Virus record (IMG/VR): IMGVR_UViG_3300049255_000544
Coordinates: 1-49,032 of that record
Length of the DNA: 49,032 nt
Direction: 5' to 3' (one strand)
From: a virus
The notes under the pieces were generated by a model. The model made no database searches. It was not told the origin of the DNA and saw only the letters and a list, made by a program, of their open reading frames with translations. The translations under genes were made by a program, and so were the position numbers. Below are positions 1-49,032 of this stretch, piece after piece (within the stretch, counting starts at the first letter, position 1; every line of letters starts with the position of its first letter).

Positions 1-342
1 GTGTCTCGCAAGACCGATCAGATTCCGCTCTACGCACCCGACGGATCACCGCGCGGGTATCGTTCGCCCGAGGCCGCGGACCGGCTGCTCCAGGCTGGGT
101 TCGTGACTGCGGTCTATGGGCGCAAAGGGCACGTCAAGGCTCTCTTTCTGCGCCAGGAAGACGGAGCTAATCCTGTTCGGCCGGACTTGAAGGCCGGAAC
201 GCGCTACAGCTATCAGCAGCATCTCGAAAGCGGCCGACGTTGTTGGAATCTCAAGAAGCTCGACGGACGCGACGAAGACGGCCAGGTATTCAGTGCGCGA
301 GCCGTGTTCTTGCAAGTGGTCCAGGATTGCCTCGCGCCGTGA
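1..342 (+). CDS. Hypothetical phage protein
   Basis: The frame opens with GTG at the first base, so the true start could lie upstream. The visible product is 113 aa, soluble and basic, with no signal peptide or membrane segment. An N-terminal part contains IPLYAPDGSPRG and a middle RQEDGANPVRPDLKAGTRYS stretch. I do not recognise a family. Its place ahead of the methyltransferase and terminase suggests a phage gene of the region just before the packaging module, but its role is unknown. Confidence 0.55.
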   Translation: MSRKTDQIPLYAPDGSPRGYRSPEAADRLLQAGFVTAVYGRKGHVKALFLRQEDGANPVRPDLKAGTRYSYQQHLESGRRCWNLKKLDGRDEDGQVFSARAVFLQVVQDCLAP

Positions 343-439
343 AGACGCAACGCAGGAATGTCGGCGGGCGGTACGTGGCTTATGCTCGCGGGGCGTTCCG
401 AAGTGACGTGCGAAAAGTGGTCGCCGCGAGAAAGACTCC

Positions 440-769
440 ATGCAAGCCCGATCGTTCGGAAAGATAGCCGTCCCGGCACCGGGCACGCCCGTACGTCTGA
501 CGACGGACACGAATCTCCGCGTCGCGCGCCTGCGGTTCGCCGTGGTGATCGGCGAGACTGGGCGCATATTCGTTGGCGTCGCCGGGATGAACAAGGCGAC
601 CGGCGCGGGCGTGATCAAGGAGTTCTGGCCGACGGGAGCCGGTGGGGGCGTTGCAGACGAGTTCACCGTGGAGACGCCGGATGGCGAGCACTTCCTCGTG
701 CCCGCCGACTACTATGTGGACGCCAACGCGGCGAACGAAGGGCTGATCGTTGCCTACTGGGTATGGTGA
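440..769 (+). CDS. Hypothetical phage protein
   Basis: The product is 109 aa, beta-rich in appearance, with the sequence FVGVAGMNKATGAG in the middle and a C-terminal YYVDANAANEGLIVAYWVW. There is no signal peptide and no catalytic motif I can name. Codon use matches the neighbouring phage genes. It sits between another unknown gene and the ParB-methyltransferase. The ATG at 440 has no clear Shine-Dalgarno sequence. Function unknown. Confidence 0.55.
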   Translation: MQARSFGKIAVPAPGTPVRLTTDTNLRVARLRFAVVIGETGRIFVGVAGMNKATGAGVIKEFWPTGAGGGVADEFTVETPDGEHFLVPADYYVDANAANEGLIVAYWVW

Positions 770-901
770 GCATCGAGCGGTTCCTTCCTGGCGATCGAGC
801 CGGGCGGGTGGAACGATTGCACAATTTCGCTACCGTCAGAGCAAAAAAGTGGTTGCCGGTTGCCAGTTGCCACTGACCAAACGACGATGACTCCGCATTC
901 C

Positions 902-2260
902 ATGGCCAAGCGTATTGAGCTGTGGCCGATCGACCGCCTGATCCCCTACGCCAGGAATCCGCGCACGCATTCCGAGTCGCAGATTGCGCAGATCGCGGCC
1001 AGCATCGCCGAGTTCGGCTTCAACAACCCGGTCCTGGTGGACACCAAGGACGGCATCATTGCCGGCCATGGACGCCTGCTCGCGGCGCGGAAACTCAAGC
1101 TCAATCAGGTTCCCGTCGTGGTGCTGGATCATCTGTCCGAAACGCAGAAGCGCGCCTACATCCTGGCCGACAACCGGCTCGCGGAACTGGCGGGCTGGGA
1201 TGAGGAACTGCTTCGGGGCGAACTAGCCGAGCTGCGCGACGCCGATTTTAACCTCGATGTGATCGGCTTCGACGAGGACGAACTCGAACGATTGTTGGCT
1301 GAGGAACCAGGCGAGGGCCTCACGGAAGAGGACGCCGTTCCCGAGCCGCTCGAACAGGCCGTCTCGCGTCGCGGCGATCTTTGGATTCTCGGTGACCACC
1401 GGCTACTGTGCGGAGATTCAGCCAGCCGCGAAGATGTGGACCGCCTGGTCGAGGGCGCACCCATCGATCTGATCAACACAGATCCGCCGTACAACGTGCG
1501 CGTGGAGCCCCGCTCGAACAATGCCATCGCGGCGGGGGTGTCGTCGTTCACCAACCTTCAGCACCACCAGAGTCTCGATGTGCACCGGCACCCGTCGAAG
1601 GCCAAGGGCACGACCAAGAAGATGCGCCCGAAGGATCGCGCGCTCGCCAACGACTTCATGAAGGACGGCGATTACGACGTGCTGCTGCGCCGGTGGTTCG
1701 CGAGCCTGGCTGGCGTGCTGAAGCCCGGAGGCTCGTTCTATATCTGGGGCGGCTATGCGAATTGCGCTAACTATCCGCCGGCGCTCGCCGAATGCGAGCT
1801 CTACTTCTCGCAGGCGATCATTTGGGTCAAGGAACACCCGGTGCTCACGCGGAAGGATTTCATGGGCAATCACGAGTGGTGCTTCTATGGCTGGCGTGAG
1901 GGCGCGGCGCATTGGTTCAATCCCGAGATCAAAAACGCCACCGACGTATGGAGCGTGAAGAAGGTCAATCCGACCGCGATGGTGCATCTCACCGAGAAGC
2001 CCGTGGATCTGGCGATCCGCGCGCTTACGTATTCGTCCAGATCCGGACAAACCGTGTTGGATTTGTTCGGCGGATCGGGCAGCACATTGATCGCGTGCGA
2101 GAAGCTCGCGCGCAAGGCGCGGCTGATGGAAATCGATCCGCCGTACTGCGATGTGATCATCCGCCGATGGCAGGAGTACGCCGGCGCAACAGCCGTGCTG
2201 GATGGCGATGGACGCAGCTTTGACGAGGTCAAAGAGGAGCGTGTGCAAGTTGCAGCTTGA
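902..2260 (+). CDS. ParB-domain DNA methyltransferase (beta-class order)
   Basis: A 452-aa protein fusing an N-terminal ParB/sulfiredoxin-like domain (about residues 8-100, with GHGR at 55-58) to a DNA amino-methyltransferase. The methyltransferase has the catalytic DPPY at 194-197 and the SAM-binding DLFGGSGST motif from 387. The catalytic motif precedes the SAM motif, which is the beta-class arrangement seen in N6-adenine and N4-cytosine enzymes. Such fusions are common next to phage terminase genes and probably modify phage DNA before or during packaging, or protect it from host restriction. The frame is open back to a TTG at 860 and there is an ATG at 887. I chose 902 because homologous proteins as I know them begin near (K)RIELWPIDRL. 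The target sequence cannot be read from the gene. Confidence 0.9.
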   Translation: MAKRIELWPIDRLIPYARNPRTHSESQIAQIAASIAEFGFNNPVLVDTKDGIIAGHGRLLAARKLKLNQVPVVVLDHLSETQKRAYILADNRLAELAGWDEELLRGELAELRDADFNLDVIGFDEDELERLLAEEPGEGLTEEDAVPEPLEQAVSRRGDLWILGDHRLLCGDSASREDVDRLVEGAPIDLINTDPPYNVRVEPRSNNAIAAGVSSFTNLQHHQSLDVHRHPSKAKGTTKKMRPKDRALANDFMKDGDYDVLLRRWFASLAGVLKPGGSFYIWGGYANCANYPPALAECELYFSQAIIWVKEHPVLTRKDFMGNHEWCFYGWREGAAHWFNPEIKNATDVWSVKKVNPTAMVHLTEKPVDLAIRALTYSSRSGQTVLDLFGGSGSTLIACEKLARKARLMEIDPPYCDVIIRRWQEYAGATAVLDGDGRSFDEVKEERVQVAA

Positions 2261-2615
2261 GATCGAGCGCTGCCACCGGGAGATCGCCGAGGTGGAGCGC
2301 TTGCTGATGGGCGGGCATCCCGACGTGCCCGGGCTGTGCATGGCCTTAAGCGATTGGTCTGCGGAGCTGAGGATTCTCCAGAATGAGCAACGCCGCCAGG
2401 TGGTGAAACCTGGCGGCGCGCGGGAGGCGGATACGAGCGTCAGTCTACGCGGAGACGCGGTAGGTCCGCTCCTTGTCCTCGGCGCGGAAGGATTCGACCT
2501 TCAGCCCGAGCTTCTTGGTGAGCGTGCCGCTGACGAATCCGCGCACGGTGTGGGCCTGCCAGCCGGTGGCCTTCATGATCTCAGCCAAGGTCGCGCCCTG
2601 CTTGCGGCGCAGTAG
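2241..2615 (+). CDS. Small coiled-coil phage protein, possibly read through
   Basis: GTG at 2241 has a good ribosome site (AGAGGAG at about 2232) and overlaps the end of the methyltransferase. The first 55 residues (KLQLEIERCHREIAEVERLL, then an amphipathic helix ending near EQRR) look like a real small helical phage protein. After about 2440 the frame merely mirrors the convergent DUF3489 gene, and its last third has no protein-like character. The native gene may have been about 60 codons long with its stop lost, or the overlap may be real. A perfect hairpin at 2392-2417 lies inside it. Function unknown. Confidence 0.4.
   Translation: MCKLQLEIERCHREIAEVERLLMGGHPDVPGLCMALSDWSAELRILQNEQRRQVVKPGGAREADTSVSLRGDAVGPLLVLGAEGFDLQPELLGERAADESAHGVGLPAGGLHDLSQGRALLAAQ
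2392..2417. repeat. Perfect 10-bp hairpin between convergent genes
   Basis: GCCGCCAGGT and ACCTGGCGGC are separated by a 6-nt loop. There is no T-run on either side, so a classic intrinsic terminator is not supported. It lies just before the 3' end of the opposite-strand DUF3489 gene, where a bidirectional transcription stop or pause would make sense. Confidence 0.5.
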
Positions 2616-3029
2616 GTCGAGGACCTCGGCCTTCTTGCTGCCGTCGCGCGCCTCGGTCGCGCCCTGTTTCGCACGGGCGGGTTTTTTCGCGGAGGTGGCC
2701 TTCTTGGTCGACCCCTCGGCCTTCGGTGCGGCCACGTTTGAAATGGCGTCGCCCTGTTGCGCGGCGTTGGTAGCCAGTCGTTGAACCGCCTTCCAAATCC
2801 GCGCGACGGCCGACTTGCGGTCCGTGAATTTCTTGACCGGCTTGAGATCGTCGAACGGGGCGACGCCCGCGAAGCTGTTCCAGGTATCGGCGAGGCGCGA
2901 GGCCGGCCAATCGGCGGTCAGCTTCGCCAGCTCCTTCTGGCTGGTAAACGATTGAGTGGCGTCCGCGCCCGCCGGAAGTTCGGCGTGCGCGGTGATGTTG
3001 TTGTCGCTATCGATGGTAAACGTTGACAT
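2445..3029 (-). CDS. DUF3489 domain protein
   Basis: A 194-aa protein. Residues 1-90 form an N-terminal part with a run of W, F and K residues. An Ala/Lys-rich linker (about 100-125) leads to a C-terminal winged-helix-like DUF3489 domain (KKAEVLDLLRRKQGATLAEI, then ATGWQAHTVRGFVSG). DUF3489 proteins are small, often phage-borne and thought to bind DNA; their role is not established. It is the only minus-strand gene in the packaging and structural block, and it diverges from the small terminase gene across 121 bp (3030-3150), which must hold its promoter. It may regulate phage genes or be expressed in the lysogen. Function is otherwise unknown. Confidence 0.8.
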   Translation of the reverse strand: MSTFTIDSDNNITAHAELPAGADATQSFTSQKELAKLTADWPASRLADTWNSFAGVAPFDDLKPVKKFTDRKSAVARIWKAVQRLATNAAQQGDAISNVAAPKAEGSTKKATSAKKPARAKQGATEARDGSKKAEVLDLLRRKQGATLAEIMKATGWQAHTVRGFVSGTLTKKLGLKVESFRAEDKERTYRVSA

Positions 3030-3150
3030 GGTCTTGATCCTTTTCTGGTTGTTTTCGCGGGCGACCTATTGGCTCGCCCGCATGACGATTCATCCCTCAG
3101 GCCGGCCAGCAAAGCAAGCGGAATCTGCAACTTACGGCCCTAAATGAGCC

Positions 3151-3630
3151 ATGCCCCTGGTAAGCGTCCGCAAGTATGCCGAACATCGCGGCGTCAGCCA
3201 CACGGCGGTCCAAAAGGCGATCAAACAGGGCCGGATTCACCCGGCTCGGGACGGCAAGATCGATGTTGAGCAGGCGGATCGCGATTGGAATCGCAACTCG
3301 AGCCCGGTGAACGCTCCGAAGCACGCGCCGAAGCCGGACGCCGCGGCGGGCGGGCCGACTTACGCGCAATCGCGCGCGGTGCGCGAGCTGTACCTGGCGC
3401 GGCTGGCGAAGATCGAGTTCGAAGAGCGCGCGGGTAAGCTGATCAGCCGCGATGAAGTGACCGTCGCCGCGTTCACCAAGGCGCGCACCGTGCGCGACAA
3501 CCTGTTGAACATTCCCGACCGCGTGGCGGCGATGCTTGCGGCGGAAACCGATCCGGTGCGCACGCACCAGATCCTGACGGATGAGATTCGAAAGGCGTTG
3601 ATTGAGCTCTCTGGCGATCACAGCGGCTGA
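3151..3630 (+). CDS. Phage terminase small subunit
   Basis: A 159-aa protein with an N-terminal helix-turn-helix (about residues 3-50, VSVRKYAEHRGVSHTAVQKA) of the lambda Nu1/terminase-small type. It is followed by a Pro/Ala linker and a helical C-terminal part (YAQSRAVRELYLARLAKIEFEERAGK) typical of this subunit. It recognises the packaging site and delivers DNA to the large subunit. Its end overlaps the large terminase gene by 29 bp, which supports the pairing. Confidence 0.85.
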   Translation: MPLVSVRKYAEHRGVSHTAVQKAIKQGRIHPARDGKIDVEQADRDWNRNSSPVNAPKHAPKPDAAAGGPTYAQSRAVRELYLARLAKIEFEERAGKLISRDEVTVAAFTKARTVRDNLLNIPDRVAAMLAAETDPVRTHQILTDEIRKALIELSGDHSG

Positions 3631-5491
3631 GATCTACGACGAAGCGTTCCGGGCCGGTTTGAAGCCCGAACCGCTGTTGACGATCTCGCAATGGGCCGAC
3701 CGTTACCGAGTGCTATCGCAGCGCGCCTCGGCCGAGCCGGGTCCGTGGCGCACCGATCGCACGCCGTACCTGCGCGAGATCATGGATTGCCTCTCACCGT
3801 CGTCGCCCATCGAGCGCGTGGTGTTCATGAAGGGCGCGCAGATCGGGGGCACGGAGTGCGGCAACAACTGGATCGGCTACGTAATCCACCAGGCGCCAGG
3901 GCCGATGATGGCCGTGCAGCCCACGGTCGAGATGGCCAAGCGCAACTCGAAGCAGCGCATCGATCCGCTGATCGAGGAGAGCACGGCGCTGAAGGAACTG
4001 GTCCGGGATCATCGTTCGCGCGACAGCGGGAACACGATCCTGGCGAAGGAGTTTCCGGGCGGCGTGCTGGTGCTGACGGGAGCCAACAGCGGTGTTGGGC
4101 TGCGCTCGATGGCGGCGCGGTATCTGTTCCTGGATGAAGTGGACGGCTACCCGGGCGATGTGGATGGCGAAGGCGATCCCGTGAATCTGGCGCTCGCCCG
4201 CACGCGGACGTTCGCGCGGCGGAAGCTGTTCATGGTTTCGACGCCGAAGATCGCGGGCCGCAGCCGCATCGAGAAGGCTTACGAGGAAAGCGATCAACGC
4301 CGCTACTGGGTGCCCTGCCCGCATTGCGGCGACTTCCAGGTGCTCAAGTTCCAGCGGCTGCAATGGCCGAAGGGCGAGCCGGAGAAGGCGGTGTACTTGT
4401 GCGAGCACTGCGACGGCGCGATTGAAAACTTCCACAAGACGCACATGCTCGAGCGCGGCGAGTGGCGGGCGTCTGCCGCGAACGTCGGCAAGTCGATGGG
4501 GTTCCACTTGTCGAGCTTGTACTCGCCGGTGGGCTGGTTTTCCTGGGGCCAGGCCGCGCGCATGTTCGAAGAAGCGCAGAAGAGTCCCGAGCTGCTTCAG
4601 GTGTTCGTCAACACCGTGCTCGGCGAGACGTGGGTGGAGCAGGGCGAGGCTCCCGACTGGCGGCGTCTCTATGACCGCCGCGAGGACTACCGCATCGGCG
4701 TGGTTCCGGCTGGAGGGCTGTTTCTCACTGCCGGCGCGGATGTGCAGAAGGATCGCATCGAAGTCGAAGTTGTCGCCTGGGGACGCGGGAAGGAATCGTG
4801 GTCGGTCGATTACCGCGTGCTTGAAGGCGACACGTCGCGGCAGCCGGTGTGGGGAGAACTGACGAAACTGACTGGCGAGACGTTCCGCATGCACTCCGGT
4901 GTGGATCTGCCGGTCGTGAAGCTGGCGATCGATTCCGGCTACGCACCGACCGAAGTGTACGGCTGGGCCAAGCAACAGTCTCCGGGCCGGGTTGTGGTGG
5001 TGAAGGGAGACTCGCGCGCGCCCGCGTTGGTGGGGCTGCCGTCGTCGGTTGAAGTCGGGCCGCACGGGAAACGCATCCGTCGTGGCGTGCGGATCTGGCC
5101 GGTGAGCAGCGGCATGGCGAAGCAGGAGCTGTACCGTTGGCTTCGCCTGGAGCGGCCGACGGAAGAATCGGGCGAGCCGTTTCCTGCGGGCTACTGCCAC
5201 TTCCCGCGCTATAACGAAGAGTTCTTCAAACAGCTCACCGCCGAGCAACTCGTCACGCGCGTCGTCAACGGGTATCCGAAACCCGAGTGGCAGAAGACGC
5301 GGGATCGCAACGAAGCGCTGGACGTGCGTGTGTACGCGATGGCCGCGGCGGTGATCCATGGCGTCGACCGTTTCTCTGAGAAGAAGTGGGCCGAGATGGA
5401 AGAGGCGCTTCGGCCTCCGCAAGCAGGCGAGCCGTCTCCGCGCAAGAAGGCGATCTTTCAGCCGGTCGTTTCCGGCGACCCGTACCTGTAA
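3602..5491 (+). CDS. Phage terminase large subunit (lambda gpA type)
   Basis: A 629-aa packaging ATPase/nuclease. The ATPase has a Walker A-like KGAQIGGTE at about residues 77-85 and a Walker B FLDEVD at 176-181. Two CxxC pairs (CPHC at 239-242 and CEHC at 267-270) probably bind zinc. The C-terminal nuclease domain begins near TAGADVQKDRIEVEV, with acidic residues expected to bind metal. Length and motif order match the gpA family, which uses cohesive-end or related packaging. The start is TTG at 3602 inside the end of the small subunit. The stop overlaps the next ATG by one base. Confidence 0.95.
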   Translation: MSSLAITAAEIYDEAFRAGLKPEPLLTISQWADRYRVLSQRASAEPGPWRTDRTPYLREIMDCLSPSSPIERVVFMKGAQIGGTECGNNWIGYVIHQAPGPMMAVQPTVEMAKRNSKQRIDPLIEESTALKELVRDHRSRDSGNTILAKEFPGGVLVLTGANSGVGLRSMAARYLFLDEVDGYPGDVDGEGDPVNLALARTRTFARRKLFMVSTPKIAGRSRIEKAYEESDQRRYWVPCPHCGDFQVLKFQRLQWPKGEPEKAVYLCEHCDGAIENFHKTHMLERGEWRASAANVGKSMGFHLSSLYSPVGWFSWGQAARMFEEAQKSPELLQVFVNTVLGETWVEQGEAPDWRRLYDRREDYRIGVVPAGGLFLTAGADVQKDRIEVEVVAWGRGKESWSVDYRVLEGDTSRQPVWGELTKLTGETFRMHSGVDLPVVKLAIDSGYAPTEVYGWAKQQSPGRVVVVKGDSRAPALVGLPSSVEVGPHGKRIRRGVRIWPVSSGMAKQELYRWLRLERPTEESGEPFPAGYCHFPRYNEEFFKQLTAEQLVTRVVNGYPKPEWQKTRDRNEALDVRVYAMAAAVIHGVDRFSEKKWAEMEEALRPPQAGEPSPRKKAIFQPVVSGDPYL

Positions 5492-5718
5492 TGGCGACTC
5501 AAGCGGAACTGGAAGCGCGGATCACGGAAGCCGAGGCGGCGCTGCACCGGCTGCTCACCGGCTCACGTGTGGAGGAGATCGATAGTCCGTCGGGGCGTGT
5601 CCGCTATACCAGCGCGAACACCGGGGACCTCGAGCGATACCTCGCCTGGCTGAAACAGCAGATCGAAACAACGCAGCGCGGCAACCGCAAACCGATCCTC
5701 TTCGAATTTCCAGGATGA
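5491..5718 (+). CDS. gpW-like head-tail joining protein
   Basis: A 75-aa protein with a predicted helix (ELEARITEAEAALHRLLTG), a short beta part (VRYTS) and a second helix (DLERYLAWLKQQIE). This is the pattern of lambda gpW, which joins the portal to the tail connector after DNA packaging. Its ATG overlaps the terminase stop (TAATG), and its own stop overlaps the portal start (ATGA), so the three genes are translationally coupled. Size and location both fit gpW. Confidence 0.85.
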   Translation: MATQAELEARITEAEAALHRLLTGSRVEEIDSPSGRVRYTSANTGDLERYLAWLKQQIETTQRGNRKPILFEFPG

Positions 5719-7265
5719 TCCAGGCCATCTCGAACACGATCCGGCGCGCACTGAAAAGCGTACAGGGAGGGCTGCGGCTGTCGGCGGATGCGGCGCATCA
5801 GGGTGCGTCGCTCACCTCGCGCGAGCTGGCATCGTGGCTGCCGTCGCAGGGATCGGCCGACGCCGATCTCTTGCCCGATCTGCCGACGCTGGTCGCGCGC
5901 AGCCGCGATCTCATCCGCAACCACGGGATCGCCAGCGGCGCGACTCAAACCCTCGTTGACAACGTGGTCGGCGGCGGCTTGCGGCTTTCGGCGACGCCGG
6001 ACTACCGGGCTCTCGGCAAAGACAAAGACTGGGCTGAGGAGTGGAGCCAGCAGGTTGAAAGCCTCTGGCGGTCGTGGGCCGAGACGACCGAATGCGACGC
6101 ATCGAACAGCCTGACGTTCGCCGGGCTCACGGCGCAGGTGTTCCGCGCGGCGCTGCTGAACGGAGAGTCGCTGGCGCTGCCGCTGTGGATGCCGCAGCCA
6201 AACATGCGGTTCGCCTCGCGCGTGCAGGTGATCGAGTCGGACCGGCTGTCGAATCCGAACCTGCGCATGGACACGACCAACATGCGCGGCGGGATTGAGA
6301 TCGATGAGTACGGCGCGCCCGTCGCCTACTGGCTGCGGAAGTCGCATCCGGGTGATGCGCTCCTCGGCGGCGCACTGTTCGGCGGCGATTGGGAGCGGGT
6401 CCCGGCGTTCACGGCATGGGGCCGCCGCCGCGTGATCCACGTCCACGACAAGGAACGCACGGGACAGACGCGCGGCAAGCCGATTCTTTCCGCCGTGCTC
6501 CAGCAGTTCAAGATGCTGGACCACTACCAGCGCACGGAGCTTCAGGCGGCGGTGGTGAACGCCATGGTTGCGGCGGTGATTGAGACGCCGCTCGATTCGC
6601 AATCCATCGCCGAGATGATGGGCGGCGACGCCAACGCCTATCTGAGCACGAAGAACGAGTACCGCGTGCAGCTCAAGGGCGGCGCGGTGATTCCGCTTTA
6701 TCCGGGCGATCAGTTGAAACCGTTCACGCCCGCGCGTCCCGCGTCGCAGTATTCGATGTTTGTCGAAACTGTGCTGCGGCACATCGGCACGGCGCTCGGG
6801 CTGCCCTACGAACTGCTGCTCAAGGACTTCTCGAAGACCAACTATTCAAGTGCGCGTGCGGCGTTGCTCGAAGCATGGCGCTTCTTCCGTGGCCGCCGGC
6901 AGTGGCTCGCGACGCACTGGGCGACGCCGGTCTACGAACTATGGCTTGAAGAGGCCGTGAATCTCGGGCTGGTCGAAGCGCCCGACTTCTACGGCAGCCG
7001 CTACGCCTACACGCGCGCGAAGTGGATCGGACCGGGCCGCGGATGGATCGATCCGGTGAAGGAAGCGCAGGCGGCACAGATCCGGATGGACGCCGGGATA
7101 TCGACCCTCGAAGACGAATGCGCGGAGCAGGGCCTCGATTGGGAAGAGGTCTTGGAACAACGTGCGCGGGAGCGTTCACGCATGGAGGAACTCGGCCTGC
7201 TCGAAGCGGCGGTTGCATCAAGCCAGCGCCCCATCGTGACGGAGAAAGAGGAGAGCGCGGCATGA
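5715..7265 (+). CDS. Phage portal protein (lambda gpB family)
   Basis: A 516-aa portal. It shows the usual features of the lambda family: an N-terminal arm with RDLIRNHGIASGATQTLVDN, a central VQVIESDRLSNPN stretch, and the conserved KTNYSSARAALLEAWRFF near residue 375-395. Twelve copies form the ring through which DNA enters and leaves the capsid. The start overlaps gpW and the end overlaps the protease (ATGA). Confidence 0.95.
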   Translation: MIQAISNTIRRALKSVQGGLRLSADAAHQGASLTSRELASWLPSQGSADADLLPDLPTLVARSRDLIRNHGIASGATQTLVDNVVGGGLRLSATPDYRALGKDKDWAEEWSQQVESLWRSWAETTECDASNSLTFAGLTAQVFRAALLNGESLALPLWMPQPNMRFASRVQVIESDRLSNPNLRMDTTNMRGGIEIDEYGAPVAYWLRKSHPGDALLGGALFGGDWERVPAFTAWGRRRVIHVHDKERTGQTRGKPILSAVLQQFKMLDHYQRTELQAAVVNAMVAAVIETPLDSQSIAEMMGGDANAYLSTKNEYRVQLKGGAVIPLYPGDQLKPFTPARPASQYSMFVETVLRHIGTALGLPYELLLKDFSKTNYSSARAALLEAWRFFRGRRQWLATHWATPVYELWLEEAVNLGLVEAPDFYGSRYAYTRAKWIGPGRGWIDPVKEAQAAQIRMDAGISTLEDECAEQGLDWEEVLEQRARERSRMEELGLLEAAVASSQRPIVTEKEESAA

Positions 7266-8398
7266 GAGCCTTCGTCTATGCGGCGGACCGCCCCTGGGCG
7301 ATCACCGAGGCCGGGCTGCGGCAGATCCTGGAGATCGCCGAGCGCACGAACCCGACGCCAGAGGCGGTCGCGGCGCAACTCGGCCGCCCGCTCGAAAACA
7401 CTCGCACCGTAGAAGTCCGTGACAGCGTCGCGGTGATCCCGGTAACCGGCCCGATCTTCCGTTACGCGAATCTGTTCACCGAAGTCAGCGGCGCGACCTC
7501 GATCGATGTGCTCGCGCGCGACTTTAATGAAGCCGTCGCGAATCCGTCCGTTCGCGCCGTGCTGTTGAATGTGAACTCGCCGGGCGGCGAGGCCGACGGC
7601 GTCAACGAACTGTCCCGGATGATCTACGAGGCGCGCGGGCGCAAGCCCACCATCGCCTACATTGGAGGCCTTGGGGCGTCCGGGGCCTACTGGCTGGCAT
7701 CCGCCGCCGATGAGATCGTGGCCGAGGAATCGGCGCTGCTTGGCAGCGTCGGCGTGGTGGCCACGTTCCGCGATACGCGCGAGCGCGACGCGAAGGCCGG
7801 CGTCGCTACCTACGAGATTGTGTCCAGTCAGTCGCCGTTGAAGCGACCCGATCCTGCGACGGATTCCGGGCGCGGCCAGATTCAGCAGATCGTCGACGCT
7901 CAAGCCGAGATCTTCATCAACGCCATCGCCCGCAACCGCGGTGTCGATCCCGAGCGTGTGCTCGCCGACTTCGGCCAGGGCAACCTGCTTCCGGCCGCGC
8001 AGGCTGTGCGCGCGGGAATGGCCGACCGGTTGGGCACGTTTGAATCCGTTGTTTCCGCGCTTCGAGCGCAGTTTCCCAAGACCAAAGGAGTGATCCGAAT
8101 GGATGAACCTGTTTCCAAGGCAACCGCCGAACGTGAACGTATTGCGGCGATCCTGAACTCGCCTGAAGCCGAGGGCCGCGAGCAGTTGGCGCGCGCCATC
8201 GCGCTCGAAAGCGATCTGGACGCCGAGGCCGCGCGCAAGCTCCTTGCTTCCGCGCCCGTGCCGAAGCCGCAGACAGCGTTCCACGCTGCAATGGCGGCGG
8301 TCGAGAATCCCAAGGTCGGCGCGGACGCTGTGCCGGACGACGACGCGTCCGAGGTCCAGCGGATTCTTGCAATCCACAACTCGATGAGGAGGAACTAA
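7262..8398 (+). CDS. S49 capsid-maturation protease with C-terminal scaffold
   Basis: A 378-aa protein of the SppA/S49 family (lambda gpC type). Residues 48-240 hold the protease, with NVNSPGG at 104-110 and the catalytic Ser140 in GASGAYW. Residues from about 280 on are charged and helical and correspond to the scaffold part. The protease cleaves head proteins and the scaffold during capsid maturation. I chose the ATG at 7262 because it overlaps the portal stop (ATGA); the frame is open further upstream but only as a shadow of the portal gene. Confidence 0.93.
   Translation: MRAFVYAADRPWAITEAGLRQILEIAERTNPTPEAVAAQLGRPLENTRTVEVRDSVAVIPVTGPIFRYANLFTEVSGATSIDVLARDFNEAVANPSVRAVLLNVNSPGGEADGVNELSRMIYEARGRKPTIAYIGGLGASGAYWLASAADEIVAEESALLGSVGVVATFRDTRERDAKAGVATYEIVSSQSPLKRPDPATDSGRGQIQQIVDAQAEIFINAIARNRGVDPERVLADFGQGNLLPAAQAVRAGMADRLGTFESVVSALRAQFPKTKGVIRMDEPVSKATAERERIAAILNSPEAEGREQLARAIALESDLDAEAARKLLASAPVPKPQTAFHAAMAAVENPKVGADAVPDDDASEVQRILAIHNSMRRN
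8099..8398 (+). CDS. Nested scaffold protein (lambda Nu3-like), in-frame internal start
   Basis: An ATG at 8099, in frame with the protease gene, is preceded by AAAGGAG eight bases upstream. It would make a 99-aa protein equal to the protease C-terminus (from MDEPVSKATAER to the stop). In lambda the same arrangement makes Nu3, the capsid assembly scaffold, from inside gene C. The strong ribosome site inside a coding region supports this; expression is inferred. Confidence 0.6.
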   Translation: MDEPVSKATAERERIAAILNSPEAEGREQLARAIALESDLDAEAARKLLASAPVPKPQTAFHAAMAAVENPKVGADAVPDDDASEVQRILAIHNSMRRN

Positions 8399-8401
8399 CC
8401 C

Positions 8402-8767
8402 ATGGCCAGCTTTTCGACTGGTGTCTTCACGCCCGACCGCCTGATCGCGGGCGAAGACGAGATTCTTTCGCGCAAGGTGACGGTCCTGAGCGGCCAGAAT
8501 CTGGTGCGCGGGGCGGTGCTCGGCAAAGTTACCGCGAGCGGCAAGTACGTGCTGTCGCTCTCGGGCTCGTCCGACGGCTCCGAGGCGCCCGACGCCATTC
8601 TCGCGATGGACACCGACGCGAGCGCGGGCGACAAGGAGGCGATGGCCTACTTCAGCGGGCGCTTCAACGAGTCGGCCCTGACGCTTGGAGCCTCGCACAC
8701 CGTGACCAGCATCCGCGAGGGCCTGCGCGTCAAAGGCATTCACCTCGTATCGGTGCAGCCCGCTTGA
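8402..8767 (+). CDS. Head decoration protein (lambda gpD type)
   Basis: A 121-aa protein with the gpD pattern: a short N-terminal arm (TGVFTPDRLIAGE), a first beta domain with VRGAVLGKVTASGKY, and a C-terminal GRFNESALTLG stretch. Trimers of gpD bind and stabilise the expanded capsid. It starts 4 bp after the protease, with AGGAGG at about 8387, and precedes the major capsid gene by 17 bp. Confidence 0.9.
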   Translation: MASFSTGVFTPDRLIAGEDEILSRKVTVLSGQNLVRGAVLGKVTASGKYVLSLSGSSDGSEAPDAILAMDTDASAGDKEAMAYFSGRFNESALTLGASHTVTSIREGLRVKGIHLVSVQPA

Positions 8768-8784
8768 GGAGAGGAGACTGACAC

Positions 8785-9807
8785 ATGCCTGACCTGTTTT
8801 CCACCAACGTTCTGAACGGCGTGGTCGCGGACCTGAAGCGGCCTTCGAGTTTCCTGCTCGATCGCTTCTTTCCCAACGTCCAGACCGAAACGTCCGAAGA
8901 GATCCACTTCGATGTGGACGACGCCAAGCGGCGGCTGGCGCCGTTTGTTTCCCCTCTCGTTGAAGGCAAAGTCGTCGCCGGGCGCGGCTACACGACCAAC
9001 ACCTTCAAGCCCGCCTATATAAAGGATAAGCGCGTGTTCGACGCTAACCGCCCTCTCAAGCGCTCGATCGGCGAACAGATCGGCGGCAGCATCTCGCCGA
9101 TGGACCGGCTGCGCGCGATCCTCGCCTTCGAACTGGAGGACATGCTGAACATGCTCACGCGGCGGCTCGAGGTGATGGCTGCGACGGTGCTGCGCACGGG
9201 CGCGGTGACGATCGTCGGCGACAACTACCCGAGCGTCTCGGTGAACTTCGGCCGCGACGGCGCGCAGACCATCGCGCTCACCAACCCGAATCGCTGGTCC
9301 GATACCGGCATCAACCCGCTGAACAGCCTCCAGGACTGGGCGCAGATCGTCCTCAAGAAGTGCGGTGCGATGCCCACCGACGTGGTGATGGACGTGGCCA
9401 CCTGGAAGGTGTTCCACGCGAACACGGAGGTTCAGAAGCGGCTCGACCTCTACCGCGCCATCGGCGCGCAGCCCACGATGCAACTCGGCGCGCAGATCAC
9501 CGAGGGCGGCGTGTACATGGGGTCGGTGGACGGCTTCAACATCTTCGTCTATTCCGGCTGGTACGTCGATGATGCGGGCGTCGAACAGCCGATTCTCCCG
9601 AGCGGCACGGTGATCATGTCCGGGCAGCTCCAGGGCGTGCGGGCCTACGGCGCGATCCGCGATGAAGCGGCAGGATACCAGGCAGTGCCGTACTACGTCA
9701 AGTCGTGGGTCGAGGAGGACCCGGCGGTGCGGTTCGTGATGATGCAGTCGGCTCCGCTGGTGGTCCCGTATCGCGTGAACGCGAGCTTGGCGGCAACGGT
9801 ACTGTAG
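8785..9807 (+). CDS. Major capsid protein (lambda gpE type)
   Basis: A 340-aa protein of the HK97-fold gpE family. Typical segments are LLDRFFPNV near the N-terminus, DRLRAILAFELEDML in the central helix, the TDVVMDVATWKVF stretch and the C-terminal VPYRVNASLAATVL. It forms the icosahedral shell with the decoration protein. AGGAGAGGAG lies upstream of the ATG. Length equals that of lambda gpE (341 aa). Confidence 0.95.
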   Translation: MPDLFSTNVLNGVVADLKRPSSFLLDRFFPNVQTETSEEIHFDVDDAKRRLAPFVSPLVEGKVVAGRGYTTNTFKPAYIKDKRVFDANRPLKRSIGEQIGGSISPMDRLRAILAFELEDMLNMLTRRLEVMAATVLRTGAVTIVGDNYPSVSVNFGRDGAQTIALTNPNRWSDTGINPLNSLQDWAQIVLKKCGAMPTDVVMDVATWKVFHANTEVQKRLDLYRAIGAQPTMQLGAQITEGGVYMGSVDGFNIFVYSGWYVDDAGVEQPILPSGTVIMSGQLQGVRAYGAIRDEAAGYQAVPYYVKSWVEEDPAVRFVMMQSAPLVVPYRVNASLAATVL

Positions 9808-9809
9808 CC

Positions 9810-9986
9810 ATGAAGATCAAAGGACTCGTCACCATCTACGCCGGCGCTGACGTTCATCCGCCCGGCGCTGTGTTCACGATCAACGACACGGAAGGGCAGG
9901 ACCTGGTCGCGCGAGGATTCGCTGAAGCCGTCGAAACAGGACCCGACGAGGAAGAGTCAGCGCCCGAGCCCCGCAAGAAGCGATGA
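9810..9986 (+). CDS. Small head-tail region protein
   Basis: A 58-aa protein. The first 40 residues (MKIKGLVTIYAGADVHPPGA, then FTINDTEGQDLVARGFAE) look like a small beta domain seen after major capsid genes in many siphoviruses. The tail is acidic then basic. It begins 2 bp after the capsid stop and overlaps the next start. It may take the place of lambda FI, but this is position only. Confidence 0.7.
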   Translation: MKIKGLVTIYAGADVHPPGAVFTINDTEGQDLVARGFAEAVETGPDEEESAPEPRKKR

Positions 9987-10300
9987 GCGCGCCGCCCGGC
10001 TTCGACTGGCCCGCCGAACTCGCGCGAAAACTCACGCTTCAGGTCGCGACCTTCGGGATCGATGTCAGCTACCAGCCTCAGGGCGGAACGGCGTTCACCG
10101 TCAAGGCCATCGCGGAAAGCGTCGCGCAACCGGAGAACCAATCTCCCGGCGTTTACGGCCGCCTGTTCGTCAACGCGGCCGACTTCGCGGCGGCCCCGGC
10201 GAGCGGCGACGAAGTAACGATCGGATCGACCGTCTACAAAGTCTGGCTGGTTGAGGCCGGGATCGAGGGCAATATCAACCTGATATTGCGGCAGAAGTAA
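9983..10300 (+). CDS. Head-tail joining protein candidate (FII-like)
   Basis: A 105-aa protein, beta-rich, with SYQPQGGTAFTVKAIAES and a C-terminal KVWLVEAGIEGNINLILRQ. Size, position after the capsid and this pattern fit the gpFII/head-tail attachment group, which binds the gpW-portal complex and the tail. The ATG overlaps the preceding stop (ATGA). Assignment rests on gene order and size more than on a specific motif. Confidence 0.6.
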   Translation: MSAPPGFDWPAELARKLTLQVATFGIDVSYQPQGGTAFTVKAIAESVAQPENQSPGVYGRLFVNAADFAAAPASGDEVTIGSTVYKVWLVEAGIEGNINLILRQK

Positions 10301-10303
10301 GCC

Positions 10304-10759
10304 ATGCCGTCCGTGCGCATCTATCACAAGAAGCAGATCCGGCTTGACCGCCTGAACGTCCGGCAACACCAGATGTTCAAGATCGGCACGGTCGGCGTCG
10401 CGGCGGTGAAGAACCGCCTCGCGTCCGCGCTTGGACCGCAGGACGCGCCGGCGAAGCCTCTCAACAGGCACTACGCGATCTACAAGACGAAGCTCGGACG
10501 AGGCAATCGCCGCAACCTGACGTTCTCAGGCGATCTGCTCCGCAACTTCCAGGTCCGTACCGTGAGCGAGAACCGCGCAAAGGCGGGCGTCTCCACTCGC
10601 ACAGACCGTATCAAGGCCTGGATCAACCAGAAGATCGAGCCGTGGATGGTGTTCTCGCCCAGGAACAAGACGGCGGTTGTCGAAGCGACGCGCCGCGTAA
10701 TGAACGAGATCAAGTCGCGGCTTGTGGTTGAAAGCGCGCTTGGAGGCAAACAGCGATGA
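10304..10759 (+). CDS. Tail completion protein candidate (gpZ/HK97 gp10-like)
   Basis: A 151-aa, strongly basic protein with an N-terminal helix (RQHQMFKIGTVGVAAVKNRL), a middle NLTFSGDLLRNFQV and a C-terminal helix (VVEATRRVMNEIKSRLVVE). This helix-beta-helix outline and the position fit the tail completion or neck proteins of lambda (Z) and HK97 (gp10). These act at the head-proximal end of the tail. Its stop overlaps the next start. Confidence 0.6.
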   Translation: MPSVRIYHKKQIRLDRLNVRQHQMFKIGTVGVAAVKNRLASALGPQDAPAKPLNRHYAIYKTKLGRGNRRNLTFSGDLLRNFQVRTVSENRAKAGVSTRTDRIKAWINQKIEPWMVFSPRNKTAVVEATRRVMNEIKSRLVVESALGGKQR

Positions 10760-11226
10760 TCGATCCCTCAGAGCTGGTCAACAACCTGGTCGCCGCGCTG
10801 CGATTGATTCCCGATCTCGTCGCCGAGATGGACGGCGACGCCGAACGCATCTACGCATATCACGACCAGTATCCGAAGCGGTCGAGCCTGGCGCACGCGA
10901 TTCATCAGATGCCCGCGCCGTCGATCATGGCCGTGTGGCAAGGAACGCAGCCCGGCAGTTTCGGCGCAGTGGACGTGTGGAAGCATCAGGTCACGCTGTA
11001 TCTGCGCGCCCGCGAAGCCGCCGACTCCGACGCGCCCGCCTATCACCGGATGTTCCGGTTGATCACGAAAGGCGTGCCCACAGGCTCCGACGTTCCGATG
11101 CTGAACGTCACCGTTCATCCCTCGTGCCACGCAATGGACCTGCCATTGATTCAACGGCAGACCGACGCCGAGGGCCTGGACTACTTCGAAGTTCCCATCA
11201 CGTTTACGGAAATTGGCGATGACTAA
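10756..11226 (+). CDS. Tail terminator candidate (gpU-like)
   Basis: A 156-aa protein with an N-terminal helix (DPSELVNNLVAALRLIPDLV), a central VWKHQVTLYLRAREA strand and a C-terminal FEVPITFTEIGD strand. The alpha-beta order with a final beta hairpin is that of tail terminator proteins, which cap the tail tube at its final length. It overlaps genes on both sides by a few bases. The position between completion and tube genes matches lambda U. Confidence 0.6.
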   Translation: MIDPSELVNNLVAALRLIPDLVAEMDGDAERIYAYHDQYPKRSSLAHAIHQMPAPSIMAVWQGTQPGSFGAVDVWKHQVTLYLRAREAADSDAPAYHRMFRLITKGVPTGSDVPMLNVTVHPSCHAMDLPLIQRQTDAEGLDYFEVPITFTEIGDD

Positions 11227-11380
11227 CGAGAAAGTCTGGATGCGGCCGAACGACGGCCACAGCGAGCCGCGTGAGTTTGAGGCCAAGCCCGAAGTGATCG
11301 TACCGCTGATGGTCTCGGGCTGGAGTCAATGCGACCCGCCCGCAAAGGAAACGGAGGTGAAGCGCAATGTCGACGACTAG
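11219..11380 (+). CDS. Small 53-aa protein overlapping both neighbours
   Basis: An ATG at 11219 opens a 53-codon frame that overlaps the tail terminator candidate by 8 bp and the tail tube gene by 14 bp. The product starts MTNEKVWMRPNDG and contains KPEVIVPLMVSGWSQCDPP. Such very short genes before the tail tube occur in related siphoviruses. Tight overlaps on both sides and phage-like codon use support it. Function unknown. Confidence 0.55.
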   Translation: MTNEKVWMRPNDGHSEPREFEAKPEVIVPLMVSGWSQCDPPAKETEVKRNVDD

Positions 11381-12407
11381 ACTACAAGAGGTCCTGATCG
11401 GGTTTGGCAAGGGCAAGCAGACCGACATCGTGACCGCGAACCTGGTCGCGAACATCTGGCAGTTGAAGAAGCTCAACGCCGCGCTGGCCAATCCGAAGCT
11501 CAACACCGAAGACGACTCGCAGGAGTACGGCAAGGGCCACGAGTTCGCCACCACCTTATTTAAAACGTCGTGGGATGCACCGGGCACCATCGAAAAATAC
11601 CTGGGCGCGGAGATCGCGGCGTGGGCGATGGCATTCGGCCTCGGCAAGGTGGTGAAGTCGGGCACGTCGCCGAACTTCACCTACACGTGCACGCCGTTGT
11701 TTCCCGCGAACGGCGACGCGGCGGAACTTCCGTACTTCTCCTTCATCGAGCAGATCCGCCCGGGCGCGGGCGCCGTCATCGATCGCATGGCCGTGGGTTG
11801 CTCGGTCGAAGGCTGGACGATCACGATTGGATCGGGGCCGGGCCGCGCCAACAGCAAGATCACGATCGAGTTCATCAGCTCGGGCAAAGTTACCGAGCCA
11901 TCTGGGATCACGCTGCCCGCGGCCACTGCCGAAAAACTGCTGCCATCGGCGTCGCTTGCGCTCACCATCAACGGCGTCGATTACGTCACGAGCAAAAACA
12001 TCGTGTCTCTCGAAACATCCTGGAAGAACAATATCCAGGCGGACGCGGGCTTCTTTCCGGGCTCCGGGTTTCAGACGCCCGGCGATGCGGCGTCGGGCGC
12101 GATACGCGGGCGGCTCGAGTTCGGCAATCGCCAGGGGATGCTCAAGTTCGTAGCGCGCTTCGATAACGCCTCGACCGAGCTGATCAAGCTCAAGAACCAG
12201 ACCACGGGCACGGCGGTCATCGCGCTCACGTTCGACGCCAACAACTCGCTGACGATCACCTGGCAGAAGGTGGCGTTCGCGACGGCGGAGGTCGGCGAGA
12301 CCAACGGCATTGTCACCGTGGCGGTCGATTGCACGCCGCTCTACGACACCACCAACGGAATCATCTCCGCCGTGGCCAAGTGTACGGTGGACGGCATCTG
12401 CCAGTAG
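11367..12407 (+). CDS. Major tail tube protein
   Basis: A 346-aa protein of the long-tail tube group. It contains LYDTTNGIISAVAKC near its end, the AEKLLPSASLALTINGVDY central stretch, and a TSWKNN segment typical of beta-sandwich tube subunits. It polymerises around the tape measure protein to form the tail tube. AACGGAGGTGAAGCGCA before the ATG gives a strong ribosome site, as expected for a highly made protein. Confidence 0.85.
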   Translation: MSTTRLQEVLIGFGKGKQTDIVTANLVANIWQLKKLNAALANPKLNTEDDSQEYGKGHEFATTLFKTSWDAPGTIEKYLGAEIAAWAMAFGLGKVVKSGTSPNFTYTCTPLFPANGDAAELPYFSFIEQIRPGAGAVIDRMAVGCSVEGWTITIGSGPGRANSKITIEFISSGKVTEPSGITLPAATAEKLLPSASLALTINGVDYVTSKNIVSLETSWKNNIQADAGFFPGSGFQTPGDAASGAIRGRLEFGNRQGMLKFVARFDNASTELIKLKNQTTGTAVIALTFDANNSLTITWQKVAFATAEVGETNGIVTVAVDCTPLYDTTNGIISAVAKCTVDGICQ

Positions 12408-12415
12408 GAGGCTTC

Positions 12416-13030
12416 ATGGAAAATCCAGTATTCGATGCGTCGCGGCCGATCTCGATCAACCTTCGAACGCCCACGGGTGTGAAGACGCTCAAGGTCCGCT
12501 TTCCTTCGGACGACGAATGGACCGAACGCCAGCGCCGCCGCAAGGTGACGATCAAGCAGTTGGGTCGCGGCGTTTCGGAGACGATCGTCGCGAACGGCGA
12601 GGATGTGGACTCGGCGTTGCTTGAGAAAATCCGCGAGGGCGACGAGCCCGAGGTCGATCCGTTCGAGGCCGTGAAGGTGATCGAGCAGCTGAGCCTCGCG
12701 GAAGTCGATGATGTGGTTCCCGATGCCGATTCCTTCCGCGTGCAGTTGCGAGTGCTCGGGGCGGTGACCACGCACGTGCTGAAGATGCCGTCGGCGAAGG
12801 ATGTCTTTGAATACCGCCGCAGCTTCGCGCGGGTGCTCGACTTGCCGTACAACCGCCAAGAATTGACCATCAACATCGCGGCAGCCGCGGCGCTCTATAA
12901 GAAACTCGCCGTGACCACGGAGGGTTACGCCGCCGATGTGCCGGTCATTCACCAGGCCGTCGCGGTGAAAGCCGCAATCGATGCGATGGATACCGCGTTT
13001 GCGGAGGATCGCGACGCAAATTTTCCGTAG
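12416..13030 (+). CDS. Tail assembly chaperone, short form (gpG-like)
   Basis: A 204-aa protein starting MENPVFDASRPISINL, 8 bp after the tail tube stop. Mixed alpha/beta sequence with a helical C-terminal half (AAAALYKKLAVTTEG and HQAVAVKAAIDAMDTAFAED). Position between the tail tube and the tape measure, plus a slippery heptamer just before its stop, mark it as the gpG-type chaperone that binds the tape measure during tail assembly. The frame upstream of 12416 is a shadow of the tube gene. Confidence 0.8.
   Translation: MENPVFDASRPISINLRTPTGVKTLKVRFPSDDEWTERQRRRKVTIKQLGRGVSETIVANGEDVDSALLEKIREGDEPEVDPFEAVKVIEQLSLAEVDDVVPDADSFRVQLRVLGAVTTHVLKMPSAKDVFEYRRSFARVLDLPYNRQELTINIAAAAALYKKLAVTTEGYAADVPVIHQAVAVKAAIDAMDTAFAEDRDANFP
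13018..13024 (+). promoter_or_regulatory. Probable -1 ribosomal frameshift site (AAATTTT)
   Basis: The heptamer reads A AAT TTT in the chaperone frame, fitting the X XXY YYZ rule, two codons before the TAG at 13028. A -1 slip moves ribosomes into an open frame that runs to 13356. Lambda G/GT uses the same arrangement at the same place in the tail operon. The event itself is inferred. Confidence 0.75.
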
Positions 13031-13356
13031 GCGAGTGGCCGGAGGAGCCGTCGCTCCGGTTCCTCGTGCATTGGGCGCTGCGACGCGAGGAACTGTGTGA
13101 TCCTGGCCTCTGTCCCGACTCGCCCGACGAGGGCGGGCGCTGCGACCATTGCCCGCTCGACAAGCTGGATTCAGCACAGAACTCTGAGAAAGGTCTACTG
13201 CTCAGGCGGGCTCTTGAGTTGACGGCTGTGCTCAAGTTAGGCGTAAGAATCTCCCTCGAAGACATCAGGGCAGATGAGTTTCAGGCGATGCTGATCGTCG
13301 CTGAAGAACGCGACCAATTAGAACGTGAGACAACTGCCGGGGGCCTGCCAAAATAG
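13024..13356 (+). CDS. Frameshift extension of the tail chaperone (gpGT-like)
   Basis: The -1 frame has no stop from the slippery site to 13356 and adds 110 residues to the first 203 of the chaperone, giving about 313 aa. The extension contains a Cys cluster (C, C, then CDHC within about 25 residues, near CDPGLCPDSPDEGGRCDHC), which could bind a metal. It ends in a charged helix. It has no good start codon of its own (only GTG at 13066), which fits an extension better than a separate gene. In lambda the T part recruits the tail tube subunit. Confidence 0.7.
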   Translation, partial: SVGEWPEEPSLRFLVHWALRREELCDPGLCPDSPDEGGRCDHCPLDKLDSAQNSEKGLLLRRALELTAVLKLGVRISLEDIRADEFQAMLIVAEERDQLERETTAGGLPK

Positions 13357-13400
13357 AAACATCCACTTGGATCAGCCAGGAGCGGGTTCAGCCGAAGACT

Positions 13401-14180
13401 ATGGCCGTCAATCCACTTAATCACCCGGTTTACGAACGTCTGCCACTGCGCACTCAGAAGAAACTCCTGAGCCCCAGATCGGAAGACAAGCTCACGTGGG
13501 ACTGCTTCTTTGGTCTACACAAGGCGGGTGAGCTCGGCGCTGTTCTCGCCAGCGTCCTGCAGATTCCGAAGCGGAGTCTCAACGATCCACGCCTCATGTT
13601 ATGGGGCTTTGAGATTCAAGAAGAAAGCGCTTCACTATGGGAACCGCTATACGATACATTGTCCGCAATCGAGAATTACGGAGACGGAAAGCCAGAGGGG
13701 CAGAAGACAGAGCCTGACGTGATCGTGGTTTCCGAAAGGTCACTGGTCGTCGCCGAATGCAAGCGGATGCACGGCCTGGGACGATGCAGCCGATTCGAGG
13801 ATGAACGCTGCCCAGAGATCCATTTGGATCGCCGCAAGCGTCCATACTGCCAATATTGGAACCGCGGCCTTGTGGAACTCGTCAGCTTTTCCAAGCCAGT
13901 GCCGCCCGCTGCGGCCCCCGATTGCAATCTGTACTATCAACTTCTACGCAATTACATGATTGGCGATCGTCTGGCCACTGCGCTAAGGCTGCAACTCCAC
14001 CTCATGGTCGTCAAAGCGGCGAATAGTCCGCACTCCGCCGAAACAAGGGCAGAGGTTGAGCATTTTAATTCAAGGGTGACGCGCGATTCGAAGTACGCCG
14101 TGGCCTGCTGGAATGATTTCCGCCGTGCGGCGGTGGACGTGTTATCGGGCTATTCTTCTGAACTCCCGCACCTCGCCTAG
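13401..14180 (+). CDS. PD-(D/E)XK nuclease-like cargo protein
   Basis: A 259-aa protein inserted between the tail chaperone and the tape measure, which are normally adjacent. PD at residues 105-106 and E119-C-K121 (VVAECK) give the PD-(D/E)XK core spacing. QYWNRGL (from 151) and LYYQLLRNYMIG follow in a helical C-terminal half. The core is shared by restriction enzymes and many nucleases. The Cys-rich segment CSRFEDERCPEIHLDRRKRP (129-148) may bind a metal. Third-position G+C is visibly lower than in the tail genes, suggesting acquisition. A defence or DNA-exclusion nuclease is the simplest reading; it resembles putative restriction endonucleases with a QLLRN motif, but I cannot fix a family. 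Confidence 0.65.
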   Translation: MAVNPLNHPVYERLPLRTQKKLLSPRSEDKLTWDCFFGLHKAGELGAVLASVLQIPKRSLNDPRLMLWGFEIQEESASLWEPLYDTLSAIENYGDGKPEGQKTEPDVIVVSERSLVVAECKRMHGLGRCSRFEDERCPEIHLDRRKRPYCQYWNRGLVELVSFSKPVPPAAAPDCNLYYQLLRNYMIGDRLATALRLQLHLMVVKAANSPHSAETRAEVEHFNSRVTRDSKYAVACWNDFRRAAVDVLSGYSSELPHLA

Positions 14181-14218
14181 CCGACGCCGGTACGGTCAAC
14201 TCCCAACCTCCAGGTTCC

Positions 14219-17200
14219 ATGGCCGCCGACAACAAACTCGAACTCGTCGTCGAGGTGGATACCACCAAGGCAAACGCGTCCATCAAGAGCGTCAACACCG
14301 GTCTGTCGAGCATCGAGGAAACCGCTGCCAAGAGCGCGCGCGGTGCATCCGGCAGTATCGATTCGATGACCGCCGCGATGGTCAAGGGCGCCACCGCCGG
14401 CAATCTGCTCGCTGAGGGCATCAAGGCCGCCGTCGAATGGGCAAAGGAATGGACCATCGAAGCCGCGAAGATGGCGGCACACAACGCGCGCATGGAGGCG
14501 TCCACGATGGCGCTCGCCAAGTCGCACGGCCTGAGCGCGACTGAGGCCAAGAAGTACTCGGACGCCGTCCAGGAAGTCGGCTTCGAATACGACGAGGCGC
14601 TCCACGCGGTTGATCGCCTCATCATCGCCGACCTCGATCTCTCCAAGGCGACCGGCCTCGCCAAAATCGCCAAGGACGCGGCGGCCATCGAGAACATCTC
14701 GGCTCCCGAGGCTCTCGAAAAGATCCTCCAGGCGATCGAGTTCGGCAACGCCCGCGCCCTGCGCGCTGCGGGACTCCGCGTCGATCTCGAAAAGGAAATC
14801 CAGATCGCGGAGCTGACGCTCGGGCGCACGCTCTCCGAGAACGAGAAGGTTCAGCTCCGCTACAACGCCGTGGTTCGCGAGGCGGCCAACATCCAGGGCG
14901 CTTCGGCTGCGGCGGCCGGAACGGCGGAAGCCCAGATGAAAGCCCTGCACCGCGAGGTTAACGATCTCAAGGAAGCCGTCGGCGACCGGTTCCAGGATCA
15001 GTTCCGCAGCGTCGTCCGCACGCTTCGCGACCTGGTCGGCTGGCTCAAGGAGAACACGGATCTGCTCGCGAAGTTCGGGCAGATAGCGATGTGGGTTGCG
15101 GGTGCGTTGGCGTCGTATGCCCTGGCCACGAAGATCATGGATCTGGCGAAGGCGATCGCGGCGCTACGCCTGGCCAGTCTGAATCCGTATGCGCTGCTCG
15201 GCTTCGGCGTGTTGGCGGCGGGCGCGATCGTCTACTCCAACTGGAAGGACACGCAGGATCGGCTTCAGGCGCAGTTCGACGAGATGCAGCAGAAGGCCCT
15301 TCGCGCGGACCTCTTCAGCGGCAAAACCAGCGTCGATGCGTTGCGCAAGAAGGGCATGACCGACGACCAGATCCGCGAGTTGATCACCGGCAAACGGTAC
15401 CTGCCGGGCGAGGAGCTACAGTTCGATTTCAGCGGGCTGCCGAAGCTCGCCATTCGCAAGACGAACGAGCCGGATCTGGATGCCTTGAAGCGCGCGCAGG
15501 AGATCCGCAAGCGGCAGGCCGAGATCGAGCGGGAGTCCCTGGAGGCGGCGCTTTCCGCCGAGGCGCAGGGCGTGACCGGGCCGGCAAAGGCTGTGCTCGA
15601 AATGCAGAAGGAGATCGCCAAGTACACGTCATATGTGGATGAGCGGGGTGTCACGCAGAAGATGCAGTTGACGGCGAAGACTCGCGAGAACCTGGAGCGC
15701 GAGCTTCACGCCAAGATCCGCGCGATGCAGAAGGAGGAGGCCGCCGAATACCTGAAGAACGAACAGGAGGCTTACGAGCGGCGGCTCGCTTGGGATACCG
15801 AGATCTTCCAGCGCCGCATCGAGAACGACACCGAGATCGCGCGAAGGAACCTGGATCACTTGGCGCAGGTTTACTCGTTTGAAGAGCAGCGGGCTGGTTT
15901 CGGGCGCGATGCCCGGCTGCGCGAGCTCGATTCCTACGACGCGCAGACGCTGGCGCAGAAGGTGTGGGTCGAGCAGCTGAAGATGGAGATCGAGGTCGAG
16001 TACCTGGAGCGGGTGAATGAGGTCAAGCAGCGCCTGTTCGACATGGAGACCTCGCGGATGGTGCTGGAGGAAGAGGCCAATCTGAACCGGCTCGGCTATC
16101 GGGCGGACGAGATCAAGACGCGGATCGCGGAGTTGACGCAGCAGCGCGACGACCTTCGCCGGCAGCAGCAGGAGACAACGGACGCGGCGGTGCAGGCGGC
16201 GCGCGAGAACGCGAGCATCCGGCAGGCGCAACTGATCCGCGACCACAACCAGCAGATCTTCGATTCGCTGAAACGCCAGGCTGAGGGCGTGTTCGACGCG
16301 CTGCTCACCAAGTCGCAGTCAATCTGGTCGGCGATCGGGAACTCGCTGAAGACCGCGATTCTCACCGCAATCAAGGATGTGGTCAGCTCGCGCGTTGCGG
16401 CGATGTTGATGCAGTTGTTCACTGGAACGAAGGTGTCGTTCCCGCAGCAGAGCGTGGGCGCAGCGAGCGTGGGCGTGCTCGGGCGTATCGGCGGAATTCT
16501 CGGCGTCGGTGCGGTGCCGGTGTTCGCGGGCGGCAGCGGCGGCGGTCCCATTCCCGGCGGCGCGGCGGGAGGCTGGGGAACGCCGCCCTTCATTCCTTCC
16601 GGCAGCCCGTCCGGGAGCGGAGGCGGATGGTCGAGCATCGGCGGACTGGCGGCTTCGAAGGCCGGTTGGTCGGGGCTGTTGTCGAACCTGAAAGAGTTCC
16701 TTGGATTCGGCGGAGGCGTGCAGTATGCGCCGGGAATGGCAACGACCTGGGAGGCCGCGACGCTCGGGCAGAAACTCTCGGCGCTAGGACGGTCCAATGC
16801 GGCGGTGCTCGGCGGCGGATTGCTCGCGCTCGACGGTCTGCGGCGCGGAGGTTTCGTCGGGCTCGCCGAAACAACGGCGGGAGGCGCGATGATCGGCTTC
16901 AAGTACGGCGGTCCGTTGGGCGCGGCCATTGGAGCCGGAATCGGCGCGATCGCGGGCATCGTGCGGTTGTTTGTCAAAAGCGCCGAGGACAAGGTCCGCG
17001 AGAAGGTGAAGGCGCTCTATGGCGTGGACATCTCCGACAAAGGCGTATTGAATCAGATCGCCGACACGGTTAAGTCGACGTACGGAGGCAACATTGACTT
17101 GGCGATTCGCAGCCCGCAGATTCGCGACCTGATCCAGTTGTACGCGATGACCACGGGGCAGAAGCCCACCAACATGCCCGCTCAGATGCGCCCAGGCACG

Positions 17201-17503
17201 CTGATCGAATCGGGCGGCTCACTGTTCCAGGGTTCGAGCTATGCGAACGGCACGCTGATTCCGTCGCTCGGCGGGCTGCCGACGCTCGATCGAATCGGAG
17301 GCGGCACACCGTCGGGCGCGGGACAGGTCGTGATCCAACTGGACGGTCCGGCGACAACCGCGCTGCTGCGGGGCGAGGCCGTGCAGGCGATCACCAGCAA
17401 TCCGCGCGCTGTCCAAGCTGCGACTATGACGGCCACGAAATCGAACGCGGGGCGGCGCGAGCTCACCGCGCTTCAGTTGAGCCCAGGGACGATCACCTCG
17501 TAA
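14219..17503 (+). CDS. Tail tape measure protein
   Basis: A 1094-aa protein, the largest helical protein of the tail module. It begins with a coiled-coil-like region, has hydrophobic segments around residues 285-345 (MWVAGALASYALATKIM and LLGFGVLAAGAIVYS) and 880-920 (Gly/Ala-rich), and a long charged helical middle (about 420-690). It sets tail length and is ejected with the DNA. The length would predict a tail of roughly 160 nm at about 1.5 angstrom per residue, which is an estimate from the usual rule. It is separated from its chaperones by the nuclease-like cargo. Confidence 0.93.
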   Translation: MAADNKLELVVEVDTTKANASIKSVNTGLSSIEETAAKSARGASGSIDSMTAAMVKGATAGNLLAEGIKAAVEWAKEWTIEAAKMAAHNARMEASTMALAKSHGLSATEAKKYSDAVQEVGFEYDEALHAVDRLIIADLDLSKATGLAKIAKDAAAIENISAPEALEKILQAIEFGNARALRAAGLRVDLEKEIQIAELTLGRTLSENEKVQLRYNAVVREAANIQGASAAAAGTAEAQMKALHREVNDLKEAVGDRFQDQFRSVVRTLRDLVGWLKENTDLLAKFGQIAMWVAGALASYALATKIMDLAKAIAALRLASLNPYALLGFGVLAAGAIVYSNWKDTQDRLQAQFDEMQQKALRADLFSGKTSVDALRKKGMTDDQIRELITGKRYLPGEELQFDFSGLPKLAIRKTNEPDLDALKRAQEIRKRQAEIERESLEAALSAEAQGVTGPAKAVLEMQKEIAKYTSYVDERGVTQKMQLTAKTRENLERELHAKIRAMQKEEAAEYLKNEQEAYERRLAWDTEIFQRRIENDTEIARRNLDHLAQVYSFEEQRAGFGRDARLRELDSYDAQTLAQKVWVEQLKMEIEVEYLERVNEVKQRLFDMETSRMVLEEEANLNRLGYRADEIKTRIAELTQQRDDLRRQQQETTDAAVQAARENASIRQAQLIRDHNQQIFDSLKRQAEGVFDALLTKSQSIWSAIGNSLKTAILTAIKDVVSSRVAAMLMQLFTGTKVSFPQQSVGAASVGVLGRIGGILGVGAVPVFAGGSGGGPIPGGAAGGWGTPPFIPSGSPSGSGGGWSSIGGLAASKAGWSGLLSNLKEFLGFGGGVQYAPGMATTWEAATLGQKLSALGRSNAAVLGGGLLALDGLRRGGFVGLAETTAGGAMIGFKYGGPLGAAIGAGIGAIAGIVRLFVKSAEDKVREKVKALYGVDISDKGVLNQIADTVKSTYGGNIDLAIRSPQIRDLIQLYAMTTGQKPTNMPAQMRPGTLIESGGSLFQGSSYANGTLIPSLGGLPTLDRIGGGTPSGAGQVVIQLDGPATTALLRGEAVQAITSNPRAVQAATMTATKSNAGRRELTALQLSPGTITS

Positions 17504-17507
17504 CGCC

Positions 17508-17909
17508 GTGCCCGGAAGCGTCCAGAATGCCGCGCCGTCCACGGTGCTCCCGGCAAGTCTGTCGCGCGCATTCGTTCACGAGCGCGCCTATCCTCTCATC
17601 GAGAACGAATATCGCAACGGGGAATCGCAGCGGTCGGTGCAGGCTACAACCAGCCGGAAGCGCTGGCGTCTTGCGAAGCGCCTCCCGCCGGCCCTGTTGC
17701 AGGAGCTTCGCGATTTTTACACCGCACGCGGAGGCCCGGCCGAGCCGTTCTACTTCTACGATCCCTACGAAACGAACCCGAAGTTCACTTCCGATCCCAC
17801 AGGCCAAGCGGTTGCGGGGCGATACACCGTGCGCTTCAACGGCGACTGGCAGCAATCGTCCGGCGCTGGACGCCTGGACGCGCAGATTGAACTGATCGAG
17901 CTGACGTAA
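17508..17909 (+). CDS. Minor tail protein (gpM-like)
   Basis: A 133-aa protein starting at GTG 17508. It contains AKRLPPALLQELRDFYTARG and FYFYDPYETNP, then a C-terminal strand (DAQIELIELT). This is the pattern of small tail-tip proteins (lambda gpM/DUF2460-like) that sit between the tape measure and the tip. It is followed without a gap by the large tail-tip gene, whose N-terminal 130 residues repeat the same outline. Confidence 0.7.
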   Translation: MPGSVQNAAPSTVLPASLSRAFVHERAYPLIENEYRNGESQRSVQATTSRKRWRLAKRLPPALLQELRDFYTARGGPAEPFYFYDPYETNPKFTSDPTGQAVAGRYTVRFNGDWQQSSGAGRLDAQIELIELT

Positions 17910-20900
17910 GTGCCCGACACCATCGGCAACATCACGGTCCCGGAGATCGTGCCGAGCGGCGTGTTCCCAATCACGCCCGACTACGGCTACGGGCACAGCA
18001 TCAAGCCCGATGTTGCGATTCATCAGTTCGGAAGCGGCAACGCAAAGATCGAGCAGCGATTTCTTCTCGGCAACGGCGCGAAGCGCTTTGTGGTCCGGCG
18101 GCAACGCCTGCGCGACGCCGATCGAATCGCCCTCCGCAACTTCTGGGAAGAGAATTACGGCCCCTACGGAGCCTTCACCTACAACGCTCCGAATGACGAC
18201 GGTAACGGCGCCACCGCCTACACCTGCCGCTTCGCCAACGAGCCTCTCTCCTGGGAGATGATCGCCGACCACGCCTGCACCGTCGGCGTCACGCTCATCG
18301 AAGTCCCCACCACCACTCCGGTCTACACGCTGAACTCCACCGTCACACGCTTCCCCAGCGACGCGCTCAAGACCGCCTTGCTGTCGCAGGTCCAGCAGGT
18401 GATCCCGCTCGTCAAGATTCAGCCTGTCGAACCTGGCTATCCCGCCATCTATCTCTCCGACCGCCGCTGCACCATCGGAACGCAGATCTACCTTCCGCGC
18501 CTGCTCGAATTCGACGGCATCTCGCAAGGCATCGGCAACGAGTCCGACGACGCGACGTTCACCTTCGGCAACGCCGATCGCGTGATGCGTGATCTCGCCA
18601 ACGACACCGACCTCTACCGCGCCGCGATCGAGTTCTCGCTGTTCCACGCCGGCACCGGCATCAAGCTCGATCTGTGGAAGGGCGATATCGTCAACTGGGC
18701 CTTCGACTCGGGTCCCGAGTTCAAGGTCACGGCCGCCGACGGCCTCTATGAGTTGAACCTCCCCTATCCCACGCGCAAGATCTCGCGCACGTGCTGGAAG
18801 CCGTTCAACGGCAGCGCCTGCCCGTTCGCAACCGCTGGCGCGCTCGACCTGATGCACTTCCCTTCAGCCGACGCCACGAAATGCGACAAGGGCTACGAAA
18901 CGCCAAACGGGTGCCTGGCGCACGGCATGAAGCGTTACTACGGTGGCGTGATCGCCGAGCCGCAGGGCGTTCGCATCAAGGACAATTCAACCGGCGTCTT
19001 TGGCTTTGGCCGCTCCACCATCACCAGCGTCTCGCTGATCGCCGACTCCATCTACGATCAGGTCGTGCCGGAGGTCTACACCGACTCTGACATGCCCGTG
19101 AACTGCAAGATCGCGGCGGGCCGCGACGAGAGCGATTTCTATGAAGCTCTGGGCTTGGTCGGCGAAGGGCCGCTCGGCGGATTCACGCCGCCGCACATGG
19201 AGGATCTCGACAACGACGGCACCGCCGAGACGTTCGTCGGGCACACGCTCGACGGCCAGGCGCACCACGGCTGGCCCACCAACAACTTCGGACTCCGCGA
19301 GTGCCTGGGCAGCGATCCCGCGGGCGCCGGCGACTGGTTCTCGCTCGATCAGTCGGGCAACATCACCAACGGCGACTGGCGCAAGGTCTTCTCCGGCAAC
19401 TCTACTTATAAGGACAACTTCGCCGCCGGGACCGCGTTCCTGGTGATCCGCCGCAGCGACGCCAAGGGACTGCAACTCTCGCAACCCGGCGATCACGCGA
19501 TGGTCGCCTCCGTCCGCAACGGCATGAGCGGCTGGATCTGGACGCCGCAACTCGCGCGCGTCTACGGGCTGCCCTTGACCAATCCTGTCTGGATCGCCAT
19601 CAACATGCTGCTTCGGGCGCGCGGCCTGCGCCTGGGCGCGGACGCCACCACCACGCAGCTCGACGCCGCCGAGCAGTTCTTCGATGTGCAAGCCGCGGTT
19701 GATGCGGCCGCGATCTGCGACCTCAGCGTCACGAAGCTGGTGGGCGAGGGTACCGAGACGCAGTTCAAGTTCCGCGGCGTGCTTCAGGAAGAGAAGCCCC
19801 TGCGCGACTGGCTCCAGGAAGTGTTGATGAACTGCCTGGGTTACTACACGTTCGCGTTCGGCAAGCTCAAGATCGGCATTCGCGAAAACTCCTCGGCGAT
19901 TGAGGCGTTCACCACCGGCAACATTCTCTTCAACTCCCTCCAGTTGGCTCCGCTGAAACCGGCGTTCAACCACCTGACCGCGAACTTCGCCGATCAGGAT
20001 TACCGCTTTGTCAACAACTCGATCACGGTTTACGACATCGACCACGCGACGCTCGTCGGCGGAGGCTCCGGGCCGCTGTTCCTGAAGTCGAACGTCAATC
20101 TCTCGGGAACGTCGTCGAAGTCGCAAGCGGGCCGGATCGTGAGCGTTCGCCTGCGCGAAGAGTTGGGCGGCATCACGCCCGCCGATTGGAAGAAGGCGCG
20201 CCAGTTGACGTTCCGCACCACCGTGCTGGCGCTCAACACCGAGCCGGGCATGGTGTGTTCGATGACGCATCCCGACATGCCGGACGGCTCGGGCGAGTTC
20301 CGCGTCACGTCGTGGCGGCTCAACAAGGACTTTTCGATCGACATCCAGGGCCGCACGACCACCGACTCGATGTACGACCTGGTGGACGGGCCGAAGCCCG
20401 CCGACGTGACGCCGGATCCGGTGCCCGAAGAGATCCTGATCGACATCGGGCCGCCGGGAGTGTTGAGCGGGACGCCCAAGCTCGGCGATTACGGAACGTT
20501 CGCGCTCGACAACATGACGGTCGCGCCGGATGCGACCGGCAACCTGAACATCAACGGAGCGCATGAAGTGACGTTGGCGCTTTACTATGTGGATGAACTG
20601 GCGACCGACCTCTGGGCTTCGATCGACGCGACGATCGATGATGCTACCGATCCGGTAACTATCGCCTGCACGGTGAACCCGGATACAAACCGTAGCTTCA
20701 AGGTCGGCGACTTCATTGTGTTCAACGACGAAACGGCGGACGCGAACAATCCTGGAAGGTGCTCTTATGAGTGCGCGCAGATCATCGGGCCGGGCGACCC
20801 CGGCGATGTTGTGCCGACCGGCGATTTTCAGTTACAGCGTGCTTACCCGGGAGTGCCCGCGGGCCAGGCGACGTTCGGCACTTTGCGCTGCGTGCATCTG

Positions 20901-21770
20901 GCGGGCATCTGCTTTTTCAAGCTCGACCAGAAGACGTTCACGTTCAGCGTGAAGAAGGGCTTCTTTCGCACGCCCGGCCTGCCCGCTCGTGTGGAAGCTA
21001 CGCTCCCGTCGGCCTGCGTCGTCGCCGCCGTCGCCGGCGTTGCGAACCACTTCGGCTACGGACCGTTCACGGTGTTTCCGCAGTCGCACCACAACGAGCC
21101 GCTCATGCCCGGCGACCGCACCTGCAACGGCGGCGCATACACATTCCAGATCCCCGGCCCGCTTGCGGTTCAGGAGAACGTCGCGATTCCGATGAAGGTC
21201 CAGGACGCCGCTTCGATCCGCTGCATCTACGCCTACGTGCAGCAGGGGACGACGGACGGGCAGTCGGCGTACCTGGTCAAGATCAGCCGCGACGGCGGCG
21301 AAACGTGGGAGCCGCTCGAATACATGGGCATCGCGCAGTCGCTGGCCACGGCGTTTAAGAACACCTACGACTTCCTGGTGCAGAACGAAGGCTACGGCCT
21401 GCCCGCCACGCGCCGGCTGCCTTACGATGATTTCGGGATCATCCTCGCGCAAGACGTCAGCGCGAGCGCCTCGCCGCAAACGATCCAGACGGCATCCTAC
21501 GGCGCGAACCGCCTGGGCCTCGAAGCCGGCAAGTTCGTCCACATCGATTTCGGCGGGGCGAACGGGGAGTACGTGAAGGTGATCGCCGTCGATCCGGACA
21601 ACCAGACCTTCGACGCGATCGTCACCCGCGACCATGTTCTCGGCGAACGCGTGCGTCCGACAATCTGGCCGACGGCGGTTTTGAATGAAGGCGATGATCT
21701 GGCGTTCGATATTCTGGCGGTGGCGTCGCCCGATCCGGGATCGGATCTGACGGTGGTGATACAAACCTGA
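17910..21770 (+). CDS. Tail-tip fusion protein (M-, L- and J-like parts)
   Basis: A 1286-aa protein starting at GTG 17910. Residues 1-135 resemble a gpM/DUF2460-type minor tail protein (RLRDADRIALRNFWEENYGP). Residues about 150-355 resemble gpL/BR0599 and hold four cysteines, C295, C304, C325 and C335. In lambda L the equivalent cysteines bind an iron-sulfur cluster. From about 470 on it resembles the J-type tip protein, which forms the baseplate hub and contacts the receptor, with fibronectin-like beta domains near the end. In lambda these are separate genes; here they form one chain. Domain borders are estimates. Confidence 0.8.
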   Translation: MPDTIGNITVPEIVPSGVFPITPDYGYGHSIKPDVAIHQFGSGNAKIEQRFLLGNGAKRFVVRRQRLRDADRIALRNFWEENYGPYGAFTYNAPNDDGNGATAYTCRFANEPLSWEMIADHACTVGVTLIEVPTTTPVYTLNSTVTRFPSDALKTALLSQVQQVIPLVKIQPVEPGYPAIYLSDRRCTIGTQIYLPRLLEFDGISQGIGNESDDATFTFGNADRVMRDLANDTDLYRAAIEFSLFHAGTGIKLDLWKGDIVNWAFDSGPEFKVTAADGLYELNLPYPTRKISRTCWKPFNGSACPFATAGALDLMHFPSADATKCDKGYETPNGCLAHGMKRYYGGVIAEPQGVRIKDNSTGVFGFGRSTITSVSLIADSIYDQVVPEVYTDSDMPVNCKIAAGRDESDFYEALGLVGEGPLGGFTPPHMEDLDNDGTAETFVGHTLDGQAHHGWPTNNFGLRECLGSDPAGAGDWFSLDQSGNITNGDWRKVFSGNSTYKDNFAAGTAFLVIRRSDAKGLQLSQPGDHAMVASVRNGMSGWIWTPQLARVYGLPLTNPVWIAINMLLRARGLRLGADATTTQLDAAEQFFDVQAAVDAAAICDLSVTKLVGEGTETQFKFRGVLQEEKPLRDWLQEVLMNCLGYYTFAFGKLKIGIRENSSAIEAFTTGNILFNSLQLAPLKPAFNHLTANFADQDYRFVNNSITVYDIDHATLVGGGSGPLFLKSNVNLSGTSSKSQAGRIVSVRLREELGGITPADWKKARQLTFRTTVLALNTEPGMVCSMTHPDMPDGSGEFRVTSWRLNKDFSIDIQGRTTTDSMYDLVDGPKPADVTPDPVPEEILIDIGPPGVLSGTPKLGDYGTFALDNMTVAPDATGNLNINGAHEVTLALYYVDELATDLWASIDATIDDATDPVTIACTVNPDTNRSFKVGDFIVFNDETADANNPGRCSYECAQIIGPGDPGDVVPTGDFQLQRAYPGVPAGQATFGTLRCVHLAGICFFKLDQKTFTFSVKKGFFRTPGLPARVEATLPSACVVAAVAGVANHFGYGPFTVFPQSHHNEPLMPGDRTCNGGAYTFQIPGPLAVQENVAIPMKVQDAASIRCIYAYVQQGTTDGQSAYLVKISRDGGETWEPLEYMGIAQSLATAFKNTYDFLVQNEGYGLPATRRLPYDDFGIILAQDVSASASPQTIQTASYGANRLGLEAGKFVHIDFGGANGEYVKVIAVDPDNQTFDAIVTRDHVLGERVRPTIWPTAVLNEGDDLAFDILAVASPDPGSDLTVVIQT

Positions 21771-21897
21771 GAGCCATTCGACCTCCATCGGCAGAGGAAT
21801 AGGCCTTCCCCCCGGGTGGCTCTAAATGTTGGCACCTAGTGCTCCGTCCGGCAGCTTTTGATACGCTATGTTTGCAAGGCGTTGTCGAAGGAGGGTT

Positions 21898-23469
21898 ATG
21901 GTCACCCTGCGCCGGATTCTATTTGCATCGCAGATCTTCATTGCGTTCGCGTTTGCCACAGAACCAGTGTATTTTGCTGGCACAGTCACGAACACGACGA
22001 ATGAAAAGCAACCGCAGACAGCGACCGCCGTTTTCGCGATCGATGGCGAGTCGTGTGTTGTGTACATCGCAGCACCGCTATACGGCTCAGGTGCTTGCTC
22101 TCTCGTCGGCTATGACAAAGAGAGCGGAAAGATTCAGTTGGTCTCGTATGGTCCGCTTATCACTATCAAGTGGACGGGTACCGTGAAGGACACGAGCATG
22201 AGCGGCTCCTACGAAATCGAATATCGTGGTCTACCTTCGCTTCCAGAGCGCGGTATCTTCCAATTTGTCGCCAAGGAAAAACCGGAGAAACCCCTGGCAC
22301 TTGGGGACGTGCTCGCATCGGAGGTTGTGAAATCCGGAGATACCGAGTTCGTGGTGTGGCTTGAACGAGACATGCTCTCCGTCCACCGGAAGGACGGGAC
22401 GTACGCTGGGCGTCGCGTGTTGCTCGACCAGAACATGAAGCCACTTGTGGTCATCGAGGATTATGCAAACGGCTCAACGTACCACCTTCCAGATAAGACC
22501 GAAGCTCTGCTTGAATGGGTGACAGACGGTAAGAGCGGGTACTACACGCAACCGAACGGTAACACAAAGAAGTATCTTGATCGATTCTTCCAGCCCACGG
22601 GATGGGTGAGCTTCGAGGCGGGGTCACAAACAATTTTCGCCCTCCAGAATACGGATGGCGTCGAATTGTTTGATAGCTCGCTTAAGTCCCTCGGCATCAA
22701 AAGCGGGAAGACCAACGCGGGCCGGATTTACTGGACGGCGACAAAGGACGGAATCACAGAATACCTTGACGAGTCGTTCAAGTCGCTCAACTGGTATTCC
22801 CTTGAGAGAGAAGGCCAAACATACTTCGCCCGCTTCGACCGCAAGAAGAAAGTGAAGCTGTACGACGCGAATCTCAAAGAAATTCGGCTTCCCAAGAAGG
22901 AGGGATTCTGGACGCAGTTCGCTCGTGGGTTTGCCACCGGCATGGCAGCATATGGTCAGGCTCTTCAAGCCCAGCAGGCGCAGCAAGCTGCGGCCCAGCG
23001 TACTTACGGCTACGCAAACTCTAACGCCTACCCGGCGTATCAACCATACGGTCAGACTTCACTACCTTCGACAAGCTACCAGCAGACTACATCAGTATCC
23101 CCATCGCTCAGTTTTTCAAACACGTACACTTCCACAGGCCAGTCTTATTCGACGACCACCCAGCGGCTCGGAAGCTTCACATACTCAAACACCTTCGGGT
23201 CCAACGGGTATCAGGCGTCCTCAACGACTCAGAGGCTTGGCGCATTTGATTACACGAGCGGTTTTTCAAGCAACGGCGCATTCTCGGGTAACTCGCAGCG
23301 AATCGGAAGCTTTGAATACTCTAACCTCGCAACGCCAGCCGGAAACTGGAACGGGACTAGTCAGCAGATTGGCAACTTCACGTACCATAATTTCACCGGA
23401 CCCAATGGGCAGATGCTAAACGGAACTTCACAGAGGATCGGGAACTTCATTTACACCAACATTCAGTGA
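21898..23469 (+). CDS. Secreted protein with C-terminal QRIGNFxY repeats
   Basis: A 523-aa protein. The ATG at 21898 follows AAGGAGGG and gives a clear signal peptide (RRILFASQIFIAFAFA, cleavage expected near residue 20). There is also an in-frame ATG at 21868. The body shows repeated short units of the kind DGxxEYLDESFKSLNW that may form a beta propeller-like or MORN-like fold. A Gln/Ala-rich stretch (355-370) is followed from about 420 by five repeats of 20-24 residues with the consensus (S/T)Q(R/Q)(I/L)G(S/N/A)FxY. No family is recognised. Lower third-position G+C and location between tail-tip and fibre genes mark it as cargo, perhaps a surface or exclusion factor of the lysogen. Confidence 0.7.
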   Translation: MVTLRRILFASQIFIAFAFATEPVYFAGTVTNTTNEKQPQTATAVFAIDGESCVVYIAAPLYGSGACSLVGYDKESGKIQLVSYGPLITIKWTGTVKDTSMSGSYEIEYRGLPSLPERGIFQFVAKEKPEKPLALGDVLASEVVKSGDTEFVVWLERDMLSVHRKDGTYAGRRVLLDQNMKPLVVIEDYANGSTYHLPDKTEALLEWVTDGKSGYYTQPNGNTKKYLDRFFQPTGWVSFEAGSQTIFALQNTDGVELFDSSLKSLGIKSGKTNAGRIYWTATKDGITEYLDESFKSLNWYSLEREGQTYFARFDRKKKVKLYDANLKEIRLPKKEGFWTQFARGFATGMAAYGQALQAQQAQQAAAQRTYGYANSNAYPAYQPYGQTSLPSTSYQQTTSVSPSLSFSNTYTSTGQSYSTTTQRLGSFTYSNTFGSNGYQASSTTQRLGAFDYTSGFSSNGAFSGNSQRIGSFEYSNLATPAGNWNGTSQQIGNFTYHNFTGPNGQMLNGTSQRIGNFIYTNIQ

Positions 23470-23532
23470 TCAGGTGTTATCGAAACGTTGACGTGTGCCC
23501 GACAGTAACGCTTACACGGGCTTAATACTGGG

Positions 23533-24249
23533 ATGACCACCGACGAATTACGTGCACTGCTAAAAGAGCGGAACGTCAATTTTTCTGAGAAGGGCGTTCA
23601 GGGTGGCACCAGATTTGACTGCAAGTCTGGTGAGATCTTCAACGTTTTCTCTACGGGGAAGATGTCGTTCCAAGGGAAGCACGATACTTCCCTCGCTCAA
23701 GAAATCAGAAGTCGGTACGAGGACGGTATACCGAATGCGGATCGGCCAAGGGAGGCAAGCGTTCTTCCGCCTGTCGCGGCTCCAGTTACTGCTCGTCCCG
23801 TATTCATCGTGTACGGGCACGATACAGCGGCACGAGACCAGCTGGAACTCATTCTTCGCCGCATGCGTGTCGATCCGATAATCCTCGGGAATCTTCCCGC
23901 TGCAGGCGACACGATTATTGAAAAGCTGGAGCGGTATCTCGGTGAACACGGGAATGTCGGCTTCGCCTGTGTGCTGCTCACACCGGACGATGAAGGTCAT
24001 AAGGCTGGGATGACTGAAGAAAAGAAGTATCGTGCTCGACAGAACGTGGTCTTGGAAATGGGCATGGTGTTGGCACGCCTCGGCCGCAAATACGTCGCCA
24101 TACTACATAAGCAGTCCGTGGAACTCCCGAGTGACATCGCAGGGTTGCTATACATTCCATTTGTTGAGCGCGTAGACGAAGTTAAGGCCCGCTTGTTCAA
24201 CGAACTCCGCGAGGCCGGCTATGACCCCGACGTAGCTTCGCTCAACTAA
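23533..24249 (+). CDS. TIR-domain protein with RNase HIII-N-like domain
   Basis: A 238-aa protein. Residues 88-225 form a TIR-like domain of the predicted nucleotide-binding/CAP12 type (FIVYGHD at 91-97, then ARQNVVLEMG, with the likely catalytic Glu175). TIR domains of this family cleave NAD+ in anti-phage signalling systems. Residues 1-60 (GTRFDCKSGEIFNVFSTGK and FQGK) resemble the TBP-fold substrate-binding domain at the N-terminus of RNase HIII, which grips RNA/DNA hybrids. So a nucleic-acid sensor joined to a NADase is plausible. Possible promoter: TTGACG at 23488 and TTACAC at 23512, 18-bp spacer, weak. The enzyme activity and the N-domain assignment are inferred. Confidence 0.8.
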   Translation: MTTDELRALLKERNVNFSEKGVQGGTRFDCKSGEIFNVFSTGKMSFQGKHDTSLAQEIRSRYEDGIPNADRPREASVLPPVAAPVTARPVFIVYGHDTAARDQLELILRRMRVDPIILGNLPAAGDTIIEKLERYLGEHGNVGFACVLLTPDDEGHKAGMTEEKKYRARQNVVLEMGMVLARLGRKYVAILHKQSVELPSDIAGLLYIPFVERVDEVKARLFNELREAGYDPDVASLN

Positions 24250-24293
24250 TCCGTATCATTCTAGCTGCCAGTTCGAACCCCCCAGGGCGATCT

Positions 24294-27200
24294 TTGGAGC
24301 CCCTCCACATCTTCGACCCGCGCCGGACCATGCATGTCCAAGGCTTCTCCGGCCGCGCCGCGACGACCACACTCCACGACGCCAGCGAAACCGGTGTCTC
24401 CATCTCGGGCATCTTCCAGGCCGCCGAGGATTTCGCCGTGCTCGGCCTGTGGAGCGCTTACGACTACTTCAATCACCTGCGCCTGAAGCCGCTGCCGCGC
24501 ACGGATCTGTCCGGCCTCACGCTGGAGTTCGACATCGAATACGATCACGCGCTCGATGGAGCCATGCGCCTGGACGCCGCCAAGTATCCGTCCGTCTCCT
24601 GGGATGCGATGACGTTCGTCACCGGCACGGGCGAGATCCATGAGGTGCGCCTTCTCGAGCACGCCACCGCAATCTCCGGCGGCGAAACGCCGGCTTCCTG
24701 CACGTTCGAGGCAACGGGCGTCGCGCCCTACTACGGCATCGACTACCTGCACCTCTATTTCCGCGACACGCGCTACACCGTGGCCCATACCGACTGCATC
24801 GTCGAAACGCAGTTGACCGCCGACGTGACGGCGTCGGCATCCGCGCAAAACATACCGGTGGCCGCAACGCAGGGGATCGAGGCCGGCGACTACGTCTACA
24901 TCGAGCGGACCGGCGCTAACGAAGAACTGGTGCGCGTGCTGGCGGTCGGCATGGGTACCATCCAGTGCGTCGTGACCATCAATCACCCTTCAGGCAGCTT
25001 CGTGACACTCCAGGTCGGCGCGAAGCACGTTCTAGGGAAGATGGCCGCAATCATCAACCAAGCGGGCGACCCAGTAGCAGGGCGGTTCGGACCGGACCAA
25101 TCCTCCGTGATCGAAGCGAGCGCGTCAGCGGTCTCTCCAGCCTCGGCCACGCTACAGCTTCAGTTCGTGACGCCCGCGTTGCCCGCTGCACGTTACGGCA
25201 AGCTCGGCAACCTGGACCGTGTGCTGGTCACCTCCGGGCACGTGGATGCCGCGCCGCCTGATTCACCGGGAACGCAGCAACTCGACTGGGCCGGCGGGAC
25301 CGGCACGTCGCGGCGGTTCGCGGGCGGCGACAACGACACGAAGTACCGCATCACGCTGGATTTCACGCAGCCGCTGCTCGACAAGGCGGGCAACACGGTG
25401 CCGATGAACGACTGCTGCAAGATCTACATGGTCTTCGCGCCGCGTTTCGAGGCTACGGAAGAGGAACTCGAAGACGGCTGTTCCCTTACCGCCGGCGTGA
25501 ACGCCAGCGATACCGTCTGGACTGTGGATGACACGTCGAAGCTCACCGGAGGCCGCTACTTCATCGGATCGCCAACGAGCGAAGAGCGCGTGCGGCTCGT
25601 CTCAGTGGACTCGGCGACGCAGATCACGGTCGAGCGCCGGTATCAAGGCTCAGCGGCCGGGTCGTGGCCTTCGGGCACGCGAATGAAAAAGGTCTCGCCG
25701 GTGAGCGGGTTTTCGTCGGACGTGGAGTGGAGCTGCACAATCTCCAACATCGCGGTTACCGGCGATGCTTCCCTCAAAGTCGGTGGCGGCGCGCCGCGCA
25801 TCGAAGAATCGGACGCGCGCTGTACATTCACGGGTTTTTGGGAGAGCTACAAGTACGGCGCGGGCTGGCCGTCGCAATGGTGGTCGATGGGCCACGCGAA
25901 GCGTACGGTCACCGGCCAGGTGACGATCCGCTACAACTACGCGAGTGCGCACGATCTCTACATCGGAACGTTCCTCAGCACGGACGCCGGCGAGATCGCA
26001 GTTTCTGTCGATGGCGACGCCGCGACCGTCCACAACCTCTATCTCGACGAGTATGGAGGCACCACCGCGAACCTGCGCTTGCGTTCGGGCGTAACCGCGG
26101 GCACGCACACCGTCACCATCACGGCCAGCGGCGGGTATTTTTACTTCGATTACTTGTGGCCACTCGAACCACAGGATGTGCCCGATCCGCCGCAGGAATA
26201 CAGCGACGTGTCGCTCGCCATCGACTTCGATACCGACCACGGCTACAAGAAGCCTCCCGCCTGGCACGCGTGGCAGTTGCACAAGCTCGGCTTCCAGGGA
26301 CACGCCGACGTGTACATGGGCGTGTTCTGGAACAACAAACGCCGGCGCGTGGACGCGAGCTACCCCTACGCCACGGTCGCCTTTTCGGGCACGCCCGCGC
26401 CCGGCGACGTGGTTTCGATCTCGATCGGCGGCACCACCATCGCGCACGCGATCGGCTACGGCGAATCGTTGCAGCAGATCGTGAGCCACATGCGCGCGAC
26501 GATCAACGGGATGTTCGCCGGTGTCTGGGCCGATGATAACTTCGGATCATCTACAGCGCTGCGGATTCAATCGAAGGCTCCAGGCTACACGTTCACCGGC
26601 GTCGCCGTCAGCGCGCCGAACTCGGTGACTCTCACGCTCGATGATCACTTGGGCACGGCAGGAGCCGAGGGCGATTGGGAGATGATCGATTCCGTCTCGC
26701 CCGTGATGACCGAGGGCGCGCGGAAGTGGATTCGAGATCTTGCCGCGCAGTTTCAGGCCTCCGGAATCCAGGCGTCCTTCGCGTTCTCGATGGAAGTCTA
26801 TCGCCCGCCTGCCGAAATGGCCGCGCGCTACTGGGACGGCGCGCCGGTCGATCTTCCGGTCCCATCGACCCAAATGCACTTCGGCTCGCGTGTGCGCGCG
26901 TATCTCAAGCAGATGTACGAGGAGTGCGCCGACGAGATCGCGGCGGCGGGCCTGCCGGTGATCCTCCAGTTCGGCGAAACGCAGTGGTGGTATTTTCCGA
27001 ACGCGTCGGGCATGCCCTACTACGACGACGAAACGAAGGCCGCGTTCGAAGCCTTGTACAGCCGCCCGATGCATCACTTCGTTACCAACACCGATGATCC
27101 CACCGACGACATCGAGACCGCCGATTTCCTGCGCGACCGCATCTGGGCCTACTGCCAGGAAGTGATCGCGTATGTGCGGCAGTCGCATCCGGGCGCAGTC

Positions 27201-28106
27201 TTCGAATGCCTGTGGCCGCTCGACGCCAACCAGGGTAAGCCCGCGCCAAGCACGGCATTCCGCAGGCTCAACATGCACGTCAATCTTCCGAACGAGTGGA
27301 AGAACTCGTCGCACGGCGTGAAGTATTTCCGCTCGGAAGGATTCGATTACGATGTCTGGCAGAAGAACGCGAACCTGATCCTGCAGACGATCGCGTTTCC
27401 GTCGTCGCTCGGCAGGCCGCCCGAGGAGTGCATCTACCTTTCCGGCATCTACGGCCCGCCCGATCCGCCGATGGCGCAGGCATACGGCCAATGGCGCGCG
27501 CGAAAGCTGTACTCGTTCTGCTTTTGGGCGTTCGATCAGTTCTGCCTGAATTCACGGCCCGTTCCGCCAAGACCGCGAGCCAGTTCACGGGATGCCAGCG
27601 CGGATGTTTCGGCACCACGGCGGCGAGCCACCAGAACGGAGCGACGGTCCGGGCCAACATGGTCTCGGGTTTTCTCACGGCGCTTCAGTCCGCGGTCCTG
27701 GCGATCGAAAATGAGTTGGGCACTGTCGCCGCGCGTAACTATGTCCGCGCAAACGGCGATCAAACTGTTACCGGCCTCAAGACGTTTCAGGATGGCGCTT
27801 CGTTCGGCTCCGGAAACAGAGCAGGAACCGGCCTCGTTCGTCTGCCCAACACGGGCGCGATCAAGTGGCGGAAGGCCGACAACTCGGGCGACATCGGCCT
27901 CGCGCTCAACGCTTCGGACCACATCGCCTTCGATGCGATCATCGACTGGGCTCCCGGCCAGACGTTTGGATCGCTCACCTATCCCGATGCGACCACCTCC
28001 AGCAAGGGCGTCGTGCAGATCGACGCCGTTGGCGGGCTCGCGGTCAGCGCGGGAGTCCTGTCGCTGGCGAACAGTCCGGTCACGCCTGGCGCTTATGCAA
28101 AGGTGA
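24294..28106 (+). CDS. TIM-barrel tail protein (native coding ends near 27550)
   Basis: A 1270-codon frame starting at TTG 24294, but only the first about 1086 residues have phage-like codon use. Residues 1-640 are beta-rich tail-like domains, starting with LHIFDPRRTMHVQGFSG. Residues about 640-1085 look like a glycosidase-like TIM barrel with a beta insertion; FSMEVYRPP (Glu about 833) and FGETQWW (Glu about 895) could be the acid pair. Such barrels occur in tail proteins of gene-transfer-agent type and may bind or cut surface sugars. After FDQFCLN the frame turns into low-quality sequence to 28106, while the next frame becomes the coding one: a frame break. The frame is also open upstream of the TTG through the cargo junction, so the start is uncertain. 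Confidence 0.7.
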   Translation: MEPLHIFDPRRTMHVQGFSGRAATTTLHDASETGVSISGIFQAAEDFAVLGLWSAYDYFNHLRLKPLPRTDLSGLTLEFDIEYDHALDGAMRLDAAKYPSVSWDAMTFVTGTGEIHEVRLLEHATAISGGETPASCTFEATGVAPYYGIDYLHLYFRDTRYTVAHTDCIVETQLTADVTASASAQNIPVAATQGIEAGDYVYIERTGANEELVRVLAVGMGTIQCVVTINHPSGSFVTLQVGAKHVLGKMAAIINQAGDPVAGRFGPDQSSVIEASASAVSPASATLQLQFVTPALPAARYGKLGNLDRVLVTSGHVDAAPPDSPGTQQLDWAGGTGTSRRFAGGDNDTKYRITLDFTQPLLDKAGNTVPMNDCCKIYMVFAPRFEATEEELEDGCSLTAGVNASDTVWTVDDTSKLTGGRYFIGSPTSEERVRLVSVDSATQITVERRYQGSAAGSWPSGTRMKKVSPVSGFSSDVEWSCTISNIAVTGDASLKVGGGAPRIEESDARCTFTGFWESYKYGAGWPSQWWSMGHAKRTVTGQVTIRYNYASAHDLYIGTFLSTDAGEIAVSVDGDAATVHNLYLDEYGGTTANLRLRSGVTAGTHTVTITASGGYFYFDYLWPLEPQDVPDPPQEYSDVSLAIDFDTDHGYKKPPAWHAWQLHKLGFQGHADVYMGVFWNNKRRRVDASYPYATVAFSGTPAPGDVVSISIGGTTIAHAIGYGESLQQIVSHMRATINGMFAGVWADDNFGSSTALRIQSKAPGYTFTGVAVSAPNSVTLTLDDHLGTAGAEGDWEMIDSVSPVMTEGARKWIRDLAAQFQASGIQASFAFSMEVYRPPAEMAARYWDGAPVDLPVPSTQMHFGSRVRAYLKQMYEECADEIAAAGLPVILQFGETQWWYFPNASGMPYYDDETKAAFEALYSRPMHHFVTNTDDPTDDIETADFLRDRIWAYCQEVIAYVRQSHPGAVFECLWPLDANQGKPAPSTAFRRLNMHVNLPNEWKNSSHGVKYFRSEGFDYDVWQKNANLILQTIAFPSSLGRPPEECIYLSGIYGPPDPPMAQAYGQWRARKLYSFCFWAFDQFCLNSRPVPPRPRASSRDASADVSAPRRRATRTERRSGPTWSRVFSRRFSPRSWRSKMSWALSPRVTMSAQTAIKLLPASRRFRMALRSAPETEQEPASFVCPTRARSSGGRPTTRATSASRSTLRTTSPSMRSSTGLPARRLDRSPIPMRPPPARASCRSTPLAGSRSARESCRWRTVRSRLALMQR

Positions 28107-29971
28107 CCGTCGACGCGAAAGGCCGCGTCACCGCAGGCGCGGCTCTTGCTTCGTCCGACTTGCCGGCGCATTCCCACGTCGCTGGCGATATCGCGAGCGG
28201 CGCGTTCGGTGTGCCGCGCGGAGGCACCGGGCTGACCACCATCGTCGCGAACAAGCTGCTGTACTCGCCGTCGCCGGACACGCTCGCGGAGTTGAGCGTC
28301 GGCACTGGCCTTTCTCTAGCGGCGGGCGTGTTGTCGCTCGCAAGCCACGCCCATGCGGAATCCGACGTAACCGGACTGGTCACCGACCTGGCCGCGCGGC
28401 CGACGGGCGCGGTGAACCTCACGACTGTCGGCGCGATTCCCTACGTCAACTCCGCTGGATCGCTCTCGCAGGATCAAACCAGCGAGAACCAGTTGTTTTG
28501 GGACAGCGCGAACCACCGGCTCGGAATCGGTACCGCTTCGCCCGCGAGCAAAGTCCACATCAAGGGCACATCCGGGCAGACCAAGCTACTCTACGTCACC
28601 TCCGACTACACGAATCCGCAGTTCATCTTTCAGAACGACCGCAGTACGGCTTTCGGCGGCGGATCGATTGAGTTCTGGACCAGCCAGGGAACCTACGCGA
28701 GCCCCGCGACGATGGCGTCGGGCGAGCTGGTGGGCCAGTTCCTCTGGCGCGGCCACGACGGCACCGACTACAACACGATCGCCGGGATGATTCGCTGTAC
28801 GGTCGAGAGTTCGGTCTCGGCCAACGTGATGCCGGGCTACATCTCGATCTGGACGGCTCCGTCGTCTGGCGCGGACGGCATCCGCGAAGTTGCGCGCTTC
28901 AACGCTGCCGGGCGATTCCTGCTCGGCACGACTTCCGACGATGGCGCGTCGATCGCACAGTTGAATGGGGCGGTGTCGGCGGCTGCCGGGAGCGCGAGTG
29001 CGCCGTCATTCACATTCGCCGCTGACCTGAACACCGGCATCTACCGGGCGGGCGCGGATAATCTCGGCGTTTCCGCGGGCGGCGCTCTCGCCTTCGATTT
29101 CCAGGCGTCGCAAGCCGTGAGCCACGTCACGCTACGCGTGTCCGCTCCTTCGGCGTATTTCGAGTGCGGCCCGTACCAGATCGTTGGCGGCGCGTTCGAG
29201 AACATGGCGAAGTTCTCCGAAGACTTTTCGGCCACGGCGTGGGACAAGAACGGCGGAAGCTGCTCCGTGTCCGCGAACGGTGTCACTGCTCCCGACGGCA
29301 ACACCACCGCTGATGCCGTCACCGCGAGCACCTCCACGCCGGTCATCCAACAACAGATTGGCGGGTTGACCGATGGCGGGACCTACACGTTCTACATCTG
29401 GGCGAAGGCGGCTTCGGGAACGCGCAAGGTGTCGCTTGCCATCGTCAACAACGCTTACGCAGAGTATCTTGCAGGCCCGGCGCAGGTTACGCTCACCACG
29501 TCGTGGCAGCGCTTCAACATCACGGGTACGCTGGCCAGTGGGCAGACGGGCTTGTGGATCGTGGTCCGTCAATACGCGGCGAACGGAGACGATTGGACCA
29601 CCGGCGACATCCATCTGTGGGGCGCCTGTCTCCAGCAGGGCAGTGATCCGAAGAAAGGTTACGCGCGCACGTGGGCATCGCAGGCCGCGAGCGTCAACGC
29701 CGGCGTCGCATGTGGCTCGGTAGTGATCTCGCCAAAGGATGCTTCGGAATCGCCGCTGCGAGTCGTGGGCCCAGGATCGAATCTCGCCGATAGCACGCTG
29801 CTCGAGCTGACTGCGGGCGGCGAACTGATCCTGGCGGGCGGCAGCGGCAACGGATATCGCCTGGCCGAGATCATGGGTGCGACCAACCCGAGCGGATGGT
29901 CCGGCGTGATCAAAGTCAAGACTCCCTCCGGTTCCACAGCCGGATACCTTCTGTTGTACTCCAATTCATAA
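27659..29971 (+). CDS. Tail fibre protein with carbohydrate-binding-like domain
   Basis: Coding-like sequence in this frame begins at about 27550 (SAKTASQFTGCQRG, FGTTAASH), but the first usable ATG is at 27659, giving 770 aa. Features include collagen-like or fibre repeats (DLPAHSHVAGDIASGAFGVP), a chaperone-like or trimerising middle, and a CBM-like jelly-roll domain (about residues 515-660; NMAKFSEDFSATAWDKNGG, YTFYIWAKA). It should bind host surface polysaccharide. The motif SQFTGCQRGxFGTTAASH is typically found inside a domain, so its N-terminal part seems lost or fused to the TIM-barrel protein upstream. Whether one or two proteins are made is unclear. Confidence 0.75.
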   Translation: MVSGFLTALQSAVLAIENELGTVAARNYVRANGDQTVTGLKTFQDGASFGSGNRAGTGLVRLPNTGAIKWRKADNSGDIGLALNASDHIAFDAIIDWAPGQTFGSLTYPDATTSSKGVVQIDAVGGLAVSAGVLSLANSPVTPGAYAKVTVDAKGRVTAGAALASSDLPAHSHVAGDIASGAFGVPRGGTGLTTIVANKLLYSPSPDTLAELSVGTGLSLAAGVLSLASHAHAESDVTGLVTDLAARPTGAVNLTTVGAIPYVNSAGSLSQDQTSENQLFWDSANHRLGIGTASPASKVHIKGTSGQTKLLYVTSDYTNPQFIFQNDRSTAFGGGSIEFWTSQGTYASPATMASGELVGQFLWRGHDGTDYNTIAGMIRCTVESSVSANVMPGYISIWTAPSSGADGIREVARFNAAGRFLLGTTSDDGASIAQLNGAVSAAAGSASAPSFTFAADLNTGIYRAGADNLGVSAGGALAFDFQASQAVSHVTLRVSAPSAYFECGPYQIVGGAFENMAKFSEDFSATAWDKNGGSCSVSANGVTAPDGNTTADAVTASTSTPVIQQQIGGLTDGGTYTFYIWAKAASGTRKVSLAIVNNAYAEYLAGPAQVTLTTSWQRFNITGTLASGQTGLWIVVRQYAANGDDWTTGDIHLWGACLQQGSDPKKGYARTWASQAASVNAGVACGSVVISPKDASESPLRVVGPGSNLADSTLLELTAGGELILAGGSGNGYRLAEIMGATNPSGWSGVIKVKTPSGSTAGYLLLYSNS

Positions 29972-29989
29972 ATCGCGAAAGGACAAACT

Positions 29990-30328
29990 ATGAAACTCAC
30001 GTTGGACCACATCCAGCGCCTGAACCTCCACGCCCTTCTGGGCGCGCAGCGCGGCGATGTCTCGGCGATCCGCGCGCTGTGGGCGCTCCAGGACAAGATC
30101 GCGCTCGATCCCGATGAGGAAGCCGCCATAGGACTCAAGCGGGAGATCGTGGCCGGCCAGGAGCGAGTCGTCTGGAATCCCGCGGCCTCCATCGCGGCCA
30201 GGGAGTTCGATTTCGAAGACGCCGAAGCCGCCCGCGTTCGCGCCGCGTTGGAAGCGTGGACCGCCTTCAGCGCAACGCCCGATCGCAAGTGGCTGGAACC
30301 GCTGCTCCAGTCGTTCTGCAATCAGTAG
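29990..30328 (+). CDS. Small late phage protein
   Basis: A 112-aa, mostly helical protein (LDHIQRLNLHALLGAQRGDV, then ARVRAALEAWTAFSA). It lies 18 bp after the fibre stop, with AAAGGACAA before the ATG, so it is probably co-transcribed with the fibre. There is no holin-like membrane segment, so it is not an obvious lysis gene. A fibre-assembly or late regulatory role would fit the position. Function unknown. Confidence 0.65.
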   Translation: MKLTLDHIQRLNLHALLGAQRGDVSAIRALWALQDKIALDPDEEAAIGLKREIVAGQERVVWNPAASIAAREFDFEDAEAARVRAALEAWTAFSATPDRKWLEPLLQSFCNQ

Positions 30329-30443
30329 CCGACCGGATTTAGCCAGCGAGAGAATTCTGAAACATTTTAGGGCAGATTTGTTATGATTTACGAAGCTCAA
30401 AAAAGTGGCATAGAAGCTCTGGACTTTCGCCTTATGTTCGCCT

Positions 30444-31757
30444 ATGATGATTGGTGGAGAGTTTCTTACAAGCAACGACAAGCCGACGCAGCGGGTGAGG
30501 TGTCCTGTGCACGGCTTCATTCGCTACTCGGCCAACGAGCGCAAGATCATTGATCATCCGGCTTTTCAGCGGCTGCGCCACATCCGGCAGTTGGCAATGA
30601 CGTATTTGGTTTACCCAGGTGCCATGCACTCGCGGTTTGAGCATTCTCTGGGCGTGATGGAACTGGCAACACAGGCTTTCGATTTATTAGCTCTGCGGTA
30701 TCCAGAGCGGCTGGAAGAGGAACTTAAGCAAGTCCCAGAACTGGGTGACAAGACGATGGCTAAGGCTCGTCAGACTGTTCGCCTCATGGCGCTTCTCCAC
30801 GACGTGGGTCACCCAGCGTTCTCCCACGCAGCCGAGGCGACGATTCCGGGTGGCGATCACGAGAAGCTTTCCATCCACATCATTGCCAATATTCTCGGCC
30901 CCGAAATCGACAAGACGTTTTTCGAAGGCGCAGCAGGCGTGCTCGTGCGACTGATGGAAAAATCGCCTGAACTCACTTTCCTTCGTGAGTTCGTCGCCAG
31001 CCAGATGGACATGGACCGCACTGATTACCTTCGTCGTGATTCCCTTCATTGCGGAGTAGACTACGGGGTCTTCGATTCGCGGCGCCTCATCGACTCGCTC
31101 ACCGTCATTGAAAATCCAGATTCCGGCCGGCTACAGCTTGCGATTCATCGCGGAGGTGAGCATACCTTCGAAGCGCTAATCCTCGCAAGATACCAGATGA
31201 ACACGCAGGTTTACTTACACCGAATTAGGAGAATTTACGATTACTACCTGACGGAGTACATGAAGCTTTGGGGTGCCGAGAATCATCGTACGTTTGACGA
31301 TGTCTTAAGGCACGATGACAGCAGCGTACTTATGGAGATTCGAAGGGACGCGGCGGCCGACAATGAACGTTCAAAATGGGCTCGGCGAATCGTTTACCGA
31401 GATCACCACCGGCGCGTTCTGGAGACAGGGGACTACGCCGATGAACAGCGCCTGCGACGAATGAGCCGGGTGCATCGCAGGCTGAAGGAGGAGTTCCCGA
31501 ATGTGGACTTCTACTTGGACGATGCGGCCCATGACATTCACAAGCTGACGATCCCAGGCGAGCAAGATCCACAGAAGGTGGAGGATCTCTACATCGTTGA
31601 GAAGGACGGTAAACTGAAGCTTTTGAGCGAAGACAGTGCGATCATTGGGAAGATCCCCAAGCGTGTTCGAACCGTGAGGATCTTCGCTGACGCAAAGGGA
31701 GAAGCATTGGAAGCAATACGAACCACAGCAAAGGCGTTGGAGGCCCAGGCAGCATGA
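30444..31757 (+). CDS. HD-domain phosphohydrolase (SAMHD1/YwfO-like)
   Basis: A 437-aa protein of the HD superfamily branch that includes B. subtilis YwfO, E. faecalis EF1143 and human SAMHD1. Metal ligands are visible as H67 (FEHSLG), H119-D120 (LLHDVGH) and D191 (DMDRTDYLRRD). FQRLRHIRQL and YPGAMHSRFEHSLG are strongly conserved in this branch. EF1143 and SAMHD1 are dNTP triphosphohydrolases; dNTP depletion is a known anti-phage tactic. The substrate here is inferred. It shares ATGA with the following YwgA/Panacea-like gene. Start is ATG 30444 (or 30447); the conserved part begins at about residue 18. A weak -10 (TATGAT at 30382) lies upstream. Lower third-position G+C than the fibre genes supports cargo. 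Confidence 0.85.
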   Translation: MMIGGEFLTSNDKPTQRVRCPVHGFIRYSANERKIIDHPAFQRLRHIRQLAMTYLVYPGAMHSRFEHSLGVMELATQAFDLLALRYPERLEEELKQVPELGDKTMAKARQTVRLMALLHDVGHPAFSHAAEATIPGGDHEKLSIHIIANILGPEIDKTFFEGAAGVLVRLMEKSPELTFLREFVASQMDMDRTDYLRRDSLHCGVDYGVFDSRRLIDSLTVIENPDSGRLQLAIHRGGEHTFEALILARYQMNTQVYLHRIRRIYDYYLTEYMKLWGAENHRTFDDVLRHDDSSVLMEIRRDAAADNERSKWARRIVYRDHHRRVLETGDYADEQRLRRMSRVHRRLKEEFPNVDFYLDDAAHDIHKLTIPGEQDPQKVEDLYIVEKDGKLKLLSEDSAIIGKIPKRVRTVRIFADAKGEALEAIRTTAKALEAQAA

Positions 31758-32329
31758 ACCGATCCAGTAATTTGGCTTACTCGGATGATCCATGCTCTGC
31801 GTTCATGGCAGCGATCGTCCGATCGTATGAACAGCACGTAGGCGGACGCCACTACCTCGGAAGGACAGCCATGCAAAAGCTCGTCTATTTCGCGAAGGCG
31901 CTGGGCGTGCCTATTCCCTGCTCGTTCGAGATTTACACATATGGCCCGTACTCGGACACCGTTACGTTCACCGTGGATTCACTGTTGGCCGATGATGTAC
32001 TCAAGGAAACGAGCAAGGACCCACAAACGTACTCGAACTACCGACTCGGCGAAAACGCCGACGAGATCTTGAATGCCTATAAGCCGCTGATCGACCCTTA
32101 CCTCGGAAAGATCGACGCGGTCGTTGAAAGCCTGGGCAGTTTCAAACCCCAGGAACTCGAGCTGATTGCGACGCTGCATTTCATTCACCACCGTTTGAAG
32201 CAGATTTGGCGCAAGGAGCCCCCAAGGGATCATGTCTTGGCTGAATTCCACCGGGTGAAGAAGGACAAGTTCACTGAGAAGGAGATCGACTCTTGGTACG
32301 ACGCCTTGAAAAGCGCGAAGCTTATCTGA
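31754..32329 (+). CDS. YwgA/Panacea-like protein paired with HD hydrolase
   Basis: A 191-aa protein. Its segment LGRTAMQKLVYFAKALGVPI at 35-54, followed by FEIYTYGPYSDTV (58-70), is the hallmark of the YwgA/DUF4065/Panacea group, whose members include antitoxins and regulators. It is encoded in ATGA overlap with the HD hydrolase. The same neighbour pair, ywfO and ywgA, is adjacent in B. subtilis, so the pairing is old. A modulator or inhibitor of the hydrolase is one reading. No enzyme motif is visible. It ends 48 bp before the convergent peptidase gene. Confidence 0.75.
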   Translation: MNRSSNLAYSDDPCSAFMAAIVRSYEQHVGGRHYLGRTAMQKLVYFAKALGVPIPCSFEIYTYGPYSDTVTFTVDSLLADDVLKETSKDPQTYSNYRLGENADEILNAYKPLIDPYLGKIDAVVESLGSFKPQELELIATLHFIHHRLKQIWRKEPPRDHVLAEFHRVKKDKFTEKEIDSWYDALKSAKLI

Positions 32330-32377
32330 GGCGGCGTCTTCCACCAACGGGACGCGGTGATGGACAGCAGATTTGAG

Positions 32378-33094
32378 TCAGTAGGTCCAGCGTGGCACAG
32401 CTTTCCACATCTCGCGAAGCCGACTGTCGAGATGGCGGTAGTCCGGGCAGTGCCTCGCGACGAGATCCCAGAAGCCCTTCGAGTGATTCATCTCAACGAC
32501 GTGACAGAGTTCGTGGATAATGACGTAGTCCACCTCCTCCGGCGGCAAAAAGAGCAACTTTGCGTTCAATGAGACCGACCGGTGCCGGGAGCAGCTGGCC
32601 CACCGGGTCCTGGGCCGCTTAACGAACGCTCGATGGTATTTGAGACCGGTTTTGAGGCTCAGGCTCTGGAGCCTCGGCACCAGGTACTTGCGGGTTTGGC
32701 GCATCAGCCACCGCGACAGCGCCGCCCTGCATGCGGCGGGATCGTCCGTCGCCCCGAACACCAGCAACTGCCCTTCGCTCAGTTCCCGGACGGCAACCCA
32801 TGGGGCGTCGGTTTCCTTGGCGGTAACGTGCCACACCATACTGATCGCCGGAAGTTTGATCTGGAGCGGGAGTCGCCAAGATGGCTCGGGCTCGAAGAAC
32901 TTGCGCTGAGCTTCGGCACGTTCGAGGGCGGCGCGCACCCAAGTCTTCTTCCGCTCGAGGAGGCCGGGGACTTTTTCAACGTCGTATCCTTTCGGTACAA
33001 CGACTTCGAGCCCCCGCTGAAACGTGACGCGCAGACGCACATTCCGCCCTTTCGGGCTCACTCGCACGCTGTAGCTAAACAGTGCCTCACTCAT
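32378..33094 (-). CDS. M48-type metallopeptidase (YgjP/DUF45), RM-associated
   Basis: A 238-aa protein. Key features: TRWASCS at 163-169, and the zinc motif HELCH at 194-198 followed by NHSKGFW at 203-209. This is the YgjP/WLM-like family, commonly encoded at the end of type I restriction operons; its role there is unclear. I chose the ATG at 33094 because it overlaps the end of hsdR by 8 bp; the frame is open further upstream inside hsdR but gives unrelated sequence. It should be co-translated with hsdR. Confidence 0.85.
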   Translation of the reverse strand: MSEALFSYSVRVSPKGRNVRLRVTFQRGLEVVVPKGYDVEKVPGLLERKKTWVRAALERAEAQRKFFEPEPSWRLPLQIKLPAISMVWHVTAKETDAPWVAVRELSEGQLLVFGATDDPAACRAALSRWLMRQTRKYLVPRLQSLSLKTGLKYHRAFVKRPRTRWASCSRHRSVSLNAKLLFLPPEEVDYVIIHELCHVVEMNHSKGFWDLVARHCPDYRHLDSRLREMWKAVPRWTY

Positions 33095-36000
33095 CGCTCT
33101 TTGCCCGATAGTTGGCCTTCCGCAGCAGCTTAATGCAACGGGCGACAAAGTCCTTGTCCCGCCCGTGCAGCCCCGCAGCCGGGAACTCCTTCGCCAGGAT
33201 CTTCGTGAACTCGCGGAACAGCTCGATGTCCACGTGCTCCTGCTCAGGCCAACCGGGGAACAATATTTCATCCGCCTTTTTCACGAAAGCCACGGCTATC
33301 TTCGCAGCTTCCCCTGCGGAGAGCCCGGTGGAGCGTTCCTGTGCAGCCTTAGCGATGCTCTCGGCGAGCGGCCGCTTCGACTCCTGAATCAGAGCCACGG
33401 TCTCCTTGGCGAGTTCTTCCAGCTCTTTCAATAGCGCCAACCCGGCAAGAGTCCCGTTTCGCTTGCGCTGAACGATCCGCTTCAGCCTTTCGCTCAGGGG
33501 CTGGAACTCTTCGTCCTCGCCCATGCGGATCTCCAACTCGGAGGCGAGCATCGCCTCAATGTTCAGGGCCTTCGAGTCTGGCGGCCGTTCCTTGATCTTT
33601 GTCAAGTACTCCTCGTCGAGGACGTAAGTCGGCAGATTGCGCTTGATATCCTCCACATCCACGTGCTGCCGGATTAGATCTCGGGTCTTGGCCCCGTCGC
33701 TTGGATCGGTTTCGTATTTCTGCACCGCCGGGTAGAACTCTTTGATGTAGTACATCCAGACGCGGCTGAGCCAAAGGTAGGCCGGCTCATGATCAACTAG
33801 GAACTTGTCGGGGTGCAACGTCTCCCACAAGAGACTGAGGTTTCGGTACCCGAGTTCGAACTTTTCCCGTTTCGGCTCGTTGACATTCAGCCACGCGAGA
33901 ATGGCCATGATGTTGTCCCGGTCGCCAGTTCTCGGGAAATCGGCGAACAGTTCCATCTGCCATTGCATCTCCAATCGAAACTGCTCACGCAGCCGCGTGA
34001 ATGGAAACGCGACCTCCCCCAGCTCGTTCTTGTCGAAGTTGAGGGCCTGCTCCAGTTTGTCGAATAGGCCGTAGTAGTCCAGAACCACGCCGTATTTCTT
34101 CAAGTCCGTGTAGGGCCGGTTGACGCGCGCAATCGCCTGGAGCAAGGTGTGGTCCCGGATTCCCTTGTCCAGGTACATCGTTTCGACGATCGGCGCGTCG
34201 AACCCAGTGAGCAGCATGTCGCAGACGATTACGATCTCGACATTCCTCCACCGGTTCTCTGGTTTCGCCCGTTCAGCTTCCTCATCCGGCTTGGCCTTCT
34301 TGAAGTCTTCGATCGCTTTCTTGCGCGCTGGGTCGCCTAAGTAGTTGGCCTTCACCAGATCCTTGTCCTTCTCAGGATCCTCGGAAAAAATGCACAGCGA
34401 TACCTCAGGTCCGAGCAGTTCGTCGAGGGCGTTCTTGTACAGTGCGCAAGTCTCTTTGTCGTAGCAGACCAGCATCGCTTTGAAGTGATTCGGCCGCACG
34501 CGCTCGATGAAATCCTTGGCGAGGTCCTCGGCGATCATCTGGATGCGCTTCGGGAGCTTGAGAATTACCTCGAGCTGCGCGTTTTCTCTCTTCAGCGCTT
34601 CGCGCTCGCCTTCAGGGAGATGGGCGAACTCGCGGTTGAAAACCTCATCCAGCTTCTCCCCCCATACAGCCCAATCGCTGATTCGCGGCTCGAAGTGGAC
34701 CGGGATCGTCGCCCCATCGCGGATGGCGTCGGCAATAGAGTACCGGCCGCCCGGTTGCATATAGCGTTCGACACGTTCCTGCCCGCTTTCGTCTTTGCCC
34801 AGAATGCGGCCAAACGCCATTGGCGTATTGTGGTCGTCATTCTCGATAGGCGTACCGGTGAATCCGAACAGGGAGGCCGCCGGCAGCGTTGCCCGCATCC
34901 ACTTCCCGAAGTCGCCTTCCTGAGAGCGATGAGCTTCATCAATCAACGCGATGACGTTCGGGCGAGGCACCGCAAACTTCTCATGTCCGCTGAACTTGTG
35001 CATGATGGTGACGATGATCCCCCGGTAGCCATCGCCGTCACTCAGAAGGCTGATCAGTTCCGCCTTGCTTTCAGCAACGCGGCACGCCTCCGTATTCGTG
35101 CGGATGAACTGCCCGATCATTTGATCCTGCAACTGATCGCGGTCGATGACGATGAGAATGGTCGGCTGTTGCAGCTTCGGATGGTGCCACAGTTTCTTCG
35201 CCGCGAACAGGATCGTCAGGCTTTTTCCGCTGCCTTGCGTATGCCAAACCAATCCGCGCCGCCATTCCTGCTCCCGATCGAGATCCAAAGATCTGCGGAC
35301 GATTTCGTTGGCTGCCGCGAACTGCTGATAGCGCGCAACCTTCTTCACTGGCCTGCCTTCCTCGACCTCAAAGACGATGAAGTTCCGTAGCAAGTCGAGG
35401 AGATTGCCGCGATCGAGCAGTCCGTAAACTGACCGCTTCATGCGGTCCTGTTCCGGTATGTGCGTATGCGGCGTGGGATCGCGCCACTCGTGCCATGTGT
35501 GGAACTTCGTGGCGGGAACACCATAGCGGAAGACCAACTCGTTGACCGCGCCACAGAATGCGTTGGAATAATAAAGCTGCGGCGCCTCGCGGCTGTAGCG
35601 GGCGCATTGCTTCGCTCCCTCGGTCCAGTCCACATGCCAGTCGCGGCCCGTCGTCTTGGCCTCGATATTCACGATGGGAATGCCATTGACGAATAGAAGG
35701 ATGTCCGTCCGGATGTTGTCCTTCGGACCTTCCACCCGGAACTGGTTCGTAGCCAGGTAATCGTTTCCATCGTCGTCACGGCCCGCGCTGTCGTAGTCGA
35801 TGAGGCGGATGTTCTGCTCAGGCTCATCCACAGCGAACTTCATTGTCTTCTCATTACGGAGCCAGCGAAGCCATTCCTGGTTGTCCCGCTCCGCGCGCAG
35901 CCGGGAGATAACGCGTTCGGCTCGTTCATCATCCGTGATGACACCGGGGTTCAAGGCGATGAGACGCTCTTTGAGAATTGGCAGGAGCAGTACCTCACGC

Positions 36001-36167
36001 TCGTCCACAGTGCCGTCCGCCCGCCGTGCGCGGTATTCCTTCGCGACCGCCCTCGCGTCCTCATATCGCCAGCCAAGTTCAGGCGACTGAAGCCAATCGA
36101 GCAGGGGCGTCTCGACGGTGCGACCCTCGTTAGGCAGTTCGACTGATGGCGTGATTCCCATTGACAT
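33087..36167 (-). CDS. hsdR: Type I restriction enzyme, R subunit
   Basis: A 1026-aa protein. The N-terminal nuclease domain has D155 and E169-A-K171 (PIVNIEAKT), a PD-(D/E)XK site. The helicase/translocase has Walker A TQGSGKS at 310-316 and DEAH at 410-413, then further SF2 motifs (FTGTPIE and ARVNRPYTD). Length is normal for HsdR and all key residues seem present, so it looks intact. With HsdM and HsdS it would translocate and cut unmodified DNA. The start overlaps the hsdS end by 38 bp, and its end overlaps the peptidase gene. Confidence 0.95.
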   Translation of the reverse strand: MSMGITPSVELPNEGRTVETPLLDWLQSPELGWRYEDARAVAKEYRARRADGTVDEREVLLLPILKERLIALNPGVITDDERAERVISRLRAERDNQEWLRWLRNEKTMKFAVDEPEQNIRLIDYDSAGRDDDGNDYLATNQFRVEGPKDNIRTDILLFVNGIPIVNIEAKTTGRDWHVDWTEGAKQCARYSREAPQLYYSNAFCGAVNELVFRYGVPATKFHTWHEWRDPTPHTHIPEQDRMKRSVYGLLDRGNLLDLLRNFIVFEVEEGRPVKKVARYQQFAAANEIVRRSLDLDREQEWRRGLVWHTQGSGKSLTILFAAKKLWHHPKLQQPTILIVIDRDQLQDQMIGQFIRTNTEACRVAESKAELISLLSDGDGYRGIIVTIMHKFSGHEKFAVPRPNVIALIDEAHRSQEGDFGKWMRATLPAASLFGFTGTPIENDDHNTPMAFGRILGKDESGQERVERYMQPGGRYSIADAIRDGATIPVHFEPRISDWAVWGEKLDEVFNREFAHLPEGEREALKRENAQLEVILKLPKRIQMIAEDLAKDFIERVRPNHFKAMLVCYDKETCALYKNALDELLGPEVSLCIFSEDPEKDKDLVKANYLGDPARKKAIEDFKKAKPDEEAERAKPENRWRNVEIVIVCDMLLTGFDAPIVETMYLDKGIRDHTLLQAIARVNRPYTDLKKYGVVLDYYGLFDKLEQALNFDKNELGEVAFPFTRLREQFRLEMQWQMELFADFPRTGDRDNIMAILAWLNVNEPKREKFELGYRNLSLLWETLHPDKFLVDHEPAYLWLSRVWMYYIKEFYPAVQKYETDPSDGAKTRDLIRQHVDVEDIKRNLPTYVLDEEYLTKIKERPPDSKALNIEAMLASELEIRMGEDEEFQPLSERLKRIVQRKRNGTLAGLALLKELEELAKETVALIQESKRPLAESIAKAAQERSTGLSAGEAAKIAVAFVKKADEILFPGWPEQEHVDIELFREFTKILAKEFPAAGLHGRDKDFVARCIKLLRKANYRAKSDE

Positions 36168-37464
36168 TTTGAGAAACCTTCACTCTGACTCGGCCGGTGA
36201 GCAGATTCTGGAGCAGTGACGATTTCACCCTGCGAAGCGCGGTCAACTCGCCTTCGCCTGCAGCAATCGTTGAAACCGCGGAGTCAACAAGCGTAACGAT
36301 TTCTCGTTGCTCGTCTCTTGAGGGACAGGCAAACAGCTCACGGCATATATCGCGTTTACCCATCATCCAGAGTCCGCTTCCACACTCCGCTTTTGATTGG
36401 AGGCGGTACAGGAAGGAGCGACTTTGCCAAAGGTATGGGACAAAGCGCTCCACCACTTTGTCGGGGCGGAAACGAAGTCGAATGAGTTTATCCGAGAATA
36501 TCGTATGTACGGCCGGCTCATCGGCCAACAATCCGCCCGTTGCTACATAGTTGCGGTTCCCATTCCCTCGGACGACATAAAAGTCGCCTCTCCGCGCCCG
36601 ACATTCTTCCTTTGTTTGCTCATCGACATCCACGTATGTGGCGTACACGGTTGTGCACATTCCGTCTTCGATGCACTGAACATTCAGGATTGGAGTGCCA
36701 GGTGGATCTGGACGCGATTGGGGCGAAACACCATTAAAAGGAGGACCATCGAGAACGCTACGAATGGGGCACACGTCCCACTCATCCGGAATCTCGCCAA
36801 TCTTGGTCTGCTTGAACCGCTTGTGCCGCCCGGGTATACCGCGTGTGAAGAGTTGCTGCATGAGTGCAGCCTTAAGCCGCCGCGCAGCCGTCAGCTTTGC
36901 TTCAGCACCCTCTATGAGTTGGTCAGTAGCCACCAAAATCTCAGCTATCGCAATCTGCTCAGGGCACTTTGGAAGAGCGAATCGAATGTCTCTGATGTCG
37001 CGGCGAGTTACCGAGGTGAAGGTCGTTCCGGCACCGAACCGTTCCAAGATGGGTCGGATATAGCAGAGCAAATAGTACAGGTAGTCACTATTCACCCCTT
37101 CCTTTGGCACCAGCGCCTCACAACTCTGATTGCATGTGAGCGGCACGCCCGCGATGGCTACGTTGCCGATCGTCCCACGCGTGGAGATGACCAGTGAGCC
37201 CGGTTCCAGTAGCCGGCAATTGGAGGACTCTATGGCAAGTGGAGTTATTCTTCGTTCGCTGGTCGTGGCAACACGCCTCTTGAGATTGGTCATTTCCGTG
37301 GGCGTGAGCCACGGGATCTCCCCATTCCAAAAGCGCGGCTCCGAACTATCCGGTGTGCCACCACCGACAATGTCAGCAGCATCACGCAGACGGAACTCGG
37401 CCCAACCAGGCGGGATGCCATACCGCTCAATGAAAGTGTGATGGGCGCTACGCCGGCTGGACAT
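36130..37464 (-). CDS. hsdS: Type I restriction enzyme, specificity subunit
   Basis: A 444-aa protein with two target-recognition domains separated by a conserved coiled helix. The first runs to about residue 180, ends with the FALPKCPEQIAIAEIL motif and is followed by a helical spacer (EAKLTAARRLKAALMQQLF). The second ends at ACPSRDEQREIVTLVDS with its own spacer helix (LTALRRVKSSLLQNLLTGR). The two half-sites set the split DNA target. I placed the start at 37464, overlapping hsdM by 17 bp; the longer frame upstream gives Arg-rich sequence with no homology. The DNA target cannot be read from sequence. Confidence 0.9.
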   Translation of the reverse strand: MSSRRSAHHTFIERYGIPPGWAEFRLRDAADIVGGGTPDSSEPRFWNGEIPWLTPTEMTNLKRRVATTSERRITPLAIESSNCRLLEPGSLVISTRGTIGNVAIAGVPLTCNQSCEALVPKEGVNSDYLYYLLCYIRPILERFGAGTTFTSVTRRDIRDIRFALPKCPEQIAIAEILVATDQLIEGAEAKLTAARRLKAALMQQLFTRGIPGRHKRFKQTKIGEIPDEWDVCPIRSVLDGPPFNGVSPQSRPDPPGTPILNVQCIEDGMCTTVYATYVDVDEQTKEECRARRGDFYVVRGNGNRNYVATGGLLADEPAVHTIFSDKLIRLRFRPDKVVERFVPYLWQSRSFLYRLQSKAECGSGLWMMGKRDICRELFACPSRDEQREIVTLVDSAVSTIAAGEGELTALRRVKSSLLQNLLTGRVRVKVSQNVNGNHAISRTA

Positions 37465-39421
37465 ACTTTTGAAGCAATGATTCGACGGTCTTCTTTTGGT
37501 CCTCAAAGGCTTCGGTTGCCTTCGCGAGCTCACCCAGGGCGCTCTCAATGGATATCGTTTCCTCCGGTTCAAATGTGTCGACGTACCGAGGGAGGTTCAG
37601 ATTGAATTCGTTCTCCTCGATCTCTTCCGGCTCTGCAACGACGAAGTAGCGCCGTGCCTCGACCGGATTTGCGCAAATCCGGCACAGGTCGGATGCAGCT
37701 TCGCGTGCCAGTGCAATTTCACGGTCCGCGTGCTGCCGGGCCGCTGCCCGCTTCTCCTCGGCTTCTAACTCGAGCTTCTCGAGGGCCTTCAATTCACGCT
37801 TGAGGTCCTTCAGCCGTTCGGCATTCGCTTTCTTTTCCTCGCGGAACTTCTTGCGCTCCTCCTTCCCCTCCGGTACCTCCTTTTTCGCGAACGCATCGCG
37901 CTCTTCCCACTCTTTTCTCAGGGCGGGAAGCGGAGCCAGAAATGGCTGGTACGCAGCATCGATCTCACCAAGAGCCGCATCGCGCTCGCGCTCGATGTCT
38001 GCGATCAGCTCGGCCTCATGCTTGGGAATGAGATTCCGGCACTTTTCCAAGTCGCCAAACGCTCGCCAGGGAACAAGCACTCGCATACAATCCGCCCGGC
38101 GCAGAAGGTTTTGAGGGTTGTTCGCCTGATAGTGGCGCGACGCCCAGATGAGAAGGATCTTGCCTTTGCGCTCGGACGCCTTGCGCTTGTTCAATACCAC
38201 CAGGCAACCCGGAACGTTGTTTCCATAAAACAGCTTCGAGGGCAGGACAATCACGCATTCAATATGATCTGCCTTGATGAAGCCCTCGCGGATCGTGTAT
38301 TCGGAGTCCGCCTTTTGATTGCGCCCGTCTTCTTCCTCGGTCTGCTCTGGCTGGCCGCGGAAAAGAATGCCCTGCGACATGACGATGATGGCGCGCCCAG
38401 TGGGCTTGAGCGACTTCACAACCTGCAGCAACCACGCGTAGTCGCCGTTGTCGCGCGGTGGGAGAACGGAGCCAAACCGGTCATACGGATCGCCGCCCAC
38501 GAAGTCGTCATAGCCCCACGATTCAAGGGAGAACGGCGGATTCATGACGACCCGGTCAAACTGGCGCAGGCGGCGAGTGTGGCCTTCACGGAAATAGGGT
38601 GCTCGGATACTGTCGCTGGGCGGGGCCTGCTGGAAGCTGCGGACTCCGTGGAGATACATGTTGATGCGTGCGATGTTGGCCGTCGAAGGGTTGCTCTCCT
38701 GCATGTAGAAAAACAGCCGCTCGGCCTCCTTCTTTCCGAAGTGGCGCTCGACATAGTTGCGACATTGGAGGAGCAAGCCGCCGGAGCCGGCGGCCCAGTC
38801 GCAAACATGGTGCCCTGGTTCGGATTCGACGATCTCCGACATCAGAAAGGCGACTTCCTTCGGCGTGTAGAATTCGCCGCTGGATTTGCCGGCCTTCGAC
38901 GCGAAATTGCGGATCAGGTATTCGTAGGCGTTGCCAAACAGGTCATCGGCGACGCTAGCGTGGTCCAGAGGAAGGCTGCCGAAGTGGTTGATGATCTGGA
39001 CCAGCTTGCTGCGCGGCAAACGGTCCTGGGCATTGAAGTCCACCGTGCTGTTCGCGAGGATTCCGTCAAACTTCGGCTCATTGGCCCGCTCGATGGCGCG
39101 CATGGCGTCGTTCAGCGCCTTGCCGAGCTCGCGCTCAGTGGTACGGGCTACTTTCTCCCAGATGCAGTCTTCGGGAACGACGAAGTCATGCATGCGCGGG
39201 TCACGAGCCAGGTCGGCGTCTCCGAGTTCCTTCTCGAGCGCCGCGACGTTTTCGAGGTAGACGTCGTTGATGCGCTTGTAGAAGAGGAGCGCGAAGACGT
39301 AGCCGCGGAACTCAGAGTGGTCAACGCCACCCCGTAGCATGTCCGCCGCCTTTTCCAGGAAGGCGTCCAGTTCCGCTTGGGTGAGCCGCCGCTGTGGGCG
39401 CGTCTTTACAGAATTCGCCAT
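37448..39421 (-). CDS. hsdM: Type I restriction enzyme, methyltransferase subunit
   Basis: A 657-aa N6-adenine methyltransferase of the HsdM class. The N-terminal HsdM domain is followed by GEFYTP at 182-187, the SAM motif as DWAAGSGG at 208-215 (usually DPACGSGG) and catalytic NPPF at 294-297. The C-terminal part has a long coiled coil (about 480-570, Lys/Glu/Arg-rich). Length is longer than the classic 500-530 aa because of this coil. It modifies host DNA and forms the M2S core. It lies 123 bp downstream of the MerR-like regulator and could be under its control. Confidence 0.95.
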   Translation of the reverse strand: MANSVKTRPQRRLTQAELDAFLEKAADMLRGGVDHSEFRGYVFALLFYKRINDVYLENVAALEKELGDADLARDPRMHDFVVPEDCIWEKVARTTERELGKALNDAMRAIERANEPKFDGILANSTVDFNAQDRLPRSKLVQIINHFGSLPLDHASVADDLFGNAYEYLIRNFASKAGKSSGEFYTPKEVAFLMSEIVESEPGHHVCDWAAGSGGLLLQCRNYVERHFGKKEAERLFFYMQESNPSTANIARINMYLHGVRSFQQAPPSDSIRAPYFREGHTRRLRQFDRVVMNPPFSLESWGYDDFVGGDPYDRFGSVLPPRDNGDYAWLLQVVKSLKPTGRAIIVMSQGILFRGQPEQTEEEDGRNQKADSEYTIREGFIKADHIECVIVLPSKLFYGNNVPGCLVVLNKRKASERKGKILLIWASRHYQANNPQNLLRRADCMRVLVPWRAFGDLEKCRNLIPKHEAELIADIERERDAALGEIDAAYQPFLAPLPALRKEWEERDAFAKKEVPEGKEERKKFREEKKANAERLKDLKRELKALEKLELEAEEKRAAARQHADREIALAREAASDLCRICANPVEARRYFVVAEPEEIEENEFNLNLPRYVDTFEPEETISIESALGELAKATEAFEDQKKTVESLLQKYVQPA

Positions 39422-39544
39422 CTACACTTCATCCAGATCGATCGGTCGCTTGGCCGGATACGGTCAGTGTCCCACAAGAACGCCTTGCAGCAAAAGACTT
39501 TACGGGATGCCGGCACCCTACGGGCATGCGCGTCTCGGGGCCCC

Positions 39545-40045
39545 TTAGCCGCCGCGACGCGACGAAGCTCGGGACGCCTGAGATGGTAGAGCTGTGGTGG
39601 AAGGAGGCTTCCGCTCACCAACACGAATGTCTTGCTTCATCTCATTCACGGTTCGCGCGAGGTCAAATACGAAGGCGAAGGAAGTTTGACCGGGCCTTCG
39701 CAGCGCACTCACGATCTTCTCGGGGCTGGTCGCCACCTGGACATCCGAGCCGGTGACGATCAGGTGGCAGTCTGAAAGTGGGTTTGGCAGGTTCTTTCGC
39801 GCGCGCAGGAAATCCACAACTCGACGGAGAGACTGGGTTGAAACTCCCGCCTCTCGGAGCTCACGCGCTACGCGCAACGCGAGCAAGTCCGAGAACGAGT
39901 ATCTACGTTCTGTACCGGTACCCCTCGCTTCCGCAATGCTGGGGACGATGAACTTCGTCCGCGCCCAATAGTCAATGTTGCGGAAGGATACTCCCGTGAT
40001 GCGGACTGCCTCGCCTGTGGAAAAGCTGTCCTTGATCTGAGCCAC
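39545..40045 (-). CDS. MerR-like regulator of the restriction operon
   Basis: A 166-aa protein starting at GTG 40045. Residues 9-80 are a MerR winged helix-turn-helix (STGEAVRITGVSFRNIDYWA, RRYSFSDLLALRVARELREAG). The rest is short (HLIVTGSDVQVATSPEKI), not the usual cysteine or ligand domain. It is transcribed in the same direction as hsdM. Two palindromes lie just upstream of its start (40059-40108), consistent with self-repression. It probably delays or tunes restriction-modification expression after phage entry; that role is inferred. Confidence 0.75.
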   Translation of the reverse strand: MAQIKDSFSTGEAVRITGVSFRNIDYWARTKFIVPSIAEARGTGTERRYSFSDLLALRVARELREAGVSTQSLRRVVDFLRARKNLPNPLSDCHLIVTGSDVQVATSPEKIVSALRRPGQTSFAFVFDLARTVNEMKQDIRVGERKPPSTTALPSQASRASSRRGG

Positions 40046-40058
40046 AGTCTATATGTAG

Positions 40059-40108
40059 CACAGTTCAGTGAGCTGTGGTTTTTTCGATAGCACAGTTCAC
40101 TGAACTCG
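40059..40108. promoter_or_regulatory. Two palindromic operators upstream of the MerR-like gene
   Basis: The first palindrome, CACAGTTCAGTGAGCTGTG at 40059-40077, has one mismatched pair. The second, at 40091-40108, contains a perfect 13-bp core AGTTCACTGAACT (40094-40106). They share TAGCACAGTTCA and their centres are 32 bp (about three helical turns) apart. A -10-like TATAGT for the minus strand lies at 40112-40117 (seen as ACTATA on the plus strand), which would place the start of transcription at the second palindrome. These suit dimer binding by the MerR-like protein. Confidence 0.55.
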
Positions 40109-40202
40109 ATTATACTATAAGCTGCAGTTTTCTCCGGATCGTCCAGAGGACAATCCGGATCAAAAATCAATTGAAAGGGGTAAAAGTAGCGACTACCGCC
40201 AG

Positions 40203-40222
40203 GGGCCGCCGTTGAGCGGCCC
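40203..40222. repeat. Perfect 7-bp hairpin in the divergent intergenic region
   Basis: GGGCCGC, loop of six, GCGGCCC. It lies between the MerR-like gene and the Argonaute gene. There is no T-run, so it is not a clear terminator. It could be a leader structure or attenuator for either transcript. Confidence 0.4.
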
Positions 40223-40285
40223 AACACATCAGCGCGCGTTTCGTGAAGCCACGGTTTGCGAGGCCAGGGGCTGCACGGAGCAAAG

Positions 40286-40300
40286 GATCACGGCGTGATC
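40286..40300. promoter_or_regulatory. 15-bp perfect palindrome upstream of the Argonaute gene
   Basis: GATCACG-G-CGTGATC, 48 bp before the Argonaute ATG. It differs from the operators near the MerR-like gene, so it may bind another regulator. No clear -35/-10 pair is visible nearby. The rest of the 303-bp region 40046-40348 holds no gene I can support. Confidence 0.4.
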
Positions 40301-40348
40301 AACGCTCTTAGTGTTTATAGCATGGCGCGCCGCCACTAGTCAAACAAA

Positions 40349-42709
40349 ATGTTGAAGAACTGTTTTGAAACAGAGGAGATGCTGGCGACACGGGCGCCGT
40401 CCGCGAACCTGGTTTTGAACTTCTCGACAGTCCAGTTCGCTGATATCGAGATCACCGTTGGAGAGCTGCCTTACGGCGCTGACGGTGAGCAGGTGCTCGA
40501 GCAGCTTCGGCGAGACCACAACGGGACGCATGTCTTCCGCCGGGAAGGTGCAGACCGCATCGTGGCCGTTTCTGTGGCCGCAAATGCGCCGCTCATTGGA
40601 GAACCGAGGACAATCCGTCCAAGGGAACACCTGGGGCTGACCGCAGCGCTGATCCGGAATGCGCTCCTAACTTACGTTTCGGGAATGGGGCGGACCGTTT
40701 TGAGCTATGAGCCAATGCGGTTTATCGCCCGTGACGATGTTCTTCACGAGTTGCAGGGGATTTCGCCTCCAGAATGGCTCTCTCTTCGGCTCCTGTACGA
40801 AGTCTCCATTCGGCCGCTCTACTTTCTGAAGAAGGAGCCGCTTGTTGCCGCCGTCGTGGATGTGCGAACCACACGCCTCATCGAGCGGACGGCGTGGGAA
40901 CTTATCGAGGACGGTTTTTCCATCGAGGGTTTCTACGTGGGCAGGCGCCTCCAGAGCGACGATGCGCGAATAGCGCCACAGTTCGAGCTACTTGGGCGCG
41001 TTACGGCGAGAGACGGCTCTCGGCTTTCCCTGGCCGATTCGCGAGATGGAATCGCGTTTGTTGAAGCTCATGAAGTATGGCCTGAAAAGCGGGCCTTCGC
41101 CGACTGCCTAGCGCACGTGTTCAAGGATCGCGCGCCCCAGGTCGCTGACCTCCTCGATCGCAAGCGGGCTGGCTTGAGGCACGGTCCTACCCGCGTCGAA
41201 CGGATCAAGAGAACCATCGGTTTTCTCGGGAAACAGCAGCACGAGATGGTTCCGGGCGTGCCCTTTACGTTCGGGCCGCTTCTTGACAGCGGGGACGCTT
41301 TGTTCCCGCCGCTTGAGCGGGCGCCGAAGCCCGTCTTTGTGTTCGATCAGACTGGTTCCAAGACAGACCTGTGGAATGACAGGGGCTTGAGCGAACACGG
41401 CCCGTACACGGCTCAGGTTTTCACGCCCAACCAACCCCGAATCGCAGTTATATGTCAGCAGTCGATGAAGGGGCAGGTGGAACAGTTCCTGCACAAGTTT
41501 GAGCAAGGCATCCTTCTGCCGCCACCGCCGGGAGACCGAGGCCGTCCAAGTAGGCGTCAAACGAACTACTTCGAAAAAGGCTTTCGACGGAAATACGCGC
41601 TACAGGGCCTCCAGTTCGAGTTCTTCCCCACAGACGGCAATTCGGTGGAAGCGTACAGGAAAGCCTGCCAGCGGGCGCTGGAGAAGCACGGCAGCGGACA
41701 CAAGTGGGATCTCGCCTTCGTTCAAATCGAAGAGTGCTTCCATGGCTTGCCTCCAAGATCCAATCCTTATTTCGCTAGCAAGGCCAGTTTCCTCACGCAT
41801 CAGATTCCGGTGCAGGAATTCCAGATCGAAAAGACGAGGAAACCCGACCGGGACCTGATCTACGTACTCAACACGATGGGCCTCGCGACATACGCGAAGC
41901 TCAACGGAATCCCGTGGCTGCTGAAGGCGAATCCGACTATCGCGCACGAATTGGTGATAGGGCTCGGATGCGCCAACGTTGGCGAGGGCCGCTTAGGAGA
42001 GCATGAGCGTTTCGTAGGCATCACGAGCGTCTTTAGCGGTGACGGCAATTACCACCTATCGAACCTCTCGAAGGCGGTATCCACGGACGAGTACCAGACA
42101 GCGCTGCTCGAAACCTTGCGAGCCGCCATTTTGAAGGTTCGGCAGGATTTAAACTGGCAACCCAAGGACCAAGTTCGCCTGGTGTTCCACGCCACGTTCA
42201 AGCGATTCAGTGCGGAAGAAGTGAAATCGATCAAGGCGGTTCTCTGCGAGCTGGGGGACTACGACGTCGAATATGCGTTCCTCCAACTGAGCGAGCAACA
42301 TCCCTTCATCCTCTTTGACAAGAATCAAGGCGGCACCTACGATCCCGAAGCTAGGGGGCATAAAGGAGCCTACGCGCCGGAGCGGGGCCGATACATTGAG
42401 CTCGGCAAGAGGGAGGTGTTGCTGTCCCTAACCGGGCCGCGGGAGGTCAAGCGTCCAGAGGACGGTACGCCGCGTCCGCTGCTGGTGAGCCTGCATCGCG
42501 ATTCCACCTTTACGGACATGACCTACCTGACCAGGCAGGTGTTCGCATTTTCGTGTCACTCCTGGCGCACGTTCCTCCCGTCGTCGGTGCCGGTGACGAT
42601 CCAATACTCGAATCTCATTGCGAGCGCACTCGGTCACCTCTCACTGCTGGATCGATGGGACCCCGACGTGATGCTGGGACGCATCGGAAAGACTCGATGG
42701 ATGCTGTGA
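40349..42709 (+). CDS. Long prokaryotic Argonaute, catalytically inactive (long-B type)
   Basis: A 786-aa protein with N-terminal, linker/PAZ-like, MID and PIWI parts. The MID 5'-phosphate pocket is intact: Y474, K478, Q489 and K517 fit the YKQK motif (SNPYFASK, IPVQ, AKLNGIPW). The PIWI tetrad is lost: the first Asp position is G540 (VIGLG), the third is T616 (FHATF) and the last is near N755 (IQYSN). So it should bind guides but not cut, as in long-B Argonautes, which act through a partner effector (SIR2, nuclease or membrane protein) in abortive infection. The downstream gene overlaps by 13 bp. Start ATG 40349 has no clear ribosome site; ATG 40379 is an alternative. Confidence 0.88.
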   Translation: MLKNCFETEEMLATRAPSANLVLNFSTVQFADIEITVGELPYGADGEQVLEQLRRDHNGTHVFRREGADRIVAVSVAANAPLIGEPRTIRPREHLGLTAALIRNALLTYVSGMGRTVLSYEPMRFIARDDVLHELQGISPPEWLSLRLLYEVSIRPLYFLKKEPLVAAVVDVRTTRLIERTAWELIEDGFSIEGFYVGRRLQSDDARIAPQFELLGRVTARDGSRLSLADSRDGIAFVEAHEVWPEKRAFADCLAHVFKDRAPQVADLLDRKRAGLRHGPTRVERIKRTIGFLGKQQHEMVPGVPFTFGPLLDSGDALFPPLERAPKPVFVFDQTGSKTDLWNDRGLSEHGPYTAQVFTPNQPRIAVICQQSMKGQVEQFLHKFEQGILLPPPPGDRGRPSRRQTNYFEKGFRRKYALQGLQFEFFPTDGNSVEAYRKACQRALEKHGSGHKWDLAFVQIEECFHGLPPRSNPYFASKASFLTHQIPVQEFQIEKTRKPDRDLIYVLNTMGLATYAKLNGIPWLLKANPTIAHELVIGLGCANVGEGRLGEHERFVGITSVFSGDGNYHLSNLSKAVSTDEYQTALLETLRAAILKVRQDLNWQPKDQVRLVFHATFKRFSAEEVKSIKAVLCELGDYDVEYAFLQLSEQHPFILFDKNQGGTYDPEARGHKGAYAPERGRYIELGKREVLLSLTGPREVKRPEDGTPRPLLVSLHRDSTFTDMTYLTRQVFAFSCHSWRTFLPSSVPVTIQYSNLIASALGHLSLLDRWDPDVMLGRIGKTRWML

Positions 42710-43701
42710 TCTCGACGACTTCGGAATTCCTGCTGTCGGACGCCCGCGCCGCGCTTCAAAGGCGCGTGACGGAACCCGAACGCCCGGAGCTGAGCAAAGC
42801 CTTTGGGGCTTGGTTGCTGGGCAGAACGGAAGCCTGTGCCGATTTCGTCTCTTTGATCAAGGCAGCCGCCGAGAGAGAGGGAGCACTTCAGGATTTTCAG
42901 ACAGTTGCCATCTTGGGATTCGGAGCCGCTGCGGGAATTCTCGGTCCTGAGCAGATGGCGGTCCTTAAGAAAGGGTTGCGTAGACAGGTCGGCCGCGAGG
43001 TCGTAATTGATGAGGTGCCGGCGGCGTTCTGTTCGGACGCCGTCGGCATTCTCGGCATCGTCCTCGGAACGAAGGCTATCGCCGACCCGGAAGTCACAAA
43101 CGAGGTTGCGAAGTGGCTTTCGAAGTTCCTGAAGAACAGTTACGAAGGAAGGTGCACGGAAGAATGGCAGCGTTGTCTCTATGCTGTGGCAGACCGCCAG
43201 ATGGGAGGCTCACTCAACCTCGCTATACCCCGGTCCCCGGCTGCGTCCGACGTGCGTCTGGCGCTTGCCGCAAAGAATGTACTTGAAGCTGGCACCGACG
43301 GACTGAGTGATCAGGATGGCGAGCGGGTAATAGCGTTGGCGCTACGTGAGCTGCCGCATGAACTGTCCTGCGACCAGGCTGCCTTGCGTCTTGCCGCTGT
43401 TGAAGCGGTCGTCGAGACAGCTGTACCAATGATCAGCGGCCAAACCACAGCGCGCCAGCCCAAGCCCGACCGTTCACTTTCTGATCGAGATACTCGCCTG
43501 CATGATGCGATTGGTAGCCAACGTTTCTCCACCATGACGAATGCCGAGATCATGAAAGACTCCAAGGTGAAGAAACTTCTGCACTCTGAAAAACTGGAAC
43601 CCGGCGGTGATGCTGCCAAACGGTGTCTGGATCGAATTAGGCACGCAAAGGGATACCTGTTGTCCCGCCAGATCGCCGAAAAACGGTCCAGCGTGAATTA
43701 A
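42697..43701 (+). CDS. Argonaute-coupled protein of unknown family (candidate effector)
   Basis: A 334-aa protein whose ATG lies 13 bp inside the Argonaute gene, after a GGAAAG ribosome site. It looks almost all-helical. Two Gly/Ala-rich hydrophobic segments stand out at about 69-83 (VAILGFGAAAGILG) and 114-128 (DAVGILGIVLGTKAI); they are short for membrane helices but could be. I see none of the motifs of known Argonaute partners: no SIR2, TIR, PD-(D/E)XK, HNH or P-loop. The C-terminal part is charged (NAEIMKDSKVKKLLHSEK). The longer frame from 42553 is a shadow of the Argonaute gene. By context it is the effector or helper of the Argonaute; its activity is unknown. Confidence 0.75.
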   Translation: MDAVISTTSEFLLSDARAALQRRVTEPERPELSKAFGAWLLGRTEACADFVSLIKAAAEREGALQDFQTVAILGFGAAAGILGPEQMAVLKKGLRRQVGREVVIDEVPAAFCSDAVGILGIVLGTKAIADPEVTNEVAKWLSKFLKNSYEGRCTEEWQRCLYAVADRQMGGSLNLAIPRSPAASDVRLALAAKNVLEAGTDGLSDQDGERVIALALRELPHELSCDQAALRLAAVEAVVETAVPMISGQTTARQPKPDRSLSDRDTRLHDAIGSQRFSTMTNAEIMKDSKVKKLLHSEKLEPGGDAAKRCLDRIRHAKGYLLSRQIAEKRSSVN

Positions 43702-43722
43702 GCAACGGACAAAAACGGTCCA
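43679..43722. repeat. Direct repeats AAAAACGGTCCA
   Basis: The 12-bp sequence occurs at 43679-43690 and 43711-43722, 32 bp apart, spanning the end of the Argonaute partner gene. ACGGTC recurs on either strand at about 43755-43780. They could be regulator or excision-protein sites ahead of the excisionase-like gene. The 185-bp gap 43702-43886 has no gene. Confidence 0.4.
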
Positions 43723-43886
43723 CACTACTCTCCGATCCTTCGGTTTTTCAACCAGTTACCGTCCTTCGAACGGTCAATCTGGCCTTGCCCGTTCTGCCCT
43801 GTCAAGGGCGTATTGAAGCGCGAAATCGCTGAGGGGCAACCCTCTGACCGTCACCCGCGCCCTGAAAATCGAACCGAGCACAGAAT

Positions 43887-44111
43887 ATGCCGGTTCCACG
43901 ACTCCTCTCCGTTGCGCAGGTGAGCGCGAAACTTCAGTGCGCTCGTTCCACCGTTCGCAAACTCATCGCCGATGGCGAGCTCCGGGCTTCCCGTATTGGC
44001 ATCAGAACGATCAGGGTTTCTGAAGCCGATCTACAGGCCTACTTGGACTTCCGGGCCAACGTAGCGCCATCAAACTGCAGCGCGGCGAAGGCGAAGGAGG
44101 CCGTGCTGTGA
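43887..44111 (+). CDS. Excisionase-like helix-turn-helix protein
   Basis: A 74-aa protein with the MerR-like/excisionase fold: LLSVAQVSAKLQCARSTVRK, a wing with LRASRIGIRTIRVSE and a final helix (ADLQAYLDF). It would bind near the attachment site or a promoter, directing excision or early transcription. Its stop overlaps the next gene's GTG (GTGA). In location, ahead of the replication gene and integrase, it fits a recombination directionality factor, but a transcription factor role is also possible. Confidence 0.75.
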   Translation: MPVPRLLSVAQVSAKLQCARSTVRKLIADGELRASRIGIRTIRVSEADLQAYLDFRANVAPSNCSAAKAKEAVL

Positions 44112-44428
44112 CCAACGAACAACTCACAGCGTTTTTGGCTGAGCGTGTGATGGGCTGGACCGTTGGCCCGGACCGCTTTCTGACGAACGGTCGGCGGTGG
44201 ATACCGCGTTGGAGGTTTCAGCCGGCGAGGTCGCTGGAGGATGCCTTCCGTCTGCTAGACGCAGTGCAGGCAGACGAGTACACGATGGGCTCCGGACAAG
44301 GCGGGCGTTTCCTGGTGAACGTCACCATCGCGGGCCGTCTCGGCCACGCTCTTGATGAATCCAAGCCGCGCGCGATTACTCTCGCGATCGCTCGTGCGCT
44401 GGGTGTGGAGGTCGACTCGCTGCAATGA
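44108..44428 (+). CDS. Small alpha/beta phage protein (ABA-sandwich-like)
   Basis: A 106-aa protein. LAERVMGWTVGPDRFLTNGRRW at the start, then ARSLEDAFRLLDAVQ and a C-terminal helix (KPRAITLAIARALGVE), is the pattern of a small phage protein (often named ABA sandwich) found near replication genes. It overlaps both neighbours by 4 bp (GTGA and ATGA), so the three form one translation unit. Function not known. Confidence 0.7.
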   Translation: MTNEQLTAFLAERVMGWTVGPDRFLTNGRRWIPRWRFQPARSLEDAFRLLDAVQADEYTMGSGQGGRFLVNVTIAGRLGHALDESKPRAITLAIARALGVEVDSLQ

Positions 44429-46689
44429 ACGCCGCATGCGAGAGTCCGATGCCGGGAACGCTGGCCTCCGCACCAAGAGAGTTGTTGGAGTGCAAGCAAT
44501 GGCTGGCGTGGTGGAGCGTTCACGGGGAGGGGCGTTCCGTGACACTTCCGAACGGCGGCTCCACCGGCGTGCTTAAGGCTCAACCCAAGCCGCACAAACT
44601 ACCAATCGATCCACGCACCGGCGGCCTGGCAGCCAGTACACGGTCAGCGACATGGTCAACCGCAAATGACGCGTTAGCCGCCGTCGGGAGGTGGAATCTC
44701 AGTGGCGTCGGGTTTGTCTTTACTGATTCCGATCCCTACAGCGGCGTGGATATCGACAATTGCCGCGATCCGAGATCCGGCCAGATCGCGGAGTGGGCCT
44801 GGGACGTCATTCGCGCACTCCAGTCGTACACCGAGGTTTCCCCGTCAGGCACTGGTGTTCACGTCATTGTTCGAGGCAAGTTGCCCGCAGGCCAGGGTAA
44901 CCAGATCGCTATCCACGGCGGGAAAGTCGAGATGTTTTCGCGGGCGAGGTACTTCACGTTCACGGGCACGCACGTCACCGGCACATCGACGACTATCAAT
45001 GATTGTCAAGCCGAGCTTCTGCAACTCCACCAGAAATTCTTTGCGAAGAAGCCAGTAGTCGAACATCGCGTATCTTTGCCGGCGCTGTTTCCAAGCGATG
45101 AGGATCTGATCGCAAAGGCCCGCCAGGCTCAAAACGGCTCGAAGTTTGATCGTTTGTGGGCTGGTCATTGGGACGGCGACTACCCATCTCAAAGTGAGGC
45201 CGACCTCGCACTCTGCTGCCAGCTTGCGTTCTGGACGCGGAGGGACACTGCCCGGATCGATCGACTCTTCCGGCGATCCGGGCTGATGCGGAAGAAGTGG
45301 CTGCGCAAAGACTACCGCGAGGACACCATGGCCAAGGCGATTGAGATCACGAGCGACACCTGGAATCCCGGCCGATCAGCGCAACCGAACCAGAATGGCG
45401 CCGATCGCGAGGGCCCAACAACGATCCAGCCCGTGACCGATACGGTTTGGCCGCAGGCATTGCGGCCCGAGGCCTTCCACGGTGTTGCCGGAGAACTCGT
45501 CGAGACGGTCAGTCCCCATACGGAGGCAGACCCGGCCGCGCTGCTTGTGCAATTCCTGGTTGCCTTCGGCAACGTCGTTGGCCGGAGGGCGCACTACGTC
45601 GCTGGCGCGGACCAGCACTACCCAAACGAGTTTGCCGTCCTGGTCGGCGCCAGCAGCAAAGGCCGAAAAGGATCGAGTTGGAGTGCGATCCAGTTCGTGC
45701 TCGGTATGACCGATGCCGATTGGATGAATAGCTGCGTGCAGACGGGACTCTCGAGCGGCGAGGGATTGATTTGGGCAGTTCGTGACGAGATCACAGCACG
45801 AGAGCCAATCCGCACCGGCAAGGAACGGCGCGTCACCGGATACCAGGACGTCGTAAAGGATCCCGGGGTCTCGGACAAGCGGCTAATGGTAGTGGAACCT
45901 GAGTTCGCGTCCCCACTCCGAGTATCCGAGCGCGATGGCAACACTCTCTCGGCTGTCGTCCGTCAAGCGTGGGACACGGGGCGTCTGCGAGTGCTTTCAA
46001 AGAACAGCCCGGCCCGAGCTACGGGAGCGCACATCAGCATCATCGGCCACGTCACCAAAGACGAGCTGCTGAAGTACCTGACGGACACCGAGGCCGGCAA
46101 CGGATTCGCCAACCGCTTTCTATGGGCCGCAGTGAAGCGGTCAAAACTTCTCCCCGATGGCGGAGACCTTCATAAGGTTGATCTCGGGCCGGTGATTCGG
46201 CGGCTGGCCACCGCAATCGAGTTTGCGCGCACCGCTGGCGAGATCAAACGAGACGAGGAGGCGGCCGAGCTGTGGCACGACGTGTACCCACAGCTATCGC
46301 GCGATCGCTTCGGCCTGTTTGGCGCAGTCACCTCGAGGGCAGAAGCCCACACGCTGCGCCTCTCCTGTCTCTTCGCATTGCTCGATTGCTCAGGGACCGT
46401 GCGCGTGCCGCACCTTGCGGCCGCGTTGGAGGTGTGGCGGTATTGCGAAGATTCGTGCCGGTTCATCTTCGGTGATTCCCTGGGTGACATCACTGCGGAT
46501 ACCATCCGCGCCGCGTTGCGCCGGAACCCTGGCGGCCTGACCCGCACCGAGATCAGCAAGCTCTTCGATCGCCACAAGTCCGCCAACGAAGTAAGTCGGG
46601 CGCTGGAACTTCTTCGAAGCCAAGGCATGGCGCGGCCTGTCTCGCGCGCGACCAAAGGTCGACCGGTCGAGTCGTGGATCGCGACGTGA
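44425..46689 (+). CDS. Primase-polymerase/DUF3987 replication protein
   Basis: A 754-aa protein. Residues 20-200 look like an archaeo-eukaryotic primase domain (GVDIDNC with D109 and D111, SGTGVH with H146, then the EMFSRARYFTFTG segment). Residues 220-310 resemble the helical domain of NrS-1 polymerase-like proteins. From about 345 a DUF3987 helicase-like domain follows, but its loop reads VGASSKGRKGSS, not a canonical GxxxxGK(S/T). A winged helix (LTRTEISKLFDRH, about 715-750) closes the chain. It should prime and unwind phage or element DNA. ATGA overlap with the gene before. Confidence 0.8.
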   Translation: MNAACESPMPGTLASAPRELLECKQWLAWWSVHGEGRSVTLPNGGSTGVLKAQPKPHKLPIDPRTGGLAASTRSATWSTANDALAAVGRWNLSGVGFVFTDSDPYSGVDIDNCRDPRSGQIAEWAWDVIRALQSYTEVSPSGTGVHVIVRGKLPAGQGNQIAIHGGKVEMFSRARYFTFTGTHVTGTSTTINDCQAELLQLHQKFFAKKPVVEHRVSLPALFPSDEDLIAKARQAQNGSKFDRLWAGHWDGDYPSQSEADLALCCQLAFWTRRDTARIDRLFRRSGLMRKKWLRKDYREDTMAKAIEITSDTWNPGRSAQPNQNGADREGPTTIQPVTDTVWPQALRPEAFHGVAGELVETVSPHTEADPAALLVQFLVAFGNVVGRRAHYVAGADQHYPNEFAVLVGASSKGRKGSSWSAIQFVLGMTDADWMNSCVQTGLSSGEGLIWAVRDEITAREPIRTGKERRVTGYQDVVKDPGVSDKRLMVVEPEFASPLRVSERDGNTLSAVVRQAWDTGRLRVLSKNSPARATGAHISIIGHVTKDELLKYLTDTEAGNGFANRFLWAAVKRSKLLPDGGDLHKVDLGPVIRRLATAIEFARTAGEIKRDEEAAELWHDVYPQLSRDRFGLFGAVTSRAEAHTLRLSCLFALLDCSGTVRVPHLAAALEVWRYCEDSCRFIFGDSLGDITADTIRAALRRNPGGLTRTEISKLFDRHKSANEVSRALELLRSQGMARPVSRATKGRPVESWIAT

Positions 46690-46890
46690 TTTTTCGCAGC
46701 ACGTGCGGGCGTTATCAGCGGCTGCTAAGACGTTTCGTAATGAGCCAGATACGGGGTGACAGGGGCTTAGTTCGCTAATTTCGCAATGCATCGAATCCTC
46801 GGCATGAACGACACACCTGGCGCTGCGAACCATGGTAGTGTCGTCACCGGGACATATTTCGGCGGGCCATCCAAAGGAGAAATCGAACGG

Positions 46891-48057
46891 ATGGCTCGCA
46901 GAAGATTCCAGGCTCCCAAGCCGAAGCGGCGTGGGAAATGGTGGTGCCTGCTTTACTGGCAGGACGAGTTCAAGAACGGAAGGAGGGTTAGAACACGAAA
47001 GCGCGTCAAACTTGCGCCGGCCGATACCCCGGAGCGGGAGGTCAGCAAGATCGCGGCCGAGCACTTGCGGCCCATGAATCAGGGGCTGACGACGGTTGGC
47101 TCCGGAACAAACTTCGCTGAGTTCGTGAATACGGTGTACATCCCGGTGTTGCTTCCCAAGTTGGCAAACACTACACAGGGCAGGTACGAGGGGATCATCA
47201 ACAATTATTTGAAGCCCCAGTTTGAAAAGCTCTGTCTGCGGGACATCACCGTCCTTACGATCGACCGCTATCTCGCGGGCTTGGCGAAATCCGACTTGTC
47301 GCTGGAGTCAATCGACAAGATTCGGGACGTCCTGTCGGGCATCCTCGCCGCAGCGGTTCGCTATGAATTGTTGGTCCGGAACCCGGCCGAGGGACTCAAG
47401 TTGCCAAGGGCGAGAAAGGGAAAACGGTCAAAACCGTTCATTACCCCGGCGCAGTTCGCGGCCTTGGTCGAGTTGATCGCGGAGCCGTACGCGACGATGG
47501 TTTACGTTGCAGTTTACACTGGCCTGCGCGTCAGCGAACTTATCGGTCTTCGGTGGCGTAATGTCGGAACGGACTCGATCACGGTGGATGAGCGATACTG
47601 CCGTGGCGATTGGGGCCCGCCGAAGAGCGAAGCCAGCAACGCAACGATTCCGGTCAACTCCGCTGTGATTGATCGGATTCACCGGTTGAAATCGGTGCAA
47701 GTGGAGGTAAAGGCCGGCCGCGCCGTGCGGCGGTACCCGGCGGTCAAGAGCAGCAACCCTGATGATTTGGTCTTCCAATCCGTAAAGGACGGAGGACCCA
47801 TGCGCGATAACAACATCCTGGTCCGGCATCTGAAACCGGCGGCGGTGAAACTTGGGATCGGTTGGGTCAACTGGCTGGTTCTGAGGCGATCCTTCGCAAC
47901 TTGGCTCAAGATGGCCGGGGCAGACGTAAAGGACGCTCAGGCGCTGATGCGGCATTCCAGGGCCAGCACGACCTTGGACATTTATCAGCAGTTCGTGCCT
48001 GAGTCGCAGCGAAGAGTGGTCGATAGCCTGACGGGGCTCGCACCCCTGGTGAACTGA
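46891..48057 (+). CDS. Tyrosine recombinase/integrase
   Basis: A 388-aa integrase. Residues 70-160 are the SAM-like core-binding domain; the catalytic domain follows. Visible residues are R213 (GLRVSEL), K245 (PPKSE), R332 (LRRSFATW), H355 (MRHSR) and the nucleophile Y365 (DIYQQF). The His expected three residues before R332 reads L329. I chose ATG 46891 because AAAGGAG lies upstream and the protein starts MARRRFQAPKP as in related enzymes; an in-frame ATG at 46786 would add 35 residues. It lies 94 bp from the tRNA-Phe fragment, its probable attachment site. Confidence 0.9.
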   Translation: MARRRFQAPKPKRRGKWWCLLYWQDEFKNGRRVRTRKRVKLAPADTPEREVSKIAAEHLRPMNQGLTTVGSGTNFAEFVNTVYIPVLLPKLANTTQGRYEGIINNYLKPQFEKLCLRDITVLTIDRYLAGLAKSDLSLESIDKIRDVLSGILAAAVRYELLVRNPAEGLKLPRARKGKRSKPFITPAQFAALVELIAEPYATMVYVAVYTGLRVSELIGLRWRNVGTDSITVDERYCRGDWGPPKSEASNATIPVNSAVIDRIHRLKSVQVEVKAGRAVRRYPAVKSSNPDDLVFQSVKDGGPMRDNNILVRHLKPAAVKLGIGWVNWLVLRRSFATWLKMAGADVKDAQALMRHSRASTTLDIYQQFVPESQRRVVDSLTGLAPLVN

Positions 48058-48060
48058 TGA

Positions 48061-48080
48061 TGGTTCCAATTGGTTCCAAT
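48061..48080 (+). repeat. Tandem TGGTTCCAAT x2 next to the attachment site
   Basis: A perfect 10-bp tandem repeat immediately after the integrase stop. TTCCATT/TTCATTCCA repeats also occur at about 48235-48260 on the other side of the tRNA fragment. They are placed where integrase or excisionase arm sites would be expected. Confidence 0.45.
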
Positions 48081-48151
48081 AACCCGCGGGTTTGGAGGCA
48101 CAAAAATGCGTGGAACTCCCGTGGAATGAAAGACATGCCTACGGGAGAAGC

Positions 48152-48201
48152 CAGCCCTGAAAAGGCTGGCGTCGGCGGTTCGATTCCGTCCCTGGCCACC
48201 A
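48152..48201 (+). other. Phage attachment site: 3' half of a tRNA-Phe(GAA)
   Basis: These 50 nt equal tRNA positions 27-76. Anticodon arm CAGCC-CTGAAAA-GGCTG (48152-48168; anticodon GAA), a five-nt variable loop, T arm GGCGG-TTCGATT-CCGTC (48174-48190), acceptor 3' strand CCTGGCC, then A and CCA. The 5' half is missing: the acceptor partner GGCCAGG and a D arm are not found upstream. This is the usual remnant left when a phage integrates into a tRNA gene. The intact tRNA-Phe should lie at the other end of the element. Confidence 0.8.
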
Positions 48202-48311
48202 TGTTTTCAACAGCTTACAAGGCTCCCCTTCGGCATTTTCATTCCATTTCATTCCAAAACTATGGCGCGGACGATTCGCCTCGTCTGGAATGCTGGCGTG
48301 GTGCAAAGTGG

Positions 48312-49032
48312 TGTCAAGGGCGGAGTAAAAGTTGACCACCAGGGCGGCGGAAAAAGGGACCGCGGAGGCGGCGCGCAGCGCCGCCCGGGCGGGGGGCGAT
48401 AGCCCGCCCGTCAGGCCTTTTTTGGTTTTGGAGTGAAAGCAGCCGCCGGAGCCGTGGGAATGTGGGAATCTCGCCGGCTTTTGGCGAGATTTCCAAGGGG
48501 CTCGTGGAAAGAGTGGGAAGCCTGCTCTTGGCTTTCCACGCTTTCCACAGCCCCGGCATTTCCACGGCTCTGTGCCGGCGATCGCAATTACGGCGGGTTA
48601 CGATTGCCCGGGGTCTTTCTTCCGCTTGCTGTTTTTCAACCGATAACTGTCCCCGTTCATCTCCAAGATGTGGACGTGGTGCGTCAATCGATCTAACAAC
48701 GCGCCCGTCAGTCGTTCCGAGCCGAGCACTTCGGTCCACTCAGCGAATGGCAGATTGCTGGTGACGAGCGTGGAAGCCCGTTCATAGCGCTGGCTGAGGA
48801 TTTCGAAGAGCATCTCAGCGCCAGTTTTCGACAGCGGCACGAACCCAAGTTCATCAACGATCAAGAGTTCCCGGCGCGAAAGGTATTTCTGGTATCGCAG
48901 CAGGCGTTTCTCATCGCGGGCTTCGATGAGTTCATGCACCAGCGCGGCCGCAGTCGTAAACCGTACCCGGAAGCCTTGCTGGCAGGCTGCTAGGCCCAAG
49001 GCCAAGCCGATGTGAGTCTTCCCCGTCCCGGA
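48312..49032 (-). mobile_element. IS21-family insertion sequence (right part outside window)
   Basis: The end is TGTCAAGGGCGGAGTAAAA at 48312, continuing with TTGACCACC and GGCGGAAAAAGGGACC, typical of IS21 termini. The helper ATPase gene istB is on the minus strand and enters from the right edge. The istA transposase would lie to the right of the window. The stretch 48320-48597 is non-coding: G+C-rich, with the IS terminal sequence and no gene I can support. Confidence 0.75.
48598..49032 (-). CDS. istB: IstB-like transposition helper ATPase (5' end cut by window)
   Basis: The last 144 residues of an IS21-family AAA+ ATPase are visible. It starts in the Walker A (SGTGKTHIG), has Walker B LLIVDELGF, sensor sequence LVTSNLPFAEW, and the C-terminal DRLTHHVHILEMNGDSYR typical of IstB. 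IstB selects target DNA and activates the IstA transposase. The 5' part lies beyond 49032. Confidence 0.9.
   Translation of the reverse strand, partial: SGTGKTHIGLALGLAACQQGFRVRFTTAAALVHELIEARDEKRLLRYQKYLSRRELLIVDELGFVPLSKTGAEMLFEILSQRYERASTLVTSNLPFAEWTEVLGSERLTGALLDRLTHHVHILEMNGDSYRLKNSKRKKDPGQS

Follow-up and report, generated by a model that had tools for sequence, protein, structure and literature searches.

A phage-encoded TIR protein with an RNase HIII-type N-domain: a candidate nucleic-acid sensor coupled to a predicted NADase

Can one small protein detect foreign nucleic acid and respond by cleaving NAD+? The question is raised by a gene in a virus record of 49,032 bases, which is taken whole and referred to here as the window; the virus itself may be incomplete. 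The open reading frame starts with ATG at 23533, and its stop codon ends at 24249. This is the exact position given in a preliminary description, and the three motifs named there (GTRFDC, NVFSTGK, and FQGK) were all found in the 238-residue product. Based on alignment and structure prediction, the protein is a small TBP lobe and a predicted NAD+-destroying TIR domain on one chain, arranged as follows.

23533..24249, plus strand: gene for the TBP-lobe/TIR protein (238 aa; PADLOC PDC-S35, phrog_16442)
23533..23712, plus strand: N-domain, residues 1-60, RNase HIII-type TBP lobe with a predicted helix-four strands-helix fold
23647..23676, plus strand: positions equivalent to hybrid contacts of RNase H3, namely F39 (Tyr43), T41 (Ser45), Q47 (most likely Bst Gln54), and G48 (Gly52)
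23713..23796, plus strand: linker, residues 61-88, a helix end followed by predicted disorder at 70-83
23797..24246, plus strand: TIR domain, residues 89-238, with PF10137 at 90-210
24055..24057, plus strand: codon of Glu175, the catalytic glutamate predicted by alignment

An N-domain of RNase HIII type joined to a TIR domain

The window sequence alone gave no significant Pfam match ahead of the TIR domain, so the resemblance of the N-domain to RNase HIII could not be demonstrated from one sequence. An alignment-driven scan of genome contigs yielded at least 411 relatives from many phyla, 80 of which were kept. When a profile of 80 N-domains was compared with the PDB, the top match was RNase H3 (4py5, E=7.7e-5). 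Below it, at weak E-values, were 3vn5 and 2d0a (RNase HIII), archaeal TBPs, and LsoA, and unrelated chains such as DARPins were likewise matched at weak E-values. The Pfam model of the RNase HIII N-domain (PF11858, DUF3378) matched 24 of the 80 members, with a best E-value of 1.2e-5, while the RnlA and TBP models matched 6/80 and 3/80, both weakly. A genome scan with PF11858 also returned the N-domain of relative L014, the scan match and L014 being judged one gene by position.

AlphaFold2 modeled the N-domain as helix-four strands-helix with a pLDDT of 86.6. Foldseek placed RNase H3 (4py5, 3vn5) among the top matches of this model with a probability of 0.99, and the C-terminal domain of Integrator INTS9/11 and RnlA were also near the top. 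All E-values exceeded 0.07, as expected for a domain of only 60 residues. Profile similarity and the predicted TBP-lobe fold together establish homology to the RNase HIII/TBP lobe at the family level, in agreement with the earlier reading of the N-domain. A SAP domain was rejected as an identity for this region, the weak Pfam hint (E 0.065-0.12) being absent across the family.

The N-terminal domain of RNase HIII shares the TBP-lobe fold and the hybrid-contact positions with the window N-domain; however, it is joined to an RNase H catalytic domain, whereas the C-terminal part of the window protein is a TIR domain. No RNase HIII was found above the cut-off in the 16 genomes searched. A 2020 survey of TBP lobes named RNase H3 and RnlA as the only bacterial members (PMC7221094); the TIR branch would add a third family to these.

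In the structure of RNase H3 bound to a hybrid, the DNA is contacted by Tyr43 and His28, which stack on deoxyriboses, and by Ser45, at a phosphate, while 2'-OH groups are bound by Gly52 (in the Bst enzyme, the Gln54 side chain) and Glu27; the hybrid was the only ligand bound by the isolated N-domain (PMC4132731). Profile alignment to 4py5 placed Tyr43, Ser45, and Gly52 at F39, T41, and G48 of the window protein, and Bst Gln54 most likely corresponds to Q47. Among the 80 relatives, an aromatic residue is present at position 39 in 79 and Gln at position 47 in 77; position 48 is Gly in all 80, and position 41 is Ser or Thr in 46. The equivalents of the RNase H3 contacts are the most conserved residues of the N-domain. 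The Glu27/His28 region aligned poorly: relatives have Asn, His, or Tyr nearby and the window protein has Gly, so that the second DNA-stacking aromatic, His28, is not clearly retained there. As judged from this alignment, the nucleic-acid-binding face is kept, and hybrid specificity is plausible.

The remainder of the chain was described earlier as a TIR of the CAP12 type with Glu175 as its likely catalytic residue, and both points held. PF10137 (CAP12/Pycsar TIR) matched residues 90-210 (E=2e-32) with 112.2 bits against a cut-off of 24.7. Glu175 and its motif RQNVVLE are invariant in 34 family sequences, and Glu175 aligns with the glutamate of NVVFE/NVHLE in CAP12 TIR-STING and PycTIR. The full-length AlphaFold2 model had a pLDDT of 88, with residues 70-83 of the linker disordered; in a structure search, SfSTING was the best match, and the SPARTA TIR-APAZ structures (8ifl, 8qlp) scored lower. 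A match to designed pentatricopeptide proteins was set aside as a repeat artefact of the C-terminal end.

CAP12 TIR-STING (CBASS) and PycTIR (Pycsar) are thus the best structural matches and share the PF10137 TIR and the catalytic Glu motif with the window protein. Nevertheless, membership in CBASS or Pycsar was rejected: the sensor is a TBP lobe instead of a STING or cyclic-nucleotide-binding domain, there is no adjacent cyclase, and no cyclase family was found among the recurrent neighbors. The NCBIfam Cap12 models gave 30 of 450 bits, far under their cut-off.

Family distribution and gene neighborhoods

Relatives found by tblastn were from Escherichia phages, plus one Planctomycete plasmid, and viral scans added about 80 relatives to those from the genome contigs. 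Most kept genome loci carry the same N-domain, while other PF10137 proteins have only the TIR in common and differ in their N-termini. One such protein with a different N-domain is encoded on an Arthrobacter plasmid (L004:3581-6494), where another TIR gene, which overlaps one for a HIT-domain protein, lies about 1.1 kb downstream. The domain pair is present in many phyla, and it has already been catalogued. The window protein matched PADLOC PDLC05006 (PDC-S35, a single-gene phage defence candidate) over its full length, N-terminal region included (residues 1-236, E=8.3e-74), nothing found here separates the two, and in PHROGs it belongs to family 16442. The full-length family is present in about 1% of genomes or fewer, and phylum scans therefore yielded few extra loci. 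A close copy of one enterobacterial phage relative was found in 37/5,426 E. coli genomes, and E. coli prophage relatives include one in strain IAI1, which would make testing easy. In the literature covered, which included few subscription papers and is weak evidence of absence, we found no description of a TIR/TBP pair or of a PDC-S35 mechanism, and searches on DUF3378 and on TIR with RNase HI, within the same coverage, found no such family described. Relative to the catalogue entry, the domain identity, the contact residues, and a link to RNase HI are new here.

Genes around 91 loci were clustered to define neighborhoods. At least 20 loci lie inside or adjoin type I restriction-modification (R-M) operons, where the family gene often sits between hsdS and hsdR or follows hsdM; L192 and L194 are two additional type I R-M loci. 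The hsdM, hsdS, and hsdR genes were confirmed by Pfam at L045, the remaining R-M labels being from clustering. Three loci carry genes resembling DUF1156 methylases: at L022, L029, and L048, the TIR gene lies between or adjoins such a gene and a large helicase-like gene, a second defence-type context. In enterobacterial phages, the family gene is located in the replication module, adjoining DNA polymerase.

RNase HI is the immediate neighbor in 6 of about 92 loci, directly downstream on the same strand in five of them. The spacing is a 42-nt gap at L006, a 4-nt overlap at L008, an 18-nt gap at L023, a 1-nt overlap at L076, and a 3-nt gap at L077. At the sixth, L168, which came from a later scan by phylum, the RNase HI gene is transcribed divergently in a head-to-head arrangement, and the TIR start is uncertain, with no ATG. 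All six neighbors are RNase HI by profile, share 31-61% mutual identity, and have an intact Asp-Glu-Asp-Asp set, except for the fourth position at L008. In a maximum-likelihood tree, the RNase HI loci were on scattered, well-supported branches, which forces at least three changes. The window protein clustered with L006, L007, and L168 at a support of 100/99. RNase HI is present at two of these three, and the closest relative of the window protein is one of the six loci with RNase HI.

Genomes contain about 1.6 RNase HI-type genes each, so that about 0.07 adjacent genes would be expected in 92 loci, against the six observed. The expected figure is rough, since 4,000 genes per genome are assumed and the loci are not fully independent. 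In several genomes, the TIR-adjacent gene is the only strong RNase HI; it may therefore serve the cell as its housekeeping enzyme too, or the assemblies may be incomplete. TIR loci without the N-domain showed no RNase HI neighbor, a weak control because they were sampled differently. Most family loci have no adjoining RNase HI, and a six-frame search found none in the window. The adjacency favors a mechanism that involves RNA/DNA hybrids or RNase HI itself, and it strengthens the hybrid-specificity reading. RnlA, which is counted among the TBP-lobe families (PMC7221094), offers a parallel: RNase HI associates with its N-repeated domain, and both stimulates and represses it (PMC5308261).

Proposed mechanism and alternatives

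We regard the domain architecture, family membership, wide spread, defence-type neighborhood, and recurrent RNase HI adjacency as settled by computation, as are the fold and the conservation of contact and catalytic residues. The best reading of the protein is a nucleic-acid sensor coupled to a predicted NADase, and of the family, a widespread putative bacterial immune family. For the ligand, clustering, NAD+ cleavage, lysogen defence, and the part of RNase HI, we infer the following course. The TBP lobe would bind a nucleic-acid duplex arising from replication or transcription of a foreign element; the likeliest is an RNA/DNA hybrid, be it an R-loop, a primer, or a replication intermediate. 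Several protein molecules would gather on the ligand, and clustering of the TIR domains would complete the active site, so that NAD+ would be cleaved and the cell would stop before the invader spreads. In some relatives, the adjacent RNase HI would keep the TIR inactive, either through clearance of hybrids or through binding to the TBP lobe, the latter modeled on its binding to the N-repeated domain of RnlA. The window's temperate phage would carry the gene as accessory cargo that protects the lysogen against other phages.

The hybrid sensor is proposed because of the homology of the N-domain to that of RNase HIII and the near-invariant contact positions, and the predicted NADase because of the CAP12-type TIR with its invariant Glu. 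Two precedents also favor the proposal. RnlA/LsoA (RNase LS) are anti-phage toxins that have a TBP-lobe domain and in whose control RNase HI takes part (PMC5308261, PMC7221094, PMC3710099). Their effector, however, is a HEPN RNase, with an RnlB antitoxin and an unlinked host RNase HI, whereas the window effector is a TIR, and no RnlB-like gene was recognized among the recurrent family neighbors. In SPARTA (short pAgo/TIR-APAZ), a guide-RNA/target-DNA hybrid switches on a TIR NADase (PMC10474274). There, the hybrid is guided and sequence-specific and is recognized through Argonaute, whereas the window protein has a guideless 60-residue domain and no match to APAZ. The pAgo of the window's phage, in contrast to the short pAgo of SPARTA, is long, lies 16 kb from the TIR gene, and has its own effector.

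As a whole, a one-chain immune protein with a hybrid-binding TBP lobe and a clustering-activated NADase TIR is the account toward which we lean, and an RNA/DNA hybrid would be a somewhat probable ligand. Counted against it are the absence of RNase HI at most family loci and in the window, and the lack of a clear His28 equivalent in the window protein. That TBP lobes bind dsDNA as well counts against a proposal limited to hybrids.

It is possible, if rather unlikely, that the TBP lobe senses something other than a hybrid, such as the ends of dsDNA, branched replication DNA, or an intermediate of translocation or restriction by type I R-M, and that the TIR serves as a back-up, firing if restriction fails. 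TBP itself binds dsDNA, such an effector has a model in PrrC, an anticodon nuclease that guards a type I R-M system, and the loci in or adjoining type I R-M operons are far more numerous than those with RNase HI. However, many members, including that of the window, have no adjacent R-M genes; the closest match in both fold and profile is the hybrid-specific RNase H3 domain, and the RNase HI neighbors point to hybrids.

Those same neighbors could also indicate that the N-domain is a protein-binding module that docks RNase HI or a phage protein, with titration or inhibition of the partner releasing the TIR, as for RnlA, RNase HI, and RnlB. The effect of RNase HI on RnlA through the N-repeated domain (PMC5308261) and the position of the INTS9/11 C-terminal domains, a protein-protein complex, near the top of the Foldseek matches agree with docking. 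We consider it improbable, as the most conserved residues of the domain are the equivalents of nucleic-acid contacts in RNase H3 and most loci lack a partner gene.

Within the hybrid-sensing NADase reading, we suggest only tentatively that operonic RNase HI is a dedicated off-switch in some lineages. In these, the two genes would form one system: if RNase HI were lost or overloaded during an infection, the NADase would be released and triggered by hybrids. Bacteria would then treat R-loops or hybrids formed in replication as danger signals, with built-in silencing having evolved. Few single-gene bacterial TIR proteins have a known ligand, and the sequence evidence here names a candidate ligand class. 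The TBP-lobe/TIR pair is a good lead within the known TIR sensor-effector type.

Position of the gene in the phage

The host element carries terminase gpA, a lambda-type portal, capsid E, tail genes, and a tyrosine integrase, and is therefore taken to be a temperate tailed phage. Its other relevant features are listed below.

860-2260, plus strand: ParB-like domain fused to a DNA methyltransferase, adjoining the terminase genes
21868..23469, plus strand: gene for a 533-aa protein upstream of the TIR gene, with a signal-peptide-like start and C-terminal repeats
30444-32329, plus strand: HD-domain gene overlapping a DarG-like gene (DarG antitoxin model, E=2.1e-16)
33087-39421, minus strand: type I R-M (HsdR, HsdS, HsdM) in the cargo region
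39545-40045: MerR-type regulator gene, adjoining the R-M genes
40349-43701, plus strand: long pAgo with an overlapping helical-REase partner (Aga_Helical-REase)
44425-46689, plus strand: replication protein with the helix-bundle domain of the primase-polymerase of NrS-1, a deep-sea phage

Most structural genes have a GC3 of 0.79-0.87, against 0.59 for the TIR gene and 0.63 for the secreted-protein gene that precedes it; with these low values, the pair looks as if it had been inserted into the tail operon. A search of the insert for sigma-70-like promoters found none. The location beside a secreted repeat protein in a prophage tail operon had been called unusual. This holds only in part, the family being widespread and often found in prophages and R-M operons. 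The 533-aa protein gene, with C-terminal repeats of type QRLGSFTYSNTFGSNG, adjoins the TIR gene but is not conserved with the family. The protein had no relatives in the collections searched and is absent from other family loci; it was therefore rejected as a partner or antitoxin and is probably a co-inserted passenger.

The operon context of the type I R-M loci and the accessory insert in a phage that itself carries R-M and pAgo genes favor an immune role. A role of the TIR gene in the phage's own lytic cycle or lysis timing, suggested by its place inside the tail operon on the same strand and by the replication-module relatives in enterobacterial phages, where lytic-cycle expression is possible, is very improbable, because its GC3 marks it as an insert, the R-M genes and the pAgo-effector pair follow the pattern of lysogen-defence cargo, and bacterial relatives are located in R-M operons.

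The phage pAgo is close to EcAgo (PDB 23wq, E=1.7e-144) and is classified as pAgo_II by PADLOC. No DarT toxin was recognized with the DarG-like gene at 30444-32329; together with the HD-domain gene, it forms a possible two-gene system.
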